This document shows, one piece after another, positions 1-64,000 of a stretch of 64,000 nucleotides of DNA (its first letter is position 1; every line of letters begins with the position of its first letter). A program made the position numbers and the translations under genes. Under the pieces are notes generated by a model that was not told where the DNA came from, searched no databases, and saw only the letters and a list, made by a program, of their open reading frames with translations. This DNA is from Stigmatella aurantiaca (lineage in GTDB: Bacteria; Myxococcota; Myxococcia; Myxococcales; Myxococcaceae): contig NZ_FOAP01000009.1 in the NCBI RefSeq assembly GCF_900109545.1, forward strand, positions 248,001 to 312,000, in the 5' to 3' direction.

Positions 1-2
1 GC

Positions 3-1478
3 GCCGAAGGGGCCGAGCCTGTCGAGGTCCTCATCGTCGGCTCGGGGATCGCGGGCCTGTCCGCGGCCTGGCGGCTCGCGGCGGCGGGCGTGAAGGACGT
101 GCGGGTGGTGGAGCTGGAGGACGAGGCCGGGGGCACCTCTCGCTCGGGGAAGAACGCGGTGTCCGCCTTCCCGTGGGGCGCCCATTACCTGCCCGCGCCG
201 CTGACGGAGCAGGGGGCGGTGCTGCGGCTCCTGCGGGAGCTGGGCGTCGTGTCCGGGATGGACGCGGAGGGCTACCCGGTGTTCCCGGAGGAGCTGCTCA
301 TCCGCGAGCCGGAGGAGCGGCTCTTCTACAAGGGCGCCTGGTACGAGGGGCTGTACCTGCGCGCGGGCGCGAGCGGGGCGGACCTGGCGGAGCTGGCCCG
401 CTTCGAGGCCCGGATGAACACGTTCGCCGCGGCGCGGGACGCGAAGGGGCGCAAGGCGTTCGCCGTGCCCACGGCGCTCAGCAGCGATGACGCGGAGTGG
501 ACGGCGCTCGACGCGGTGACCATGGCCCAGTGGCTGGAGGCCGAGGGCTTCCGCTCGCCCCGGCTGAAGTGGCTGGTGGACTACGCGTGCCGGGATGACT
601 ACGGCACCACGGCGGAGGGCGTGTCCGCCTGGGCGGGCATCTGGTACTTCGCCGCGCGCCAGGACGGGCGGGGGGAGCGCAGCGAGGGCTTCCTGAGCTG
701 GCCCGAGGGCAATGGCCGGCTGGTGCGGCACCTGCTGGGGGCGGTGGCGCCGCGGCAGGTGGAGCGCCAGGTGCTGGTGCACACCGTGGAGCCGGGCGTG
801 GACGGGTGCCGGGTGGAGGCGCTGGAGGCGGGGACAGGCAAGCCCCGGGCATTCCAGGCGCGCCAGGTGGTGTTCGCCGGGCCGCGCTTCGTGGCGGCGC
901 ACGTGGTGGCGCCGTGGCGCCAGCGGCGCCCGGAGTGGATGGGAGCCTTCGCCTACGGGCCGTGGGTGGTGGCCAACCTCACGCTGTCGAGCCCGCCCCA
1001 GTCGCACGGCTTTCCGCTGGCCTGGGACAACGTCTTCTACGAGAGCCGCAGCCTGGGCTACGTGGCGGCCACGCACCAGATGCTGCGCCAGGACGACTCG
1101 GGGCCCACGGTGCTCACCTGGTACCTGCCGCTGGCGGGGCTGGACGTGAAGGCCGAGCGGGAGCGGGTGCTGGCGGCGGGCTATGCGGACTGGGAGGGGC
1201 TGGTGATGGCGGACATGCTCCCGGCGCACCCGGGCATTGCTGCCCAGGCGCAGCGCCTGGAGGTGATGCGCTGGGGCCACGCGATGATCCGGCCCACCCC
1301 CGGCTTCATGTGGGGGCCGACGCGCTTCGCGGCTCAGGAGAGCCTGGGCCGGACGCTTCACTTCGCGCACACGGACCTGGGAGGCATGGCCCTGTTCGAG
1401 GAGGCGAACTGGTTCGGGGTGAAGGCGGCGGAGCGCGTGCTCGCGGAGCTGGGACGCCCGCAGGCCAGCTGGCTGTAG
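3..1478 (+). CDS. FAD-dependent oxidoreductase (5' end outside window)
   Basis: The reading frame is already open at base 3 and encodes a hydrophobic beta strand followed by the dinucleotide-binding motif GSGIAGLSAAWRL and then VVELE about 20 residues later. This is the Rossmann FAD-binding signature of amine-oxidase/phytoene-desaturase-like flavoproteins, so the true start lies before the window and the GTG at 90 is internal. The C-terminus (LGGMALFEEANWFGVKAAERVL) resembles the second FAD-contacting segment near the end of such enzymes. The substrate cannot be deduced. The gene converges on the mug gene with only 3 nt between stop codons. Flavoprotein class is fairly sure; the specific reaction is unknown. 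Confidence 0.85.
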   Translation, partial: AEGAEPVEVLIVGSGIAGLSAAWRLAAAGVKDVRVVELEDEAGGTSRSGKNAVSAFPWGAHYLPAPLTEQGAVLRLLRELGVVSGMDAEGYPVFPEELLIREPEERLFYKGAWYEGLYLRAGASGADLAELARFEARMNTFAAARDAKGRKAFAVPTALSSDDAEWTALDAVTMAQWLEAEGFRSPRLKWLVDYACRDDYGTTAEGVSAWAGIWYFAARQDGRGERSEGFLSWPEGNGRLVRHLLGAVAPRQVERQVLVHTVEPGVDGCRVEALEAGTGKPRAFQARQVVFAGPRFVAAHVVAPWRQRRPEWMGAFAYGPWVVANLTLSSPPQSHGFPLAWDNVFYESRSLGYVAATHQMLRQDDSGPTVLTWYLPLAGLDVKAERERVLAAGYADWEGLVMADMLPAHPGIAAQAQRLEVMRWGHAMIRPTPGFMWGPTRFAAQESLGRTLHFAHTDLGGMALFEEANWFGVKAAERVLAELGRPQASWL

Positions 1479-1481
1479 CCC

Positions 1482-2039
1482 TTACCCGCTCGCGGCCACG
1501 TGCCGCAGCTCGGCATACAGCCGCGCCAGGTCCTCCAGCCGGTAGTGGGCGTTGAGCCCGCTCGGGTTGGGGAGCACCCAGAGCCGGGCCTCTCCCAGGG
1601 GCTCGGGCTGGAGCCCCAGGACGGCCTCGGGGCGGTTGAACGCGGCCCGGTAGGCGCTCACGCCCAGCACGGCGATGAAGCGGGGCCGGTAGCGCCGCAC
1701 CTTGGCCACGAGCTGGCGGCCGCCCTGCACCAGCTCCTCGGCGGACAGCTCGGCGGCGGTGGCCGTCGCTCGGTCCACCACGTTGGTGATGCCGTAGCCG
1801 AGCCCCACCAACTCGAGCTGCTCGGCGGGCTTCAACCGGCGCGGGGTGAAGCCCGCCGCATGCAGGGTGGGCCAGAAGCGGTTGCCCGGACGGGCGAAGT
1901 GGTGGCCCACCACCACGGAGTACAGGCTGGGGTTGATGCCGCAGAAGAGGACGCGCAGCCCGGGGGCGATGATGTCCGGCATCGTCCGCCCCACGGCCGC
2001 GTCCAGCTCCGCCCGCGTGGGTCTTCGAGGAGGCTCCAT
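1482..2039 (-). CDS. mug: G/U mismatch-specific DNA glycosylase (Mug/TDG family)
   Basis: The 185-residue protein carries both family signatures of the TDG/Mug branch of the uracil-DNA glycosylase superfamily: GINPS after the first core strand (residues ~34-38) and NPSGLNAHY near the C-terminus, which inserts into the DNA minor groove. Family members remove uracil or ethenocytosine opposite guanine and start base excision repair in the cytoplasm. The PGNRFWPTLHAAGF stretch is also typical. Length is close to the usual ~170 residues. The ATG at 2039 starts MEPPRRPTRAELDAAVG. The gene stands alone, convergent with the flavoprotein gene and divergent from the next gene. Confidence 0.88.
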   Translation of the reverse strand: MEPPRRPTRAELDAAVGRTMPDIIAPGLRVLFCGINPSLYSVVVGHHFARPGNRFWPTLHAAGFTPRRLKPAEQLELVGLGYGITNVVDRATATAAELSAEELVQGGRQLVAKVRRYRPRFIAVLGVSAYRAAFNRPEAVLGLQPEPLGEARLWVLPNPSGLNAHYRLEDLARLYAELRHVAASG

Positions 2040-2179
2040 GGGCAGTCAACCTAGTGGGTTGCCAGGCGGCCTGTCTACCTGGACCGTTCCCGGCGCCAGG
2101 TTGGAACGGAATCAGGACCCTGGGAAGGAGAGGGGGGCCCTGCGTTGCGGCACCGCGGGAGGCTCTGTACCCTGCGGGC

Positions 2180-3166
2180 ATGAGCGAGGATGTCGTCGGC
2201 AGGCCTCCTGAAGCACCGGCCCAAGGATCTGCAATCCTCTCGGAGCTCGAGAGCCTCGGCTCGCAGACGGCTTACGAAGAATTTCTCGCCGCCGCCAACG
2301 CCCTGGAGCCTCATCTCCTGGAGGAGTGCGGTGCGGACATCGTCCTTGCGTACCACAATGTGGTTCGAGGGCTCGAAGGGGTGCTCGGCAGAGGGGCCGT
2401 GCTCATTGGCCGCCTGCCCGATGTGAATGCCGTGGAGCTGTCGCGGATGCCGCTGCTGGTCCAGGGGCTGGCCTTCGCCGCCCTCCAGGTGGAGCGGGAG
2501 CGCCATGCGTCCCAGTTCGGGGCCCTGTTCGAGCAGGCACAGCGCTGGCGCCGGAAGCTGCGCAAGGCCGCGGAAGCCCTGGCCGAAGCGGAGCTCCTCA
2601 CCGCCGCCGACATCGACGAAGTCCGCCTCTCCGGACGGCGGGGCACCTTGGAGGACGGTCTGGCGCTGACCGCGCTGTTCCGGCGCAACGAGGAGAAGAC
2701 CGCCGGCCGTTCACCCCTCACGGGCTCCGACGTGCTGGAGGCCGAGGGGGCCTTCGGCCAGCTGCGCATGCTCCTCGGTCCGCAGGGCGATGGCCCCGAG
2801 GGGCGCACCGCCGCCTTGCGGAGGGCCCTCGAGGTGCGCGACCGGTTCTGGACGCTGTTGATTCAGCGGCACGACGTGCTCTGGCGGTGCGGTGCCTGGC
2901 TCTTTGGCCAGAACGTGGATGACACGGTTCTTCCGCTCCCCTCCCGGCATGCGGTCATTCCGAGGCCCCGGCTCGAAGTCCCACGGCGCGGGGGACCCGG
3001 GGCGGTGGAGGAGCCGCGGCGAAACAGCGAGCCGTCTGCCCTCGCGCCTGTCCGGGGGGCTTCGCCGGGGCGAGACAGCACCCGGCACTTGCGCGACCTT
3101 CAGAACGAGATCGAGCGCAAGGCCCGGTTCTTCGTCCGGATGGGCGTCCTTCCCAACCCCCGCTGA
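2180..3166 (+). CDS. Unknown, mostly helical protein
   Basis: I do not recognise this 328-residue protein. The chosen ATG (MSEDVVGRPPEAP) avoids a low-complexity upstream extension that would run back to 2054. Residues ~20-220 are rich in Leu, Ala, Glu and Arg and look like a bundle of long helices; it has no signal peptide or membrane segment. Residues ~260-310 are Pro/Arg/Gly-rich and probably disordered, followed by a short terminal helix (LRDLQNEIERKARFF). It is convergent with the OmpA-family gene, with a short inverted repeat at the junction. A role alongside the nearby secretion system is possible but unsupported. Confidence 0.6.
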   Translation: MSEDVVGRPPEAPAQGSAILSELESLGSQTAYEEFLAAANALEPHLLEECGADIVLAYHNVVRGLEGVLGRGAVLIGRLPDVNAVELSRMPLLVQGLAFAALQVERERHASQFGALFEQAQRWRRKLRKAAEALAEAELLTAADIDEVRLSGRRGTLEDGLALTALFRRNEEKTAGRSPLTGSDVLEAEGAFGQLRMLLGPQGDGPEGRTAALRRALEVRDRFWTLLIQRHDVLWRCGAWLFGQNVDDTVLPLPSRHAVIPRPRLEVPRRGGPGAVEEPRRNSEPSALAPVRGASPGRDSTRHLRDLQNEIERKARFFVRMGVLPNPR

Positions 3167-3185
3167 TGCGGTTCAGGGAGCGGGG
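3158..3185. terminator. Inverted repeat between convergent genes
   Basis: CCCCGCT at 3158-3164 and AGCGGGG at 3179-3185 form a perfect 7-bp stem whose 14-nt loop contains both stop-codon regions of the convergent genes. There is no T tract. It is a weak candidate for a bidirectional terminator; such a short GC stem could arise by chance in this base composition. Confidence 0.3.
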
Positions 3186-4651
3186 ACCCGGGTCGTCGCT
3201 TCCTCTTCGGCCTTCGTGATGACGAGCACCTCGGCCCGGCGGTTGAGCTGGTGCTCCTGCTCGGTGGCGGGGTGGGCGCTGATGGGCCAGTCCGAGCCCA
3301 GGCCCCGGATGCGCACCCGCGTTCCCGGAATGCCCTGGTCGATCAGGTACCGCCGGACCGCCTGCGCGCGCTGCAGGGACATGAACATGTCCGAGGTCTC
3401 GGCCTTCTCCGTGTCCGCATGCCCTTCGACGATGATGAGCCCTTGGCCCGGGTGCTCGGACCATTGCAGGACCACCTGGTCCAGCAGGGGCACCACACCC
3501 GTCAGGGCGGAGCTGCCCTGGGCGAAGCGGACTTCTCCGCGCAGCACGAGCCGCTCCTGGGGCGCCGGCTGGTAAGGCCGCAGCGGCTCTTGCGCGGCCG
3601 CGTTTCCGGCGGTTCCGTCCTGGGGCTCCCCCCGGGTGAGGGAGTTGAACTCCCAGGTGCTGACAGGACGCAGGGAGTTCTCCTCCGGGGGCGGCTTCGG
3701 CGTGGCCATGGAGAGCTGAAGCTCGTGGTCCTCGGCCTCGTCGATGAAGGAGATGGGGGGCGGGGGCTCGTGGCGGAAGGAAACGCCCGCGAGCATGCGG
3801 AACTGGGCGGCGCCGGGGGCTGCCCCCAGGCCGGGTCCGCCGAGCAAGAAGGCATCCAGACCGACCAGCAGGGGGAAGCGCAGGCCGCCCAGCACTTCCA
3901 CGGAGGTTTGCCGCGCGACGATGGCCCTCAGGCCGAACTCGCCCCGCGCACCCTTGCCCGTGGTGGCCAGCGAGGCGCCCAGGTGGATCTCCGAGCGGGC
4001 GCCAGGCTTGGCAATTCCTTCCGAGGTGGTCAGAAGGATGGAGGGCCGGAACAGCACGCCCGCCTCGAAGGAGGGGTTCAACCCACGAACCACCGTTCCC
4101 ACCACCATGCGTGCGTGGAAGCGCGGCTTGTTATCACCCGCCAGGGCCTGCCCGGAGCCAAAGGGAAGCCCCACGCCCAGGTCCGCCGAGAGGTCCACCG
4201 GTTGCCGGTAGCGGCGAGACAGCAGCCCGAGCCGGGCTTGTAACACCGGGGTGCTCAGCCCCTGGGCAGTCAACCGTGCGAGTCCTATCTCGTTCGGATC
4301 ATCGCCTTGCTGCCAGAGCACGAAGGGCAGTTGGGCGCTCACCTCAAGCCATGGCAGGAGGCCGTAGCTGGCGGAGAGGAGGGCCGTGGCCCTGTCTCGT
4401 ACGACCTGCAGGGTCCGCTCGCCGTCGTCCAACTCCAGGGGCATGCGCTGGTAATGACCCAGCAGGCTCACGCTCAACCCGCCTGGGACCATGAGCTCAC
4501 CGTTGCCGATGAGCACCGTGCCGCGGCCTGTATTCGTCTGGAGCCGTTCCAGGTTGAAACCAGGCAATTCCGCTGTGGCTTGCGCCGAAGCTTGCGTGCC
4601 CATCAGCAGGGCTGCGGCCATTGCCCCCCTGAGAGATGACGGTATGCTCAT
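3173..4651 (-). CDS. OmpA-family outer membrane protein
   Basis: The 492-residue protein has a signal peptide (MSIPSSLRGAMAAALLMGTQ, cleavage near ASAQA) and then ~280 residues of alternating strands suggesting a beta-barrel (repeated RLGLLSRRY-, GVLFRPSIL-like segments). A Pro-rich linker (~300-370) is followed by a C-terminal OmpA/MotB domain. That domain shows VEGHADTE, SLQRAQAVRRYLIDQGI, RIRGLGSDWPI and NRRAEVLVI, the residues that in the family bind peptidoglycan diaminopimelate. It probably anchors the outer membrane to the wall. Its start is only 42 nt from the divergent giant surface-protein gene, so the two probably share a control region. Confidence 0.87.
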   Translation of the reverse strand: MSIPSSLRGAMAAALLMGTQASAQATAELPGFNLERLQTNTGRGTVLIGNGELMVPGGLSVSLLGHYQRMPLELDDGERTLQVVRDRATALLSASYGLLPWLEVSAQLPFVLWQQGDDPNEIGLARLTAQGLSTPVLQARLGLLSRRYRQPVDLSADLGVGLPFGSGQALAGDNKPRFHARMVVGTVVRGLNPSFEAGVLFRPSILLTTSEGIAKPGARSEIHLGASLATTGKGARGEFGLRAIVARQTSVEVLGGLRFPLLVGLDAFLLGGPGLGAAPGAAQFRMLAGVSFRHEPPPPISFIDEAEDHELQLSMATPKPPPEENSLRPVSTWEFNSLTRGEPQDGTAGNAAAQEPLRPYQPAPQERLVLRGEVRFAQGSSALTGVVPLLDQVVLQWSEHPGQGLIIVEGHADTEKAETSDMFMSLQRAQAVRRYLIDQGIPGTRVRIRGLGSDWPISAHPATEQEHQLNRRAEVLVITKAEEEATTRVPAP

Positions 4652-4693
4652 GTCCAGTTTCGAGCTTACCGCTCTTTATGCAGGGAGAAGCAA

Positions 4694-7600
4694 GTGCTCC
4701 GACTCAGCGTCATGGCCGTGATGGGGTTGGGGTTACTGGCCTCTTGTGGTCCGGCCGAGCTGCCGTCATCCGAGCCGTCGCACGAGCCGGCCAAGGCCTT
4801 CTCGGCCCTGTTCGCGGATGGTGGAGACGCGGGCGCGGATGGTGGAGACGCGGGACCTCCGGACGCGGGGCCGCCAGACGCAGGACCGGAAGATGCGGGC
4901 CCCTGTGCTGCTAGCAGTGCCGTCGATGGGGGACATCCGCTTCGGTTCGCGCAGGCAACGCTGAACTTCGAGGATCTCCCTGTGGGGCAGTACAAGCAGC
5001 TGACCGTCCAGGTGCTCAATGACAGCGTGGTACCGATTGCGAGTGTTTTGAGCTTCAGTGGCGCTGCCGAGGGGAACCCCTTCGTCACGGTTCCGTCTGT
5101 CGATTCCCCTTTCGACGTCGCGAGTTCGTCTTCCATCGCGGTGATCTTCACGCCCGATGCGCGAGCGGCCTATGCGCGCACCCTGACGGTGACCAGCACC
5201 AATGGGTGCTGGTCCGACACGCTCGAAATCATGGGAAGAGGCGTGGCGCCGGTGCTCACGCCCACCCCGTTGATCGTGAATCTGCCTGATACACCCGTCA
5301 ACACGCAGAGTCCGGTATCGGCTGTGACGGTGAAGAATGAGGGGTCCGCGGCGCTCACGGTCACCGGTGTGAAGATGACGGGCTCGCACCAGACGCTCTT
5401 TCAGATCAGCCCGCAGAGCTTCACGGTGGAGGTGGGCAAGAGCAGAGACGTGGATGTGAGGTTCGTGCCCGGCGCCAATGAGGTGACCGCCACCACCAAG
5501 CTCTCCTTCTTGAGCAATGATCCACAAGGGGTACAACGGGAAGTCACCCTTAATGCGAGGGGCGTGAACCCCCAGCTGTCGGTCCTCCCCGGCAACCTCC
5601 CCTTCGGCGAGCGGGTCCTTCATGACGCGGGAGTCCTGAGCCTGAGGGCCACCAAGAGCGGCCTGGGGACCCTCAACGTGACCGACGTTGCGATCTCTGG
5701 AACCGGAACGGATCAGTTCACCGTCACTCCCAAGACCTTCTCCATCGGAGAGGGCAGTGACGGGGGCGTGAACCTCACCGTCACGTTCAACCCCAGCGCG
5801 CCTGGAGATGCTGGAGTGACCCTGTCCTTCCTCAGCAACCAGACCACGGGAACTCCGGCGGTGGTCCGTGCCTCGGGCCGGGGCATCTCGCCAGAGCTGG
5901 AGCTGTCCGCTGCGGCGATCCCCTTTCCGGATCAGCAAATCAATACGGCCAAGATGGAGTCTCTGACGGTCACCAACAACGGCACGGGAACCCTGGTTTT
6001 CGATGCCGCGTTCAGCAGCAACCCGTCAGGGTTTTTCCAGCTCTCGGAGACACGCCTGCTGGTTCCCGAGAACCAATCCCGGACGTTGGGGGTGACCTTT
6101 CATCCCATGGCCCAGGGCCCGTTCCTGGCCACGTTGACCTACTCGACCAATGAGGTGGGCAGCCCCACGGGCACGATTTCGCTCAGCGGCCGGGGAATCA
6201 ACCCCGTCCTCGCGTTCAACCCCAGCGACGCGGGGTTCCCCGAGCAGCTGGTGGGCTCCGATGGCGGCACGTTGACGATCATGGCCACCAATAGCGGCTC
6301 GGGCACCGTCAAGGTCACGAAAGTGGTGATGACGGGCAATGCGGAACACTTCAAGGTGTCTCCGGCCACCTTCGATGTGCCCTCGGGAGCCGATGCTGGC
6401 ACGCCCCTCACCGTGCAGTTCGCGCCCAAGTTCAAGGTGGATGCCGGGGTCGTCCTGACCTTCGAGAGCAACCAGTCGGCGGGGCCGATGGCCGCGGTCA
6501 GTCTTCATGGAAGGGGCGTGGAGCCCCGGTATTCCGTGCCCGAGCTGCTGGACTTCGAGGAGCGGCTGGTGAGCGCGCAGGCGCAAAAGACGCTGACCTT
6601 CGAGAACACGGGGACCGGCGTCCTCCACATCACCCAGATTGCCCTCCAGGGCGCCGACCAGGCCTACTTCGATCTCCAAGAACACGCCCTCTCGATTCCG
6701 GAGAACGCCTCCAGGGACCTGAACGTGACGTTCAGACCGGAGTCGGCGCGCCTGTTCGATGCGCAGCTCACCTTTGCCAGCAATCAGCCGAACAGGACGT
6801 CAGGAAGCGTCAACCTTCGGGGCAAAGGCGTCTCGCTGGGCTACACGCTGTCAGCTCCGTCCCTGGACTTTGGATTCGTCGGGCTGGGAACCAGCAGCAC
6901 TCAACCGATCGAAGGGACCTTGATGGTCTCCAACACGGGCACGGGGACCATCACCCTCAACCTTCAAGTCGAGGGCGGTGCCTCGGCCTTCACGGTGAAT
7001 CCGGCCACCCTCACCGTGCCTCAGGGGCAGTCCAGGCCCATCCCGGTCACGTTCACCCCCTCCCAGGAGAGCACGGCTCAAGCCAACCTGAAGATCACCA
7101 GCAACATCCAGGGCAGGCTGGACACCCTCGTGATGAAGGGAACGGGCGCCCGGCCGAATTTCCAGGTGGAGCCGCCCTCCCTGGAGTTCGGGCCCATGTA
7201 TTCGGGGGGCGCGGCCACCCTGCCGGTGACCATCCGGAACATGGGGAATGTTCCCATCCGGCTGGTGTCGATGGGCCTCTCCCCGGAGACCGGAATCTTC
7301 ACCCACACGGCAAGCCTGCCCCGGGAGATTGCCGTGGGCTCCGCGGGGTTTTACACCTTCAATGTCCGCTTCGCGCCCAGGGCCCAGGATGCCTTCTCCT
7401 CCCACTCGAGCTCTCTGACGATTCAGGCGACCTCCGCGACCGGACAAGGAACGGGAACGGCACCGACCGAGAGCAAGACGGTGCTCCTCACGGGGACCAA
7501 GGCCAATGCGCCGCAACTGAGCATGGACCTGCCAGGGGGCAAGCATAACTTTGGCTCGGTTCAGGTCGGAGCCGAGTCGAAGTTGACGATCACCCTCAGC

Positions 7601-10306
7601 AACTCCAGCTCCGCTCCCGTCTACGTGGCAGGAATCACCGAGGCGTTGCCCCACTTCCATGTGGTGTACGCGGATCCCCTGACCCAACCCATCACCAACA
7701 CCTCGCCCTGGACCTTCCAGGTGGTCTTCTCGCCGACCCAGGAGGCCTCCACGGGGGAGCGGATGCTCAACGTCAACTTCCTGGGGTTCGAGTCCTTGCC
7801 GTTCACCGTGCAGGGCTCGGGCGTCGCCGCGAAGATGAGCTTCGACCCGCTGGTGCTCGACTTCAAGAACCAGCGCGTGGAGACGACCAGCGGCGCCAAG
7901 CTGGTGTTGATCAAGAACGAAGGGTCCACGGATCTGGTGATTTCGCAGATCCTCCCCTCGGACAATGTCTTCAGTTTCACGGCGGTCGAGACGCTCACGG
8001 ATGGCGACGGGCGCGCCCTCGCCGCGCTCGATGGGGGCACGCCCAGCCCACCGGATGGGGGCTGGACCGTGGGGCCTCAGAAGCACCTGGCCGTGTTCGT
8101 GCAGTTCACCCCCAAGGAGCTGGTGGCCAAGGAAGAGCAGCTCATCGTCCTCAGCAAGTACTTCTCCGCCGGAGATGGGGGCTTCCCGGTCCTGAAGGGA
8201 ACCGGCGTGGATGGCCGCCTGGTGCTGGCCTCCGATGGGGGCCTCGTGTTCGACGGGGTGGAGGTGGGCACGTCCGGCACCCAGTTCGCGCGGCTCGTCA
8301 ACGTGGGCAACTACCCGCTCCGGCTCGAGAGCATCGATGCGTCGGCGAGCTCCGCCTTCAGCCTCTCCCGGGAGTGTGAAGGGGTGGTCCTGGAGCAAGA
8401 CGGAGGAAGTTGCCCGGTGGGCGTCACGTTCACGCCGCCCTACCGGGGGGCCTTCGTGGAAGACGCCGTGGTGACGAGTGATTCGCCGACCAATGGCGAG
8501 CTGCGGATCCAGTTGTCGGGCAAGGCCGTGGCCGCGGACATGAAGCTGCTGCCGGGCGAGCTCCGGTTTGGTCCATCCAACCTGGGAGAGGCGATCACCC
8601 GGGAGTTCTCCGTCGTCAACGATGGAGAGCGGGATCTGCTCGTGTCGCGAATCGCCATCGAGAGCAGTGGGGCGGATGCGGGCACGGAAGGCAGCTTCCT
8701 GGTCGAGGAGTCGGATGGCGGCTCGCAGTTCCGCGTGGACGCGGGGGCCAGCGCTTCGGTGCGGATCAGCTTCATGCCCCGGACGGCGGGCGGCCACGTG
8801 GGCCGCGCCGTGGTCTACTCCAACGGGGTGAGGGGAGACGGGGGCACGATGGCCGTGCAACTGGAAGGCAGCGGCGTCGCGCCCGTCCTGCAGATGAGCC
8901 CCGATGGGGGCCTGCTGTTCGCCAACACGCCCGTGGGAGGCCACTCCGTGCTTCCCCTGACCGTGAAGAACGTGGGGGAAGGTCAGCTCAAGCTGAGCAA
9001 CATCGTGGTGAGGGGGCTGGACATGAGCACCTTCGAGGTGTCGCCCTCCAGCTTGCAGCCGCTGGCGAAGGATGCCACCGCCACGCTGACGGTTACGATG
9101 AGCCCGCAGGCGGAGCGGCAGTTCTTCGCCCAGGTGGAGATGACCTCGAATGAGCTGAGCCACCCGCTGGTGAGCGTGCCGCTGACAGGGGCGGGGGGCA
9201 GCCGGAAGATCCAGATTCCCCCGCTGCTGAATTTCGGCTTGCAGTTGGTCAACAAGACGTCGGCCAAGCGCATCGTGACCCTGGTGAACCGGGACCAGCA
9301 GCCCGTGGTCATCAAGAAGCTGGAGCTCGAGCAGGAAACGGTGGGCCAGTTCGTCCACGACGAAATCCCATCCGACTACACCCTGGCGCCCTATCCCATC
9401 GGCCAGGACGCGGGGACGTCCTACCATCAGCTCGACCTGGGAATGGTGTTCACCCCCACGGCGGAAGCCAAGGTGAGCGCCCGGCTGAAAATCTACATGG
9501 ATGATTCCCCGGCGCCGCGGGTGGTGGAGCTGCGGGGGGAGGGCACATCCTCGGTGTTCTCGATGTCTCCTCCGGCGCTGGAGTTCGGGGTGGTGCGCAG
9601 CGGCAGCAAGGTGGACAAGCGGCTCACCATCACCAACCTGAGCGATGAGCCCGTGACGCTCTATGGACCGTCCCAGTCCTACACGAAGGGCGAGGGCTTC
9701 CAGATCCTGGACTGGAGCGAGGGCGTTCCCCGGCAGCTCGACGGGGGGGCCTCCACCACGGTGCAGGTCTCCTATGAAGTCCCGAAGCAGACGTTGTCGG
9801 AGGCGACGCTCATCTTTTCCTCCGAGCCCCGCCAGCGCCGGGGCGTGGAGGTGCCGATGACGGGCCGGACCATCGACCTCACGGTCAGTGTGAAGCCGGA
9901 CAACCTGGACTTCGAGCGGGTGGATGTCGGGGCCCCGGCCGAGTCCAGGGAGGTGGTCATCACCAACAACTCGTCCTCGGCCCAGAAGGTGGATGTCGGG
10001 CAGAGCCTGGAGGACTCGCCCTTCACCCTGGAAGCGGCCGCCCTGGCCAGTCCGATCCCTGCGGGCGGGAGCGCCTCGTTCACGGTGACGTTCGAACCCC
10101 AGACGACCTCGCTGGCCGAGAGCGAGGTGCTGGTTCGGGTCCAGGGCACGGAGACGCCCGAAGTGCGGCTGCCCGTGCGAGGACAGGGCCGCAGCCTGAC
10201 GGGACAGGGCGGCGGGTGTTCCTTCGGCAGCACCGGGGTGGGAAGCGCCAGCCTGCTGGCCTTGATGGCCCTCTGGGTCTGGGGCTCCCGGCGGAGGAAC
10301 GGATAA
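4694..10306 (+). CDS. Giant choice-of-anchor-D-like (Ig-like repeat) surface protein with MYXO-CTERM-like tail
   Basis: This is an 1870-residue protein starting at a GTG preceded by a GGGAGAAG ribosome site. The N-terminus is a lipoprotein-type signal with lipobox LLASC (Cys18), followed by an Asp/Ala/Gly/Pro-rich stalk. I count about 16 tandem ~100-residue beta-sandwich units, each with the pattern L-x-F-x-x-V-x-G ... V-x-N-x-G-x-x-x-L ... F-x-P, as in choice-of-anchor-D/ASPM-SPD-2-Hydin-like domains. The C-terminus has GGGCSFGS, a hydrophobic helix and the basic end GSRRRNG, resembling the MYXO-CTERM signal handled by myxosortase. The protein therefore seems exported to the cell surface. 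The stop codon lies 4 nt before the next gene, suggesting co-transcription with the T6SS operon. Function is unknown; adhesion or a structural role is inference. Confidence 0.87.
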   Translation: MLRLSVMAVMGLGLLASCGPAELPSSEPSHEPAKAFSALFADGGDAGADGGDAGPPDAGPPDAGPEDAGPCAASSAVDGGHPLRFAQATLNFEDLPVGQYKQLTVQVLNDSVVPIASVLSFSGAAEGNPFVTVPSVDSPFDVASSSSIAVIFTPDARAAYARTLTVTSTNGCWSDTLEIMGRGVAPVLTPTPLIVNLPDTPVNTQSPVSAVTVKNEGSAALTVTGVKMTGSHQTLFQISPQSFTVEVGKSRDVDVRFVPGANEVTATTKLSFLSNDPQGVQREVTLNARGVNPQLSVLPGNLPFGERVLHDAGVLSLRATKSGLGTLNVTDVAISGTGTDQFTVTPKTFSIGEGSDGGVNLTVTFNPSAPGDAGVTLSFLSNQTTGTPAVVRASGRGISPELELSAAAIPFPDQQINTAKMESLTVTNNGTGTLVFDAAFSSNPSGFFQLSETRLLVPENQSRTLGVTFHPMAQGPFLATLTYSTNEVGSPTGTISLSGRGINPVLAFNPSDAGFPEQLVGSDGGTLTIMATNSGSGTVKVTKVVMTGNAEHFKVSPATFDVPSGADAGTPLTVQFAPKFKVDAGVVLTFESNQSAGPMAAVSLHGRGVEPRYSVPELLDFEERLVSAQAQKTLTFENTGTGVLHITQIALQGADQAYFDLQEHALSIPENASRDLNVTFRPESARLFDAQLTFASNQPNRTSGSVNLRGKGVSLGYTLSAPSLDFGFVGLGTSSTQPIEGTLMVSNTGTGTITLNLQVEGGASAFTVNPATLTVPQGQSRPIPVTFTPSQESTAQANLKITSNIQGRLDTLVMKGTGARPNFQVEPPSLEFGPMYSGGAATLPVTIRNMGNVPIRLVSMGLSPETGIFTHTASLPREIAVGSAGFYTFNVRFAPRAQDAFSSHSSSLTIQATSATGQGTGTAPTESKTVLLTGTKANAPQLSMDLPGGKHNFGSVQVGAESKLTITLSNSSSAPVYVAGITEALPHFHVVYADPLTQPITNTSPWTFQVVFSPTQEASTGERMLNVNFLGFESLPFTVQGSGVAAKMSFDPLVLDFKNQRVETTSGAKLVLIKNEGSTDLVISQILPSDNVFSFTAVETLTDGDGRALAALDGGTPSPPDGGWTVGPQKHLAVFVQFTPKELVAKEEQLIVLSKYFSAGDGGFPVLKGTGVDGRLVLASDGGLVFDGVEVGTSGTQFARLVNVGNYPLRLESIDASASSAFSLSRECEGVVLEQDGGSCPVGVTFTPPYRGAFVEDAVVTSDSPTNGELRIQLSGKAVAADMKLLPGELRFGPSNLGEAITREFSVVNDGERDLLVSRIAIESSGADAGTEGSFLVEESDGGSQFRVDAGASASVRISFMPRTAGGHVGRAVVYSNGVRGDGGTMAVQLEGSGVAPVLQMSPDGGLLFANTPVGGHSVLPLTVKNVGEGQLKLSNIVVRGLDMSTFEVSPSSLQPLAKDATATLTVTMSPQAERQFFAQVEMTSNELSHPLVSVPLTGAGGSRKIQIPPLLNFGLQLVNKTSAKRIVTLVNRDQQPVVIKKLELEQETVGQFVHDEIPSDYTLAPYPIGQDAGTSYHQLDLGMVFTPTAEAKVSARLKIYMDDSPAPRVVELRGEGTSSVFSMSPPALEFGVVRSGSKVDKRLTITNLSDEPVTLYGPSQSYTKGEGFQILDWSEGVPRQLDGGASTTVQVSYEVPKQTLSEATLIFSSEPRQRRGVEVPMTGRTIDLTVSVKPDNLDFERVDVGAPAESREVVITNNSSSAQKVDVGQSLEDSPFTLEAAALASPIPAGGSASFTVTFEPQTTSLAESEVLVRVQGTETPEVRLPVRGQGRSLTGQGGGCSFGSTGVGSASLLALMALWVWGSRRRNG
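4814..4902 (+). repeat. In-gene tandem repeat coding an Asp/Gly/Ala/Pro stalk
   Basis: Two adjacent 21-nt units (4814-4834 and 4835-4855) differ only in the last base and encode ADGGDAG twice. They are followed by three degenerate PPDAG/PEDAG units. The result is a flexible stalk just after the lipidated or cleaved N-terminus of the giant surface protein. Such repeats can change copy number by slippage. Confidence 0.75.
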
Positions 10307-10310
10307 GCGG

Positions 10311-11990
10311 ATGGCCTTCGATGTGAAGAAGATCCTCGACGAGCTGGAGACGGGCGCGCCCGTGGGCCCCGGGGTGCCCTTCTGGCAGCAGGAGAGCTGG
10401 GAGGATCCGGAGGGGTTCATCGCGGCCCTGGCGGCGGCCCACACCGGCAAGGGCGCCCCCCTGAAGAGCCGGACGGGCCAGCACTACGATTTCTTTCATG
10501 ATCTCGTGGTCCGCCACAGCGCCGTGGATCGCGCGGCGCTGCGCGTCTACGACCGGCGCGTCGGCTGGCAGGTGCTCAGCTACCGGCAGCTCCACGAGCA
10601 GTCCGCGCGGCGGGCCACGGAGTGGGCCCGGCAGGGCGTCAAGGCCGGGGCCAAGGTGTGTCTGGTCTACCCGGTGGGCAGCGAGCTGCTCGTGTCCTTC
10701 GCCGCGGCCCTGAGCCTGGGGGCCTGCATCAGCTTCCTGCCCGCCCAGGGCAAACGCTTCCTGGCCCGCCGGTTGGCCGCGCTCGGGCCCGCCCACATCG
10801 CCGCGGAGCCCCACCAGGCGGCGCTGCTGGAGGGCTTCGAGAAGAAGCTGCTTCAGAGCCGTGGCCAGGACACCCCGGCCTTCACCTCGCATACCTACAA
10901 GCCTACCGAGCCCGTGGGGTTGCTCTTCTCGCCGCTGGTGGATCCGCCGGCCACGCCCGTGCCGCTCCTCGCGGCGGATGCCTGGGGCGGGGCGCTGGTG
11001 GATGGCCTGCTCACCCTGGGGCTGGGGGCCGGCGAGCACCTGGCGGCGCCGGGCTACCACCTGCTGCAGCACCTGCCGGCCTTCCTGTTCGCCACGCTGC
11101 TCCGAGGGGCCACCTACCTTCACTTCGAGCTGACGGATCTCGAGGCCCAGCCGGCGCTGCTCCTGGAGCACCCGGTGCGTGCGCTGGGGGTGACGCCGGC
11201 CCTGCGGGACTTGACGCTGCGGGCCCGGACACCGCTCAAGAACGTGGCCCACTGGTTCCGCAACCCCGAGGAGCCGCTCGATTGGCAGTCCTGGCGTGCC
11301 TGGGTCCAGCAGTGCGGTCTGTCCGCGGTGCCCTCCTCCAACGTACTCGTGGATCCCTCCGCCGGAGGCGCCGTGCTCGTCTCGCCCCGCCGGGTGCGGG
11401 ACGTGCACACCGAGGCCCCACCGGCCCCGGGGCGCCGCTGGGCCCTGCACGATGTCAACATGAGCGGCCAGCTGGCCCCAGGGGACCTGGGCGTCTTCGC
11501 CGTGCTACCCCACGAGGCGCGGCCACGGCCCTACGCGGTGCTCACCCGCTCCTATGGCGTGTATCACTATGGCGGGCCCCTCACGGCGAGGCGGGAAGGC
11601 CGGGTCTACCTGGTGGAGGAGACCGCGGAGGCCGTGAGTGTCTTGCCCTTCGTCCGGGGCGCCACCGTGGTGACATCCCCCACGGGGGGCGTCGCGGGCC
11701 ACTACCGGTACGTGCTGCTGGTGTTCACGGGGGCTCAGGCGGCGCAGCGTGGCCCCTGGCTCCAGGAGCTCCGCCGGTTCCTGGAGCTCGAACTTGGCGC
11801 CGAGCACCTGCCGGACCGGATCGAATTCATTCCCCTCTATGCCCGCAAGGTGGACGGGCAGGTAGACAGCGTCTGGTGCCAGTCTCAGTTCCTGACCGGC
11901 GCGCTCCACCGGAAGAGCTCGGACCCGCTCTTCCAGGCGCTGACACAGCTTCGGGGGCGCCTCCTAGAAAAGGAGGAGCGGGGTATGTGA
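10311..11990 (+). CDS. ANL-superfamily (acyl-CoA-synthetase-like) pseudoenzyme of the T6SS operon
   Basis: The 559-residue protein has the overall layout of adenylate-forming enzymes. An N-terminal segment reads LSYRQLHEQSARRATEWARQGV then VCLVYPVGSELLVSFAAALSLGA (the classic gatekeeper region), and a C-terminal segment resembles the mobile domain (PDRIEFIPLYARKVDGQVDS). Key catalytic motifs look lost. The Ser/Thr/Gly-rich ATP loop expected near residue 205 is replaced by LLFSPLVDPP, and the invariant Lys of the terminal GK motif is replaced by GQ. It is therefore probably a binding or scaffold protein and not an active ligase. It opens the T6SS cluster, 4 nt after the giant surface-protein gene and 41 nt before the PAAR-like gene. 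The family assignment is moderate. Confidence 0.65.
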   Translation: MAFDVKKILDELETGAPVGPGVPFWQQESWEDPEGFIAALAAAHTGKGAPLKSRTGQHYDFFHDLVVRHSAVDRAALRVYDRRVGWQVLSYRQLHEQSARRATEWARQGVKAGAKVCLVYPVGSELLVSFAAALSLGACISFLPAQGKRFLARRLAALGPAHIAAEPHQAALLEGFEKKLLQSRGQDTPAFTSHTYKPTEPVGLLFSPLVDPPATPVPLLAADAWGGALVDGLLTLGLGAGEHLAAPGYHLLQHLPAFLFATLLRGATYLHFELTDLEAQPALLLEHPVRALGVTPALRDLTLRARTPLKNVAHWFRNPEEPLDWQSWRAWVQQCGLSAVPSSNVLVDPSAGGAVLVSPRRVRDVHTEAPPAPGRRWALHDVNMSGQLAPGDLGVFAVLPHEARPRPYAVLTRSYGVYHYGGPLTARREGRVYLVEETAEAVSVLPFVRGATVVTSPTGGVAGHYRYVLLVFTGAQAAQRGPWLQELRRFLELELGAEHLPDRIEFIPLYARKVDGQVDSVWCQSQFLTGALHRKSSDPLFQALTQLRGRLLEKEERGM

Positions 11991-12031
11991 GGATGCAGCC
12001 TCCCGCGAGCGGCCGGCCGGGGAGGGTTGTC

Positions 12032-12418
12032 ATGGGAGTCCAGATCGTCACAGGGGCGTTGCTGCAATGCAGCTTTGGCGTGGCCCCCTCCGCCCTGGCG
12101 GTGCTGCCTGCCAACAAGGTGCTGTCCACGACGCCAGCGGCCAACATCATGGACAACAAGCCCATGGTGAACATCATGCCGTTCGGGATGTGCTCCTCCA
12201 TGGCCAACCCCACCGTGGCCGCGGCCACGGCGGCGGCCCTGGGCGTTCTGACGCCCATGCCCTGTGTGCCCGTGACGGCGGCTCCCTGGGTGCCTGGGTG
12301 CCCCAAGGTGCTGATTGGCAACATGCCGGCCGTGGACATGAGTTGCAAGCTGATGTGCAACTGGGGAGGGGTCATCCAGGTGCTCTCCCCCGGACAGGTC
12401 ACGGTGCAAGATGGCTGA
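12032..12418 (+). CDS. DUF4280 / PAAR-like spike-tip protein
   Basis: The 128-residue protein begins MGVQIVTGALLQCSFGVAPS and contains the DUF4280 pattern: conserved Cys (LQCSFG, MPCVP, CPKVLIGN, SCKLMCNW), ANIMDNKPMVNIMPFGMC, and a GGVIQVLSPGQ end. DUF4280 proteins are PAAR-like and are thought to cap a VgrG spike and help pierce membranes or carry effectors. The several Cys residues may bind a metal. It overlaps the next gene by 8 nt, so translation is coupled. Its place next to baseplate genes supports the tip role in this secretion system. Confidence 0.82.
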   Translation: MGVQIVTGALLQCSFGVAPSALAVLPANKVLSTTPAANIMDNKPMVNIMPFGMCSSMANPTVAAATAAALGVLTPMPCVPVTAAPWVPGCPKVLIGNMPAVDMSCKLMCNWGGVIQVLSPGQVTVQDG

Positions 12419-13430
12419 GCCCGCCAAGAAGGTGGCCGTTGCTCCCCTCGACTCCGGTCTGCTGGGCCGGACGCTGACCGAGGAGGCTCCGGACCTGGAC
12501 AGTTCGGATGAGCGGCTGGAGAAGGTCAACGGCTTCACGTCCCGGAATGATTATGCCGGGGCGGCCCGGGCCGCCGAGGCGCTGCTGCGAGAGGGCGTCT
12601 ATGACGTGAGGCTCGTGGGCGCCTACCTCCTCGGGCTGTTCCTCGAGGGTGGGCTCCAGGCGATGCCGGTGGTGTTTCACGCGCTCTCCAGCACGCTGCT
12701 GCGCAACTGGCAGTTCTTTGGCCCGCGCGAGCGCCGGGACGTGTTCGCCGACGGCAACCTGCGCTGGCTGCTCAAGCTGCTCAACAAGCACATCGAGTAC
12801 CACGAGCGCAGCAAGGACGAGACCTGGCAGCGCTGGAGCGAGCCGTCCAACCGCGAGCCCCTGGAGCAGGCGCTCGCGCTCAGCGAGGAGATCTTCGCGT
12901 CGTTCGGCCAGGCGATGCCGCGCAATGGCTGCGAGGCCCCCTTCCGCCGGCTCGCCCAGTGGATGGAGGGACACCTGATGTCCCTGCCGGCCGCGCAGCC
13001 GGAGCCCGGGGAGGAGCCCACTCCGGAGCCCGAGCTCGAGCAAGCGCCCGAGGAAGCCCAGGCCCCGAGGAAGGCGCCGCCGAGGGCCCCGGTCCGGGAC
13101 GCGGGCCCCACGGTGCCCGTCTCGCCCGCGATGGCGGAGCTGATGCGCAAGCTGGCCGCCTTCGACACGCTCGTCCAACGCCAGGACTTCCAGCGCGCCA
13201 GCGTGGTGGCCGCGGACGTGATGGCGGTGGTGGAGCGGTTTGATCCACGCGTGTACCTGCCCTCGTTGTTCTCCCGGTTCTTCGCCGGGCTGAGCGTGCA
13301 CGCCGAGCAGGTGGAGTCCCTGCTGCAGGGCACCGAGTCGCTGTCCTTCCGCGCGTTGGATCAGCTCTACCGGGTGGACCTGGAGACCTTCCTGGCCTCG
13401 GCGGAAGGAGCACACGAGGCGGAGGAGTAG
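12411..13430 (+). CDS. TssA/IglI-like T6SS protein
   Basis: The 339-residue protein has an N-terminal helical domain (residues ~25-100) resembling the ImpA/TssA N-terminal domain, with short repeat helices such as YAGAARAAEALLREGVYDVR and LVGAYLLGLFLEGGLQAMP. A Pro/Glu-rich linker follows at ~200-240. A C-terminal helical domain begins near AELMRKLAAFDTLVQRQDFQ. TssA proteins coordinate assembly of baseplate, tube and sheath; a similar two-part arrangement is known for the IglI family. The last base of its TAG stop is the first base of the next gene's GTG. It could equally be an operon-specific accessory protein; the assignment relies on both pattern and position. Confidence 0.6.
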   Translation: MAEPAKKVAVAPLDSGLLGRTLTEEAPDLDSSDERLEKVNGFTSRNDYAGAARAAEALLREGVYDVRLVGAYLLGLFLEGGLQAMPVVFHALSSTLLRNWQFFGPRERRDVFADGNLRWLLKLLNKHIEYHERSKDETWQRWSEPSNREPLEQALALSEEIFASFGQAMPRNGCEAPFRRLAQWMEGHLMSLPAAQPEPGEEPTPEPELEQAPEEAQAPRKAPPRAPVRDAGPTVPVSPAMAELMRKLAAFDTLVQRQDFQRASVVAADVMAVVERFDPRVYLPSLFSRFFAGLSVHAEQVESLLQGTESLSFRALDQLYRVDLETFLASAEGAHEAEE

Positions 13431-14299
13431 TGGAGGGAGCGCTCCTGGAGCAGCACATCCGCGAGCGCATCCGCGGCTTCGACATCCCGGCGTTGCTGGA
13501 GGTGCTGGCAGCGGCCGGCTACGGCGGCGCCGAGATCGAATACCGCAGCCACCGGACCACGCTGCACCAGTCCCACCTGGTGCACGACATCCAGTTCATC
13601 CACCAGCCGCGCAAGCGCGTCATCATCACGGTGAACATCGGCCTGCTCAGCGCGCAGTCGCCGCTGCCCTCCTTCCTCATGCGGACGATGGAGCAGCTCG
13701 ACCACGAGCGGCTCGAGCGCTTCGTGGGATTCTTCGACCACCGGCTGCTCCAGGAGTGTTTCGCGGGGCTTCACCCGGAGCGGGATGGGGGGTTGCTGCC
13801 CGGCTGGCCCGAGGCGGCGCGGGACCGGCTGCGTCTGCTCCGCCCGGAATGTCCGAGCACGTTGCACTGGCTCTTCAACAAGGTGTTTCCCGAGACGGAG
13901 ATCTCGGTGCGGCGCGAGGCGCGCAAGCAGCGGCTCCCCGCGCGGGAGATGCGGCTGGGCGCCAGCGCGCTCGGGGAAGGGGATGCCATGGGCGGCTTCG
14001 CCTCGGTGGCCACGGGGGGCATCGAGGTGCGCATTCATTGCAACGAGCCGCTGGCCCACAACGGGGTTCCCTGGGCCGTGGAGGCACGCCGGAGGTTCTC
14101 CTCGGATGTCTTGCCGCTGCTGACCGACAAGGTCTTGATGCTCAGCGTCATCCTCTTGCTGCGCGAGCAGGAGAGCGTCTTGCGCATCGAGCGTGACAGC
14201 CACCTGGGTTACGAGCCGCTGAAGGTTTCCGCGGCGCAGACCCAGCACGTTGTTCTTTTCTCGGGTGACACGTCGAGTCCTGCGGCCCTGGTGACCTGA
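13430..14299 (+). CDS. tssG: T6SS baseplate protein TssG-like
   Basis: The 289-residue protein has the features of TssG/ImpH: an N-terminal region ending in VIITVNIGLLSAQSPLPSFL, which corresponds to the family's G-L-x-G-x-x-G-P-L-P signature, then MEQLDHERLERFVGFFDHRLL, matching the F-x-D-x-F-x-x-R-L segment. A later beta-rich half contains a typical LG-like stretch (REMRLGASALGEG). TssG forms the baseplate wedge with TssF and TssE. The match is divergent, and the canonical LG-x-x-A end is not clear. GTG start overlapping the previous stop by one base. Confidence 0.62.
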   Translation: MEGALLEQHIRERIRGFDIPALLEVLAAAGYGGAEIEYRSHRTTLHQSHLVHDIQFIHQPRKRVIITVNIGLLSAQSPLPSFLMRTMEQLDHERLERFVGFFDHRLLQECFAGLHPERDGGLLPGWPEAARDRLRLLRPECPSTLHWLFNKVFPETEISVRREARKQRLPAREMRLGASALGEGDAMGGFASVATGGIEVRIHCNEPLAHNGVPWAVEARRRFSSDVLPLLTDKVLMLSVILLLREQESVLRIERDSHLGYEPLKVSAAQTQHVVLFSGDTSSPAALVT

Positions 14300-14306
14300 G
14301 GCCTAC

Positions 14307-14336
14307 TTGACCCCTCGAACGCGCGTGTTCTTAAAT
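14307..14336 (+). promoter_or_regulatory. Possible sigma-70-type promoter before tssB
   Basis: The 130-bp gap before tssB is the largest in the T6SS operon and contains an AT-rich patch unusual for this genome. TTGACC (14307-14312) and TTAAAT (14331-14336) are separated by 18 bp, a reasonable -35/-10 pair. An alternative -10 is TATAAC at 14343. It could give extra transcription of the tail-tube and sheath genes, which are needed in many copies. Motif evidence only. Confidence 0.35.
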
Positions 14337-14429
14337 ACGATTTATAACAATGCGGATCGTCATCTGTGTAGGGGTCGGATGGGCGGCGGGCTTTCCGGAG
14401 ATGTGAACCACTTGGTGTAAGGAGAACCC

Positions 14430-15041
14430 GTGCCGATTCAGGACAGTCTGCCCAAATCCCGTATTACCCTCACCTATCGCACCACCATCAGCGGCAAGGA
14501 GGAGGACGTCAAGCTTCCCTTCCGGGTTGTGGTGATGGGCGACTTCTCGAGCGGCAGTTCCACGGATCGTCAGTTGGATCTGGAAGAGCGCAAGCTGCGC
14601 TCGGTCACCGGCAGCAACATCAACGAATTGATGAAGGACATGAACATGTCCCTCGCGTTCGAGGTGGATGACAAGCTGAGCGCCGATGGCAACGGGCGGA
14701 TGAAGGTCAATCTGCCGGTCGACCGGATGAAGTCGTTTCACCCGGACGAGATCGTCCACCACGTGCCCAAGCTGAAGTCGCTGCTCATGCTGCGCCAGTT
14801 GCTCCTGGAGATGCAGTCGGACATCGACAACCGCAAGGATTTGCGCCGCAAGCTCTACGAGCTGTTCTCCAACAAGGAAGAGCTGCGCAAGCTGCTGGAG
14901 AGCGAGCAGCTCAAGAACTACGCGGGCATGCGGCTGCCTGCCACCGCCAAGGCGCAGACCCAGGCCACGCCCCCGGCGCCCGCCCAGCCCGCGCTCGCCG
15001 CAGAGACCGTTCCCGCCGTGGCTCCCGTCAAGGCCACCTGA
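14430..15041 (+). CDS. tssB: T6SS contractile sheath small subunit TssB
   Basis: The 203-residue protein matches TssB/VipA/ImpB: MPIQDSLPKSRITLTY, then LPFRVVVMGDFS, SLAFEVDD, and the helix motif SFHPDEIVHHVPKLKSLLMLRQLL at residues ~105-130. It interlocks with TssC to form the contractile sheath in the cytoplasm. The family is usually ~165-170 residues; here an Ala/Pro/Thr-rich tail of about 40 residues is added, probably disordered and possibly exposed on the sheath. The GTG start is set by a TAAGGAG ribosome site 7 nt upstream. tssC follows after 40 nt. Confidence 0.93.
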   Translation: MPIQDSLPKSRITLTYRTTISGKEEDVKLPFRVVVMGDFSSGSSTDRQLDLEERKLRSVTGSNINELMKDMNMSLAFEVDDKLSADGNGRMKVNLPVDRMKSFHPDEIVHHVPKLKSLLMLRQLLLEMQSDIDNRKDLRRKLYELFSNKEELRKLLESEQLKNYAGMRLPATAKAQTQATPPAPAQPALAAETVPAVAPVKAT

Positions 15042-15081
15042 TTTTCCCTCTCCCTTTTTCGTGCCGAGGAGCCCTTCGCTC

Positions 15082-16575
15082 ATGGCTGACAATAAGAATT
15101 ACCTGAAAGAGTTGTTCCAGATTCGCGGCCTGGAGGTGCCCCTCCAGGCGGAGCCGATGGTGGGGACCGGGCTGGTGCCCACCTCCCAGAGCGACGCGCA
15201 GATGTCGGGGGAGGCGCGCTTCATGTCCTCCCTGGCCGCGCTGCTCTACAACGTCGAGCCCGTGCAGGAGGACGGGGGCGAGGCGCGCTTCGACAAGGGC
15301 GAGGTGATGAAGGCCATCGCGCGCATCGACGGCCTCATCGAGTCCCAGGTGAACGAGATTCTCCACGCGGAGGAGTTCCAGAAGATGGAGTCCGTGTGGC
15401 GGGGGCTGGATGACCTCGTCCAGCAGACCAACTTCCAGGCGGACATCACCATCGACCTCCTGGATGTCACCAAGGACGAGCTGAGCGAGGACTTCGAGAA
15501 GAACTCCAGCAACATCTTCTCGAGCGCGCTGTTCGACAAGATGTACATCAAGGAGTACGACCAGTTCGGCGGCAAGCCCTATGGGGTGATGCTGGGTCTG
15601 TACGAGTTCAGCGCCTCGCGGCAGGACCTCACCTGGCTGGAGCGCATGGGCAAGGTGGCCAACGCCGCGCACTGCCCCTTCATCTCCGCGGTGAGCCCCA
15701 AGTTCTTCGACTGCGACAGCGTCGAGCAGCTCGAGTCGCTCAAGGACCTGGATGGCGTGCTGAGCCACCCGCGCTACAGCAAGTGGATGGAGCTGCGCGA
15801 CAAGGAAGAGGCCGCCTACATCGGGCTGACGCTGCCGCGCTACGTGGTGCGCCTGCCGTGGGATCCGGACATCAACCCCTGCGACGTGCTCAACTTCAAG
15901 GAGGACGCCGAGGGCGACTCGAAGAAGTACCTGTGGGGCAACACGGCCTACCTGCTGGGCCGCAACCTGGTGAAGGCCTTCGAGCAGTCCGGCTGGTGCC
16001 AGTCCATCCGCGGCCCCAAGGGCGGCGGGCTCGTCACGGGCCTGCCCGTGGATACCTTCACCCTGCGCGGGCAGAAGATGATCCAGGCGCCGGTGGAGAT
16101 CGCCATCCCGGACTACCGCGAGTACGAGTTCGCCCGGAACGGCTTCATCCCGCTGGTGCACCGCAAGGGCTCCAGCGAGGCGACGTTCTTCAGCACCCAG
16201 TCCATCAAGCGGGCCAAGAAGTTCAAGGACCCGAAGGACTCGGAGAACTCGCAGCTGGTCACCAACCTGGCCTACACGTTCTCCATCACCCGGCTGGCGC
16301 ACTACATCAAGAGCATCGCGCGCGATAACATCGGCAGCACCGCCGACGCGGCCTACGTGCAGCGGGAGCTCGACTCGTGGTTGGCCGGATACATCACCAC
16401 CGTGGTGAACCCGGATGACCCGACGGTCCGGCGCTTCCCTTTCAAGGCCACTCAGGTCATCGTGGAGTCCCGGCCCGGAGAGTTGGGCTGGTACGATTGC
16501 AAGGTGGCGGTGATGCCCCACGTTCAGTTCGAGGGGCTCAATGTGAAGTTGATGCTGGAGTCCCGCCTCGGGTAG
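15082..16575 (+). CDS. tssC: T6SS contractile sheath large subunit TssC
   Basis: The 497-residue protein is of standard length for TssC/VipB/ImpC and contains the hallmark EEFQKMESVWRGLDDLV segment (residues ~97-113) and ITIDLLDVTKDEL. Further on are PFISAVSP, YIGLTLPRYVVRLPWD, NTAYLLGRNLV, and the C-terminal beta strand EGLNVKLMLESRLG that completes the sheath handshake. Start chosen at ATG 15082 (MADNKNYLKELF) because the GTG at 15061 lacks conservation-like sequence and GAGGAG lies ~10 nt before the ATG. It is followed after 42 nt by the Hcp-like gene. Confidence 0.95.
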   Translation: MADNKNYLKELFQIRGLEVPLQAEPMVGTGLVPTSQSDAQMSGEARFMSSLAALLYNVEPVQEDGGEARFDKGEVMKAIARIDGLIESQVNEILHAEEFQKMESVWRGLDDLVQQTNFQADITIDLLDVTKDELSEDFEKNSSNIFSSALFDKMYIKEYDQFGGKPYGVMLGLYEFSASRQDLTWLERMGKVANAAHCPFISAVSPKFFDCDSVEQLESLKDLDGVLSHPRYSKWMELRDKEEAAYIGLTLPRYVVRLPWDPDINPCDVLNFKEDAEGDSKKYLWGNTAYLLGRNLVKAFEQSGWCQSIRGPKGGGLVTGLPVDTFTLRGQKMIQAPVEIAIPDYREYEFARNGFIPLVHRKGSSEATFFSTQSIKRAKKFKDPKDSENSQLVTNLAYTFSITRLAHYIKSIARDNIGSTADAAYVQRELDSWLAGYITTVVNPDDPTVRRFPFKATQVIVESRPGELGWYDCKVAVMPHVQFEGLNVKLMLESRLG

Positions 16576-16617
16576 GCGTCACAGCTCCCAGGCCACAACT
16601 GAAACTAGGAGGGCACA

Positions 16618-17187
16618 ATGCCTCGGTTTGTCCGTTCCATGGATGTCCAGCAGGGGTTCAACGCCAAGCAGTCCAGCCGCGCCAAGGTCGGCTTCATCAC
16701 GGAGCTGAAGATCGGCGACGTGGAGCTGGCTGGCACCGAGTCCGCCGTCAAGGAGCCCGAGCAGGGCAAGACGCTGGAGAAGGTGGTCGGCGTGATGAGC
16801 GAGTATGCGTGGGACACCGGTCCCACGGATGCCATGTACCTGTCCGCGCAGATCTCGACCGCGAACAAGCAGCTGTTGTCGGGCGCGATGCTCAGCAGCC
16901 TGACCAACATCGAGGTCTCGTTCAAGTACGTCATCTACGAGTACGACCCGGTCCAGAAGAAGTACTTCAAGTCGAACTTCAGCGACGCCGCGCTCAAGGG
17001 CATCCTGGAGAAGCGCGGTGAGGACCTGGTCCTGGATGTGGCGGAGGAGCCGTCCACCGAGGTGCAGGAGCCGAAGAACTTCACCCTCTCGCTGGGCATC
17101 AAGGCGCAGTCCGAGCAGACGATCAATCTGGCTGCGTCCGCGGGCGCCCCCGTCGTGAAGAACTGGGGCGTCGGCAAGGCGAGCTAA
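16618..17187 (+). CDS. Hcp-like tail tube protein (TssD), divergent
   Basis: The 189-residue soluble protein lies in the tssB-tssC-hcp-x slot and is preceded by a clear AGGAGG ribosome site, consistent with high expression. Predicted strands alternate through the whole length (KVGFITELKIGDVEL, IEVSFKYVIYEYD, KNFTLSLGIKAQSEQTINLAA), as expected for the Hcp beta-barrel. The usual Hcp start (A-x-D-x-F-L-K-I-x-G-I-x-G) is absent and the protein is longer than the usual ~160-170 residues. It is assigned as the tube subunit mainly from location and beta-content; a Francisella IglC-type counterpart is an alternative. Confidence 0.6.
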   Translation: MPRFVRSMDVQQGFNAKQSSRAKVGFITELKIGDVELAGTESAVKEPEQGKTLEKVVGVMSEYAWDTGPTDAMYLSAQISTANKQLLSGAMLSSLTNIEVSFKYVIYEYDPVQKKYFKSNFSDAALKGILEKRGEDLVLDVAEEPSTEVQEPKNFTLSLGIKAQSEQTINLAASAGAPVVKNWGVGKAS

Positions 17188-17211
17188 CGGCTCTCCGTCA
17201 GGAGTCCATGC

Positions 17212-18465
17212 ATGCAGCGCCACAAGCTCGCGCGGGTCCGCTGGCAAGTCGGCCAGACGCTCCTTCCCGAGCACTTCCGTGCCCAGGACGAGGCGCTCTC
17301 GTCCGAGACACGGCTGCATGCCGAGTTGTCCGGGCTGCCCCAGGTCGGCATCGCCACGTTCTCCTGGAGCGAGGCGTTGCTGGCCGAGGGCAGCCTGTCG
17401 GTCTCCGCGTTGACGGCCGTCCTGCCAGGAGGCTTCCTGGTGGACGTGCCGGGCAATGCCGCCCTGTCGCCTTTCTCGCTCGAGGCCACCGGCCGCGCGG
17501 AGGTGACCGTCTACCTGCACCTGTTGGAGGAGACGCGGGGCGCGGAGACCGTGCCGCTCTACGCGGATGAGCCGCCGGGCGTGCAGCGCTACGTGCGCCG
17601 GTTGCTGCTCTCCAGCGAGCAGTCCATCGACCGGGCCCTGGCCTCGCTGGAGCTGGTGGTCTTCTCCAAGAACCTGGAGGGGGCCTGGCGTCCCGCGGCC
17701 CGGAAGGTTCCGCCCCTGCTCCTGGTGGGGGCCAATCCCTTCCTCAACGAGCTGCTGGGGGAGCTGGATACGTTGCTGGAGAAGGCCCACGGCCAGCTGC
17801 GCACGTTGCTGCTGGACAGCTACCAGCGCGACGACCGGCTGACGAGCGCCCGCAGGACCCTGCTCGAGGTGCGCCGGCTCCAGTCCCTGCGCGCGGACAT
17901 GCGCGGCGGCATCTGCCCGCACCCCTACGTCTTCTTCGACGCCCTGCGCCAGTTCTACTTCGAGGTGTGCTGTTACCTGGAGCTGGATCCCGATGGGCCC
18001 CTGCCCGCGTACCGCCATGATGCGCTGGGGGCGGGGCTGTGGGGGTGGATGGACCTGCTCGACCGGGCCTTCCGGCCCGAGGACACGCGGCTCACCTACA
18101 AGTCCTTCGAGATGAAGGAGGGACAGTTCGTGCTGTCCCCCCTGCCCGCCCTGGAGGAGGGCGTGCAGAGCGAGCTGTACCTGCTGGTCCGCAGCGAGGA
18201 CCCCAGCCAGCGGCCCTCGATGGAGGGGGTGAAGATGGCCAGCCCCTCGCGCCTGTCCGCGGTGCGCCGGCTTGCGCTCCGGGGCATCCCCTTCGAGTAC
18301 GTGCCGCACCCGGCCTTCCCCCACGCCTTCGGGCCGGAGATCTCCTGGTACAAGCTGTCGTTGGGTGAGGAGTGGCAGCATGCCTTGCGCGACAACGGCA
18401 TGGCCTTCTTCGCCACCTCCGCGCTGCAGAGGACCCAGGTCTTTCTCTTCTGGCGCAGGGCGTGA
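17212..18465 (+). CDS. tssK: T6SS baseplate protein TssK
   Basis: The 417-residue protein begins with LARVRWQVGQTLLPEHFRAQDE, matching the TssK/VasE opening V-x-W-x-x-G-x-x-L-x-P-Q-H-F-Q. The central domain contains DSYQRDDRLTSARRTLLEVRRLQSLRADM, and the end is beta-rich with SWYKLSLGEEWQHALRDNGMAFF. TssK trimers link the baseplate to the TssJLM membrane complex. Slightly shorter than the usual ~445 residues. It follows the Hcp-like gene after 24 nt and precedes tssE by 5 nt. Confidence 0.88.
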   Translation: MQRHKLARVRWQVGQTLLPEHFRAQDEALSSETRLHAELSGLPQVGIATFSWSEALLAEGSLSVSALTAVLPGGFLVDVPGNAALSPFSLEATGRAEVTVYLHLLEETRGAETVPLYADEPPGVQRYVRRLLLSSEQSIDRALASLELVVFSKNLEGAWRPAARKVPPLLLVGANPFLNELLGELDTLLEKAHGQLRTLLLDSYQRDDRLTSARRTLLEVRRLQSLRADMRGGICPHPYVFFDALRQFYFEVCCYLELDPDGPLPAYRHDALGAGLWGWMDLLDRAFRPEDTRLTYKSFEMKEGQFVLSPLPALEEGVQSELYLLVRSEDPSQRPSMEGVKMASPSRLSAVRRLALRGIPFEYVPHPAFPHAFGPEISWYKLSLGEEWQHALRDNGMAFFATSALQRTQVFLFWRRA

Positions 18466-18470
18466 GCGCG

Positions 18471-18863
18471 ATGCCCCGGCCCTCCTTCCTCGACAAGTTC
18501 GTCAGCCCCTCGCAGCGCCCGGAACAGCGGGGCGAGCTGCACCAGGTCTGTCAGAACATCGAGGCGGTGCTCAACACCAAGGAGGGCTACGGCTACTTCG
18601 TCGAGGGCTTTGGCCTGGGGCGCTACACGGAGAAGTTCGGCACCCGGGACCTGATGAAGACGCTCACCGAGGAGATGTTGCACTCGGTGGAGCAGCATGA
18701 GCCGCGCCTGAAGGAGGCGCAGCTGGAGCTGCGGGGCCAGGACTCTGGCCTGTGGCTGCACTTCGTCTTGACTGGCTCCGTGATGGGCTCTGCCTGTACG
18801 CTCCGGATTCTCTTCCACACCATCAGCGGCCAGGTGCGCGTGGAAGCCGACGAGGACGCGTGA
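18471..18863 (+). CDS. tssE: T6SS baseplate protein TssE (gp25-like)
   Basis: The 130-residue protein starts MPRPSFLDKFVSP and shows the lysozyme-like gp25 fold pattern without lysozyme function: an N-terminal helix region, then VCQNIEAVLNTKEGYGYFVEGFGLGRY (the conserved N-L-x-x-L-L-N-T-R-x-G-x-x-x-x-x-x-x-G-L-x-x-Y pattern of the family), followed by strands near the end. TssE joins sheath and baseplate. Its TGA stop shares one base with the ATG of vgrG, giving tight coupling. Confidence 0.88.
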   Translation: MPRPSFLDKFVSPSQRPEQRGELHQVCQNIEAVLNTKEGYGYFVEGFGLGRYTEKFGTRDLMKTLTEEMLHSVEQHEPRLKEAQLELRGQDSGLWLHFVLTGSVMGSACTLRILFHTISGQVRVEADEDA

Positions 18864-20512
18864 TGGAGAGCCCCCCCGGCGAACGGCTGTCCCTGTCGCT
18901 CACCCTGACGGTGGGGGGCACCGCCCACACGTTCACCGGGGGCCACATCAAGCGCTTCGCGCTGGAGCTGTGGAGCTGGGGGTGGGAGGGCGAGCTCGAG
19001 TTCCTCCTGACGGACACCCAGGCGCATGGCGGCCCGGACAAGGACGAGCTGCTGGCCGCCTTCCTCAAGCCGGACCTCATCGCGGTGACGTTCGAGCTGA
19101 AGGCCGCGCTGCCGGAGACGTCGGCCCAGCTCAGCGCGGCCGCGCTGAAGGTCCAGGGCTTCGTCACCGGGAAGACGCTCGCCGAGGAGACCGTTTCCAA
19201 CGGGGCCAGCGGCCTCCTCCTCCACCGCCGGTATGGCATCCGGTTCCTGGACGCCGCGCGGCTGCTGTGGCGCCAGCACTACCCCTGTGCGCTCTACACC
19301 GCGAAGACGGTCCAGGACGTGCTGGAGGAGCACAAGGGCGAGAAGATCCCCCTCACCTATGACTGGGCGGCGGGCCTGAGCACCCAGCACCCCATGCTCT
19401 TCGTGGGGCTGGATCCCCAGGGCGGCGCCAGCTTCTATGACTGGGTGCTCTGGTACGTGCACTCGCACGCGGGTGTCTTCACCTACGACTACGCGGCCCA
19501 TGGCTACGCGTTCACCGGGGCCAAGTCCGCCGCGGGAACGCCGCTGCAACTGCATGCGGACAACCTCCAGCGGCTGGAGGTCCTGCTGCCCGAGGTCATC
19601 CGCCATGAGGTGACGGTGCTCAACGCCGTGGCCGAGGGGCCCCAGCGCCAGCCGGTGACGCAGACGCAGGCCGTCCCAGGCATTCGCCAGGATGTGCTGC
19701 TGTGCACCCCCATCGCGGACGAGGTGCAGGCGCGGGTGGATCTGGAGACGGCACGGCTGAAGGCGCGGGGCCCGGAGCTGGAGCTCACCTGGCGCTCCTT
19801 TCCCGAGAAGGCCGTGGCTCCCGGCACGCTGGTGAAGTTGCCGGCCGGCGAGGCCTGGGGCGCCGCGGGCATCGCGAAGGACGCGGTGCTGCGCGTGCGC
19901 AGCCTGGCCGTGGCCGGCGAGGTGGGGCCGGAGCTGGAGCGCGAGGTGTACGGCGGGGACGACACGCGGCTGGCCTCGTTCCGGATGAGCACCCGGCTGG
20001 AGCCGAAGGACGAGCCCGCCGTGGAGCTTCCCGCCTGGCAGCCGCCGCCCTATCCCCGGTACGTGGAGGGGCTCGTCGTCAGCGAGCAGGGCGCGGAGAA
20101 GGACGAGACCTGGCAGGCCTACACCGACTCGGCCACCTCGTTGGATGGCTACAAGGTGAAGGTGCCGCTCTTCGCGGATCAGATCATCCCCGCGCCGTTC
20201 AACCCCAACCTGTTGCCGGGCCACTTCTACTTCCCCGCGTACAAGGGGGAGCGGGTGCTCGTGGCGCTCGACTTCAAGCGCGCGTGGATCAAACGCTTCC
20301 TGGACTGGCGCACCGGCGTGCGCATGCCGCAGGACGGGCAGGGCGTGCAGTTGATGGTGGGCAAGACGCCCGAGAATGGGACGGCGCTCAAGCACTACTA
20401 CACGGACGACAAGCCCGTGTTCCTGATGCAGCGCACGAACGCGAAGGACACGCAGAAGATCCAGCTGAACGAGGGCACGCTGCTCATCCAGGTCAAGGAA
20501 GAGCCCGCGTGA
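18863..20512 (+). CDS. vgrG: VgrG spike core protein (TssI), without needle domain
   Basis: The 549-residue protein contains the gp27-like base and OB-like part of VgrG: YGIRFLDAARLLWRQHYPCALYTAKTVQDVLEEH, ASFYDWVLWYVHSHAGVFTYDYAAHGYAFTG, and later LLPGHFYFPAYKGERVLVALDFKRAWIKRFLDWRTG with RMPQDGQG. It forms the trimeric spike at the tip of the Hcp tube. The C-terminus stops at TLLIQVKEEPA, before any gp5-type beta-helix. That part seems to be supplied by the next gene. Start at ATG 18863 overlaps the tssE stop. A paralogue lies on the minus strand at 29382-31304. Confidence 0.88.
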   Translation: MESPPGERLSLSLTLTVGGTAHTFTGGHIKRFALELWSWGWEGELEFLLTDTQAHGGPDKDELLAAFLKPDLIAVTFELKAALPETSAQLSAAALKVQGFVTGKTLAEETVSNGASGLLLHRRYGIRFLDAARLLWRQHYPCALYTAKTVQDVLEEHKGEKIPLTYDWAAGLSTQHPMLFVGLDPQGGASFYDWVLWYVHSHAGVFTYDYAAHGYAFTGAKSAAGTPLQLHADNLQRLEVLLPEVIRHEVTVLNAVAEGPQRQPVTQTQAVPGIRQDVLLCTPIADEVQARVDLETARLKARGPELELTWRSFPEKAVAPGTLVKLPAGEAWGAAGIAKDAVLRVRSLAVAGEVGPELEREVYGGDDTRLASFRMSTRLEPKDEPAVELPAWQPPPYPRYVEGLVVSEQGAEKDETWQAYTDSATSLDGYKVKVPLFADQIIPAPFNPNLLPGHFYFPAYKGERVLVALDFKRAWIKRFLDWRTGVRMPQDGQGVQLMVGKTPENGTALKHYYTDDKPVFLMQRTNAKDTQKIQLNEGTLLIQVKEEPA

Positions 20513-20554
20513 GGGCCGGGGGCCAGAGGCTCCCTACCGAGAAGGCGAGGAGCC

Positions 20555-21157
20555 ATGGGCAAGCTTGTCTGCACCGTCGAACTGGACAAGGTGAAAGGCG
20601 TCACCGTAAAGGTGGACAATGGCGACGATGGCATCACGCAGACGCTGGTGATGAACGGCGAGAGCATCACCCTCACGGTGGCAGGGCGCTCGGAGACGAG
20701 CACCGTCGTCCAGAAGCAGGACAGCGTCACCATCACCTGTAAGGATTTCACCGTGGACGCCACCGGGACGCTCACCCTCAAGTCGAAGGACGCTTCGAGC
20801 TGGACCAGCCAGGCCACGCTCACGCAGGAGAGCACCCAGGACATGGCGTTCACCTCCAAGGCCAAGCTCACCCAGAGCGCCACCTCGGACATGAAGCTGT
20901 CGTCCAACGTCAATGTGGGCGTGGAGGCCGGCTCGCAGCTGGACCTCAAGGGCATGCAGACGAGCCTCACGGCCTCTGCGGGCGAGAACAAGGTGGAGGG
21001 GATGACGCTGAAGATGTCGGGCAAGACGCAGGCGGAGCTGTCCTCCGCGATGACCAAGGTGGCCGCGCAGGGCAAGCTCGGCCTGGAGTCCTCGGGGGTC
21101 GCCGAGCTCAAGGGCTCCATGACGAACGTCAGCGGCTCGGTTGTGAAGTTGGGGTAA
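20555..21157 (+). CDS. Separate beta-helical spike protein (detached VgrG needle-like)
   Basis: The 200-residue protein is made of short alternating Ser/Thr/Val/Lys-rich strands in regular tandem (SVTITCKDFTVDATGTLTLKSKDA, TLTQESTQDMAFTSKAKLTQSATSDMKLSS). This is the pattern seen in the triple beta-helix of gp5/VgrG needles. It follows the truncated-type VgrG gene with a GAGGAG ribosome site and precedes tssF by 6 nt. It probably completes the spike as a separate polypeptide, perhaps topped by the DUF4280 protein. Fold and role are inferred from pattern and place; no enzymatic motif is visible. Confidence 0.7.
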   Translation: MGKLVCTVELDKVKGVTVKVDNGDDGITQTLVMNGESITLTVAGRSETSTVVQKQDSVTITCKDFTVDATGTLTLKSKDASSWTSQATLTQESTQDMAFTSKAKLTQSATSDMKLSSNVNVGVEAGSQLDLKGMQTSLTASAGENKVEGMTLKMSGKTQAELSSAMTKVAAQGKLGLESSGVAELKGSMTNVSGSVVKLG

Positions 21158-21163
21158 GGGGCG

Positions 21164-22813
21164 GTGAGCGATTCCTCGGATCGGATCTACCAGGACTACC
21201 TGAGCGAATTGGATGCGCTGGAACGCTTCCGGCAGCGCTTCCTGGAGTCCCACCCCTCCGTGCCGCTGGACCGGGAGGATCCGCATGTGCGGCGCCTCAT
21301 CGAGTCGATGGCCTTCTTCGCCGTGCAGACCCGGCTGGCCACGCAGCACAACCTGCGCTCGACGTGGCTGCGCCTGTTCTCCTCCTTCTTCGACTTCCTG
21401 CTGAAGCCGCTGCCGGCGGTGGCCATGGTGCAGGCGCTGCCCACGGAGAAGATGACGGAGACGCTGGTGCTCCACCGGGGCACCGAGCTGCGGCTGGCGC
21501 CCGCGCATGGGGCGGCGGGGAGCTTCCGCACCCGGCGCAACCTGCGCGTGCTGCCCGTCGCCATGCGGGGCACACAGGTGCTGCGCCAGGAGGACGGCCG
21601 CTACCGGCTGCTCGTCCACTTCGAGTCCGCCTTCCCCCGGAGAGACCCCGTGGGGCTGTTCAGCCTGTACGTGCGCCACCTGGACGAGTACCGGCCCTCG
21701 CTGGCCGTCTTCCATGCGCTGCGCAAGCACCTCCAGCAGCTCAGCGTGGTGTATGACGCCCCGGCCGACGCGTCCTCCCAGGGCATGCCGTGCGAGTACT
21801 CCTTCGGGGATGCGCCGCCCGAGCTGGAGGACGCGGGCGACTTCGAGCACCCGCTGCAGCGCGTGCGCGGCTTCTTCCAGATGCCCGAGCAGGGGCTCTT
21901 CCTCCACGTGGCGGTGCCCTCGCACCGCAAGGAGTGGAGCCGCTTCACGCTGTGCCTGGACCTGGACAAGTCCTGGACGGTGGGGCGCTCCACCCACCCG
22001 GACTTCTTCCAGCCCTTCGTCGTGCCGGTGGAGAACCTCAAGGCGGAGCCCGCCCAGCCCATCTCCGCCGATGGCACCCGCTCGGAGTACACCATCCGCG
22101 GGATGACGGCCGGCCGGGATTTGGAGCTGCACGCCGTCACCGGCGTGTACGTGCTGGGCCGCTCGGGGCGCACGCCCATGCGCCCGGCCTTCCTGCCGGG
22201 GGAGGGGGCCAGCTACGAGCTGGAGGAGTCGCTCGACGAGCAGATGCGCCCGCGCCACGGCCTGCTGGTGCGCCTGCCCGAGGCCTTCCTCGAGCCGCAG
22301 AAGCTCCTGGTGGAAGCCCTCTGGTATCAGCCGCGCTTTGTCTCCGAGGCCACGGGCAAGGTGACGGTGTCCACGCCGGGCCGGCACGTGGAGGGGCTCA
22401 AGTGGCAGTTGGTGGGCCGGCTCGAGCCGCACCGGGACAGCGCGCTGCGCAACGACGTGACGGGGCTGACGCGGCTGCTCTCCTGGAAGGTGAAGTCCAC
22501 GCTGGAGCGCAACGAGCTCGCCGCGCTGTTGACCTACCTGGGCACCCCCGCCGAGGAGCCGTTCCGCCGCGTCATTCCGTGGATCCGGGAGCTCAAGGCC
22601 ACGGTGGCCCCGGACGGCGCGCTGCGCGGCTCGGGACTGTTGCATGTCTATGAATTGTTGCTGGAGCCATTCGATGCCAGCGCCGAGTCCCTGGTGGCCT
22701 GTTTCCTGGAGCAGGTGCAGCAGTTGCTGGAGGCCTGGAACGGTGAGGCGTCGGTGGTGCTGCGGCCCACGGTGGCGGGGGGCGGCGCCTTCCCGCTGAA
22801 AGCAACCTTATGA
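21164..22813 (+). CDS. tssF: T6SS baseplate protein TssF
   Basis: The 549-residue protein begins IYQDYLSELDALERFRQRFLESHPSVP and has DREDPHVRRLIESMAFFAVQTR, matching the TssF/VasA signature D-P-x-V-x-R-L-x-E-x-x-A-F-L-x-A-R. The middle is beta-rich (LPLEFHHL-type strands), with NDVTGLTRLLSWKVKSTLERNELAALL near the C-terminal helical region. TssF dimers with TssG form baseplate wedges. Slightly shorter than the usual ~590 residues. GTG start 6 nt after the spike gene; ATGA overlap with tssL. Confidence 0.85.
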   Translation: MSDSSDRIYQDYLSELDALERFRQRFLESHPSVPLDREDPHVRRLIESMAFFAVQTRLATQHNLRSTWLRLFSSFFDFLLKPLPAVAMVQALPTEKMTETLVLHRGTELRLAPAHGAAGSFRTRRNLRVLPVAMRGTQVLRQEDGRYRLLVHFESAFPRRDPVGLFSLYVRHLDEYRPSLAVFHALRKHLQQLSVVYDAPADASSQGMPCEYSFGDAPPELEDAGDFEHPLQRVRGFFQMPEQGLFLHVAVPSHRKEWSRFTLCLDLDKSWTVGRSTHPDFFQPFVVPVENLKAEPAQPISADGTRSEYTIRGMTAGRDLELHAVTGVYVLGRSGRTPMRPAFLPGEGASYELEESLDEQMRPRHGLLVRLPEAFLEPQKLLVEALWYQPRFVSEATGKVTVSTPGRHVEGLKWQLVGRLEPHRDSALRNDVTGLTRLLSWKVKSTLERNELAALLTYLGTPAEEPFRRVIPWIRELKATVAPDGALRGSGLLHVYELLLEPFDASAESLVACFLEQVQQLLEAWNGEASVVLRPTVAGGGAFPLKATL

Positions 22814-23448
22814 AACTCGAGCATTGGCAGACCGTCCTTCGGACCCACCGGCAGTCGCTGGCGTTGATGGACCAGTCCTTGCCGCGCGAGCCCGCCGCGG
22901 GCGAGCCCCGCACGCAGGTGCGGGTCGGCATGCTGGGCCTGGCCATGCTCCAGAAGCAGCTGGAGGCGGAGGTGACGGGCCTGTGCAACGTGCTCGGCAG
23001 CGCCTACCGCGAGGAAGAGGTGCTGGAGGCCCGCCGCCCATTCGTCTACCTGCTCGACGAGCTGGTGCTGCGCCGGTTGTCGGAGAGCGAGTACCTCGAC
23101 TGGCCGTTCCTTCAGTACAAGCTCTTCAAGTCGGTCTCGGGGGGAGATGCCTTCTTCGAGCTGGCCGATGAGAAGCTGGCCTCGCGCGGGGCCTCGCCCC
23201 TGGTCTTCGAGATGCTCCACTTCGCGCTGACCGCCGGGTTCCAGGGCAAGTACTCGGAGAACGTGGCCCGGTTGCGTGAGTACAAGGAGCGCCTCGCGGC
23301 CCGCATTCCGAAGCCCGAGGCCGTGCCTGCCCCCCCGCCCCCCGTGGCCCAACCCCCGCTCGTCCACTCGTTCCCCGTGCGGTACTACGCGGCGTCGGGT
23401 TTCGTGGTGGTGGCCCTCCCGGTGCTACTCTGGTGGCTGTCGAGATGA
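22810..23448 (+). CDS. tssL: T6SS inner membrane protein TssL (DotU/IcmH family)
   Basis: The 212-residue protein contains the DotU core: YLLDELVLRRL, WPFLQYKLFKSVSGGDAFFELADEKL and LVFEMLHFALTAGFQGKY, then a Pro-rich linker and a single C-terminal hydrophobic helix (YYAASGFVVVALPVLLWWL) anchoring it to the inner membrane with the domain in the cytoplasm. No peptidoglycan-binding OmpA extension is present. It pairs with TssM and docks the baseplate. Its stop overlaps the ATG of the following small gene (ATGA). Confidence 0.92.
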   Translation: MKLEHWQTVLRTHRQSLALMDQSLPREPAAGEPRTQVRVGMLGLAMLQKQLEAEVTGLCNVLGSAYREEEVLEARRPFVYLLDELVLRRLSESEYLDWPFLQYKLFKSVSGGDAFFELADEKLASRGASPLVFEMLHFALTAGFQGKYSENVARLREYKERLAARIPKPEAVPAPPPPVAQPPLVHSFPVRYYAASGFVVVALPVLLWWLSR

Positions 23449-23735
23449 AGGACGAGGCACTGACGATGCGGGAGTCCCAGGATCCCCGGATGTATCTGGG
23501 ACGGCTGGAGCAGCTTATCCGTTCCGAGCTGGGCCCGCTGCAGGCCGGCGTGGAGCCCCTGCTGGGAGAGGTGCGCGCGGGGGTGGCCGCGCTCTATCCG
23601 GAAGCGGGGGCCACGCGGCTCTCGCCCAAGGAGCATCAGGCCCAGCACGCGAAGCTCCTTCAAACCCTGGATGGCCTGGAAGAGGTGCTGGAGGCACTCC
23701 AACTGGCCGCGCGAACGGGCCGGGGGAAGGGCTGA
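23445..23735 (+). CDS. Small unknown protein between tssL and tssM
   Basis: The 96-residue protein (MKDEALTMRESQDPRMYLGRL) is predicted to be mostly helical, acidic at the N-terminus and ending GRGKG. It has no signal peptide or membrane helix. The start is fixed by an ATGA overlap with the tssL stop, and tssM begins 2 nt after its stop, so it is made in step with the membrane complex. I do not recognise the family. It may be a cytoplasmic partner of TssL/TssM. Confidence 0.72.
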   Translation: MKDEALTMRESQDPRMYLGRLEQLIRSELGPLQAGVEPLLGEVRAGVAALYPEAGATRLSPKEHQAQHAKLLQTLDGLEEVLEALQLAARTGRGKG

Positions 23736-23737
23736 GC

Positions 23738-26700
23738 GTGGGAGATCCAACCAAGGCCGTGGAGCCGGGCGTGAAGGCGCTCGAGGCGGCCGCCCCGGCG
23801 GCCAGTGCGGATGCAGGGGGGCTTCAGCAGTTCTGGCTCGTGGCGGCCCCCCTCCTGAAGTGGGTGCTGGCCGCGCTGCTCCTGGCGCTCGTGGTGTTCG
23901 CCGCCGTGAAGCTCTACCAGTGGTGGCGCCGCCGCCGCGCGGCCGTGGCGGTGTCCAGCGGGCCTCCGCCCATGGCGGTCAACCGGCTGCTCCAGGTGCG
24001 CCGGGCCTTTCTCTCCGCGCTGCCCCTGGCCAACCGGGCCGCCGTGTTGGACTTGCCCACCGTGGTGGTGCTGGGCCCCGCCGGCAATGGCAAGTCGGTG
24101 CTCATCGACCTGGATGTCGACTGGAAACGCCAGGCCCGTCAGTTCCTGCCCAGCTACCAGAAGGATCCCCTGCTGCAGGTGTTCCTGGGCCCGGACTGCG
24201 TGGTGCAGGAGGTCTCCGCGCCGCTGCTGGAGGATGAGACGCTGCAGGCCCGGGGCGCCCTGCGCAAGCTGTGGGGCAAGTGTTTCAGCCGCCGCCAGCC
24301 AGGCCTGGCGGTCATCGCCCTGAAGATCGAATGGCTGGAGAAGACCCCTCCCGGGGAGCAGCGGCGCATGGCCCAGCTGCTGCGCGGCAAGCTCAACCTC
24401 ATCTCCGAGGCATGTGGCGGGCCGGTGGAGACCCGCGTCTGCCTGACGCACATGGACGAGGTGGAGGGCTTCGAGGACTTCGCCCGGCTGCTCAAGCAGC
24501 ATGGGGTGTCCCGGTCCTTCGAGATTCCCAAGCAGGGCGAGGAGTCCAAGCTGGCCTCGCTGCTGGAGGGGCAGGAGCAGTACCTGGCGCTGGGGCTCAC
24601 CTCGCTGCCGGTGGATGCGTTCGAGCGCCTGGAGCACTTCTATTCGCAAGGGGGCCGCGCGTTCGCGGCGCTGGGCCGCTTCGTCTCCTCGCTGCTGGAG
24701 GGGGACACCCTGTCGTTCAAGCCGCGCCTCACGCGCGTTTTCCTGTCCTCCCCCGTGCCCGAGGCGCGCGCCGGCGGCACGCTGTCGGTGGTGCCCGAGG
24801 AGGGCAGCACGCAGGCGCCGCGCAGCCTCTACCTGCGCACCCACCGGCGCCGCGCGGCGCTGATCGCCGCGGTGGGCTGTCTGCCGGTGCTGGCCGCGTA
24901 CGCGAACTTCTACGTGCTGCTGGGCGATGCGCAGGAGCAGGTGGCGCGCTTCGAGACCACGGTCGCGCAGATGCAGGAGCAGGGCCTGCAGGGCCGCGGT
25001 GAGGCCGTCGAGGGGCAGGTGAACGAGGCGGCCGACGCGATCAGCCGCCTGTGGAGCGCCGCGCGCTGGTGGCCCCCGCTGAACTCGAGCTTCCCCCAGG
25101 AGATGCTGGATTTGCGCCGGCGCCTGGCCGAGGGAATCCGCCTGAGCCACCTGCGGCCCGCGTTCGAGTACTGCCGCAAGTACCCGCACGACTGCCGCCC
25201 CGAGCAGGTGGTCTACCTGCTGGCCGCCCTGCACGCCTCGAACAAGACCAAGCTCGGCGAGTTCGTGAACGGCAGCATCCAGCCCCAGCACTCGCGGCGG
25301 TGGAGCAGCACGCCCTCCAGCGTCCCGGGGGCCGCGGCGAACGCGGGCTCCTCGCAGAACCGCACGTGGATCACCTCGCTGGAGCTGCGCGAGCCGCTGG
25401 TGGCCACCTACGTCCTCGCGAGCGATGAGCCCTGGGAGCGCACGCCGCCCTGCCGCCGGGGCGCCGCGCAGGTGGCCCACACCGCGGAGGAGGAGTGGCC
25501 CTGCTGGCCCTACCCGGAACGGCTGACCGTGGAGAGCCAGCTCAAGCCGTGGTTGGACCACCTGCTGTTTCTGCGGCAAGCGCTGGAGGCGGGGCCCAAG
25601 GGGCTGGCCGAGCTGGATCAACGGCGGGAGGAGCGGGAACGGCTGGAGGCCCAGCTGGCGGATCTCGATGTCTACGCCTCGCTGCCCACCGTGCTCAACC
25701 TCATCGACACCGCGGGCATCCAGTCCAACACGCGCCACTTCCAGGGCATCGAGTCCACGGTCCAGGTGCTCGACTGGCTGCGGACGAACCGGGACACGCT
25801 GGCCACGGTGCTGGACATGGAGGAGGAGGCCTACTCGGGGCTGCTGGCGGTGGAGAAGATGGGCCCGTCCGAGTTGCTCACGCGGGATGGGCTCTGGCTG
25901 ACGGGCAACAAGAAGGGGCCCTACCGCATCGAGCTGTTGCAGCAGTCCTTCGAGTTCCGTCCTCCCCAGCTGTCGCGGGAGCTCTTGCAGGCCCTGCTGG
26001 ATGTCTACGAGAAGAGCGGCCGGTTGAACATGGGCCCTCACGCGGCCATCCGCCCCGGGCAGCTCATCTTCAGCCGGACGCCGTTCGAGACCGACCTCAA
26101 GCCGCTGGTGGATGACTTCACCCAGCGGCTGAAGAACGTGCAGTTGCCGACCGACGAGTCCGCCAAGCGCGAGGAGTACGTGCAGAAGCGGGTGGACGTG
26201 TTCGCCCAGGGCTATCGCGAGGGGCTCTTCCACAGCCTTCGCAGCTACCGCTTCGTCGCGCCGCGCAAGGTCCTGTTCGACGAGCTGGCCCGGCTCACCC
26301 AGCCCTCCTCGGAGCAGGTGGACATGCTGCGGGATGTGGCCAGCCGGGCCAGCCTGGAACCGTTGGAGGGGCCGTATTACGAGCCGCTGCGCAACGCCGT
26401 GGCGCCCTTCCGGCCCATCATCCAGCTCATGTCCACCGACAAGAGTGGCTTCTATGCCGCCCTGGCCCCGTACCACGCCCTGATTGCCCAGATGCATGAC
26501 GAGCTGGACACGGGCACGAAGCGGGGCCCGGCCGCCGGGGACAAGAAGGCCGCGGAGGCTCCGGCCAAGGACAAGGAGGCCCCGGACGCCGCCCGGGAGG
26601 CGGGGAGCGACATGGGCTCCGCGGAGCTCGCGGACATGCTCACGCCGCTGGAGCGGGTCGCCCTGGCGATGCTGCTGGAGGAGGAGGGCTCCTACCTGCG

Positions 26701-27520
26701 CAAGGCCCAGGAGTGGTTGGATCAGCAGGGCATCTCGGGGGAGCTGCGGCAGCCGTTCCTGGAGCCCTTCCTGCAGGTGCAGCGCCTGGGCAAGCAGGAG
26801 CTGGAGAGCACCCTGGCACGGCAGTGGGAGGAGGCCTCCGGACGCATGCTGCGGTCCATGCTGGAGCGCTACCCCTTCAACCCCACGTCCCAGCAGGACG
26901 TGGATCCGGGCGAGCTGGAGGTGCTGCGCCGCAAGGATGGCGCCTTCTGGATCTACGTGAACCAGATGTTCTCCCGCGTGTGCGTGGAGCGCGGCACGCA
27001 GTGGTCCCTGCGGGGCCCCTTGCGCGAGAAGCTGGCGCTGCCCGAGCAGATGCTGCTCACCCTCAGCCGGCTGTCCCGGCTGTCCGCGCTGCTGTGGGAC
27101 GAGGAGGGGCGCTCCCGTCCGCTGATGCTCAAGGTGCAGCCCCAGCCCCTGCCCACGCCGCCGATTCCGGGCGTCTTCGTCACGATGTCCTCGCTCAAAT
27201 GTGGCAAGACGACGGCCTATGGCTTCAATCAGATTCCGACCTGGCAGGACTTCCCCGTGAACTGGTGGGATCAACAGGTGTCCTCCATCGTCCTGGAGCT
27301 GCGCTCGCCCTCGCGCGATGCGCCCCAGTACGTGTCCCTGCCCTGGAACCGCTCGGCCTGGAGCTGCTTCCGCCTCTTCGAGGAGGCGGCCCTCACCACG
27401 GACCAGCGCCGGCAGTGGAGCCTGGCGCTGCAGGGCAACGCGGGCAGCAAGCGGGGGCTGGAGATCAGCTTCGGGCTCAAGGGGGAGCCCTGGGTTCCCT
27501 TCCGGGAGGTGCCCCGGTGA
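23738..27520 (+). CDS. tssM: T6SS inner membrane protein TssM (IcmF family)
   Basis: The 1260-residue protein starts at a GTG after GGGGGAAGG. It has a first membrane helix at ~35-60 (LLKWVLAALLLALVVFAAVKL), a cytoplasmic GTPase-like domain with an intact Walker A GPAGNGKS, and a second membrane helix near 370-390 (AALIAAVGCLPVLAAYANFY). A long periplasmic part follows, ending in beta-rich sequence (SLALQGNAGSKRGLEISFGLKGEP). In the family it forms the trans-periplasmic channel with TssL and TssJ. Longer than the usual ~1150 residues, partly through an Ala/Lys/Glu insert at ~925-960. Its TGA overlaps the GTG of tssJ. Confidence 0.93.
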   Translation: MGDPTKAVEPGVKALEAAAPAASADAGGLQQFWLVAAPLLKWVLAALLLALVVFAAVKLYQWWRRRRAAVAVSSGPPPMAVNRLLQVRRAFLSALPLANRAAVLDLPTVVVLGPAGNGKSVLIDLDVDWKRQARQFLPSYQKDPLLQVFLGPDCVVQEVSAPLLEDETLQARGALRKLWGKCFSRRQPGLAVIALKIEWLEKTPPGEQRRMAQLLRGKLNLISEACGGPVETRVCLTHMDEVEGFEDFARLLKQHGVSRSFEIPKQGEESKLASLLEGQEQYLALGLTSLPVDAFERLEHFYSQGGRAFAALGRFVSSLLEGDTLSFKPRLTRVFLSSPVPEARAGGTLSVVPEEGSTQAPRSLYLRTHRRRAALIAAVGCLPVLAAYANFYVLLGDAQEQVARFETTVAQMQEQGLQGRGEAVEGQVNEAADAISRLWSAARWWPPLNSSFPQEMLDLRRRLAEGIRLSHLRPAFEYCRKYPHDCRPEQVVYLLAALHASNKTKLGEFVNGSIQPQHSRRWSSTPSSVPGAAANAGSSQNRTWITSLELREPLVATYVLASDEPWERTPPCRRGAAQVAHTAEEEWPCWPYPERLTVESQLKPWLDHLLFLRQALEAGPKGLAELDQRREERERLEAQLADLDVYASLPTVLNLIDTAGIQSNTRHFQGIESTVQVLDWLRTNRDTLATVLDMEEEAYSGLLAVEKMGPSELLTRDGLWLTGNKKGPYRIELLQQSFEFRPPQLSRELLQALLDVYEKSGRLNMGPHAAIRPGQLIFSRTPFETDLKPLVDDFTQRLKNVQLPTDESAKREEYVQKRVDVFAQGYREGLFHSLRSYRFVAPRKVLFDELARLTQPSSEQVDMLRDVASRASLEPLEGPYYEPLRNAVAPFRPIIQLMSTDKSGFYAALAPYHALIAQMHDELDTGTKRGPAAGDKKAAEAPAKDKEAPDAAREAGSDMGSAELADMLTPLERVALAMLLEEEGSYLRKAQEWLDQQGISGELRQPFLEPFLQVQRLGKQELESTLARQWEEASGRMLRSMLERYPFNPTSQQDVDPGELEVLRRKDGAFWIYVNQMFSRVCVERGTQWSLRGPLREKLALPEQMLLTLSRLSRLSALLWDEEGRSRPLMLKVQPQPLPTPPIPGVFVTMSSLKCGKTTAYGFNQIPTWQDFPVNWWDQQVSSIVLELRSPSRDAPQYVSLPWNRSAWSCFRLFEEAALTTDQRRQWSLALQGNAGSKRGLEISFGLKGEPWVPFREVPR

Positions 27521-27999
27521 CAGGGCGCGTGTACGGGCGCATGACCCTGGCCGCGGCGGCAGTCCTGCTGGTGGCCTGTGGGCCGGGAAAGCTCCGGCTC
27601 AACGTCAAGTCGCCGCCCGGGACGAACCTGGGCCGGCCCCTGTACATGCTGGTCCGCCAGGTGGACCCCAAGCAGTACGCCAACGAGGAGTACTCCGAGG
27701 TTGCCTCCAAGGTGGGCTCGCCGGACAAGAGCGTGCTGCAGACGGCGGTGCTCTACCCGGGCACCATCCAGCGCTTCCAGGTGCGGCCGCCGGAAGAGGG
27801 CGCCCTGGCCGTCTCCTTCCTCTTCACCGCCCCGGATGGCAACTGGCAGCTGCTGCTCACCCCGCCGCTTCCCAGCGCCGTGGATGTGGAGCTGACCGTC
27901 AGCCGGATCCTGACGGATTCGGTGCCGCCGGCGATTCCCTCGCAGGCGCCCTCAGGAGCGCCCCCAGTGCCCGAGGCGCCGAAGCCGCCCGGCGCCTGA
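27517..27999 (+). CDS. tssJ: T6SS outer membrane lipoprotein TssJ
   Basis: This 160-residue lipoprotein carries lipobox LLVAC after MTLAAAAV. Mature sequence KLRLNVKSPPGTNLGRPLYMLVRQV, FLFTAPDGNWQLLL and VDVELTVSRIL fits the transthyretin-like TssJ sandwich that holds TssM at the outer membrane. The GTG at 27517 overlaps the tssM stop (GTGA). Use of the internal ATG at 27541 would give a shorter, more typical signal peptide and cannot be excluded. A Pro/Ala-rich tail is added at the end. It is the last gene of the plus-strand T6SS operon. Confidence 0.85.
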   Translation: MTGRVYGRMTLAAAAVLLVACGPGKLRLNVKSPPGTNLGRPLYMLVRQVDPKQYANEEYSEVASKVGSPDKSVLQTAVLYPGTIQRFQVRPPEEGALAVSFLFTAPDGNWQLLLTPPLPSAVDVELTVSRILTDSVPPAIPSQAPSGAPPVPEAPKPPGA

Positions 28000-28023
28000 C
28001 GCGAGCGCTGTCCGTTCAGGCGC
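27992..28023. terminator. Inverted repeat over two convergent stop codons
   Basis: GCGCCTGA (27992-27999) and TCAGGCGC (28016-28023) are perfect inverted copies, each containing the stop codon of tssJ or of the convergent coiled-coil gene. The 16-nt loop and absence of a T run make it a weak terminator candidate. Both proteins ending in an Ala codon plus TGA could explain the symmetry. Confidence 0.3.
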
Positions 28024-29353
28024 GCGGCGGGGCCTGGCGAAGTTCCTCCAGCGCTGTGTCCACCGAGGCGTGCACCGGCGCGAAGCGGTCCTTCACCTGG
28101 CCGCGGGCCAAGGCCACTTGCTGGCCCGTGGTTTCTCCTATCGCATCGAGCTGTCCGGTGGCGGTCTGCTCGCCGGTATCCAGGTGGGTCTGGAGCACGC
28201 CGAGTTGCGCCTTCACCTGCGCATCCAGGCTGTCCACGCGCGTGCTCACCTGGGCGGTCAGCGCCTCCACCTGGCCCGTTACCTGGGCTTGCAGCGTGGC
28301 CATCTGCTCGGTCATCCGCGCCACGAGCTGCTCCTGCTGCGCGGCGGCCTGGTCCACGGTGCTCTGCACCGTCTGCGTCACCGATTGAATCTGCTGCACG
28401 AGCTGCTGTTGCAGCGTCTGGATCTGCTGCACGGATTGCGTCTGGAGCTGCTCCACCTGGGTGAGGAGCTGGTTCTGCACCGTCGTCATCTGGCTGGCCA
28501 CCTGGCTGGTGATCGTGCCGAGCTGGGTGGAGATCTGGGAGACGGCCTGGCCGATGGCCTTCAGGGCAGGGTCGACCAGCGGCTTGGGCAGGTCCGAGGC
28601 GGGCACGGCGTCCAGCATCTGTCCGGCGCGGCTGAGCAGGGACTCCAGCGTCTCCGTCACGGTCTTGAACAGGGTCTGGAGCGGCTCCAGCTTTCCGGGC
28701 AGGGCGGTGAAGAGCGCCTGAAGCTGTGTTTCGAGCTGGGTCAGGGTGCCCATCAGGGTGTCGAGGGTGGAGGAGGCGGCCTGGACGGTTTGACGGACGG
28801 GGGCCTGGATGGAGGCCAGGGCGGTGCTGGACGCCTGGACCAGGGCATCCAGCGAGGCACCGCCCTGGGTGATGAGCGCACCCGTCTGGGTTTGCACCTG
28901 ATCCAGGAGCTGCTCCACGGCCTGGATGCTGCTGGCCTGTTGCCGCACCTGTCCGCTCAGGGTCTGCTCCAGCGTGTCGATCGTCTGAGTGAGCTGCGCG
29001 TGCTGGCCCTGGAGCGAGCCGCTCAGGTTCGCCTCCAGGGGCTCGAGGAGCTGGTGGGCGGACTGCGTGGAGGACGCCACCTGGGAGCGCAGGGGGCCGA
29101 TGCGCTCGCGCAGCGGGCGCTCCGGGGCGCCGGGAGACGTGGCCTTCCACTCGGCCTCCGCGGAGTCGAGCTTCGTGGTGAGGGCCTCGGCCTCCGCGTC
29201 GGCCGAGGGCCGCAGGGAGGAGACCTCCGTTCCGAGCTGCTCCACCTGCGCCGCCGCCGTGGACCGGAGGGATTGCAGCCGCGCTCCCGCCCCCGTGCTG
29301 AAGGACTCCAGCTCCTCCCGAAGTGCCGTCACCTTGCCGCGCAGTTGCTGCAT
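28016..29353 (-). CDS. Long coiled-coil protein downstream of second VgrG
   Basis: The 445-residue protein is almost wholly predicted coiled coil, with long runs of Gln-, Leu-, Thr- and Val-rich heptad or hendecad sequence (QIQTLQQQLVQQIQSVTQTV; EALTAQVSTRVDSLDAQVKA) and a break with Pro near residues 245-260. No signal peptide, membrane helix or enzyme motif is visible. It starts 28 nt after the stop of the second VgrG gene, so the two are probably co-expressed. It could be a spike extension, an adaptor or an effector carried on the VgrG tail. Function unknown. Confidence 0.75.
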   Translation of the reverse strand: MQQLRGKVTALREELESFSTGAGARLQSLRSTAAAQVEQLGTEVSSLRPSADAEAEALTTKLDSAEAEWKATSPGAPERPLRERIGPLRSQVASSTQSAHQLLEPLEANLSGSLQGQHAQLTQTIDTLEQTLSGQVRQQASSIQAVEQLLDQVQTQTGALITQGGASLDALVQASSTALASIQAPVRQTVQAASSTLDTLMGTLTQLETQLQALFTALPGKLEPLQTLFKTVTETLESLLSRAGQMLDAVPASDLPKPLVDPALKAIGQAVSQISTQLGTITSQVASQMTTVQNQLLTQVEQLQTQSVQQIQTLQQQLVQQIQSVTQTVQSTVDQAAAQQEQLVARMTEQMATLQAQVTGQVEALTAQVSTRVDSLDAQVKAQLGVLQTHLDTGEQTATGQLDAIGETTGQQVALARGQVKDRFAPVHASVDTALEELRQAPPRA

Positions 29354-29381
29354 GCGTCCGCTCCGTCCTTCGGTGGGTCCG

Positions 29382-31304
29382 TTACCGCAGTTTCTCGAGC
29401 GCGGCCTTGGTCTCCGCCGCCTTGCCCGACACCTGCCCGGTGCCCTGGGACAGCCGCGCGGAGGCTTGCTGGAACGCGCTCTTGGCCTCGGCCACCTTGG
29501 CGCCCACTTCCTGTTTGGCCTCGCCGAGCGCCGCCTTCGTCCCGGCCTGGGCGGTCTTCATCTTCGCACGCACGGTGCCCATGGCCCCCTGGTAGGCGGT
29601 GGCGCTCTCCGCGAGGGCCCCTCCGACCGATGCCGAGAGGTCCGCCTTGGCGGCGTCCACCTGCGGGCTGACGTCATAGGTGGGCGTGGGCGCCACGCTG
29701 CCGGGCGTCTCCTGGACCTGGATGAAGAGGTGGCCTTCGCCCATGCGCACCACCTGGGTGTCCCCGCCCGAGGTGCGGTGAATGCGCCACACCGGGTTGT
29801 CCTCTTGGAAGTCGTGCGTGAAGGCCGTCTGGCTCGTCTTGTTCCACCCCAGCAGCGTCTGGTCCCCCTGGCCGTCCTGGGGTGTGCGCACGCCCTCCTT
29901 CCAGTCGATGAAGCGCACCAGCTCGGCGTGCTCGAAGTGGAGCGCCACCAGGACGCGCGTGTTCTTGTACGGGGGGAAGAAGAAGTGGCCTGGGAGCTGG
30001 TTGGGCTCGGCGGGAACGCTCACCGTCTGGTTCCACAGCGGCACCGTCATCCGGAACGAATGGAGGGAGGTCTTCTCGTCCTCGACGATGAGGTAGCGCC
30101 GGTCCTGGACGTCGCCCCCCGGGCTGTGCACCAGCCCCTCCACGTGGATGGGGTAGCGCGGGGTGCGGTAGGCGGGCAGGGTGGTCAGCGTCTCCGAGGC
30201 GGGCTCCAGCCGGGCCGAGAGGAGGCAGTCGTAGGAGGTGGCGGGGCGGTGCTGGCCGTCATCGGCCTCGCCGCTCAGGGCGTGCGCCTCCAGCGTCAGG
30301 TGGAGCACCCGCTGGTCCTCATCGAGCCCCTTCATGCCCGAGGGCCACAGGGGCCCCTCCAGGCGCAGCAGGGCCCCGGGGAAGATGTCCACCGAGGGGA
30401 GTTGCTGGAAGGCCACATCGAGCTGGGCGTGCCGCACCTGCAAGCGCGTCTTCTCCTGCTTTTGCTGCTGCTCGGCCACGGTGGCCAGCGGCGTTCTCAG
30501 CATCACGTCGTGGGACACGCCCGCGACCGCATGGGGCTGTTCGAGCGCCACGGTGGTGGGCCCCTGGGCCACCGCGTTGAGCACCCGGACGCCGTGCCGG
30601 ATGGGCGGCGGCAGGTGCACTTTCACGTCTTGCACCTCCGCGCGGCTCAAGGGCGCTGCCTGAGCCGAGGACGCTTTGTCCGCGGTCAGCGCGTACTGGT
30701 TCTGCGCGCTGTCGTAGCTCCAGACGCCGTTGTTCGTGGCCACGTACCAGAGGACGAAGTCGTAGAAGCTCACCCCCGGGGCGTCCGCGCCCAGGGCGAG
30801 GCACAGCATGGGCTGCTTCTGCTGGAGCACGGTCCAGTCGTAGGTGAGCTGGAGGCTGGCCTTGTGCGCTTCGAGCACCTCGCGCATCGAGATGTCCGTG
30901 TACAGCTCGATGGGGCGGTGCTGGCGCCAGAGCACCTGGGCGGGGTCGGCGAACTCCAGGGTGTAGCGGCGGAAGAACTGCTCGGCGCCTTGGAGGGCTC
31001 CATGGCTCTCCGTGGTGACGCGGCGGCTGCGGACGAGCCCCTGAACCACCAGGGGCGTGGGGGATGAGGACTCCCCCGCGGACACCGACAGCTTCACCTG
31101 GAGCAGATCGGGCTTCTGCAGGGCGGTGAAGAGCGCCGAGTCCTTCTTCTGCAGGGAGGACCAGAAGGTGACCGAGGCGGTGAAGCCGTGCGTGGCCAGG
31201 TGCACCGAGAGGTGTTTCACCTGGCCGCCCGGGATGGAGAAGGACTGGCCGCCGAGGGTGAGCGTCAGCTCGATCTGGAGCCCCTCCTGGATGGCCGTTC
31301 TCAT
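29382..31304 (-). CDS. Second VgrG with LEA-like helical C-terminal extension
   Basis: Residues 1-535 parallel the plus-strand VgrG along their length: AEQFFRRYTLEFADPAQVLWRQHRPIELYT, VSFYDFVLWYVATNNGVWSYDS, LPGHFFFPPYKNTRVLVALHFEHAELVRFIDWKEGVRTPQDGQG, and GHLFIQVQETP at the point where the other VgrG ends. It then continues with about 105 residues of Ala/Lys/Glu/Gln-rich amphipathic helix (AKMKTAQAGTKAALGEAKQE), resembling LEA or apolipoprotein repeats. No needle beta-helix is present. It is probably an alternative spike whose tail binds cargo, perhaps the coiled-coil protein encoded 28 nt downstream. It lies in a minus-strand unit facing the main T6SS operon. Confidence 0.85.
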   Translation of the reverse strand: MRTAIQEGLQIELTLTLGGQSFSIPGGQVKHLSVHLATHGFTASVTFWSSLQKKDSALFTALQKPDLLQVKLSVSAGESSSPTPLVVQGLVRSRRVTTESHGALQGAEQFFRRYTLEFADPAQVLWRQHRPIELYTDISMREVLEAHKASLQLTYDWTVLQQKQPMLCLALGADAPGVSFYDFVLWYVATNNGVWSYDSAQNQYALTADKASSAQAAPLSRAEVQDVKVHLPPPIRHGVRVLNAVAQGPTTVALEQPHAVAGVSHDVMLRTPLATVAEQQQKQEKTRLQVRHAQLDVAFQQLPSVDIFPGALLRLEGPLWPSGMKGLDEDQRVLHLTLEAHALSGEADDGQHRPATSYDCLLSARLEPASETLTTLPAYRTPRYPIHVEGLVHSPGGDVQDRRYLIVEDEKTSLHSFRMTVPLWNQTVSVPAEPNQLPGHFFFPPYKNTRVLVALHFEHAELVRFIDWKEGVRTPQDGQGDQTLLGWNKTSQTAFTHDFQEDNPVWRIHRTSGGDTQVVRMGEGHLFIQVQETPGSVAPTPTYDVSPQVDAAKADLSASVGGALAESATAYQGAMGTVRAKMKTAQAGTKAALGEAKQEVGAKVAEAKSAFQQASARLSQGTGQVSGKAAETKAALEKLR

Positions 31305-31355
31305 GGCGGAGACCTCCCTCTCTGCCGGTCATCTTCAAGGATGCATGGAGGCCCG

Positions 31356-32768
31356 TCAACGCAGCGGCACGGTGAACTCAAGCTGCAGCGGCGTGCCCGC
31401 GAGCTCGGGCCGGAGGGTGGCCCTCACGTGCAGCCCGCTTTCCGCGTTCCCGAGGGGCACCACGCGCGCCTGGAGCGGACAGGGCTTCCCGGAGCCCAGC
31501 GAGAGGAACGCCTCGGCGGCCGGGGCGAACGCGGCGGCCACCGCGTCAGGGCGGGCTCCTTCAGGCAGGCTCTCGGCGAACGCCTGGCTCAGGCGCAGCA
31601 GCCGGCCGGTGAGGAGCTGGGCCGGGAGGTGCGCCGCGTCGCGGCCCCCGTACAGCGAGGGTGCCGTGGGCCCCAGCATCACCGCGTTCGAGTCCCAGCA
31701 GCCGCTCACGCCCAGCAGGCCCCGTGACGCCAGCCGCTCCTGCTCCCGGAGGGAGAGGACGGCCTGGGTGGCCACCGGGGAGCTGGTGTCTGGATGCCAC
31801 ACCGCGGGCGCCTGGCTTCCGCTGCCGGGCCCCACGAGCCGGGCGAAGGTGCGGGTGTTCCGGAAGCTGGCGGTCAGCAAGGCCGCCACGGCGAGCGCGG
31901 GGCTGGCGAAGCACTCGCGGTGCACGGCCCCCTGGCGCTCGGCCATCATCACCACGGGGTTGAGCGCCGCGTAGAGCCAGCGCGAGGATTCCTCGGCGCG
32001 CAGCGCCTCCGTCCAGGCGCCGCCCGTGGCCACGGCCGTGGGCACGGAGGCCACGATGGGGACCCAGGCCTGTTCGCCCAGCGCGGCCAGCGGCCGCAGG
32101 GCCTCCGGCCCGTCGAGCGCATCGGCGATGAAGCAGGCATCGGGGCGCTGGAGGGGCTCGACGTCCAGCCTCCGCGCCAGGGCCTCCTCCAGTTGATGCG
32201 GCGCCACGTCCAGCACCTCGATGTCCAGCTCCGGGCAGGTGGCCCCGTGCCCCCACAACCAGTGCAAGCCGCGCCAGGAGGACTCCAGCCGGGCCACGGC
32301 CGGGGACTGGAGGATGTCGCGCGCGGTGGCGAAGAGCGCCTCCTCGAGGACGGCCAGCGCGGCCCGGTGCGCGCTCTGGGAGGAGCGTGCCCCGTGAAGG
32401 GCCTGGACCATGTCCGAGGCCAGGGGGCCGGGCCCGAGCGCCGCCGCGAGCTGCGCCCGCTCCTCCGCGGACAGCACGCGCTCGCCGCGGAGGGCCTCCC
32501 GCAGCGTGCGCAAGGCGCTCAGGCCAGGAACGGCGCCGATGACCTCCGCGAGCTGGAAGTCCTCCAGGGAAGCGAAGGAGACCTCGTGGAAGAGCGCATC
32601 GCTGGAGCCGATGCGGTCCCGGACCGTGACGCTCACGGCGCGGGCGGCCCGGTGGAACGGCCCGGCCCAACCACTCTCGGTGAGTGAGAAAGCGTGCCCC
32701 GACGGCGTGGGCAGAAAGGCCCCCGCGACCAGCCAGCGCACTCGGGGTGAAGGGGGGGAACGAAGCAT
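31356..32768 (-). CDS. TssB-TssC fusion-like sheath paralogue
   Basis: The 470-residue protein reads as a TssB-like part joined to a TssC-like part. Residues ~11-95 follow the TssB pattern: a strand RWLVAGAFLP, a strand AVSVTVRD, then SFASLEDFQLAEVIGAVPGL and SALRTLREAL, the same helix motif as in tssB. Residues ~155-240 follow TssC: AVARLESSWRGLHWLW, LDIEVLDVAPHQLEEAL, LAALGEQAWVPIVASVP. The C-terminal part carries the TssC-like helix RLLRLSQAFAESL and ends in a strand, LQLEFTVPLR. The middle is shorter than in TssC. ATG start after AGGAG. It lies first in the minus-strand arm, 51 nt before the second vgrG. A modified sheath cap, initiator or regulator is possible; function is not known. Confidence 0.72.
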   Translation of the reverse strand: MLRSPPSPRVRWLVAGAFLPTPSGHAFSLTESGWAGPFHRAARAVSVTVRDRIGSSDALFHEVSFASLEDFQLAEVIGAVPGLSALRTLREALRGERVLSAEERAQLAAALGPGPLASDMVQALHGARSSQSAHRAALAVLEEALFATARDILQSPAVARLESSWRGLHWLWGHGATCPELDIEVLDVAPHQLEEALARRLDVEPLQRPDACFIADALDGPEALRPLAALGEQAWVPIVASVPTAVATGGAWTEALRAEESSRWLYAALNPVVMMAERQGAVHRECFASPALAVAALLTASFRNTRTFARLVGPGSGSQAPAVWHPDTSSPVATQAVLSLREQERLASRGLLGVSGCWDSNAVMLGPTAPSLYGGRDAAHLPAQLLTGRLLRLSQAFAESLPEGARPDAVAAAFAPAAEAFLSLGSGKPCPLQARVVPLGNAESGLHVRATLRPELAGTPLQLEFTVPLR

Positions 32769-32816
32769 GGGGCTCCTGAAGGGCCGAACTTCTCAAAACT
32801 TGAAAACAAGTAAACG

Positions 32817-32846
32817 TTGACAGGCCCTGGGGGGCACATTTACTGT
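32817..32846 (+). promoter_or_regulatory. Sigma-70-type promoter for the secreted adhesin-like gene
   Basis: A consensus -35 TTGACA (32817-32822) and TACTGT (32841-32846) are separated by 18 bp, followed by an AT-rich stretch. Transcription would start near 32853, about 70 nt before the ATG at 32923. The region between the divergent genes (32769-32922) is otherwise plain, with an AT-rich run at 32790-32815 that may hold the opposing promoter. Confidence 0.6.
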
Positions 32847-32922
32847 TCTACAAGATTTTGCCGCTACGGCTGCAATGCAACGCGGGCCCTTCTATGGGGA
32901 TGGGCCTTCTCGGGGTGCGAAC

Positions 32923-34242
32923 ATGACGAAGCATGGTGTGGTTGGTACGATTGCTGGCGCCTTTGTCGTCCTGTGTGGGATGCCTGCCCTCGCGCAGACG
33001 CGGACGCCCTGGCAGATGCACAACGGCCTGGAGGTCTCGGCCACGAACCCCCACGGGCTCAAGAAGTTCACCTGTAACCCCACGGTCCACGGCCAGGAGT
33101 GCGAGTACGACGTGGCCACCATTCCGCCCCAGTCGGACTCGGCCTGGTCCATCGCGCCCAACGGCGAGACCATCGGCTTCTCCATTCCCTCGCGCGTGTG
33201 CCATGCGCCCATCACCTGCTTCGGCTACGGCGACTTCACCTACTTCCAGACCCTGGTGGATGTGCCGGCCAACGTGGCGGTGACCCAGTTCACCATCGCC
33301 TTCAACGGCATGGACGATGGCTCGCGCGTCACCATCTTCAACTCGCAGTACCCCGCGGGCTTCGTCATCCCCGGCAGCTACGTCTACTTCGGTGGCTCCG
33401 GCACCACGAACCTCGGCCCCTACGTGAAGTCGGGTGAGACCAACCGCGTGGTCATCACCCAGGTGGATGACTGCTGCTCGGAGAACAACCTCCAGAGCGC
33501 CAAGGTGGTGCTCAATGGCCAGCCGGTCGAGTCCAGCTGTGAGTCGGACGCCGCGTGCGATGACGGCAACTCCTGTACCTCGGACATCTGCGGGGCGGAT
33601 GGCAAGTGTGTGAGCCACGCGCTGGCGTGCGTGGGCGGCAACCTCTGCAACCCCCAGGCGCCGACGGCCAACGCCCTGGCCTCCTTCAGCCCCAACAGCG
33701 CCTCCCAGCAGTCCAGCAGCACCTGCACGGTGCTCCCCACCAACATCCAGATTGCCCTGAACGGCCCGCAGCACCAGATGCTCGAGTGCGGCGTGGACTC
33801 CTGGGTGGACCAGGGCGCCGTGGCCTCGGATGCCTGCGGCGCGGTGGAAGTCGTCACGCACAACTCCGGCCACGACGCGTACGGCCCTGGGCCGAACACC
33901 TGCTCCGAGGGCACCTACTCGGTGCAGTACCGTGCCCTGGACTCGCAGAACCACGAAGTGCAGGTGGTCCGCTCGGTGCAGGTGGAGGACACCCTGGCGC
34001 CGGTCCTGACGCTCAAGGGCTCCTCGCACGAGTACCACAAGTGCGGCAGCCAGTGGGTGGACCCGGGCGCCGACTCCTTCGACGAGTGCTACGGCAACAT
34101 CTCCGCCGAGGTGAAGACGACCGGCTACGTGAACGGCTGGGTGCCGGGCATCTACACGGTCACCTACTCCGTGACGGACAGCGGCGGGAACTCCGCGGTG
34201 CCGCAGACCCGCACCGTCGAGGTCGCCAACTGCCCCTGGTAG
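32923..34242 (+). CDS. Secreted Cys-rich protein with DUF5011-like Ig domains
   Basis: The 439-residue protein has a clear signal peptide (MTKHGVVGTIAGAFVVLCGM, cleavage after ALAQ). The first ~180 mature residues form an unknown beta domain with several Cys. A short Cys-rich link follows (CDDGNSCTSDIC, GKCVSHALAC), a motif common in myxobacterial exported proteins. Two Ig-like DUF5011-type units follow, each with an E/H-x-K-C-G-x-x-W-V-D-x-G-A opening and a Y-x-V-x-Y or T-V-T-Y-S-V-T-D end. It is probably an extracellular adhesin or matrix protein. The ATG at 32923 is chosen over 32875 because it gives the signal peptide directly. Confidence 0.82.
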   Translation: MTKHGVVGTIAGAFVVLCGMPALAQTRTPWQMHNGLEVSATNPHGLKKFTCNPTVHGQECEYDVATIPPQSDSAWSIAPNGETIGFSIPSRVCHAPITCFGYGDFTYFQTLVDVPANVAVTQFTIAFNGMDDGSRVTIFNSQYPAGFVIPGSYVYFGGSGTTNLGPYVKSGETNRVVITQVDDCCSENNLQSAKVVLNGQPVESSCESDAACDDGNSCTSDICGADGKCVSHALACVGGNLCNPQAPTANALASFSPNSASQQSSSTCTVLPTNIQIALNGPQHQMLECGVDSWVDQGAVASDACGAVEVVTHNSGHDAYGPGPNTCSEGTYSVQYRALDSQNHEVQVVRSVQVEDTLAPVLTLKGSSHEYHKCGSQWVDPGADSFDECYGNISAEVKTTGYVNGWVPGIYTVTYSVTDSGGNSAVPQTRTVEVANCPW

Positions 34243-34346
34243 TTCGCGGGACAGCGCAACGCTTCTAAAGGAGGGGTTGGGGGCGGCCGAGGCCGTCTCC
34301 AGCCCCTTCGGTCTTTTCGGGCCGGTGCTGATAGCCTTGGGGGTGG

Positions 34347-35492
34347 ATGGCCCGCCTTCTTGCCCCTTCGCAGCGCTGGTTGTTCGGCCGGGAGACCGAC
34401 CTGGCCGTCTTCGCGGGAACCGCGCTCCTGTCCGTGGCGCTGGTGGCCGCGGCGCCCTGGCTCGGCGCGGGGGGGGACACGCCCCTGTGGGCCTGGGCGC
34501 TGCTCGTCGTCGGGGTGGATGTGGCGCACGTCTGGTCCACGGTGTTCCGCACCTATCTGGACCGGGAGGAGCTGCTCCGGCGCCCGGCGCTGTATGCCCT
34601 CGCCCCGCTTTCCGCCTACGTGCTCGGCGTCCTGGCCTATCTCGCCTCCCCGGGGCTGTTCTGGCGGCTCTTCGCCTACACCGCCCTGTTTCACTTTGTG
34701 CGCCAACAATATGGCTGGGGGGCGCTCTACGCGCGCAAGGCCCGGGTCTCGGACGCGGAGCGGCGGTGGGACGCGGCGGCCCTCTACGCGGCCACGCTGG
34801 GGCCCGTGGTGTGGTGGCATGCGAACCTGCCGCGCGAGTTCTGGTGGTTCGTGGAGAACGACTTCGTCTCGGGTTTGCCGCAGTGGGTGGGCACGCTCGC
34901 GCTTGGGCTGCACGCGGCCGTGCTGGCCGGGTGGGCGGGCTTCCAGGCCCTGCGGGTGGTGCGGGGCGAGGGGCTCCAGGCGGGCAAGGTGCTGCTGGTG
35001 CTCGCCACGTGGGCGACGTGGTTCGGGGGCATCGTGGTGGCGCGGGATGACTTCGCGTTCACGGTGATGAACGTGCTCTTGCACGGGGTGCCGTACTTCG
35101 CGCTCCTGTTCCGGTACGCGCGCGGGCGCCACGCCGAAGGGGGCTACGGGCCGTGGGCGCCGCTCTTGCGCGCGGGGCTGCCGGGCTTCCTGCTGTTCCT
35201 GGGGGCGCTGGCGTTCGCCGAGGAGTTCCTGTGGGACCAGCTCGTCTGGCACGAGCGGCCCTTGCTCTTCGGGGACGGCGGCCTCGTGCTGCCGCCGGAC
35301 GTGCTGGCGCTGGTGGTGCCGCTCCTGGCGCTGCCCCAGGCCACGCACTACCTGCTGGATGCCTTCATCTGGAAGGCGGGCCAGGACCCGGCGCTGCTCG
35401 GCCGGCTCGGCTGGCGCGCCCCCGTGCGGGAAGGTTCGCCATTGGGCACGGCCGCGCCATCTCCAGTAGCCATGGCGCACTCCCCGGACTAA
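34347..35492 (+). CDS. Polytopic membrane protein with conserved-looking membrane histidines
   Basis: The 381-residue protein has about eight or nine predicted membrane helices. Histidines sit within or next to helices in the segments VDVAHVWSTVFRTYLD, ALFHFVRQQYGWGALY, NVLLHGVPYFALLF and PQATHYLLDAFIWKAG. Such spacing is reminiscent of metal-binding membrane oxygenases or desaturases (for example Brp/Blh-type), but no known signature is complete, so the function is left open. It lies 12 nt before the otsAB start and is probably co-transcribed with it. The 104 nt before the gene hold no clear signal. Confidence 0.7.
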   Translation: MARLLAPSQRWLFGRETDLAVFAGTALLSVALVAAAPWLGAGGDTPLWAWALLVVGVDVAHVWSTVFRTYLDREELLRRPALYALAPLSAYVLGVLAYLASPGLFWRLFAYTALFHFVRQQYGWGALYARKARVSDAERRWDAAALYAATLGPVVWWHANLPREFWWFVENDFVSGLPQWVGTLALGLHAAVLAGWAGFQALRVVRGEGLQAGKVLLVLATWATWFGGIVVARDDFAFTVMNVLLHGVPYFALLFRYARGRHAEGGYGPWAPLLRAGLPGFLLFLGALAFAEEFLWDQLVWHERPLLFGDGGLVLPPDVLALVVPLLALPQATHYLLDAFIWKAGQDPALLGRLGWRAPVREGSPLGTAAPSPVAMAHSPD

Positions 35493-35504
35493 TTCGTGGG
35501 GCCT

Positions 35505-37676
35505 ATGCCCCGACTCCTGCTTGTCTCCAACCGGCTTCCCGTCACCGTCAAGACAGAGAAGGACCAGGTCTCCGTGGTGCGCAGCGCGGGGGGGCTGGCC
35601 ACCGGCCTGAGCGGGCCGCACGAGCGCTCCGGCGGGCTGTGGGTGGGCTGGCCCGGAGATGTCTCCCGGCTGTCCCAGGCGCAGCGGGCCAAGGTGGACG
35701 AGCAGCTCGCGGGGCTGCGCTGCGTGCCGCTGTACCTCAGCTCCAGCGAGGTCAGCCGCTTCTACGAGGGCTACTCCAACCGTGTCCTCTGGCCGCTGTG
35801 CCACTACCTGGTGGAGCGCGTGCCGCGGCAGGACCGGGACTGGGACTCCTACGCCAAGGTCAACGAGCGCTTCGCGGAGCTGGCGGCGAGCCACTACCAG
35901 CCGGGCGACACCATCTGGGTGCATGACTACCAGCTGATGCTGGTGCCGGCGCTGCTGCGCAAGCGCCTGCCCGAGGCGCGCATCGGCTTCTTCCACCACA
36001 TTCCGTTCCCCTCGAGCGAGATCTTCCGCACGCTTCCCCGCCGGGAAGCGCTGGTGCGGGGCCTGCTGGGCGCGGATCTCGTGGGCTTCCACACGCCCAG
36101 CTACGTGCACCACTTCTCCAACACGATGCTGCAGGTGCTGGGGCTGGAGACGGAGGTGGACCACGTCACCTACGAGGGCCGCACCGTGCGCCTGGGGGCC
36201 TTCCCCATGGGCATCGACGCGGAGGCCTTCGACCGCCTGGCCCGGGAGCAGAGCACGCTGGAGGAGGTGAAGGTGCTCCGGGAGCGGGCGGTGGGGCAGC
36301 GGCTGCTGGTGGGCGTGGACCGGCTCGACTACACGAAGGGGATTCCCCGGCGGCTGCTGGCCGTGCAGCGCGTGCTGGAGCGCGAGCCCTCCCTGCGCGG
36401 GCGGCTGCGGTTCATCCAGGTGGCGGTGCCCAGCCGCACCCAGGTGGAGGACTACGCCGCCTACCGCGAGCAGGTGGACGAGCTGGTGGGCCGCATCAAC
36501 GGCCTCTACGGCAACATGCACAACGTCCCGGTGCACTACCTCTACCGCTCCCTCAACGAGAAGCAGCTGGCGGCGCTGTACCGGGGGGCGGATGTGATGC
36601 TGGTGACGCCCATCCGGGACGGCATGAACCTGGTGGCCAAGGAATTCTGCGCGGCGCGGCCGGACGAGGACGGGGTGCTGCTGCTGAGCGAGTTCGCGGG
36701 CGCCGCCAACGAGCTGTGCGAGGCCACGTTCGTCAATCCCTATGATGTCGAGGGCATGGCGGACGCCATCCTGAAGGCGCTGGAGATGCCCGCCTCGGAG
36801 CGCCAGCCGCGCATGCGCGCCCTGCGCGAGCGGGTGAAGGCCCACGACGTGCACTGGTGGGTGGGCCGTTTCCTGGACACGCTCCAGTCCATCCCCGCCC
36901 CGGCCCAGCGGGAAGTCAAAGGGGGGACCCAGGACGTCATGGCGCGGCTCAAGGCGGCCGGACGGCGGGTGCTGCTGCTCGACTACGACGGGACGCTCGT
37001 GGGGTACGTGGCGCGGCCGGAGCTGGCCACGCCGGATGCGGCGCTGAAGTCGCTGCTGGCGCAGGTGGCGGCCCTGCCCGGCACGTCCGTGCACATCGTC
37101 AGCGGCCGGGCCAAGGAGACGCTGGAGGCGTGGCTGGGAGACCTGCCGGTGGGGCTGCACGGTGAGCACGGGCTCTGGTCCCGGCCGAAGCCCGGCGGCG
37201 AGTGGAAGATGCTGGAGGGCGTGTCCACCGATTGGAAGGCGCAGGCGCGTCCGTTGCTGGACTCCTTCAGCGCGCGCGTGCCGGGCTCCTTCGTGGAGGA
37301 GAAGACCGCGTCGCTGGCGTGGCACTACCGGCAGGTGGATGCCGGTTATGGCGCCTCCCAGGCCCGGGAGCTGCGGCTGAAGCTGATGGAGGTGTTCGCG
37401 CAGGGGCCGATGGAGGTGCTGCCCGGGGACAAGGTGGTGGAGGTGCGTCCCCGGGGCGTGCACAAGGGCCGCGTGGTGACCCAGGTGATGGAGGCGCTGG
37501 GGCCTGGAGTGATGGTGGCGGCCTTCGGCGATGACCGCACGGACGAGGATCTGTTCGGCGCGGTGCCCGAGGATGGGATTTCCGTCCACGCCGGCGGCAG
37601 GCCCACCCGCGCGGCCTACCGGGTGTCCGGCCCGGACGAGGTGCGGCGCATCCTGGCCTCGCTGCTGGAGCGGTGA
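35505..37676 (+). CDS. otsAB: Bifunctional trehalose-6-phosphate synthase/phosphatase (OtsA-OtsB fusion)
   Basis: The 723-residue protein joins two enzymes. The N-terminal ~465 residues are GT20 Ots[66 protein letters not shown] and [15 protein letters not shown]. They make trehalose-6-phosphate from UDP-glucose (or another NDP-glucose) and glucose-6-phosphate. The C-terminal ~230 residues are HAD-type OtsB, with nucleophile motif LLLDYDGTL (Asp493) and [10 protein letters not shown] near the end, which removes the phosphate. The fusion channels substrate to the stress protectant trehalose. Start at ATG 35505 ([12 protein letters not shown]) and not the GTG 9 nt earlier. Confidence 0.95.
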
Positions 37677-37760
37677 GCGGCACGGCCGCACCGCGCTGCG
37701 CGCAGTTGCCCGGGAACGAAGGAACGATTACTCCTGCGCCGCAAGGAGAGCGTTTCATCG

Positions 37761-39275
37761 ATGGAAACCCCCCGTCCGCCGCGCGGAGCCCCTGTGATTG
37801 GGACCGCGGTGCTGCTCCTCCTGGTTCCTTTGTGCTCCTACTGGGAGACGGTTTTTCATCGTTTCGGGTTTCGCGATGACTACTCCATCCTCCGCGAGGC
37901 CCGGGAGGAGCCCGGCAAGATTCTGAGGGTGTGCTCGTCGCAGGGGCGCATCCTCTATGGCTGGCTGCTGGAGATGTCCGCGCGCGCGGCGGGGGACATC
38001 GAGGGGCTGTGCTGGATGCGGCTCGCCAGCGTGGTGTGCCTGGGGCTCTTGGCCTCGGCGGTGTTCCTGCTGCTGCTCCGGGCGGGGTGGTCACTGGCGC
38101 CGGCGGCGCTGCTCGCGGCCTTCATGCCGCTGACGCCCTCGGCGCAGGTGCTGGCGAGCTGGGCCATCTGCTGGCCGCACGCGCTGGCGTTGTTGCTGGC
38201 CACGGGCGCCTTCGCGCTGGCGGATCAGGGCCTGCGCGCCGGGACGCGCCGCCTCGTCCAGGCCGGCGGGGGGCTGGGCGCGGTGCTCCTCATGGCCGCG
38301 GCCACGCTCACCTACCAGTCCAACAGCCTCTTCTATGTGGTGCTGGTGGCCGCCACGCTCGTGGTGCGGCGGCAGGACACGTTCTGGGGCAGCGTCCGGT
38401 GGATGGTGCGCCACCTGTGCGTCATGGGCGCGGGGCTCGGCGTGGCGTTCGCCGTCTCCCAGGCCACCTTCGCGGCCCACGTCTTCACGCGCTCGCCGCG
38501 CATCCGCTTCGAGACGCACTGGGTGAGCAAGGCCATCTGGATGGTGACGCAGGTGCTGCCGGATGCGCTGGCGCAGCCGGCGCTCGATGGGGCCCGGGGC
38601 GCCGCGGCGGCGGTGTACTGGCTCATGGTGCTGGCGGCGGTGGCTGTCATCTCCGTGGGCACCGTGATGGAGCGCCGGCGCATTGGCCCCGCGGGCGGCT
38701 GGCGGTGGCTCCTGGGCATGGTGGCGCTGTCGGGCGCGGCCTACTCCGTCAGCTTTCTCGCCGCGGAGCGCTTTCCCACCTACCGCACCATCTACGCGCT
38801 CACCGGCGTGTGGAGCGTCTTCATCGCCGCGGCGCTGGTGAACATCGGCCGCCTGCTGCCCGGAAGGGGCCGGCAGGTGGCCATCGCGGGGCTCGCGGGC
38901 TTCGTGCTCGTGGGCGCGCTGCTTGCGCGGTGGCAGTCCTTCGAGCTGTTCGCGGTGCCCCAGGGCCGGGAGCTGCAGCTCATGGAGGAGGGGGTGCGCA
39001 AGGCGGTGCTGGCCAAGCGGCCCCGCATCTTCGTCATCACCGCGACCCAGGATGACTCGTCCGCGCCGCGCCGGTACCGGGACGAGTTCGGCTCCGTCTC
39101 CATCGACGCCGAGTGGGTGGCCAAGGAGGTGCTGAAGTCGCTCATGAAGGAGCGCTTCGCGGGGGCCACGGACGTGTACAAGCAGTACTCGTTCGCCGCG
39201 GGACCGAAGGTGCCGGAGCCCAAGAGCTACGACATCCTCATCGACATGCGGCGGATGCGCGAAGCCCGGCCGTGA
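37761..39275 (+). CDS. GT-C-like polytopic membrane glycosyltransferase candidate
   Basis: The 504-residue protein has a first helix at residues 12-28 followed by an outside loop beginning FGFRDDYSILREA. The paired Asp residues after helix 1 are typical of lipid-linked sugar GT-C enzymes such as GtrII-like glucosyltransferases. Nine or more further hydrophobic helices follow up to ~residue 390, then a soluble ~110-residue domain (RRYRDEFGSVSIDAEWVAKEVL). It probably decorates a surface polysaccharide. Alternative: a membrane protein of unknown role. The ATG follows AAGGAGAGC. Confidence 0.62.
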   Translation: METPRPPRGAPVIGTAVLLLLVPLCSYWETVFHRFGFRDDYSILREAREEPGKILRVCSSQGRILYGWLLEMSARAAGDIEGLCWMRLASVVCLGLLASAVFLLLLRAGWSLAPAALLAAFMPLTPSAQVLASWAICWPHALALLLATGAFALADQGLRAGTRRLVQAGGGLGAVLLMAAATLTYQSNSLFYVVLVAATLVVRRQDTFWGSVRWMVRHLCVMGAGLGVAFAVSQATFAAHVFTRSPRIRFETHWVSKAIWMVTQVLPDALAQPALDGARGAAAAVYWLMVLAAVAVISVGTVMERRRIGPAGGWRWLLGMVALSGAAYSVSFLAAERFPTYRTIYALTGVWSVFIAAALVNIGRLLPGRGRQVAIAGLAGFVLVGALLARWQSFELFAVPQGRELQLMEEGVRKAVLAKRPRIFVITATQDDSSAPRRYRDEFGSVSIDAEWVAKEVLKSLMKERFAGATDVYKQYSFAAGPKVPEPKSYDILIDMRRMREARP

Positions 39276-39299
39276 GGAGGCACCTCCCCCACGGCCGGG
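39265..39299. terminator. Strong bidirectional hairpin between convergent genes
   Basis: CCCGGCCGTG (39265-39274) pairs perfectly with CACGGCCGGG (39290-39299). The loop itself contains GGAGG and CCTCC, giving a long composite stem that includes the stop codon of the upstream gene. It sits between two convergent genes, the expected place for a shared terminator. No T tract follows, as is common in such GC-rich genomes. Confidence 0.65.
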
Positions 39300-39311
39300 G
39301 CCGCGCGGGGC

Positions 39312-42300
39312 TCAGCGCGAGGCGGTCTTCCCCGCGGGCGTGAGCAGCACCTTGCGGCCGAAGGCCCGGTCCACCCGGCCGAGGAACTCGCGGAACGCCA
39401 GGTAGTCATCCGACTTCACGCGCGCCCGGGTGAGGGCCACCTCGCCGTCGGCGATGAGCTTGCCGCCCTCCTGGCGGAAGGTGAGCCGCAGCCGGCCGAA
39501 GGGCAGCTGCTCCTCCAGGGCGTCCGGCAGCTCCGCCACGGTGTAGCCCTGCGGCAGCGTGTAGCGCAGCGTGAATTGGTTCATCCACGGGCTCTGGAGC
39601 TGCAGGTCGAACCTGCGCTGGGCCAGCGAGGCGTAGGCCTGCTGGTAGGTGCGGCCCGCGCCGAAGGGCAGGAGCCGCAGGGCGCCGCCGGGGAGCACCT
39701 CCGAGTAGCGCGGAATCGTCATCCGGAAGTCCATGGCCACGTCCTCGTCCAGGAGCGTGGTGTCATTGAGCTTCACGTCGTGCACGGTGAGCCCCGGGAA
39801 GCTCTGCGCCCAGGCGCGCTCGAAGGTGGACTTGCGTGTGGCCACCGCCCGGTAGGCCCGGCGGTAATCCGGCGCGCTCAGGCCGCTCACCTTCGTGGCC
39901 CCCATCACCTCCGCGGAGCCGTCCGGCTTGAGCGTCACGTCCATGGTGAGCCGCGTGGTGTTGTCCTCCGCCTTCGCCTCAGGGGTGGTGAGGAAGGTGC
40001 TCTTGCCGCCGGGCTCCACGATGAGGACGTTGGCCACCCGGTCCGCGCTGGGCAGCTCGCGTGCCCCGTGGAACTCCGCCGTCCCGTCCAGGAAGAGCTG
40101 GTACTTGGGCACGTAGACGATGGCGTGGTTGAAGGCCGCGAGGCTCGCGGGCTCCTCGCCCAGCGCGCCCAGCGTGCGCATGCGCAGGAGCACCAGCCGC
40201 GTGTCCACCCCGGCCACCTTCAGCATGGCGTGGATGAGGCTGGCCTTGTCCTTACAGTCGCCGAAGCGGCGCGCGAGGATGCGGTCCACCCGGTACGGCT
40301 TGTAGCCGTGGATGCCGAACTCCAGCGCCACGTAGCGCGTGTTCGTCACCACGAAGTTGTACACGGCGCGGATGACGGCCTGGTCGTCCTTGCGGTCCAC
40401 GCCCTTGAGCACCCGCTCCACCGTCTGGCGCAGCTCGTCGTTGGGCGTGAGCTGGTCCTTCACCAGGCCCCAGTAGTAGCGGCCCACCTGCTCCCAGGTC
40501 TGGTAGGTGGACACGTGCAGCGGCACGGCGATCTCCGCCCAGCCCGGCATGCCCGGCTCGGGCACCACCTTGGGCACGTTCTTCGCCGTCCACCGGTAGA
40601 GCACCCGGCCACCCTCCAGCTCCTCGCGCGTGTTCGCCACGCCCGCGAGCTTGGCGCTGTTCGAGTACAGAGGCCGCTCGCGCGGCATCTCCACGAGGTA
40701 CTGGTAGCGCAGCTTGGGGTACACGTTCTGCACGTGCTCCACCTCGCCCCAGTAGTCCGAGAGCAGGTTCTCCTGGGCCGTGTCCTCCAGCTGGTACTGC
40801 AAGTCCAGCACGTCCCCGGGCGCCAGCGTGGGGAAGGAGAGCATCTTGGCGCGGGCGTCGTAGTACATGCCCGTCCACGGCTCGTTGATGTTGCGCTCCG
40901 TCTCGCCGTAGCTGTCCACCACCGAGCCGTCCGGCTTGGTGACGCGGGCGCGCAGTATGCGCACCTCCTGCCGGTCCGGCGAGTAGGTGACGGGGTAGCT
41001 GCGGAACGCGTCCACGCCGCGCTGGTTGAGCACCTGCACCACCATCTGGTGCGTGCGGCTGGACAGGCCGCTCGTCTGCACGCGCACGAAGGTGTTGTCC
41101 ACCACGTACACGGCGTCTTCGTTGGGGTAGGCCTCCGCCTCCTTCACCAGCGGGGCGGCATCCATCACATAGCGCGCGCCCGCGTTGGCCTCGCCCTTGA
41201 GCGTGCGCACCGTCTCCTTCAGCGCGGGGTTCTGCGGGCGCAGCACGAGCGAGCGGGCGAAGGAGGCGAGCGCCTCGTCCCGGTGCCCGGCGCTCATCAG
41301 CGCGCGGCCCTCGCGCTCGTACACCTCGGGCTCGTCCGGCGAGAGCGCGCGGGCCTCGGCGAAGTTCGCCCTGGCCGCGTCGAGCTTGCCGTTGGCGGCC
41401 CGCAGCTCCGCGAGCCGCACGCGCGCCGCGTTGTCGAAGGGGTTGAGCGTGAGCAGCTGGGCGTACTCGCGCGCGGCCTCGTCCACCCGGCCCATGTCCG
41501 CGAGCTGCCCGGCCAGCAGGGTGCGGCTGGACGTGTCATCGAAGCGCAGGGCCAGCGCCACGCGCAGGCGGTCCAGGACTTCCTGCTGGCGCTCCAGCTT
41601 GCGCGAGGCCGTCACCGCGGCGCGCACCACGCGGGGCACGTTGGACATGCGGCGGAACGTCTCCTCGATGAGCGTGTTGGCGCGGGCCGTGGCCCCCATC
41701 GCCTCATGGGCCCGGGCCAGCACCAGCCGCGCGGAGGCCGACTCCTGGGCCTTCTCCATCACCGGCTGCAGCAGCTCCAGCACGCGCTCGGGGTGGTCCC
41801 GCTCCAGCTCGTGCTCGGCCAGCTTCACCCGGGGGTTCACGGCCTCGGGGGCCACCCGCACGGCGGCCTCCAGGAAGTGGCGGCGCAGGTTCAGGTCATC
41901 CCGGTGGTTCGCGGCGGCCAGCAGCTGCAGCTCCATGTCCTGGGGCGCGGCGCGGGCGGCGCGCTCGGCCTCCACGGTGGCGGTGTGCTCGCGCTCGTCA
42001 TAGGCCCGGAAGAAGGAGAGCACCGTGGCGTACTCGCCGCGCAGCGTGGCGTCCTCGGGCTTGCGGGCCACCAGCTCCTTCAGCGTGGAGGAGAGCGTGG
42101 GCAGCACCTGGGGCGCGGGGGCCAGGCCCCGCTCCAGGGCGGGCGGGGTGGCGGGCAGCGTGGCGCGCACCGTGCCCCGGGCCAGCGACTCCTGGCGGAG
42201 GTAGAAGCCCAGCGGCCCCGTCTCCTGGCACACCTTGACGAGCACGCGGTTGAGGCCCTTGCGCAGGCGCACGGCCACCCGGCTCTGGTCCGGCCGCGGC

Positions 42301-42977
42301 ATGTTGTAGCGGTCCTCGCGCGCCACGGGCTGGCCGTTCACCCACAGGCGGTAGGCGCCGGAGGTGCCCACGCCGAGCGCCACGCGCGTCTCCTGCGCGG
42401 CCTCCAGCCAGGTGAGCGCGTAGGCCACGGCCTCCCGGTTGGGGCGCACCGCCGACGCCAGGTCCACGTACCCGTCGGTGGGGCTGACGGCGAGCCTTCG
42501 CCAGGACACCTGGCGGCCCTTGGCCCCGGCGAACGTGGCGTTCAGGTCCACCGTGGCCGCCTCGGGGCCGAAGTCCGTGTCACACCCGGACTTGCCCTCG
42601 TTGTCGAAGCCCCCGGTGACATAGAAGTCCCCGACGAAGCCCATCGCGCGCTGAATCTCCGTGGCGCGCACCATGCGGCCGCGGGCGCGCTCCAGGTCCA
42701 TGAGCAGCAGCGTCGCCGTGGCGCGCGTGTTGGGGTCCGTGTTGCGCCGGCCGATGACCTGCGCGTAGGTGCTCACCAGCGGGGTGATGTCCTCCAGGTC
42801 CTCGGCCAGGCTGTGCAGGCGGATGAGGTAGGCGGCCCCCCGGGGAGAGGACGCGAGTTCGAGCGCCTGGGTGGTGTAGGTCTGAGCCGCCTCAGCGGCG
42901 GGGCCCGTGGGTTTGGCCAGCACCAGCAGGGGGCAGGTGAGGACGAAGAGGGCGGCGAGCCATGGGAAACGCAACAT
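39312..42977 (-). CDS. Exported DUF3857-transglutaminase-like protein with TPR region
   Basis: The 1221-residue protein has a signal peptide (MLRFPWLAALFVLTCPLLVL, cleavage near LAKP). Residues ~330-600 are Ala/Leu/Arg-rich helical repeats of TPR type. A DUF3857 domain follows, with SSRTHQMVVQVLNQRGVDAF and VRILRARVTKPDGSVVDS. A transglutaminase core then shows the Cys-His-Asp triad: FGDCKDKAS (Cys908), FNHAIVYV (His951) and LFLDGTAEF (Asp964). Such proteins are periplasmic and may act as proteases or cross-linkers; the substrate is unknown. The ATG at 42977 has AAGGAA 8 nt upstream; the ATG at 43001 is an alternative start that would lengthen the signal peptide. Confidence 0.85.
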   Translation of the reverse strand: MLRFPWLAALFVLTCPLLVLAKPTGPAAEAAQTYTTQALELASSPRGAAYLIRLHSLAEDLEDITPLVSTYAQVIGRRNTDPNTRATATLLLMDLERARGRMVRATEIQRAMGFVGDFYVTGGFDNEGKSGCDTDFGPEAATVDLNATFAGAKGRQVSWRRLAVSPTDGYVDLASAVRPNREAVAYALTWLEAAQETRVALGVGTSGAYRLWVNGQPVAREDRYNMPRPDQSRVAVRLRKGLNRVLVKVCQETGPLGFYLRQESLARGTVRATLPATPPALERGLAPAPQVLPTLSSTLKELVARKPEDATLRGEYATVLSFFRAYDEREHTATVEAERAARAAPQDMELQLLAAANHRDDLNLRRHFLEAAVRVAPEAVNPRVKLAEHELERDHPERVLELLQPVMEKAQESASARLVLARAHEAMGATARANTLIEETFRRMSNVPRVVRAAVTASRKLERQQEVLDRLRVALALRFDDTSSRTLLAGQLADMGRVDEAAREYAQLLTLNPFDNAARVRLAELRAANGKLDAARANFAEARALSPDEPEVYEREGRALMSAGHRDEALASFARSLVLRPQNPALKETVRTLKGEANAGARYVMDAAPLVKEAEAYPNEDAVYVVDNTFVRVQTSGLSSRTHQMVVQVLNQRGVDAFRSYPVTYSPDRQEVRILRARVTKPDGSVVDSYGETERNINEPWTGMYYDARAKMLSFPTLAPGDVLDLQYQLEDTAQENLLSDYWGEVEHVQNVYPKLRYQYLVEMPRERPLYSNSAKLAGVANTREELEGGRVLYRWTAKNVPKVVPEPGMPGWAEIAVPLHVSTYQTWEQVGRYYWGLVKDQLTPNDELRQTVERVLKGVDRKDDQAVIRAVYNFVVTNTRYVALEFGIHGYKPYRVDRILARRFGDCKDKASLIHAMLKVAGVDTRLVLLRMRTLGALGEEPASLAAFNHAIVYVPKYQLFLDGTAEFHGARELPSADRVANVLIVEPGGKSTFLTTPEAKAEDNTTRLTMDVTLKPDGSAEVMGATKVSGLSAPDYRRAYRAVATRKSTFERAWAQSFPGLTVHDVKLNDTTLLDEDVAMDFRMTIPRYSEVLPGGALRLLPFGAGRTYQQAYASLAQRRFDLQLQSPWMNQFTLRYTLPQGYTVAELPDALEEQLPFGRLRLTFRQEGGKLIADGEVALTRARVKSDDYLAFREFLGRVDRAFGRKVLLTPAGKTASR

Positions 42978-43193
42978 CCGTTGGATTCCTTGTCCAGTCA
43001 TACGGGGGAGTCTCCAGCCCGGGAAAGGGCTGACGCCGATGAACAGGCATCGCGGTAGATGCCTTCCCCTGCATGTTGCTCCGGACGGCGGACAGGCAGC
43101 CGGCAAAAGTCACGAAGCGTGGAAAAAGATCGCCCCGGCGTCCTCCCGCGAAGGGGGACGGGCCGGGGCGAGGGGACGGCGGCGGGAGCAGCG

Positions 43194-43739
43194 CTAGAGG
43201 GGCCGGAGCGCCCGGGGGCGGACCATGAAGCCGGTGGGCACTTCGGCGCAGGCGGCGAACTCCTCGGCCGCGAGCAGCTCGGAGGCCGAGAGGATGCGGT
43301 CCACGTCCAGCAGCAGCACCAGGCCTTCCTTGTGGCGGCCCATGCCCGCGATGAAGGAGTCCATGTAGACGGTGGTGCCGAAAGAGGGGGCGGGGACCAC
43401 CTCGCGCGCCCCGAGCACCACCCGCTCGCCCACGGAGTCCGCCGTCAGCCCCATGCGCATCCGCAGGCCCTCGCGCTGCACCTCCACGATGAGCACGCTG
43501 GTGCGCGCGGCGGTGGAGCAGAAGGCCTGGCCCAGCCGGGGGCCCAGGTCCACCACCGGAATCTTCCGGCCCCCCAGACCGATGGCGCCGCGCATGAAGC
43601 GAGGGGCCGAGGGCACGTGCGTCACCGCCACGTCGTGGAGCACCTCGCGGACGCAGAAGTCCGGGACGGCGTAGTGCTCACCTCCGAGCTCGAAGGTGCA
43701 GTACTGCTCGGCCTGTCCCGGCACCAATGCCAGCGTCAT
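43194..43739 (-). CDS. CheW-like chemotaxis coupling protein
   Basis: The 181-residue protein is a single CheW domain: EQYCTFELGGEHYAVPDFCVREVL, VPSAPRFMRGAIGLGGRKIPVVDLGPRLG, SVLIVEVQ, MGLTADSVGERVVLGAREVVPAP and KEGLVLLLDVDRIL. It couples chemoreceptors to a CheA kinase or acts as a scaffold. It is an orphan; no cheA or receptor gene is nearby. A GAGGT site 4 nt upstream of ATG 43739 favours this start over 43766. The pair of extra Cys near residue 150 and the Arg/Pro-rich end are not typical. Confidence 0.9.
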   Translation of the reverse strand: MTLALVPGQAEQYCTFELGGEHYAVPDFCVREVLHDVAVTHVPSAPRFMRGAIGLGGRKIPVVDLGPRLGQAFCSTAARTSVLIVEVQREGLRMRMGLTADSVGERVVLGAREVVPAPSFGTTVYMDSFIAGMGRHKEGLVLLLDVDRILSASELLAAEEFAACAEVPTGFMVRPRALRPL

Positions 43740-43804
43740 GCGTACCTCGGTCTTGGGGAAAGCCACCTTATGGCGCTCGCCCGTCCGCAGTGAAACTGTG
43801 AAAC

Positions 43805-43833
43805 TCTATATGTTGTGTAATTCTCAAGATCAA
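43805..43833 (-). promoter_or_regulatory. Promoter for the cheW-like gene
   Basis: On the minus strand, TTGATC (43828-43833) and TATAGA (43805-43810) are separated by exactly 17 bp in a stretch far more AT-rich than its surroundings. Transcription would start near 43798, leaving a leader of about 60 nt. The rest of the 178-nt gap (43740-43917) shows no other feature. Confidence 0.6.
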
Positions 43834-43917
43834 CTAACGCGATAAAACACTCCACGTGCGCGTTTAAGAGGGAAAACAGGGTTGTCATGGATTGGGGGAC
43901 GAAACATCTGTCGCAGT

Positions 43918-44673
43918 TCAACGCACCGCGCAAGCCCGGGCCAGGGTGAGCACCTCCACCGGGCCCGCGCCCCGGGCGCTCAGGGCATCGGCCGCGGCCC
44001 GGGCGGTGGCCCCCGTGGTGAACACATCATCGAGCAGCAGGACGGCCTGGCCCTCGGCTGAACGGGAGGCCTCGAAGGCCCCGGCGACATTGTCCGCGCG
44101 GGCCGCTTCATCGAGGCCCACCTGGCGCGGGGTGTCGCGGACGCGGGTGAGCAGGCCCACGGGGGCCTGGCGGCCCGTGGCCCGGGCGAGCGCCCCGGCG
44201 AGGAGTTGCGCCTGGTCATAGCGGCGCTCGCGGAAACGGTGGGCATGCAGCGGCAGCGCGACAATCCAGGAGGGGGCCCGGGCAAGGAAGGCGCGGGCCT
44301 CGTCCGCGAGCAGCGCGGCCAGGGGCGCGGCCAGCTCGGGGTGGTCCTCGTACTTGTAGCGGTGAATGGCGCGGGAGAGCGGCCCCTCGTGGATGAAGGG
44401 CGCCCAGACCCGGGTGAAGGGGGGCGGGTGCCGCAGGCAGCGGGGGCAGGTGAGGGCGGGGAACGCGCCCGGCTCGGCGCACGTGCGGCAGCAGGCCGGC
44501 GGCAGGCGCTCCAGGGCGGTGTCACACGTCTCGCAGAAGAAGGCCTGGCTGGGCAGCACCTTCGCGCAGGCCAGACACGCCGGCGGGTACAGCAGCTCCG
44601 CCCACCCCGCCAGGGTCTGGGTGAGGGCCTGGCCCCACGCCGCCGGAAACCGCCTTCGCCCTTCTGCCCTCAT
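43918..44673 (-). CDS. comF: ComF-family phosphoribosyltransferase-like protein
   Basis: The 251-residue protein has an N-terminal double Cys-pair zinc-ribbon region (YPPACLACAKVL, FFCETCDTAL, CCRTCAEPG, LTCPRCL), then FIHEGPLSRAIHRYKYEDHPELA, VALPLHAHRFRERRYDQAQLLA and the PRPP-binding loop VLLLDDVFTTGATARAA. This is the ComF/GntX arrangement linked to DNA uptake in transformable bacteria, where it is cytoplasmic. Start at ATG 44673 because GGGAGG lies 6 nt upstream; a longer frame to 44733 is possible. Confidence 0.9.
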   Translation of the reverse strand: MRAEGRRRFPAAWGQALTQTLAGWAELLYPPACLACAKVLPSQAFFCETCDTALERLPPACCRTCAEPGAFPALTCPRCLRHPPPFTRVWAPFIHEGPLSRAIHRYKYEDHPELAAPLAALLADEARAFLARAPSWIVALPLHAHRFRERRYDQAQLLAGALARATGRQAPVGLLTRVRDTPRQVGLDEAARADNVAGAFEASRSAEGQAVLLLDDVFTTGATARAAADALSARGAGPVEVLTLARACAVR

Positions 44674-44834
44674 GGACGCCTCCCGGGCCACCCGCGAGGC
44701 GGCCCCGGTGGCCCCCAGCACGGGGCGGGCCAACCGGGGCCCCTTCCCGTGGGGAGGGCTCCGTCCGGGAGGAGGCGTCCCGCGGGGCGGACCTGGGTCT
44801 CGCCCCGGGACTTCGCTTCAGGACGGCGCGCGGG

Positions 44835-46376
44835 CTACGGCAGGAGCCCCATCCGGTTCATCTCCTTGGGCTGCGGCAGGCCCATCACCTTGCAGAGCGA
44901 GGGGGCGATGTCGGCCAGCACGCCCGGGCGCAGCTTCTGCCCGCGGAAGTCCGGGTGGATGAGGTGGAAGGGCACCGGGTTGAGCGTGTGCGAGGTGTGC
45001 GGCTCGCCCGTGGTGGGGTCCCTCATCATCTCGCAGTTGCCGTGGTCGGCGGAGATGGCCAGCACCCAGCCGTTGCGGCGGCACACGTCGCCCAGGTGGC
45101 CCAGGCACTCGTCCACCACCTTCACCGCCTGGATGGTGGCATCCAGCCGGCCGCTGTGGCCCACCATGTCCGGGTTGGCGTAGTTGACGAGCGCGAAGTC
45201 GTACTTGCCCGAGTCGATGCGCTTGACGAGCTCGCTCGTCAGCTCCCGGGCGGACATCTCCGGCTTCAAGTCATACGTCTTCACGTCGCGGGGCGAGGGC
45301 ACCAGGTGCCGCTCCTCGCCGGGGAACACCACCTCGCGGCCGCCGTTGAAGAAGAAGGTGACGTGCGCGTACTTCTCGGTCTCCGCGGTGCGGAACTGGC
45401 GCAGCCCCGCGCGCGAGAGCACCTCGGGGAAGATGTCCTGCGGCTGATCCGGCCCGTAGGCGACGGGCAGCTCGAACGTCTCATCGTACTGCGTCATGCA
45501 CACGTAGCGGCCGAGCTGCAGCCCGCCCCGGTCGAAGTCCTTGAAGGTGGAGAACGCCAGGGCGCTGGTGATTTCCCGGGCGCGGTCGGCGCGGAAGTTG
45601 AAGAACATCACCACGTCGCCGTTGCGCACGCGCCCCACGGGGCTGCCGTCGCCCTGGCTGATGACGGTGGGCATGACGAACTCGTCGGTCACCTTCTCCG
45701 CGTAGGAGGCGCGGATGGCGGAGAGCGCGTCGGGGGCCTTGGGGCCCTGGGCGTGCACCATGGCGTCATAGGCCAGCTTCACGCGGTCCCACCGCTTGTC
45801 GCGGTCCATGCCGTAGTAGCGCCCGGCCACGGTGGCGATGCGGCCCGCGTTCGTGTCCTTGAGGAAGCGCTCCAGCTGCTCCACGTAGCCCAGGGCGCTC
45901 TGGGGCGGGGTGTCGCGCCCATCCAGGAAGGCGTGCACGTAGACCTGGGCCAGGCCGCGCTCGCGCGCCGCCTTGAGCAGGGCGAACAGGTGGTCCATGG
46001 AGGAGTGCACGCCGCCCGGCGAGACGAGCCCCGCCAGGTGGAACGCCTTGCCGTCCGCCTTGGCCTGATCCATGGCCGCGCGGATGACGGGGTTGTTGCC
46101 CAGCTCACCGGACTCGGCGGCGCGGTTGATGCGCACCAGGTCCTGATAGACGATCCGGCCAGCGCCGATGTTGGTGTGGCCCACCTCCGAGTTTCCCATC
46201 TGTCCCTCCGGCAGGCCCACGGCCATTCCGGAGGTGTGCAGCTCGGTGAAGGGAAAGCCGTTGGAGATGCGGTCGAGGTTCGGGGTACCGGCCTGGAGGA
46301 TGGCGTTGTCCTCGCGCTCCTGACGGATTCCCCAACCATCCAGGATGCAAAGCAGGACCTTGTGCGCTGGTTTCAT
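44835..46376 (-). CDS. gpmI: 2,3-bisphosphoglycerate-independent phosphoglycerate mutase
   Basis: The 513-residue protein has the standard GpmI length and motifs: KVLLCILDGWG at the start (metal-binding Asp), catalytic Ser63 in GQMGNSEVGH, DGRDTPPQSALGY, FFNFRADRAREIT, FFFNGGREVVFPGEER, VNYANPDMVGHSG and ISADHGNCEMM. It interconverts 3- and 2-phosphoglycerate using two Mn2+ ions in glycolysis and gluconeogenesis. ATG 46376 starts MKPAHKVLL; an upstream extension to 46487 is not homologous-looking and is rejected. Divergent from the next lipoprotein gene. Confidence 0.97.
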   Translation of the reverse strand: MKPAHKVLLCILDGWGIRQEREDNAILQAGTPNLDRISNGFPFTELHTSGMAVGLPEGQMGNSEVGHTNIGAGRIVYQDLVRINRAAESGELGNNPVIRAAMDQAKADGKAFHLAGLVSPGGVHSSMDHLFALLKAARERGLAQVYVHAFLDGRDTPPQSALGYVEQLERFLKDTNAGRIATVAGRYYGMDRDKRWDRVKLAYDAMVHAQGPKAPDALSAIRASYAEKVTDEFVMPTVISQGDGSPVGRVRNGDVVMFFNFRADRAREITSALAFSTFKDFDRGGLQLGRYVCMTQYDETFELPVAYGPDQPQDIFPEVLSRAGLRQFRTAETEKYAHVTFFFNGGREVVFPGEERHLVPSPRDVKTYDLKPEMSARELTSELVKRIDSGKYDFALVNYANPDMVGHSGRLDATIQAVKVVDECLGHLGDVCRRNGWVLAISADHGNCEMMRDPTTGEPHTSHTLNPVPFHLIHPDFRGQKLRPGVLADIAPSLCKVMGLPQPKEMNRMGLLP

Positions 46377-46557
46377 GGCCAGAACCCTAACCACCCCCGG
46401 GGCGGGAAGTGGGGAGAAAAGTGAGGGCCCCCCCGCCCGGCTGGCCCCCGCAATCGTTTGTAGGTCCACCGTCCGCGGCGCGCTCACGGCGGGCGCGCCC
46501 GGAACCTGCTATCCCGGCGGACGGGCTGGACCGTCGCGTCCCTGCGCTGGAGTTTTC

Positions 46558-47526
46558 ATGTCTCGTGCCGTTCGTACCCTCCCTGTCCTGGCGCTCGCCG
46601 GGATGCTCACCCACTGCGCGTCGTCGCCGGCGTCCCGCGCCTCGGGCGACTCCGCGGACGTGCGCTTCGCGTGGCCGGAGGGCTTCACCACCCAGGTGGT
46701 CTCCACCACGGTGGAGACGCGGGGGGATGCGCCCGTGCGCACGAAGACGATGCGCTACCGCCTCCGGCTGGAGGGCACGGGCGAGGAGCGGAAGCTCATC
46801 ACCGATGAGGTGACGATCGAGGCGTCTCCGGCCGAGGGGGAGGACGCGCAGGACGAGGGGCAGGCGCCGTCCACGCCCGCGCTCGTGCTGGGGCCCCGGG
46901 GGGAGCTGCGGCGCATCGAGGGCACCGAGCAGGTGGTGGAGGAGATGGCCCGGGAGGCGGAGGCCCAGGCCCTGCCGGAGGAGCAGCGGGCCCACATCCT
47001 GGCGCTGGTGCGCGACGCGATGGAGCAGTCCTCGCGGCACCGGTGGGAGATGCTGGTGGGCAAGTGGGTGGGGCTCTCGCTCAAGCCGGGCGCGGTGCTC
47101 CAGCGGCCCAGCCTGGTGACGCTGCCCATGTTCGGCAGCCGGGTGGACACCGTGGAGCGCGTGAGCGTGAAGGAGCCCACGGCGTGTGTGGAGGGCGCGG
47201 CGGAGCAGCGGTGCGTGAAGCTCGTGCTGGAGTCGTCGTTGGATCCCGCCCAGCGGGAGAAGGCCGCGAGTGAGCTGGTGCAGCAGGTGAAGTCCTTCAT
47301 GAAGGCGAATGCCGGGGTGCCCGAGGCGTCGCTGCCGGAGCTGACGGTGAGCACGCTGAAGCTCGACACGCTCGTGGAGTACACCGTCGAGCCGGGGACG
47401 CTCGTGCCCTACCGCCAGCAGGTGTCAGGCAAGTCGCAGGTCGTCCTCCAGTCGCCCGAGGGCGAGGCGCAGAACTTCGACATCCAGAGCGAGCGGACCG
47501 AGGTGTTCACCCCCGTGGGCCGCTGA
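46558..47526 (+). CDS. Lipoprotein of unknown function
   Basis: The 322-residue protein starts MSRAVRTLPVLALAGMLTHC with a lipobox at Cys20. The mature part is a mixed alpha/beta domain rich in Glu and Val (ADVRFAWPEGFTTQVVSTTVETR; VEYTVEPGTLVPYRQQVSGK), and contains Cys residues in TACVEGAAEQRC that may form a disulfide. I do not recognise a family. It stands alone between divergent gpmI and a convergent GH3 gene, ahead of a strong hairpin. The 181-nt upstream gap has no clear promoter motif. Confidence 0.72.
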   Translation: MSRAVRTLPVLALAGMLTHCASSPASRASGDSADVRFAWPEGFTTQVVSTTVETRGDAPVRTKTMRYRLRLEGTGEERKLITDEVTIEASPAEGEDAQDEGQAPSTPALVLGPRGELRRIEGTEQVVEEMAREAEAQALPEEQRAHILALVRDAMEQSSRHRWEMLVGKWVGLSLKPGAVLQRPSLVTLPMFGSRVDTVERVSVKEPTACVEGAAEQRCVKLVLESSLDPAQREKAASELVQQVKSFMKANAGVPEASLPELTVSTLKLDTLVEYTVEPGTLVPYRQQVSGKSQVVLQSPEGEAQNFDIQSERTEVFTPVGR

Positions 47527-47630
47527 GCGGCGGCGCCCCGTCCCGGTCCCTTCCGCTCCCGTGCCATCCGCCGAGCCATCGCGTCCCGGGGAGCTTCAGA
47601 AGCGCTTGGTGGCGGCGCGCCTGCCCAGGC

Positions 47631-47667
47631 TGGACCGGGCACCTCCCGGAGGGAGGGGCCCGGTTCA
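47631..47667. terminator. Long hairpin between convergent lipoprotein and GH3 genes
   Basis: ACCGGGCACCTCC (47634-47646) pairs with GGAGGGGCCCGGT (47652-47664) with one mismatch and a 5-nt loop. Three outer pairs (one a G-T wobble) extend the stem to 16 positions. It lies between two genes that converge here, so it probably ends transcription in both directions. The remaining 175-nt gap has no other feature. Confidence 0.7.
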
Positions 47668-47701
47668 CGCTGGAGCTCGCCGCTGCGGGAGCCCCCGAGG
47701 C

Positions 47702-49516
47702 TCAGGGGCTGTAATCGAGGCCGTGCCCGGTGGGGTAGAGCAGGGTGGAGGTCTGCCCGGCGTGGGGGATGGCCACGGGCAACCGGCCCGCGGGGGGCGC
47801 CGTCCCCACCAGCACCTTGGCCAGCGCCTGCATGGAGACGGGGCGGTAGCCGTAGGTGGCCACCTGGGTGGCGACCTCTGGGAGGTAGGCGGCGTCGTAG
47901 GGCTCGCGCACCGAAATGGCCACGAGGGGCTTCTGCGTCCCTTGGAGGGCGCGGACGAGGTCCTGCTGGGCCTGGGACGTCCACACCCGGTGCGTCAGCA
48001 CCAAGATGAGGTCCGCCTGCGCGGCCAGGGCGGTGGCCTCCTCACGCTTCGCCGGGGCCGGGGCCGCGCCCGTCTCCAGCCGTTGCACGGACAGACCGTG
48101 CTGGGTGAGCGCTTCCGTCAGCGTGGAGGTGGGGCTGTCCCCCCAACCCGTGACCAGGACCTTGCGCACCTCGGGCTTCAAGGGCAGCACGTGCGCGTCA
48201 TTCTTCACCAGGGTGATGGAGCGCCCGGCGATGGCGCTGGCGGCGGCCAGATGCTCCGTCGAGCCCACGCGCCCCAGCTCCGTCAGGTTCACGAAGGGCT
48301 GGGAGAGCACGCCCCGCTTCTGCTTGAGCGTCAGGATGCGGCCCACGGAGGTATCGATGCGCTCCTGGGAGAGCTCGCCGGTGCCCACCGCGTCCAGCAC
48401 GGCCTGGTAGGCCACGCCCAGCTTCGAGGGCATGAGGAGCACGTCCACCCCTGCTTTGAGCGCCTCCACGGGAACACGCGCGGGACTGTCGTCGCCGTAC
48501 GGCTTCGCGCCCTGCATGGCCAGGGAGTCGGTGAACAACACGCCCTGAAAGCCCAGCTCGCCCCGGAGCAGGTCCGTCATGATGGCGGGGCTCAGCGTCG
48601 CGGGCAGCCCCGAGTTGTCCAGGGCTGGGAGCACGATGTGCGCGGACATGATGGCATCCACGCCGGCGCTGATGGCGGCCGCGAACGGGGGCAGGTCCGC
48701 CGCGGCGAGCTGTTCCCGGTTCCGGTTGATGATGGGCAGCCCGTAGTGGCTGTCGACCTCGGTGTCGCCATGCCCCGGGAAGTGCTTCACGGCGGCGGCC
48801 GTGCCCCCCTCTTGGAGGCCGCGCACCTGGGCCTGGGCGAAGGCGGACACCTGGGCCGGGTCCACCCCGAACGAGCGCACGCCGATGACCGGATTGAGCG
48901 GGTTGCTGTTGACGTCCACCACCGGGCCGAAGTTCTGGTTGATGCCCATGGCCCGCAGCTCTCGCGCGGTGATGACCGCCGCCTGGTGGGCATCGTCCGT
49001 GCTGCGCGTGGCGCCCAGCGCCATGTTGCCCGGGAACTGGGTAGCGGGCTCGGTGATCCGGACCACCACGCCATGCTCCTGGTCCGTGGCGATCAGCAAG
49101 GGAATGGGCCGCTCCTGGCGCAGCGCGATTTCCTGGAGCCCATTCGACAGCCCGGCGATCTGCGCGGGCTCCTTCAGGTTGCCAGCCCAGCTGAAGTAGA
49201 TGATGCCGCCCAGGTGGTAGCGCTCGACGAGCTGCTCGGCCGTGTCGAGCCCGTGGTCGGTGCGGTTGCCCTCCACCATCGCGGGATCCGTGTCCGAGAC
49301 GCTCTGCCCGTAGGCATACGTCATGAACAGCTGACCCACCTTCTCCTCCAGGGTCATCTCCTTCAACTGGCACGTCACCCAGTCCGGGGACGACACCGCC
49401 TGCGCCAGCCGGCAGTCCAGGGCAGGCGGCAGCTCCGCCTCCTCACCGCACCCCATGCTTGCCAAGCCCCAACCACCCATCACCACCGCGAGCCAGACAC
49501 TTCGGATTCCGCGCAT
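47702..49516 (-). CDS. GH3-family beta-N-acetylhexosaminidase-like lipoprotein
   Basis: The 604-residue protein begins with a lipoprotein signal (GGWGLASMGC, Cys23). Its GH3 catalytic domain shows LIATDQEHGVVVRI, the NagZ-type loop KHFPGHGDTEVDSH (His/Asp acid-base dyad) and the nucleophile in LFTDSLAM (Asp330). A C-terminal GH3 alpha/beta domain follows (ITLVKNDAHVLPL). NagZ-like members cut GlcNAc-anhydroMurNAc or other GlcNAc linkages. The lipid anchor places this one outside the inner membrane, so it may act on cell wall or external sugars and not in cytoplasmic recycling. Divergent from the cyclase gene. Confidence 0.9.
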   Translation of the reverse strand: MRGIRSVWLAVVMGGWGLASMGCGEEAELPPALDCRLAQAVSSPDWVTCQLKEMTLEEKVGQLFMTYAYGQSVSDTDPAMVEGNRTDHGLDTAEQLVERYHLGGIIYFSWAGNLKEPAQIAGLSNGLQEIALRQERPIPLLIATDQEHGVVVRITEPATQFPGNMALGATRSTDDAHQAAVITARELRAMGINQNFGPVVDVNSNPLNPVIGVRSFGVDPAQVSAFAQAQVRGLQEGGTAAAVKHFPGHGDTEVDSHYGLPIINRNREQLAAADLPPFAAAISAGVDAIMSAHIVLPALDNSGLPATLSPAIMTDLLRGELGFQGVLFTDSLAMQGAKPYGDDSPARVPVEALKAGVDVLLMPSKLGVAYQAVLDAVGTGELSQERIDTSVGRILTLKQKRGVLSQPFVNLTELGRVGSTEHLAAASAIAGRSITLVKNDAHVLPLKPEVRKVLVTGWGDSPTSTLTEALTQHGLSVQRLETGAAPAPAKREEATALAAQADLILVLTHRVWTSQAQQDLVRALQGTQKPLVAISVREPYDAAYLPEVATQVATYGYRPVSMQALAKVLVGTAPPAGRLPVAIPHAGQTSTLLYPTGHGLDYSP

Positions 49517-49637
49517 GAAAGACTTCCTCGATTCACTGCTTAGGGGGGGCGGAATCTACTCCATCCGGCGGGCCGCACATGGCGCGGCGGAGGGGTTGTT
49601 GGCCGCCCGAAGGAGGCTGGTCTAACGTGAGGGCCCC

Positions 49638-50870
49638 GTGTCCCAGGTCCCTTCTCAGTTTGGCATCGACGAGTTTCTCCTCGAGCGGTTGATGACGCAG
49701 CGCGCCCGGGTGAGCGAGTGGATCAACCGCTTCCGGATGGGCGGGGCGCTGGGGTGGCTTCTGTTCGCACTGGCGTTCGACTGGGGAATGCCCGCGTGGA
49801 TGCTGGGCGTGTACCTGGCCTTCGCGGCGGGCCTGTGGTGGGCGGCCCGCCGCCTGCCCGTCCTGAGCGGACACCTCGTCCTGGGGGTGGTGGGCATCGA
49901 CATGCCGGCCATCCTCGCCATCCAGCTCTCGGCCCTGGAGCACACCCCCAACGCTGTGGCCATGGCGCTGCTGCCCCTGGGCATCTACGTCACGCTGGTG
50001 ATGGTGGTGGCGATGCTGGAGCTGTCCACGTGGCGGGTGGTGCTGGCCACGGCGGTGGCCATCGCCTGTGAGATGGTGCTGTGTGAACAGGCCGGGATTC
50101 CCCGGGACGCCTATCCCCATGCCCTGGTGCTGGTGCTGGTGGTGGCGGCGGTGGCGGCGTCCTTCGTCAGCAGGCAGGTGCTGGAGTTGCTCCAGGCGGT
50201 GTCCCGCGAGCAGACGCAGCGCACGCGGCTGGGGCGCTACTTCTCCCCGCAGGTGGCCCGCCGCATCGCGGAGCTGGGGCCGGGAGCGGACGAGGGCCAG
50301 CACCGGGAGGTGACGCTGCTCTTCTCGGACATCCGGGGCTTCACCACGCTGGCGGACCAGATGGAGAGCCCCCAGGTGGTGGCGCTGCTCAACGGCTACC
50401 TCACGCGCATGGTGGAGGTGGTGTTCCGCCATGGGGGCACGCTCGACAAGTTCATGGGAGATGGGCTCCTGGCGTACTTCGGGGCGCCGCTGGAACTGGC
50501 CTCCCATCCGCAGGCGGCGGTCGAGTGTGGCCTGCGGATGCTGGAGGCGCTGGAGGCATTCAACGCCGAGCGCCAGGCGAAGGGGGAGGCCCCGCTGAAG
50601 ATTGGCATTGGCATTCACACGGGCCGCGTGGTGGTGGGGACGATGGGGCCGGAGCAGCGGCGCGAGTACACGGTGATTGGAGATGCCGTGAACCTGGCGA
50701 GCCGCATCGAGGGGCTGACCAAGAAGGTGGGAGTTCCCATCCTGGTCTCCGAGGCCACCCGGGCGCGCTGCGCGGGAGACTTCGAGTTCACCGCGGCGGA
50801 GCCTCTCCCGGTGGCGGGCAAGCCCGCGCCGGTGGCGACCTTCATCCCCCGGCGCCCCCCTGCTCCGTAG
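49638..50870 (+). CDS. Membrane adenylate/guanylate cyclase (class III)
   Basis: The 410-residue protein has about five membrane helices in residues ~35-180, then a short helix ([25 protein letters not shown]) typical of the cyclase transducer element. The class III catalytic domain follows: metal Asp in [14 protein letters not shown] and in [13 protein letters not shown], and the transition-state residues in [17 protein letters not shown]. It makes cyclic AMP or, less likely, cyclic GMP in the cytoplasm. GTG start. A 44-bp piece of its 3' end is repeated at 51454-51497. Confidence 0.92.
50738..50781 (+). repeat. Duplicated cyclase 3' segment, copy 1
   Basis: This stretch inside the cyclase gene encodes [14 protein letters not shown]. 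It recurs at 51454-51497 with a single base change (43 of 44 identical), beyond the intervening small gene. This copy is in the intact cyclase frame. Confidence 0.9.
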
Positions 50871-50943
50871 GACTTGGGGCCCAAGAACATCGAAGGAGAA
50901 CCTTGCCTCGGGGACACGCAATGACCCGTGCTCGAAGTGGCTG

Positions 50944-51426
50944 GTGGCATACCGTCGCCCAAGAAAAAAGGATTACCTTCTCCTGTCACTGGGATACGCC
51001 CAGGCCCCCTTTGAAGTGGCCGTGCTCGCGCTCAAGGCTTTTGAGCGCCGCTTTCTGCGGGAGGCACGAACGCCGGCCGAACGTGTGCATCTCCAGCGGT
51101 TCACCACCAAGGACATTCTTGTGCAAGCCTTTGGAGATGCACGGCCCTGGCCGGATTTCGGTCCTCACTTGAGCCGCATGATGCGGTTGGGATATCCGAA
51201 CCTTCGAATCCGCGTCTTGATCGCGTGTCTCTACGTCCAGTCTCTCGCGCTGTTTCCTCAACGGACGCGAGAGGCCTTCAGGCTATTGGACGACGCTGAG
51301 CGCCGGGTCAAGCGCATGCCCAAGGCGAACTCTTCCCGGCAGCAACTCCTCAATGGCATTGTCGACGCGCGCCGAGTGGCGGAGGAGCAAGGTATCTGGC
51401 CGCCTCAATCAACGGTACCAGACTAG
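50944..51426 (+). CDS. Small unknown basic protein between the two cyclase fragments
   Basis: The 160-residue protein is basic and helical (MAYRRPRKKDYLLLSLGYAQ; AFRLLDDAERRVKRMPKANS), without signal peptide or membrane helix. I do not recognise it. GTG 50944 is the first plausible start; the frame remains open for ~50 nt upstream with no better start, while a good AAGGAGAA site at ~50893 serves another frame (TTG 50903), so the real start or an ancestral frameshift is uncertain. It sits exactly between the cyclase and a duplicated piece of the cyclase end, suggesting insertion. Confidence 0.55.
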   Translation: MAYRRPRKKDYLLLSLGYAQAPFEVAVLALKAFERRFLREARTPAERVHLQRFTTKDILVQAFGDARPWPDFGPHLSRMMRLGYPNLRIRVLIACLYVQSLALFPQRTREAFRLLDDAERRVKRMPKANSSRQQLLNGIVDARRVAEEQGIWPPQSTVPD

Positions 51427-51453
51427 ACTATGGCCTGCGGAAAGTGGGCGCCT

Positions 51454-51497
51454 CATCCTGGTCTCCGAGGCCACCCGGGCGCGCTGCCCGGGAGACT
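51454..51497 (+). repeat. Duplicated cyclase 3' segment, copy 2 (remnant)
   Basis: 43 of 44 bases match 50738-50781 and encode [14 protein letters not shown] out of context. Weaker similarity extends ~20 nt upstream. After the match the sequence runs into an unrelated frame just before the Sit-type toxin gene. It is a remnant of a cyclase gene end left by duplication or insertion. Confidence 0.88.
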
Positions 51498-51537
51498 CTT
51501 GGCATTCAGGTTGGCGGGTGCGTGCTAACCTCGATGA

Positions 51538-52068
51538 ATGTTCGCACTGATTCTTCTTCTGGTGGCATCGCAGGCCCCCGCTGTGCCGGGTGAGACCTCG
51601 CTGGTGTCTTCTTGCAAGCAAGGCATGGCCAGTGCATGTGCTGCCCTTCGCCAAATAGAGCCGAAAAAAGCAGCCGAGGCCGAGCGTGCATTCCAAGTGT
51701 GGAAAATCGCGGAGGAGGCCCGGGAACAGCAGGAATCCCGTGTTGAGCCCGAAGCCTTGCCCAGTGCTCCAGAACCGCCTGATTGCAAGGGACAGGACCA
51801 TCATATTATTTCCCGTCCTATCGCCAGGCAGCTGGAGCGTCATGCAAGTCTTCGCGGGCTGTACAAGGCTCGTGACTCACGTTTCGTAACACGCGCCAAA
51901 GACGAGAAGTCCCATTGTGGCTATCAGACATGGCATCGAGAGGTAGACGAGGAAGTTATTGAGTGGCTTATCCGGTTTCCCAAGGCTACTCGGAAGGAAT
52001 TCGAGCAGTTCTTGAGAGATATCTACAGCCGTTCAGAGATGCGAGCGAGGTTTCCCAATGGCTTCTGA
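51538..52068 (+). CDS. SitA6-like polymorphic toxin with HH-type nuclease-like tip
   Basis: The 176-residue protein has a short hydrophobic signal (MFALILLLVASQAPA). A Glu/Pro-rich linker follows, then a C-terminal toxin-like domain from ~85 to 176: GQDHHIISRPIARQLERH (His88-His89), HCGYQTWHREVDEEV, FEQFLRDIYSRSEMRARFPNGF. This tip and the double-CXXCG partner gene match what is known of the myxobacterial SitA6/SitI6 family, whose toxins pass between kin cells by outer membrane exchange. A nuclease role is suggested by the His pair but unproved. Unlike typical SitA lipoproteins it has no clear lipobox. It overlaps the immunity gene by 11 nt. Confidence 0.7.
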   Translation: MFALILLLVASQAPAVPGETSLVSSCKQGMASACAALRQIEPKKAAEAERAFQVWKIAEEAREQQESRVEPEALPSAPEPPDCKGQDHHIISRPIARQLERHASLRGLYKARDSRFVTRAKDEKSHCGYQTWHREVDEEVIEWLIRFPKATRKEFEQFLRDIYSRSEMRARFPNGF

Positions 52069-52741
52069 GACTCTCGCAGAGCCAAGATTTTTTGTGCTCG
52101 ACGATGTCTTGGCTGGAGAATACGACACTAAATTCGATCCAGTTGAGCCCTCCAATCTTGGAGACGCCCCTCGTTGCCCGAAGTGCGGCACCCTGCTTGG
52201 GATGCTGACGTGGTTGCCGCCCTATCGTGTGGATTTGGAGGTGTACGGCAAGCAACCGGGTGACTTTGTGACGGGACCTGGAGGGGATAGCTTCTTGATT
52301 TCAGAGCGCATGGCCACGGCGTTTCAAGCGGAGGGATTGAAGGGCCTCCAAGGCTTTCACCATGTGGAGATCAATCGGGTTCGAAAGAAGCGTAAGTCCG
52401 GCCATTCAGCTTCTGTGCCTTCTTACCTCGAAGTCACTGCCTGCTTCGGACGTGCCTACCTAGATGAGAAGCGTAGCCTCCTGAGATACGCGGAGGCCAG
52501 AACGTGCGCCGAATGCCGATCTGCGGATCTGGACACGATCCATGGTTTCACGCTGGAGCCAGAGACATGGAGCGGTGAGGATGTCTTCCGGGCGCGAGGC
52601 TTGCCCGGAGTGCGTATTGGTTCCGAGCGCTTTGCTGCATTCGTTGCACGTCACGGATTGACGAACATCCAGTTGATTCCTACCGAGCAGTACATTTGGG
52701 ACCCGCGCCGCTTGGGGCCTCCAGATTCCAGCATGACTTGA
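52058..52741 (+). CDS. SitI6-like double-CXXCG immunity protein
   Basis: The 227-residue cytoplasmic protein carries CPKCG near residue 40 and a second pair CAECR near residue 150, the layout of the Myxococcus double-CXXCG paralogous family that serves as SitI6 immunity. The second motif has Arg where Gly is usual. Other family-like parts are PPYRVDLEVYG, FQAEGLKGLQGFHHVEI and the end FVARHGLTNIQLIPTEQYIWD. It is read from an ATG within the end of the toxin gene, ensuring paired synthesis. Base composition is more AT-rich than in the flanks, consistent with transfer. Confidence 0.78.
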   Translation: MASETLAEPRFFVLDDVLAGEYDTKFDPVEPSNLGDAPRCPKCGTLLGMLTWLPPYRVDLEVYGKQPGDFVTGPGGDSFLISERMATAFQAEGLKGLQGFHHVEINRVRKKRKSGHSASVPSYLEVTACFGRAYLDEKRSLLRYAEARTCAECRSADLDTIHGFTLEPETWSGEDVFRARGLPGVRIGSERFAAFVARHGLTNIQLIPTEQYIWDPRRLGPPDSSMT

Positions 52742-52792
52742 ACAGGTGTTGTGCGGAGGCGGCTGTTTGCTGCCGGTATCGCTACTCGCTGG

Positions 52793-53329
52793 TTAACGAA
52801 TCGCGGGGGCCGGAGTCACTCCCTCCACCCGTGTTTGGCCGTCCTTGCTGACCTCGAGCCGGAGTTGAGGATTGCCTTGGGCGTCGTGCAGCACGACGCT
52901 CGCTGCGCCGTTCTCCTCCACGCCGATGACAATGCGCTCCTTCCAGTCATGGCGGAAGGTGATGTTGGGCTTTCCCTTCATGAGGCTCATGCACATCGCC
53001 TCGTAGCCCTCCTCGCTGTCGAAGCACAGCCCTCGGAAGTTGATGGCGTCGAGCATGGCGAGTCCTCCGATTTCATGCCCGGAAGGGTCCATGAACTGGA
53101 CGCCGTATGCCTTGACTGCCCGCTCCAGCCCCTTGGGAGATGGAAGCGGCGCACCCAGGCGGAGGCGCGGCTGCCCGTGCTCGTCGACGATTGTGATCTC
53201 CCGCACGGACAGGGAAGGGAGAGGACCGCCGGTGTCGCGTCCCGCCGAGGGGGTAGCACATGCGGCGAGAGCACAACCGGACAGGAGAAGCGCGAGACCA
53301 TCATGGAAGATGCGTGCGGCGAGGGGCAT
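52793..53329 (-). CDS. Small lipoprotein of unknown function
   Basis: The 178-residue protein has lipobox LAAC (Cys24) after MPLAARIFHDGLALLLSGCA. The mature part has short repeated beta segments ending in G-x-P-x-L-R-L (EHGQPRLRLGAP, AQGNPQLRLEVS), suggesting a small beta sandwich or propeller-like fold. I do not recognise it. It follows, on the minus strand, a broken DUF4279-like gene and a larger lipoprotein gene, possibly as one unit. Convergent with the immunity gene. Confidence 0.68.
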   Translation of the reverse strand: MPLAARIFHDGLALLLSGCALAACATPSAGRDTGGPLPSLSVREITIVDEHGQPRLRLGAPLPSPKGLERAVKAYGVQFMDPSGHEIGGLAMLDAINFRGLCFDSEEGYEAMCMSLMKGKPNITFRHDWKERIVIGVEENGAASVVLHDAQGNPQLRLEVSKDGQTRVEGVTPAPAIR

Positions 53330-53365
53330 GGCAAGAACTCCCGGATAGGGACTTCAACGTGATTT

Positions 53366-53626
53366 TCAGTCTTCTGGGGATGTGGGTTCATCCTCCTCTT
53401 CGTCGTCGTCAAAGGAGGGATAGGCAGACACGACCAGGGCCAGGCGCCGCTCCGCGAACCAGTCCTCGGCCAAGGGGATACTGAAGCCCGAGGTGTCGGC
53501 CGTGCGCTTCGCCGACACCCGCTCGCCTTTCCTCTAGACCGCGTCGGGCTCAAGCCCGGGATGTCGCTTCAGGAAACCCTCCACGTCGAAATGGGCCGCC
53601 AGCGCACGGCACACCACCCAGATCAT
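53366..53626 (-). pseudogene. DUF4279-like gene broken by a nonsense codon
   Basis: The frame starts at an ATG that overlaps the stop of the upstream minus-strand gene (ATGA) and reads MIWVVCRALAAHFDVEGFLK ... LEPDAV, then a TAG at 53536-53534, then RKGERVSAKRTADTSGFSIP and an acidic tail ending PTSPED. The part around the stop matches the DUF4279 pattern P-x-x-V-W-R-K-G-E, so a TGG (Trp) codon has probably become TAG. DUF4279 proteins often occur as immunity-type genes. The remaining frame of 86 codons is shorter than the family, so it is probably decayed. Confidence 0.6.
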
Positions 53627-54459
53627 GGGGTGACGTCGCAGCCGATCCGCTGCGGGCCCACGGCGAGGTCGTCAATCCACCAGTCGGTGGGCACCGAGAG
53701 GCCCTGGTAGAGGAAGACGCCCGTTTCCAGCACCGTGAAGTTCGAGGCCTTCTCCTTCACCGGAGGCGTGGACGTGGGCGGATCGGAGAAGACGAATTTC
53801 TCGGGCCAGGCGAGTTCCTTGCCGTTGAGCCACACTTGTGGGTCCGCGGCCTCGTGCTCGTTGCCGTTGGCCCCGTCGAAGAGCCATTCGAGGCAGGTCC
53901 ACTCGTTGAGCACCAGTGGCGTGTCCGAGACCTGCACCCACTCGGGGAAGCCGGGCGGCTCGGGCGGGTGCCAGATGGACATGTACTTCTGCTGGTAGGT
54001 GGCGACCTCGTACCAGTCGAGCGTGTCGAAGGCGCCCCCCGTCTGCCCGGGCCGGGGGTAGCGGGCGTTGAAGAGCCCCGCGTGCGACATGGGACGCTCG
54101 GGCGTCGTGTAGACGTAGGCCCGGCCCCAGAGCACGGGGCCGAAATTGGCGGGCAGGTTGAAGCGGAGGGTCTTCTTGGGGCCCCCCTGCGAGCCCTCCT
54201 TGCCGCCCACCATCTCCTTGGCGTGCAGCGCGTACTTGCCAGAGTGCGGGCGCGTGGTGTCCACCAGCAACTGGCCGTTGAACTCGTCGCGGTACGGGGT
54301 CCAGCCCGCTGGCACCGTGCCTTCCTCGAAGTCCCAGCACAGTGTCCCGGGGGCCTTGCAGCCCGTAGGGGTGGGAGGCGGGTTGCCCTCGTCGTCGGTG
54401 CAGGCAGAAGCGAAGGTCAGGACACACAGCGAGCTCAGCGTTGCGATTCGGATAGTCAA
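53623..54459 (-). CDS. Lipoprotein with lectin/polysaccharide-lyase-like beta-sandwich
   Basis: The ~278-residue protein has a signal (TIRIATLSSLCVLTFASAC) with a lipobox Cys. The mature part (CWDFEEGTVPAGWTPYRDEF; TTRPHSGKYALHAKEM; LWGRAYVYTTPERPMSHAGL; WIDDLAVGPQRIGC) resembles concanavalin-like sandwiches of Cip1 or polysaccharide-lyase type, including the S-G-x-x-A-L-H-A strand. It probably binds or cleaves a polysaccharide. Start: TTG 54459 is preferred because GAGGTG lies 6 nt upstream; GTG 54468 lacks a ribosome site. Divergent from the kinase gene. Confidence 0.65.
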   Translation of the reverse strand: MTIRIATLSSLCVLTFASACTDDEGNPPPTPTGCKAPGTLCWDFEEGTVPAGWTPYRDEFNGQLLVDTTRPHSGKYALHAKEMVGGKEGSQGGPKKTLRFNLPANFGPVLWGRAYVYTTPERPMSHAGLFNARYPRPGQTGGAFDTLDWYEVATYQQKYMSIWHPPEPPGFPEWVQVSDTPLVLNEWTCLEWLFDGANGNEHEAADPQVWLNGKELAWPEKFVFSDPPTSTPPVKEKASNFTVLETGVFLYQGLSVPTDWWIDDLAVGPQRIGCDVTP

Positions 54460-54574
54460 TTCGGTCACCTCAGGGGCAAGACTACCGTGCTCCCTGGAAC
54501 AGGTTGGCGGAGAAAGGTGAACAGACGTCCAAAGGAGGGCTGACGCGAGGAAACCCACCAGGTAGGATGGAGCG

Positions 54575-55936
54575 ATGGACGCGTTGCTGCCCGAGGCGCT
54601 GCCGCCGGGGACCCCGCTGGGCTCATGGCGGGTACAAGGACGGGCGGGCTACGGCACGTATGGGGCGGTCTACCGCGTCCACAAGAAGGGATGGCGAAAG
54701 GGGCCGGTGGTGGCCCTCAAGCTGGCGCGCTTCCCTGAAGATCCCCGTTTCGACCGCGAGGCGGAACTGCTCTCCCGGATCCAGCATCCCCGCGTGCCGC
54801 GTCTGCTGGGCAGAGGAACGTGGAGAGGGAGTCAGGAAGGGGAGGCGCACCCCTTTCTGGTCATGCAGTGGGTGGAGGGGCTCCGGCTGTACGAATGGGC
54901 CAAGGACCATCCACAGCCGCTGGACCATGCGCCGCGCCTGCTGGCCCAGGTGGCACGGGCCCTGGCGGCGACCCATGCGTGCCAGGGGCTTCACCGCGAC
55001 GTTAAAGGCGACAACGTGATGGTAAGTCCCGATGGGCGGGTCTTCCTCATGGACTTCGGGTGTGGCACCTGGAAGGGAGCCGCGTCCCTTACGGAGGGGG
55101 TGCTGGCGCCTGGCACCCGGGTCTACCGTAGCCCCCAAGCGCTGCGGTTTCACTGGGACCACCGCCGATCGCGTGGCGTCCATTACGAGGCCACACCGGC
55201 CGATGATGTGTATGCCCTGGGGGTGACGGCCTACCACCTGTGTACGGGCGTTTACCCGCCCCTGGCGACGGAGCCCTCCCTCGTGGGGGATGATGGGCGC
55301 GAGACCTTGGAGGTGTTGGTCCCTCCCGGGAGGTTGGCCCCCATGGCTTCTGAACTGGAGCACCTCATTCTTCGCATGCTCTCCGAGAATCCTCAGGACC
55401 GAGGCAGTGCCGCCGAGCTGGCCGCTGCCTTGGAGGCGGTCGCAGCCCGTTCCAAGATTGGTACCCAGGCCTCCGTGAAGGTGGCCGCGCCTGTTGTGCT
55501 GCCAAGAGGGGCACGTCCTCCGACGAAGCTGAGCGACTATGGGATGGCCTTTCCCCTGCTGGCCATCTCCGTGGCCGTGGGGCTCCTCATCCTGGTCTCA
55601 GGAAACCTGAACTTGGAGGGAGTGTGGGCTCCTCCCTCGACCATGAGCGATGGAGGAACCCGGGGCGTGGCTGACGCAGCCATGGAAGAGGTGCCCATGT
55701 CCAGCATGGCGCCAGCGTCCGAGCCTGGCGGCTTGCACCTCGAAATGCCCAAGGAGCCTCTTCCGGGGCAGCGTCGTCCTCCTTGTCTTCGCTCGCAGAT
55801 CAATATCCGGGGAGGTTGTTGGGTCGAAGTCGCCAGAGCCACACCTCCTTGCGAAGAGGGCTCTTATGACTGGAAGGGGGCCTGCTATGCCCCGGCGGCT
55901 GCACTTCTGCGCCCCAGCACTTCGGACACACCATAG
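54575..55936 (+). CDS. Eukaryote-like Ser/Thr protein kinase with outer Cys domain
   Basis: The 453-residue protein has an N-terminal kinase domain: Gly loop GRAGYGTYGAVY, catalytic Lys in VVALKLARF, HRDVKGDNVMVSP, DFGCGTW and the activation end GTRVYRSPQALRF, where SPQ replaces the usual A/S-P-E. A single membrane helix near 325-345 (GMAFPLLAISVAVGLLILVS) is followed by a ~100-residue exported tail with four paired Cys (PPCLRSQINIRGGCW; PPCEEGSYDWKGACY), a motif common in myxobacterial kinases. It probably senses an outside signal and phosphorylates cytoplasmic targets; targets are unknown. Confidence 0.9.
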   Translation: MDALLPEALPPGTPLGSWRVQGRAGYGTYGAVYRVHKKGWRKGPVVALKLARFPEDPRFDREAELLSRIQHPRVPRLLGRGTWRGSQEGEAHPFLVMQWVEGLRLYEWAKDHPQPLDHAPRLLAQVARALAATHACQGLHRDVKGDNVMVSPDGRVFLMDFGCGTWKGAASLTEGVLAPGTRVYRSPQALRFHWDHRRSRGVHYEATPADDVYALGVTAYHLCTGVYPPLATEPSLVGDDGRETLEVLVPPGRLAPMASELEHLILRMLSENPQDRGSAAELAAALEAVAARSKIGTQASVKVAAPVVLPRGARPPTKLSDYGMAFPLLAISVAVGLLILVSGNLNLEGVWAPPSTMSDGGTRGVADAAMEEVPMSSMAPASEPGGLHLEMPKEPLPGQRRPPCLRSQINIRGGCWVEVARATPPCEEGSYDWKGACYAPAAALLRPSTSDTP

Positions 55937-55987
55937 GGACTTGCCCTTTTGAGATCAGGCTCCAGCCCTTGGTTTGGGTAGAAAATC

Positions 55988-56590
55988 TTAATAAGCGATG
56001 ACAGTGCCTGTCGCCCGATTGATGATTAGGAGAAATGCAACATCCGTCGAGTGGCACCACTTGCAGCTGCTAGTGTTTCTATACGTCTCCTCGCCATCCA
56101 CCAGCACGCGAACAGTGACACTGCGCTGCCAGTTAGGGGGAAAACCTTTACGGTCCCCGGCGTTGGCGATGCGGACGTAAGCATCACCATCTGCCAAGAC
56201 GTTCGTGATATTCCAGGACGTGTTTCCTTTTGCAGTGCCGACATGCTGCTCAACGCCGCCAGTTCCTGGGATAACATATACGCTGGCGCTCTTGTAAATA
56301 TTGCTCACCTCCACAACGACATCGTGGATGAAAGAGACGTTAGGAGCAGTGTGCTTGGCTGTACGAAACATCGGCCCCAGTTGGTCGTTCCAGAGGCGGA
56401 CCGAATACCCAATTGGCTGCTCAGTGGTGATCGGAGTGTTTTTGGTGTTCAAGAGGCTGACATAAGAGACGTCCTTGATGGAGTCGGTAGTGAACTGGAA
56501 TGGCCCGCCATGCGCAAACGCCTCAATTGAAAAAAGAAGAGCAAAGATCATGACCGGCATGAACAACAGACGCCTTTCGCCACGCATCAT
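55988..56590 (-). CDS. Secreted protein of unknown function with a CxxCH motif
   Basis: The 200-residue protein has a signal peptide (MMRGERRLLFMPVMIFALLF, cleavage near EAFA). Mature sequence begins HGGPFQFTTDSIKDVSYVSL and is beta-rich. Near the end it has CKWCHST, which matches the heme c attachment motif C-x-x-C-H, but at an unusual place, so heme binding is only a possibility; zinc or a disulfide are alternatives. The ATG at 56590 follows a strong GGAGGG site. The gene is clearly more AT-rich than its neighbours, suggesting recent acquisition. Family not recognised. Confidence 0.72.
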   Translation of the reverse strand: MMRGERRLLFMPVMIFALLFSIEAFAHGGPFQFTTDSIKDVSYVSLLNTKNTPITTEQPIGYSVRLWNDQLGPMFRTAKHTAPNVSFIHDVVVEVSNIYKSASVYVIPGTGGVEQHVGTAKGNTSWNITNVLADGDAYVRIANAGDRKGFPPNWQRSVTVRVLVDGEETYRNTSSCKWCHSTDVAFLLIINRATGTVIAY

Positions 56591-56671
56591 TACATCCCTC
56601 CTTGATTAGCCTCAGACACCAGTTTCGCGCTGGCAGATTGAGGTGCCCGATATGACTGGGCAGTACCAGAA

Positions 56672-56715
56672 CCCCTAACAGAAATTTCTTCTGAGGGGCG
56701 TCTCCCTTTGGGAGA
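56672..56715. other. Two adjacent hairpins in an AT-rich divergent intergenic region
   Basis: CCCCT (56672-56676) with CAGAA (56679-56683) pairs with TTCTG and AGGGG (56689-56698), a 10-bp stem with a 2-nt bulge. Directly after, TCTCCC and GGGAGA (56701-56715) form a second hairpin with a TTT loop. They lie in the 276-nt gap between divergent genes, within the likely leader of the secreted-protein gene. The rest of this gap (56591-56866) is AT-rich and shows no coding sequence. Confidence 0.45.
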
Positions 56716-56866
56716 ACGTTCCAAACCTTATTTTTGGTGGGCGACTTATTTCTGGTACGTCGTATTTTATACGCAGTGTCCGTTGTTCTTTGGTTCTCGT
56801 GTGTCCTCGCCCCGTAGCTACTCCCCATTCCCAGGGGCTTAGAAAAGCTCCTTGAGGAATCGTAAC

Positions 56867-57192
56867 TTGAAGTTTTTTGCGTTGAGCCTCGCACTCCTGC
56901 CGCTGTTGTCTGGATGTAACGGTGGCTTCCGCAAGGACGGCATTCAGGCCGAGTTCTTCAAGAGCCAGCCCGTGGACAGGTGCGGTACGGCATTGTCGTG
57001 ACGCTGAACACCGCGCAGGGTGTAACGCCCACGAAGGGCTGTGCGGCGCTCGGTGTCGACCCGCACAACTGCGGCGTGGAGTATGCGCTGGTGAAGGTGG
57101 TGGACGACATGCTGCTGGTCGGCGTCCGTCCGGCGGACGGCAGCGGCCCCTGCACGGCAGCGAAGCGCACCTCGACGGGGAGCGACCAGTAG
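56867..57192 (+). pseudogene. Small lipoprotein gene split by a frameshift
   Basis: A TTG start after TTGAGGAAT gives LKFFALSLALLPLLSGCNGG, a lipoprotein signal with lipobox LSGC, then FRKDGIQAEFFKSQPVDR before an early TGA at 57000. From about 56980 the next frame continues as RYGIVVTLNTAQGVTPTKGC to a stop at 57192, with Cys-rich mature-type sequence (CAALGVDPHNC). A net shift of one base (or a 4-nt GCGG insertion) near 56978-56986 would join the two parts. It may be a pseudogene or a sequencing error. Family not recognised. Confidence 0.55.
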
Positions 57193-57240
57193 GCGCTGAA
57201 GAAGGCCGACTGATCGCTCACGCCGTCCCGAGGCGCGAGC

Positions 57241-57705
57241 TCACTTGTGGTAGGGCTCGCCCTTGAGCAGGGTGAAGGCGCGGTAGATCTGCTCGATGAG
57301 CACCAGCCGCGCCAGCCGGTGCGGCAGCGTCATCCGGGACAGCGAGAGCGTCAGGTGCGCCGCCTGGCGCACCGAGTCCTCCAGCCCCTCGTCCCCGCCA
57401 ATCACAAACAGCAGATCCTTGGCGCCCGTCTGGGCCTTGCCCAGGTAGCGGCTGAACTCCACCGAGTCCAGGGACTTGCCGCGCTCGTCCAGCGCCACCA
57501 GCCAGTCCTGGGGCTTGCGCCGGGCGAGGATGGCCTCCGCCTCGGCGGCCTTCGCGTCCCCCGGCTTCAGCTTGCGGCCACTCGCCTCGGCCAGCTCCAC
57601 CAGCTCGAAGCGGGTGTAGTGCTCCAGGCGCGAGGCGTACTCCTGCACGCCGGGCTCGAACAGGCCCGAGCGGTCCTTGCCGATGGAGAGCAGCCGGACT
57701 TTCAG
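57241..57705 (-). CDS. rlmH: 23S rRNA pseudouridine-1915 N3-methyltransferase RlmH
   Basis: The 154-residue protein starts [20 protein letters not shown] and ends [35 protein letters not shown]-like, the knotted SPOUT family signature including the final Y-H-K/Y. IGGDEGL is the SAM-binding turn. It methylates the ribosomal helix 69 pseudouridine. Length equals the Escherichia coli enzyme (155) only if translation begins at the CTG at 57705, which overlaps the rsfS stop (CTGA) and has GGGAGAAG upstream. Operon with rsfS and probably proA. Confidence 0.92.
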
Positions 57706-58223
57706 GCCAGCTTCTCCCGCGGCGCGTCGGCCCAGAGGCCTTCGAGATCGTAGAAGGAGCGCACCTCGCCCAGGAACAGGTGCACCACCACCTCGCTGTA
57801 GTCGAGGAGCACCCACTGGCCCGTCTCCGTGCCCTCCGTGCCCGTGGCGCGCAGGCCGTCCTCTTCCTTGAGCTTGATGTGGACGTTCTCGGCCATGGCG
57901 CTCACCTGCCGGTCGCTCTCGCCGGAGGCCACGACGATGTAGTCCGTGTAGGACGTCTTGCCGCGCACATCGAGCACCAGCACGTCCGTGGCCTTCTTGT
58001 CCACGAGCAGCTTGGCCGCCTTGTGCGCCAGCGCCTTGGCGCGCGGGTTCTCCGCGGGCGCCTCGGCCTTGTCCGCCCGGGGCGGGGCCTTCTTGCGGAT
58101 CGTCTTCGGCAGTGCGCCCTTCTTGCGTGCCGCGGGCTTCTTCGCCGCCGCCGTCTTCTTGCGCGCCGCGGGCGCCTTGCCGCCAGTCTTCGCCTTCGAG
58201 GAAGTCTTCTTCTTTATTGCCAT
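57702..58223 (-). CDS. rsfS: Ribosome silencing factor RsfS with Lys/Ala-rich N-terminal tail
   Basis: Residues ~60-165 of the 173-residue protein are the RsfS (Iojap) domain: [78 protein letters not shown]. It binds ribosomal protein uL14 and blocks subunit joining in slow growth. The first ~60 residues ([20 protein letters not shown] and further KKPAARKKG repeats) are a histone-H1-like tail not found in most RsfS, which are about 105-120 residues. The tail may bind RNA. The stop overlaps rlmH. Confidence 0.93.
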
Positions 58224-58235
58224 GTGGGGCCCACC

Positions 58236-59504
58236 CTAGCGCACCTGGCCTTGCCCGTGGACGATGTACTTCTGGCTCGTCAACTCTCGCAGCCCCATCG
58301 GTCCAAAGGCGTGCAGACGGCTGGTGGAGATGCCGATCTCCGCCCCCAGTCCCAGCTCCCCCCCGTCGTTGAAGCGCGTGGAGGCGTTCCAGAGGACGGC
58401 GCTGGCCTGCACCTCCCGGGTGAAGCGGGCGGCCGCCTGGGCATCCCCGGTGACGATGGCCTCGGTGTGCTCGCTGCCGTAGCGCCCGATGTGGGCCAGC
58501 GCCGCGTCCAGGTCCTTCACCACCCGGACGGCCAGGATGAGATCCAGGAATTCCCGGCCGTAGTCGTCCTCCGCCGCGGGCTTCACGGGCACCCCGGCGC
58601 GCGAGAGCACCCCCACCGTCGTGGGGCAGCCGCGCAGCTCCACCCCCTGGTCCGCGAGCGCCCGCCCCACCTCGGGCAGGAAGTGCTCGGCGATGGCGCG
58701 GTCCACCAGCAGGCACTCGGCGGCGTTGCACACCCCCGGGCGGCTCGCCTTGGCGTTGAGGGTGATGCGCGTAGCCATCTCCAGGTCCGCGTCCGCGTGG
58801 GCGTAGACGTGGCAGACGCCCTGGTAGTGCTTCACCACGGGGATGCGGGCGTTCTCCACCACGAAGCGGATGAGCCCCTCGCCGCCCCGGGGAATGCACA
58901 GGTCGATGAGCCCCTCCAGCTTGAGCAGCTCCAGCAGCGACTCCCGCTCCCCGGTGGAGACGAGCTGGAGGGCGTGCTCGGGCAGCCCGGCCTCCTTCAG
59001 GGCCTGGGTGAGGGCGTGGGCGATGGCCGCGTTGGTGCGCGCCGCCTCGCTGCCGCCCCGGAGCAGCGCCGCGTTGCCGCTCTTGAGGCACAGGGCGGCC
59101 GCGTCGCTCGTCACGTTGGGGCGCGCCTCGTAGATCATCAGCACCACCCCCAGCGGCAGGCGGACCTTGCGCACCTGGAGCCCGTTGGGGCGCTTCCAGG
59201 TCTCCGTCACCTCGCCCACGGGGTCCTTCAGGCCGGCCAGGGCTTCCACGGCGCGGGCCATGGCCGCCACGCGGGGGGCATCCAGCAGGAGCCGGTCCAG
59301 GAAGGCGGCGTTCTTGCCGGCCGCGCGCGCGGCGGCCACATCCTCGGCGCTGGCGGCCAGGATGGCGGGGGCGGCGGCCCGCAGGTGGCGCGCCATGCCG
59401 CGCAGGGCCTCGTCCTTCTGCTGGGTGGGGGCGTTGGCGAGCACGCGGGAGGCGGCCCGGGCCCTCTCCGCCAGGGGACGCACGTCTTGCTTGGCAACCG
59501 TCAT
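58236..59504 (-). CDS. proA: Gamma-glutamyl phosphate reductase
   Basis: The 422-residue protein has the full ProA length and motifs: [50 protein letters not shown] (catalytic Cys), and [15 protein letters not shown] with [28 protein letters not shown]-type end. It reduces glutamyl-5-phosphate to glutamate semialdehyde with NADPH in proline synthesis. proB is not next to it in the window. rsfS starts 12 nt after its stop, so proA-rsfS-rlmH is probably one operon; nadD, often between proA and rsfS in other bacteria, is missing here. Confidence 0.95.
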
Positions 59505-59526
59505 GCCTCTCCTCTATCACCCCTCC

Positions 59527-59841
59527 ATGAGCGATGCCCGGTTGCAGCAGTTTCAGCAGATGGTGGCCGAGTTTCCCGACTCGCCCATGAGCCACTTCTC
59601 CCTCGGCAAGCTGTACCTGGAGCGCCGCGAGTACGCCGAGGCGGTGAAGAGCCTGGAGGCGGCCACCCGGTTGGATCCCACCTATGCGGCGGCCCTGGTG
59701 TCGCTGGGGGATGCCCACGCCGGGGCGGGGCAGGTGGCCCCGGCGCGCGAGGCGCTCCTGCGCGCCCGCCAGGTGGCGCTGGACCAGAAGCACCCCAGCC
59801 TCGCCGAGGAAATCGACGAGCGCCTCGCGGACCTGGGCTAG
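59527..59841 (+). CDS. Small TPR protein
   Basis: The 104-residue protein starts [20 protein letters not shown] and contains about two and a half tetratricopeptide repeats ([51 protein letters not shown]). It has no signal peptide, so it is probably a cytoplasmic adaptor. It diverges from proA (22 nt between starts) and converges on the Clp_N/HEAT gene. Confidence 0.82.
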
Positions 59842-59854
59842 AAGCGCGGCGGTT

Positions 59855-61057
59855 TCAGCGCGGCCAGCCCTTGATGGGCAGGGCGCCCTGGGCCTCGCTG
59901 CGGATGAAGTCGGCGCGGTGCCGGATGTACACGTCCGGGTGGGAGGCGGCGGCTTTCAGCACCTCGCGCATCTGGCCCTGGAGGCCCGCGTCCAGGGTGG
60001 ACCAGGCGATGCCGGCCAGGTTGGAGATGGCGCTGCGCCGCACGTCGAGGTCCGTCTCGCGCAGGAACGCGTCGAGCAGCCCGCGCGCCACCTCGCGGCC
60101 CGCCGCCGCGTCCGGCGGGGAGCACCAGTAGAGCGCGCGCATGGCGCCCGCCTTCTCGGCCTCGTCGCCCAGGCGCATGTAGCCCAGCAGCCGCTCGAAG
60201 ACGGAGGCGTTGCCCACCGCGCGCACCGCTGCCTCCACGAAGTGGCGGTTGCGGTTCGCGTCCTGCTCGAAGAGGGCCGCGCACAGGAGCGGCTCGAGCA
60301 GCGCGGGGGGCAGGGACTCCGTCATGCGCACGAGCCGCACGACGAACCACTTCTTCTGCCCGTCGTAGAGGGCATGGCTCAGCCAGCGCAGGTCCTCCGG
60401 CGAGGCCTGCAGGTAGTGCAGCGCCATGGCGGGCAGGCACGCGGCCTCCTCGCGCACCGGGGCGGGAATCTCCTGTCCGTGCCTGCGGCCCTGGGCGTCC
60501 GTGCAGGCCAGGTGGAAGCGGCTCAGGCGCAGGTAGGCCTCGCAGCGCGCGTCCCAGCCGCGGGTGTCCGGGTGCGTCTGGGCCACGGCCTCCAGCACGG
60601 CGCGCCGCAAGCCGGGGCGCTCGATGCCCAGCATCTCCAGGACGAGCTCCCCATGGCCCGGCGAGGCTGGGGCCACGCCCGGCGCCGTGGGCAGGCCCCG
60701 CCGGTCCAGCCGCAGCGCGAGCAGGAGGGCGCCGGAGGTCTGCAGCCCCAGCATGTCGCTCTCGTCCTGGGTGTGGAAGAACACCTCGGAGGCGGGGGCG
60801 GACAGGGCCGGGGCCTGGGCGGCGGGGGGCTCCGGGCTCACGGCAAGCTCCTCGAGCGGCCGTTCGATGCGGCCGGGGCCCAGCCCCAGCGCCGTGCACG
60901 CCATGCCCGCGGGGCCGGTGTCCCGCACCAGGGACTGCAAGAGGTCTCCCGTCGTCAGATACGGGCCGCGCGAGGCCCTGGCCGCGCGGACCAGGACTTC
61001 TCCCAGCTCGCGGCCGAATCCCTGTTCCTGCGCGTAGGCGGACCAGTCCGACGTCAT
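59855..61057 (-). CDS. Clp_N-like plus HEAT-repeat protein
   Basis: The 400-residue protein begins [20 protein letters not shown] and its first ~70 residues ([28 protein letters not shown]) resemble one Clp N-terminal repeat, the domain that in ClpA/ClpC binds adaptors. The rest is helical and Leu/Ala-rich, with HEAT-like units toward the end ([35 protein letters not shown]). No ATPase motifs are present. It may be a cytoplasmic adaptor or scaffold. The start at ATG 61057 is set by GAGGAG 6 nt upstream; the frame upstream is low complexity. Confidence 0.65.
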
Positions 61058-61205
61058 CTTCGTCTCCTCGAAGCGGGAAGTGCGGTGCAACTCTCTACCG
61101 TGAGCAGAGGGCCCTGTTCTGCTCTGGAACGTAAGGCACGGCCGCGCGATGCGGGAGCATGGACCGTGCGTTCTGCCGGGCAGGTGTTGGTTGAAGATAG
61201 GGTGC

Positions 61206-62255
61206 TCACAGCCGCCAGGTGAGGCCCAGTCCCGCCACCTGCCGGAAATAGGACAGCCCGTTCTGCGGCAGGCGCGTGCCATACAGCGCGTAGGACAGCT
61301 CCACGTCCAGGTGCCCGCTCACAGGCCGCGCGAGCTTGAGCGAGAGGGAATTCTGCGCCTCGTCCTCTTCCACCAGGAGGATCTCGGGAGACAGGAAGAT
61401 TCCGTCCGGGTAGCTGTTCAGGCCGGCCGCCCCCTGGGCCAGGAGCGTGAGGCGCCACGGCAGCCGCACCCCCGCGCTGCCGCTCAACCGGTGCCGGAGC
61501 ACGGTCTCCCCCCGGCTGTTGGAGCTGAGCTCCTGGTAGGTGTACGTCAAGCCCAGCGCCACGGGGCCCCGGTACGTGTAGCCCATACCCACCGTCAGGG
61601 AGGAGTCCTCCCGGCGGCCGGGGGCGGTGTCCTCCCGGCCCGGGTAGGGCGTGGCTTGCACGCGGTAGTCCCGCGCGCCGTACTCGCCGAAGGCCGTGAG
61701 CGTGTGGCGGCGGTCGAGGCGGTAGCGCCCCTGCACGCCCAGCTCGGGCCCGCCGAAGTTGGCCTGGGGCGCGGGGCGGTACACGAAGCGGTGGGCCCCG
61801 GCGCGCACCCGCAGCGCGAGCCGCACATCCGGGGCGTACTCGGCGAAGGCGTTGGCGCCCAGGTCCGAGTAGGCCCGGCTGCCGCCCCGCCGGTCCTTGA
61901 CGCGGCCCTCCACGCCCAGGCCCCACCGGGCGCCCAGGGCCACCGAGCCTTCGGCGGCCGCGGCCTGCACCAGCAGGTCCTCCTCGCCCCGGTCCAGGAA
62001 CTTGCGGCCGCCCAGCTCGTAGCGGCCCACCAGCTGCGCGCGCTCTCCGGTGAGGCTGCCTTCGCCCACCGCCAGCAGGCTCAGGACGGCGTCCGGCTGG
62101 GGGGCGGGGCTCTGCGCGTCGGAGAAGTCCCGGAGGGGATTGGAGTCCAGGGAGAGCCGGCCCGTGAGCCGCAGCGAGCCCCTCTTGTCGGCCGCATGGC
62201 CGCGGGAGGCGGCCAGGAGCAGGAGCAGGAGGGGAGCGAGCAGAAGGCGGGGCAC
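61206..62255 (-). CDS. Outer-membrane beta-barrel protein
   Basis: The 349-residue protein has a signal peptide (MPRLLLAPLLLLLLAASRGH, cleavage near HAADK) followed by many amphipathic strands with alternating aromatic and charged residues (SLRLTGRLSLDSN, ALRVRAGAHRFVYRP, SLTVGMGYTYRGPVALGLTYTYQ, DVELSYALYG). The last strand is VAGLGLTWRL. This pattern fits a barrel of about 16 strands that sits in the outer membrane. Channel or receptor role is unknown. The 148-nt gap upstream of the Clp_N gene (61058-61205) shows no feature. Confidence 0.78.
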   Translation of the reverse strand: MPRLLLAPLLLLLLAASRGHAADKRGSLRLTGRLSLDSNPLRDFSDAQSPAPQPDAVLSLLAVGEGSLTGERAQLVGRYELGGRKFLDRGEEDLLVQAAAAEGSVALGARWGLGVEGRVKDRRGGSRAYSDLGANAFAEYAPDVRLALRVRAGAHRFVYRPAPQANFGGPELGVQGRYRLDRRHTLTAFGEYGARDYRVQATPYPGREDTAPGRREDSSLTVGMGYTYRGPVALGLTYTYQELSSNSRGETVLRHRLSGSAGVRLPWRLTLLAQGAAGLNSYPDGIFLSPEILLVEEDEAQNSLSLKLARPVSGHLDVELSYALYGTRLPQNGLSYFRQVAGLGLTWRL

Positions 62256-62336
62256 GTGCGCGCACCATACCGTGTGCCTTGCCCTCGCGCGCGCCTCACC
62301 CGTGACGCGGCGGGGAGCGCTCGTTACAGTCGCCCC

Positions 62337-62879
62337 ATGCGCCGCCGTGTGTTGCTGTCCTGGATGGGGGCCTGCCCCCTGCTCGCTGCCTGCGGCCCCT
62401 CCTCATTCAAGACGGAGCTGCGCGGGGAGACGGCCGTCCCGGCGGCCATGCCCGGCACCCTCACGCCGCTCAACGCCTTTCCGGCCATTGGCAGCTTCGC
62501 GGCGCTCGACTTCGACGAGAACCAGGACTTCAAGAACCAGGATGTCTCCAAGGACGAGGTGGACTCCGTGCGGCTCCAGTCCCTGGAGGTGCGGCTGCTG
62601 AGCCCGGGCGGCGCGGACTTCGGCTTCCTGGACACGCTGGAGTTCTTCGCCAAGGCGGGGGACCTGGAGGTGCGCATCGCGCGCCGGCGGGGCATCGCCC
62701 AGCTGGGGCTGCAGGCCCCCTACCCGGTGCTGCGCATGGAGCTGGAGGATGAGGAGCTGCAGCCCTTCATCGCCGCGCCCTCCATGAGCATTCTCGTGCG
62801 CGGCCGGGGCCGGCTGCCCGAGCAGGAGGTCCGCCTCCAGGCGGTGGTGCTGCTGGGGGTGGAGGTGGGCTTCTTCTAA
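62337..62879 (+). CDS. Small lipoprotein of unknown function
   Basis: The 180-residue protein starts MRRRVLLSWMGACPLLAACG with lipobox LLAAC. The mature part is beta-rich (VRLQSLEVRLLSPGGADFGFLDTLEFF; LQAVVLLGVEVGFF) with an acidic loop DFDENQDFKNQDVSKDEVD that could bind calcium. I do not recognise a family. It starts 81 nt from the divergent barrel gene, so the two may share control and work together at the outer membrane. Confidence 0.75.
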   Translation: MRRRVLLSWMGACPLLAACGPSSFKTELRGETAVPAAMPGTLTPLNAFPAIGSFAALDFDENQDFKNQDVSKDEVDSVRLQSLEVRLLSPGGADFGFLDTLEFFAKAGDLEVRIARRRGIAQLGLQAPYPVLRMELEDEELQPFIAAPSMSILVRGRGRLPEQEVRLQAVVLLGVEVGFF

Positions 62880-62894
62880 GGCCCGCCCCGCGGC

Positions 62895-63992
62895 TCACTC
62901 CAGCTCGCGCACCTTGCGCTCCAGGGCGCTCGCGCGGGAGTCCAGCTCGCGGGCCAGCGACTCCAGCCGCTTGGCCTCGGCCTCCAGCGTGGCCAGGTCC
63001 TCGAAGTCTCCGGCGGCCAGCTCCTGCGCTCGCACCCCCTGCACCTGGGGCCGGTGGTCACGCGCATGCGCCGCAACGGGGGACGAGGCGGGGGGCGCCG
63101 CCGGTCCCGGGGGGCCGCCCATCTCGGGAAGGGGCTCGTTCCCACCGCTGCCCGGGGGGGTGTCCACCGGCGGGTTGGCCGAGGGGGGCATGGAGGGAGG
63201 GGGAGGGGGAGTGGGAGAGGGCCCCGCGGCCACGCCTTCGGTGCTCCCGTCCCTCGCGTCGAGCTGGGGCGAGAGGCCCGTGGCGCCCAGGCGCAGCCGC
63301 ATGTTCCGGTCCTGCTCGTCGAACATGCGCTCCTCGCCGAGGAAGTCGCTCATCCGGCGCTCCAGCTCGCGCTCCTCGCGGACCTCGGTGATGCGGGACT
63401 TCAGGGCCGTGAGCCGCTGGCGCACCTTGTCGCCCGAGTCCCGCAGCGCGTCGGCCTGCTCCAGCAGGTCCGTGGGGTCATCGCTCGCCTCAGCGCGGCC
63501 CAGGGCCGGCACCCGCGAGGCGGGCAGCGCCGCGCGGACCGCTTCCCGCTCGGCCCGCAGCGTGCGCATCCGGACCAGGAGGGTGGCGCGCTGGTTCCTG
63601 TCCCCGGTGGCATCCCACGCGGCGCGCGCCTGCTCCAGCGCCTCGGACAGCGCCGCATGCAGCGCCAGGTGGGCCCGCTCCGACTCGCCCTCCGCGCCGG
63701 CCACCGCCTGCGCCAGCCCCGTCAGCTCACCGCTCAGCTCCTGTGAGCGCCGCAGCGCCTGCTCCAGCTCGGGCCCCGCGGTGAGCCGCCCCTGCCGCTC
63801 CGCCTTGAGCGTCTCGATGCGCCCGGCCAGCCCGTTCAGCTCCTGCCGCAGGGCCTGCTGCCGCTCGCGCAGGGTGCGAACCGCCGTGCGCGCCTGCTGC
63901 GCCGTGCCGCGGCTGGCCTCCAGCCCCGTGGCGCCCCACGCGGGCGCCCCCAGCAGCAGGCACAGCAGCAGGCTTGGCAGGCGGAGCGTCAT
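62895..63992 (-). CDS. Exported coiled-coil protein of unknown function
   Basis: The 365-residue protein has a signal peptide (MTLRLPSLLLCLLLGAPAWG). Residues ~25-230 and ~320-365 are predicted coiled coil rich in Arg, Glu, Leu and Ala (RTLRERQQALRQELNGLAGRI; LEAEAKRLESLARELDSRAS). They are separated by a Pro/Gly/Ser-rich linker of ~90 residues that contains a run of PTPPPPPSMPP. It is probably periplasmic. No family recognised. The ATG at 63992 lies 8 bases before the window end, so its promoter is outside. Confidence 0.75.
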   Translation of the reverse strand: MTLRLPSLLLCLLLGAPAWGATGLEASRGTAQQARTAVRTLRERQQALRQELNGLAGRIETLKAERQGRLTAGPELEQALRRSQELSGELTGLAQAVAGAEGESERAHLALHAALSEALEQARAAWDATGDRNQRATLLVRMRTLRAEREAVRAALPASRVPALGRAEASDDPTDLLEQADALRDSGDKVRQRLTALKSRITEVREERELERRMSDFLGEERMFDEQDRNMRLRLGATGLSPQLDARDGSTEGVAAGPSPTPPPPPSMPPSANPPVDTPPGSGGNEPLPEMGGPPGPAAPPASSPVAAHARDHRPQVQGVRAQELAAGDFEDLATLEAEAKRLESLARELDSRASALERKVRELE

Positions 63993-64000
63993 TACCTGGC

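Follow-up and report, generated by a model that had tools for sequence, protein, structure and literature searches.

A conserved single-chain TssB-TssC sheath homologue in myxobacteria that may be a non-contracting piece of the T6SS tail

Our analysis of a 64,000-nucleotide stretch of Stigmatella aurantiaca DNA (contig NZ_FOAP01000009.1, positions 248,001 to 312,000; hereafter the window) uncovered a protein, P0001, that by its profile matches is a collinear, near-full-length TssB-TssC in one chain. As read from its sequence, this fusion is a sheath protein by descent, and several of its features fail tests of a working sheath subunit. We hypothesize that a fused tssB-tssC sheath subunit has been converted into a non-contracting piece, a reading that we hold at a probability of roughly 0.5. 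A first-pass annotation made from the letters of the window had described one 470-residue frame with a TssB-like and then a TssC-like half in shortened form, and Pfam, hhalign and family-profile comparisons establish that this arrangement is real. The features on which our argument draws are listed in Table 1.

Table 1 Features of the fusion gene, its neighbours and the T6SS cluster in the window.
Feature	Position in window	Strand	Remarks
Single-chain TssB-TssC sheath homologue, subfamily A (P0001)	31356..32768	-	470 aa, ATG start
TssB-like half, residues 9-95	32484..32744	-	hhalign to window TssB 30-127
TssC-like half, residues 108-470	31359..32447	-	Internal deletions family-wide, including the GGKPYG segment
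L340, equivalent of VipB D333	31749..31751	-	From alignment; L/I/M/V in 28/28 members
Residues 381-400, LPAQLLTGR, most conserved stretch	31569..31628	-	Aligns with the helix preceding the TssC handshake strands
Second spike-hub gene, P0002 (VgrG/PdpA-like)	29382..31304	-	51 bp downstream of the fusion
P0003, coiled-coil / amphipathic-helix protein	28016..29353	-	Third gene of the minus-strand operon
Core TssB	14430..15041	+	PF05591 2.1e-44
Core TssC	15061..16575	+	PF05943 4.7e-116, PF18945 5.1e-34; ATG probably at 15082
IglI-family protein	12411..13430	+	NF041244 277.7 bits, cut-off 100
TssE (gp25-like sheath initiator)	18465..18863	+	TIGR03357 1.3e-8, under curated cut-off
Core spike-hub gene (VgrG/PdpA position), paralogue of P0002	18755..20512	+	

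The P0001 frame has an in-frame stop ~8 codons 5' of its ATG (the open frame is 478 aa), and its codon GC (0.76/0.56/0.93) follows the pattern of genuine genes in the window. Two plus-strand ORFs (31057-31974 and 31794-32687) were considered as the real gene and rejected: the codon pattern is that of the minus strand, and 31057-31974 has no family. P0001 matched Pfam VipB (PF05943) at E 1.1e-10 (41.6 bits, above the cut-off of 27) and Pfam VipA (PF05591) at E 0.0019 (18.5 bits; cut-off 24). At E<=1, all 28 family members matched Pfam VipB (best 3.5e-22) and 25 of the 28 matched Pfam VipA (best 1.6e-7). Alignment of the family by hhalign to the separate sheath proteins of the window placed residues 9-95 on TssB 30-127 (probability 94.4, E 8.9e-8) and residues 108-398 on TssC 46-417 (probability 98.9, E 1.2e-17). 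A search of PDB with the family profile found solved TssC chains at E 8.7e-15 to 9.5e-12 and solved TssB chains at E down to 2e-6, and every match at E<=0.01 was a TssB or TssC. Among the examples listed, genuine TssC scored E 1e-11 to 2e-19 against the family profile and genuine TssB scored E 0.004 to 5e-10; the best shuffle (20 per sequence) reached E = 0.38. Shuffles, profile searches and collinearity thus rule out a chance motif match, and the likeness goes well beyond the short WRGL motif to which the annotation had allowed that it might be confined. P0001 falls below the equivalog cut-offs of TIGR03355 (32 versus 271.5 bits) and TIGR03358 (13.1 versus 97.25 bits), and a PHROGs search returned no family for it at E<=1.

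For the C-terminal part, we aligned the fusion family jointly with nine diverse TssC (from plasmids of Pseudomonas, Campylobacter, Pantoea, Leisingera, Sinorhizobium and Azospirillum, plus three from myxobacteria). This alignment reaches the C-terminus, where RPELAGTPLQLEFTVPL falls on RPHFKYMGAAFTLSLVGKL. The C-terminal part of P0001 fits a gp25-like handshake domain (PF18945) both in the multiple alignment and in its predicted H-H-E-E-E order, with predicted strands 432-440, 443-452 and 461-468 corresponding to the handshake strands; the domain did not match Pfam VipB_2 (PF18945), nor did it give an hhalign match when used alone. The conserved stretch ahead of these strands reads LPAQLLTGR..R across the family. 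An AlphaFold model made with three fusion rows (those of the window, of Hyalangium versicolor, L003, and of Archangium violaceum, L004) had a mean pLDDT of 51.7 and no significant Foldseek match. With TssC and TssB segments from the window added as rows, mean pLDDT was 56.6 and the top three Foldseek matches among 350,542 chains were TssC (E 0.029-0.11; none at E<=0.001), including TssC of M. xanthus (E 0.029, probability 1.00) and V. cholerae VipB. Because the alignment behind this second model contained TssC rows, its match is supportive rather than independent.

We surveyed 145 genomes of the order, 45 of which matched the family; the match in one of them (G028) was an ordinary TssC, leaving 44 fusion-bearing genomes that all fall in one family, which we take to be Myxococcaceae in GTDB terms. 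In a profile search of 195 genomes of the phylum, matches outside Myxococcaceae resembled ordinary TssC/TssB, and no fusion was found among plasmids and viral contigs. Two subfamilies were distinguished: subfamily A (~470 aa), found in 15 genomes when a contig-end fragment in G121 is counted, and subfamily B (~555 aa), found in 34 genomes with a few genes split across contigs; five genomes carry both. Sixteen genomes have a TssC with at least 80% identity to that of the window: 15 of them carry subfamily A, which is absent from the 129 others, and the sixteenth is a draft of 410 contigs from which the second hub is likewise absent. Every one of the 34 genomes hosting subfamily B carries a canonical T6SS. 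Fisher values for these associations (1.7e-19 for A, 3.4e-18 for B) ignore phylogeny and describe the pattern only.

The two subfamilies share internal TssC deletions, which argues for a single origin. In the canonical cluster of one locus (L002), tssB (850-1359) adjoins tssC (1381-2868), an adjacency from which a fusion is easily made. By sequence, canonical TssB/TssC are closer relatives of the fusion family than the window's own pair is, and subfamily A thus seems to have been recruited to the window-type T6SS. Our searches of open-access papers turned up no account of a TssB-TssC fusion occurring in nature. It is very improbable that the fusion is a decaying, functionless relic of such an event. 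Its divergence is faster than that of the hub gene (75% versus 85% amino-acid identity) and one member, the subfamily A gene of G075 (L044, 9429-10822), is disrupted near its C-terminus by a frame change at ~residues 400-410, as a relic might be; however, the other members contained in one contig have a single open frame, ~70 columns are invariant across 28 proteins of the family, dN/dS values of 0.19-0.47 indicate purifying selection, and the gene is kept in 44 genomes.

What the fusion has lost points away from contraction. Its TssB-like half begins at TssB strand 2 (RVRWLVAGAF), i.e., the N-terminal arm (TssB 1-29) is missing, as it is throughout the fusion family. Ahead of strand 2 there are 5-10 residues in subfamily A and ~10-15 in subfamily B, compared with ~28-30 in canonical TssB, and the open frame upstream leaves scant space for an arm. 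In the P. aeruginosa sheath, the donor strands are TssB strand 1 and TssC strand 13 (PMC5807055). At the column equivalent to VipB D333, an acidic residue (D or E) stands in 32 of the 33 canonical TssC that made up our first set (the remaining one misfit the search pattern) and in all nine TssC of the diverse set. We placed D333 by a chain offset (5mxn/5ojq chain number + 16) on the assumption that 3j9g covers VipB 61-492; with this offset, K223 falls on a K and D333 on a D. The K223 equivalent is K or R in 32 of 33 myxobacterial TssC, but it was dropped as a key argument because several other TssC have A or S there. In V. cholerae, VipB D333A and a lengthened VipA linker each act dominantly, giving sheaths that assemble but fail to contract (PMC5797969).

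Set beside the T6SS sheath proteins TssB/TssC (VipA/VipB; PF05591, PF05943, PF18945), the fusion keeps both halves collinear in operon order, aligned handshake strands and the WRGL region, but it is one chain instead of two, lacks the TssB arm, carries L/I/M/V in place of the D333-equivalent acid, has lost internal TssC segments and, in subfamily A, has no ClpV-type helix. The V. cholerae VipA-N3 and VipB-D333A mutants are likewise altered in the VipA arm and the D333 acid; those mutants, however, are engineered, have separate chains and (in the case of VipA-N3) a longer arm, whereas the fusion is natural, conserved and armless. The annotation's suggestion of a sheath-end or control piece gains strength from the missing TssB arm and from the replacement of the contraction-critical acid.

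The same losses could also suit a protein that co-assembles randomly with TssB/TssC, at no fixed position, and lowers or stops firing. Such a blocker or tuner would act much as the dominant non-contractile VipA/VipB variants do in V. cholerae (PMC5797969), and the location of the B genes away from T6SS clusters would be compatible with a regulator. We nevertheless consider this account unlikely: the subfamily A gene precedes a spike-hub gene by 51 bp and goes with a single T6SS type, a pattern that better suits a structural partner, and the extensive losses from the TssC half may stop insertion among normal subunits.

A further difference between the subfamilies concerns ClpV, whose site is LLDEIM at the TssC N-terminus (PMC5924787). 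Subfamily B retains LVETLLSRA at the place of the ClpV helix, together with the next segment, and subfamily A has neither. ClpV was not above cut-off in genomes with a window-type T6SS only (G079, G078, G045 and G048); it was present in G077, G043, G103 and G118, all of which have a canonical T6SS. The sole ClpV of the source genome is in its canonical cluster, on a different contig from the window. That the ClpV-type helix is missing where the T6SS itself is ClpV-free hints independently at a role for the fusion in the sheath cycle.

The T6SS of the window (12411-27520, plus strand) is, by its gene content, Francisella-like, a label that we base on the IglI-family protein as a marker, on a hub that matches no VgrG model and on the lack of a ClpV gene; when each was checked, the IglI protein was present and ClpV was absent from the cluster. 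Its plus-strand genes encode TssG, TssB, TssC, TssK, TssE, the hub, TssF, TssL and TssM, and the minus-strand operon runs in the order fusion, second hub, coiled coil. The protein at the Hcp position is encoded at 16618-17187. Related Francisella-like clusters occur in most Myxococcaceae genomes that have a T6SS, sometimes as the sole T6SS type, and ClpV was likewise not above cut-off in two genomes whose sole T6SS is Francisella-like (G057 and G111).

The annotation was right to place the fusion beside a second spike hub: P0002 is a divergent paralogue of the core hub (39%). Neither hub matched a VgrG model (for P0002, those of Pfam, NCBIfam and PHROGs), and the best solved relative of the P0002 profile, Francisella PdpA, was non-significant at E 0.17. 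The place of VgrG is shared in Francisella by PdpA and a small VgrG protein (PMC5924787). Between the hub and TssF genes of the window, 20555-21157 (plus strand) encodes a 200-aa protein with strand-like repeats and no convincing family match; it is a candidate for a separate small tip of the spike, like that of Francisella.

Several other genes in the window deserve mention. P0002 has a ~100-residue amphipathic C-terminal tail, P0003 has many helical repeats with apolipoprotein-like matches, and the P0002-P0003 pair is conserved in related clusters. An OmpA-domain protein is encoded upstream of the T6SS (3173-4651, minus strand); relatives with 34-36% identity adjoin the second hub in Myxococcus-type loci (L109 5292-6638, L110 5237-6568 and L112 16720-15383), so the OmpA protein may belong to the window T6SS. 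Heading the cluster is a 559-aa protein (10311-11990, plus strand) with weak AMP-binding-enzyme matches over ~90 residues and an N-terminus, ETGAPVGPG, that resembles the TssA start. The gene at 4694-10306 (plus strand) encodes a probable lipoprotein of 1870 aa with many HYDIN/ASH-type Ig-like repeats.

The annotation had proposed that co-conservation of the fusion with the minus-strand vgrG be checked, and the correspondence runs in one direction. The fusion accompanies this hub gene only in the clade with the closest T6SS (15 of 16 genomes), and the subfamily A gene adjoins the hub gene in most A loci, lying ~6-8 kb from it in four Archangium/Hyalangium genomes. The second hub itself, however, is found in ~49 genomes, on the strand opposite the core T6SS. 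Relatives with TssC ~70% identical keep the second hub and the coiled coil and have no fusion, which refutes an invariable pairing of hub and fusion. Since many relatives have the same hub and T6SS type without it, the fusion is not essential to such systems. Most subfamily B genes lie away from T6SS genes, and two B fusions are divergent from and adjoin a canonical VgrG (L045 9333-13425 and L048 6450-10528; TIGR03361, >600 bits).

Neighbourhoods of this kind, with a hub gene beside the fusion in most A loci and VgrG genes beside two in B, might indicate a spike-loading adaptor, i.e., a sheath fold put to a new use, which would bind P0002 with its cargo ahead of assembly and stay outside the mature sheath; the missing arm and internal sheath segments would be compatible with such a function. 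This is quite unlikely in our judgement, given that the hub and coiled-coil pair persists without the fusion in the relatives just described, that a hub is lacking near most B genes, and that the best conserved stretch of the fusion is the segment preceding the TssC handshake strands.

The annotation had also raised the idea of a new small contractile particle. Phages and R-pyocins have, as a rule, sheaths made of one type of chain. So do eCIS (PMC8894135), and the fusion resembles the sheaths of phage T4 (gp18), R-pyocins and eCIS (PVC/AFP, AlgoCIS Alg2) in being one chain. Those sheaths, however, keep both arms and contract, and the fusion derives by sequence from TssB-TssC rather than from gp18-type proteins. 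We found no genes for a second tube, TssE, TssF/G or cap alongside the fusion, nor a second tube/baseplate set; the B genes are solitary, and the arm and D333-equivalent acid are lost. We thus set the proposal aside as extremely improbable.

These considerations return us to a non-contracting sheath subunit. We propose that an adjacent tssB-tssC pair fused to give a single-chain sheath subunit, which then turned non-contracting. The fusion would still bind tube and sheath via its C-terminal domain, and a small number of such static subunits may be built into the tail; several sheath paralogues within one particle have a precedent in PVC/AFP (PMC8894135). That the fusion is a static subunit incorporated into the sheath we regard as an even bet, and its placement specifically next to the baseplate is a more tentative proposal. 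A ring at the baseplate end would be the most likely position, with other positions remaining candidates. This end is favoured because one of two downward-reaching arms is lost and the arm-accepting domain is kept, as in TssE/gp25, and because in subfamily A the fusion is encoded together with a spike hub. In the operon of the window, the fusion may couple the sheath to the alternative hub encoded just downstream, so that the first sheath ring would be fixed to a particular hub and the fusion itself would stay unstretched. As it could not be pulled into contraction, it would serve as a fixed collar or adaptor rather than as part of the spring.

By analogy with TssE/gp25, the fusion would offer a handshake domain without an N-terminal arm, but TssE is ~130 aa and separately encoded in the cluster, whereas the fusion retains most of the TssB-TssC body. 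With TssA/TagA it shares a possible role at a sheath end, but its sequence is unrelated and it has no ImpA-type domain. Stopping sheath growth is the job of gp3/gp15 in phage T4 and of TagA in some T6SSs. A static subunit without one arm could conceivably do the same as a distal cap, i.e., a last ring that halts growth, and classical T6SS clusters have no tape measures or tail terminators (PMC6450956). We find this decidedly unlikely, because the fusion retains its predicted C-terminal acceptor strands, on which a further ring could still be built, and because no link to TssA/TagA-type proteins was seen.

T6SS sheaths are thought of as uniform two-chain polymers, and the field has yet to settle what defines their ends, what sets their length and how one spike is selected over another. 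It is possible, though at less than an even chance, that the tssB-tssC fusion gave rise to a dedicated class of static rings in myxobacterial T6SS tails, selected to be non-contracting and existing in two versions for ClpV-recycled and ClpV-free systems, which would set the start of contraction or the spike that is mounted. A natural and conserved variant without features that laboratory mutants showed contraction to require would be a ready tool and test case for how these bacteria define the sheath end, fire the sheath and choose the spike.
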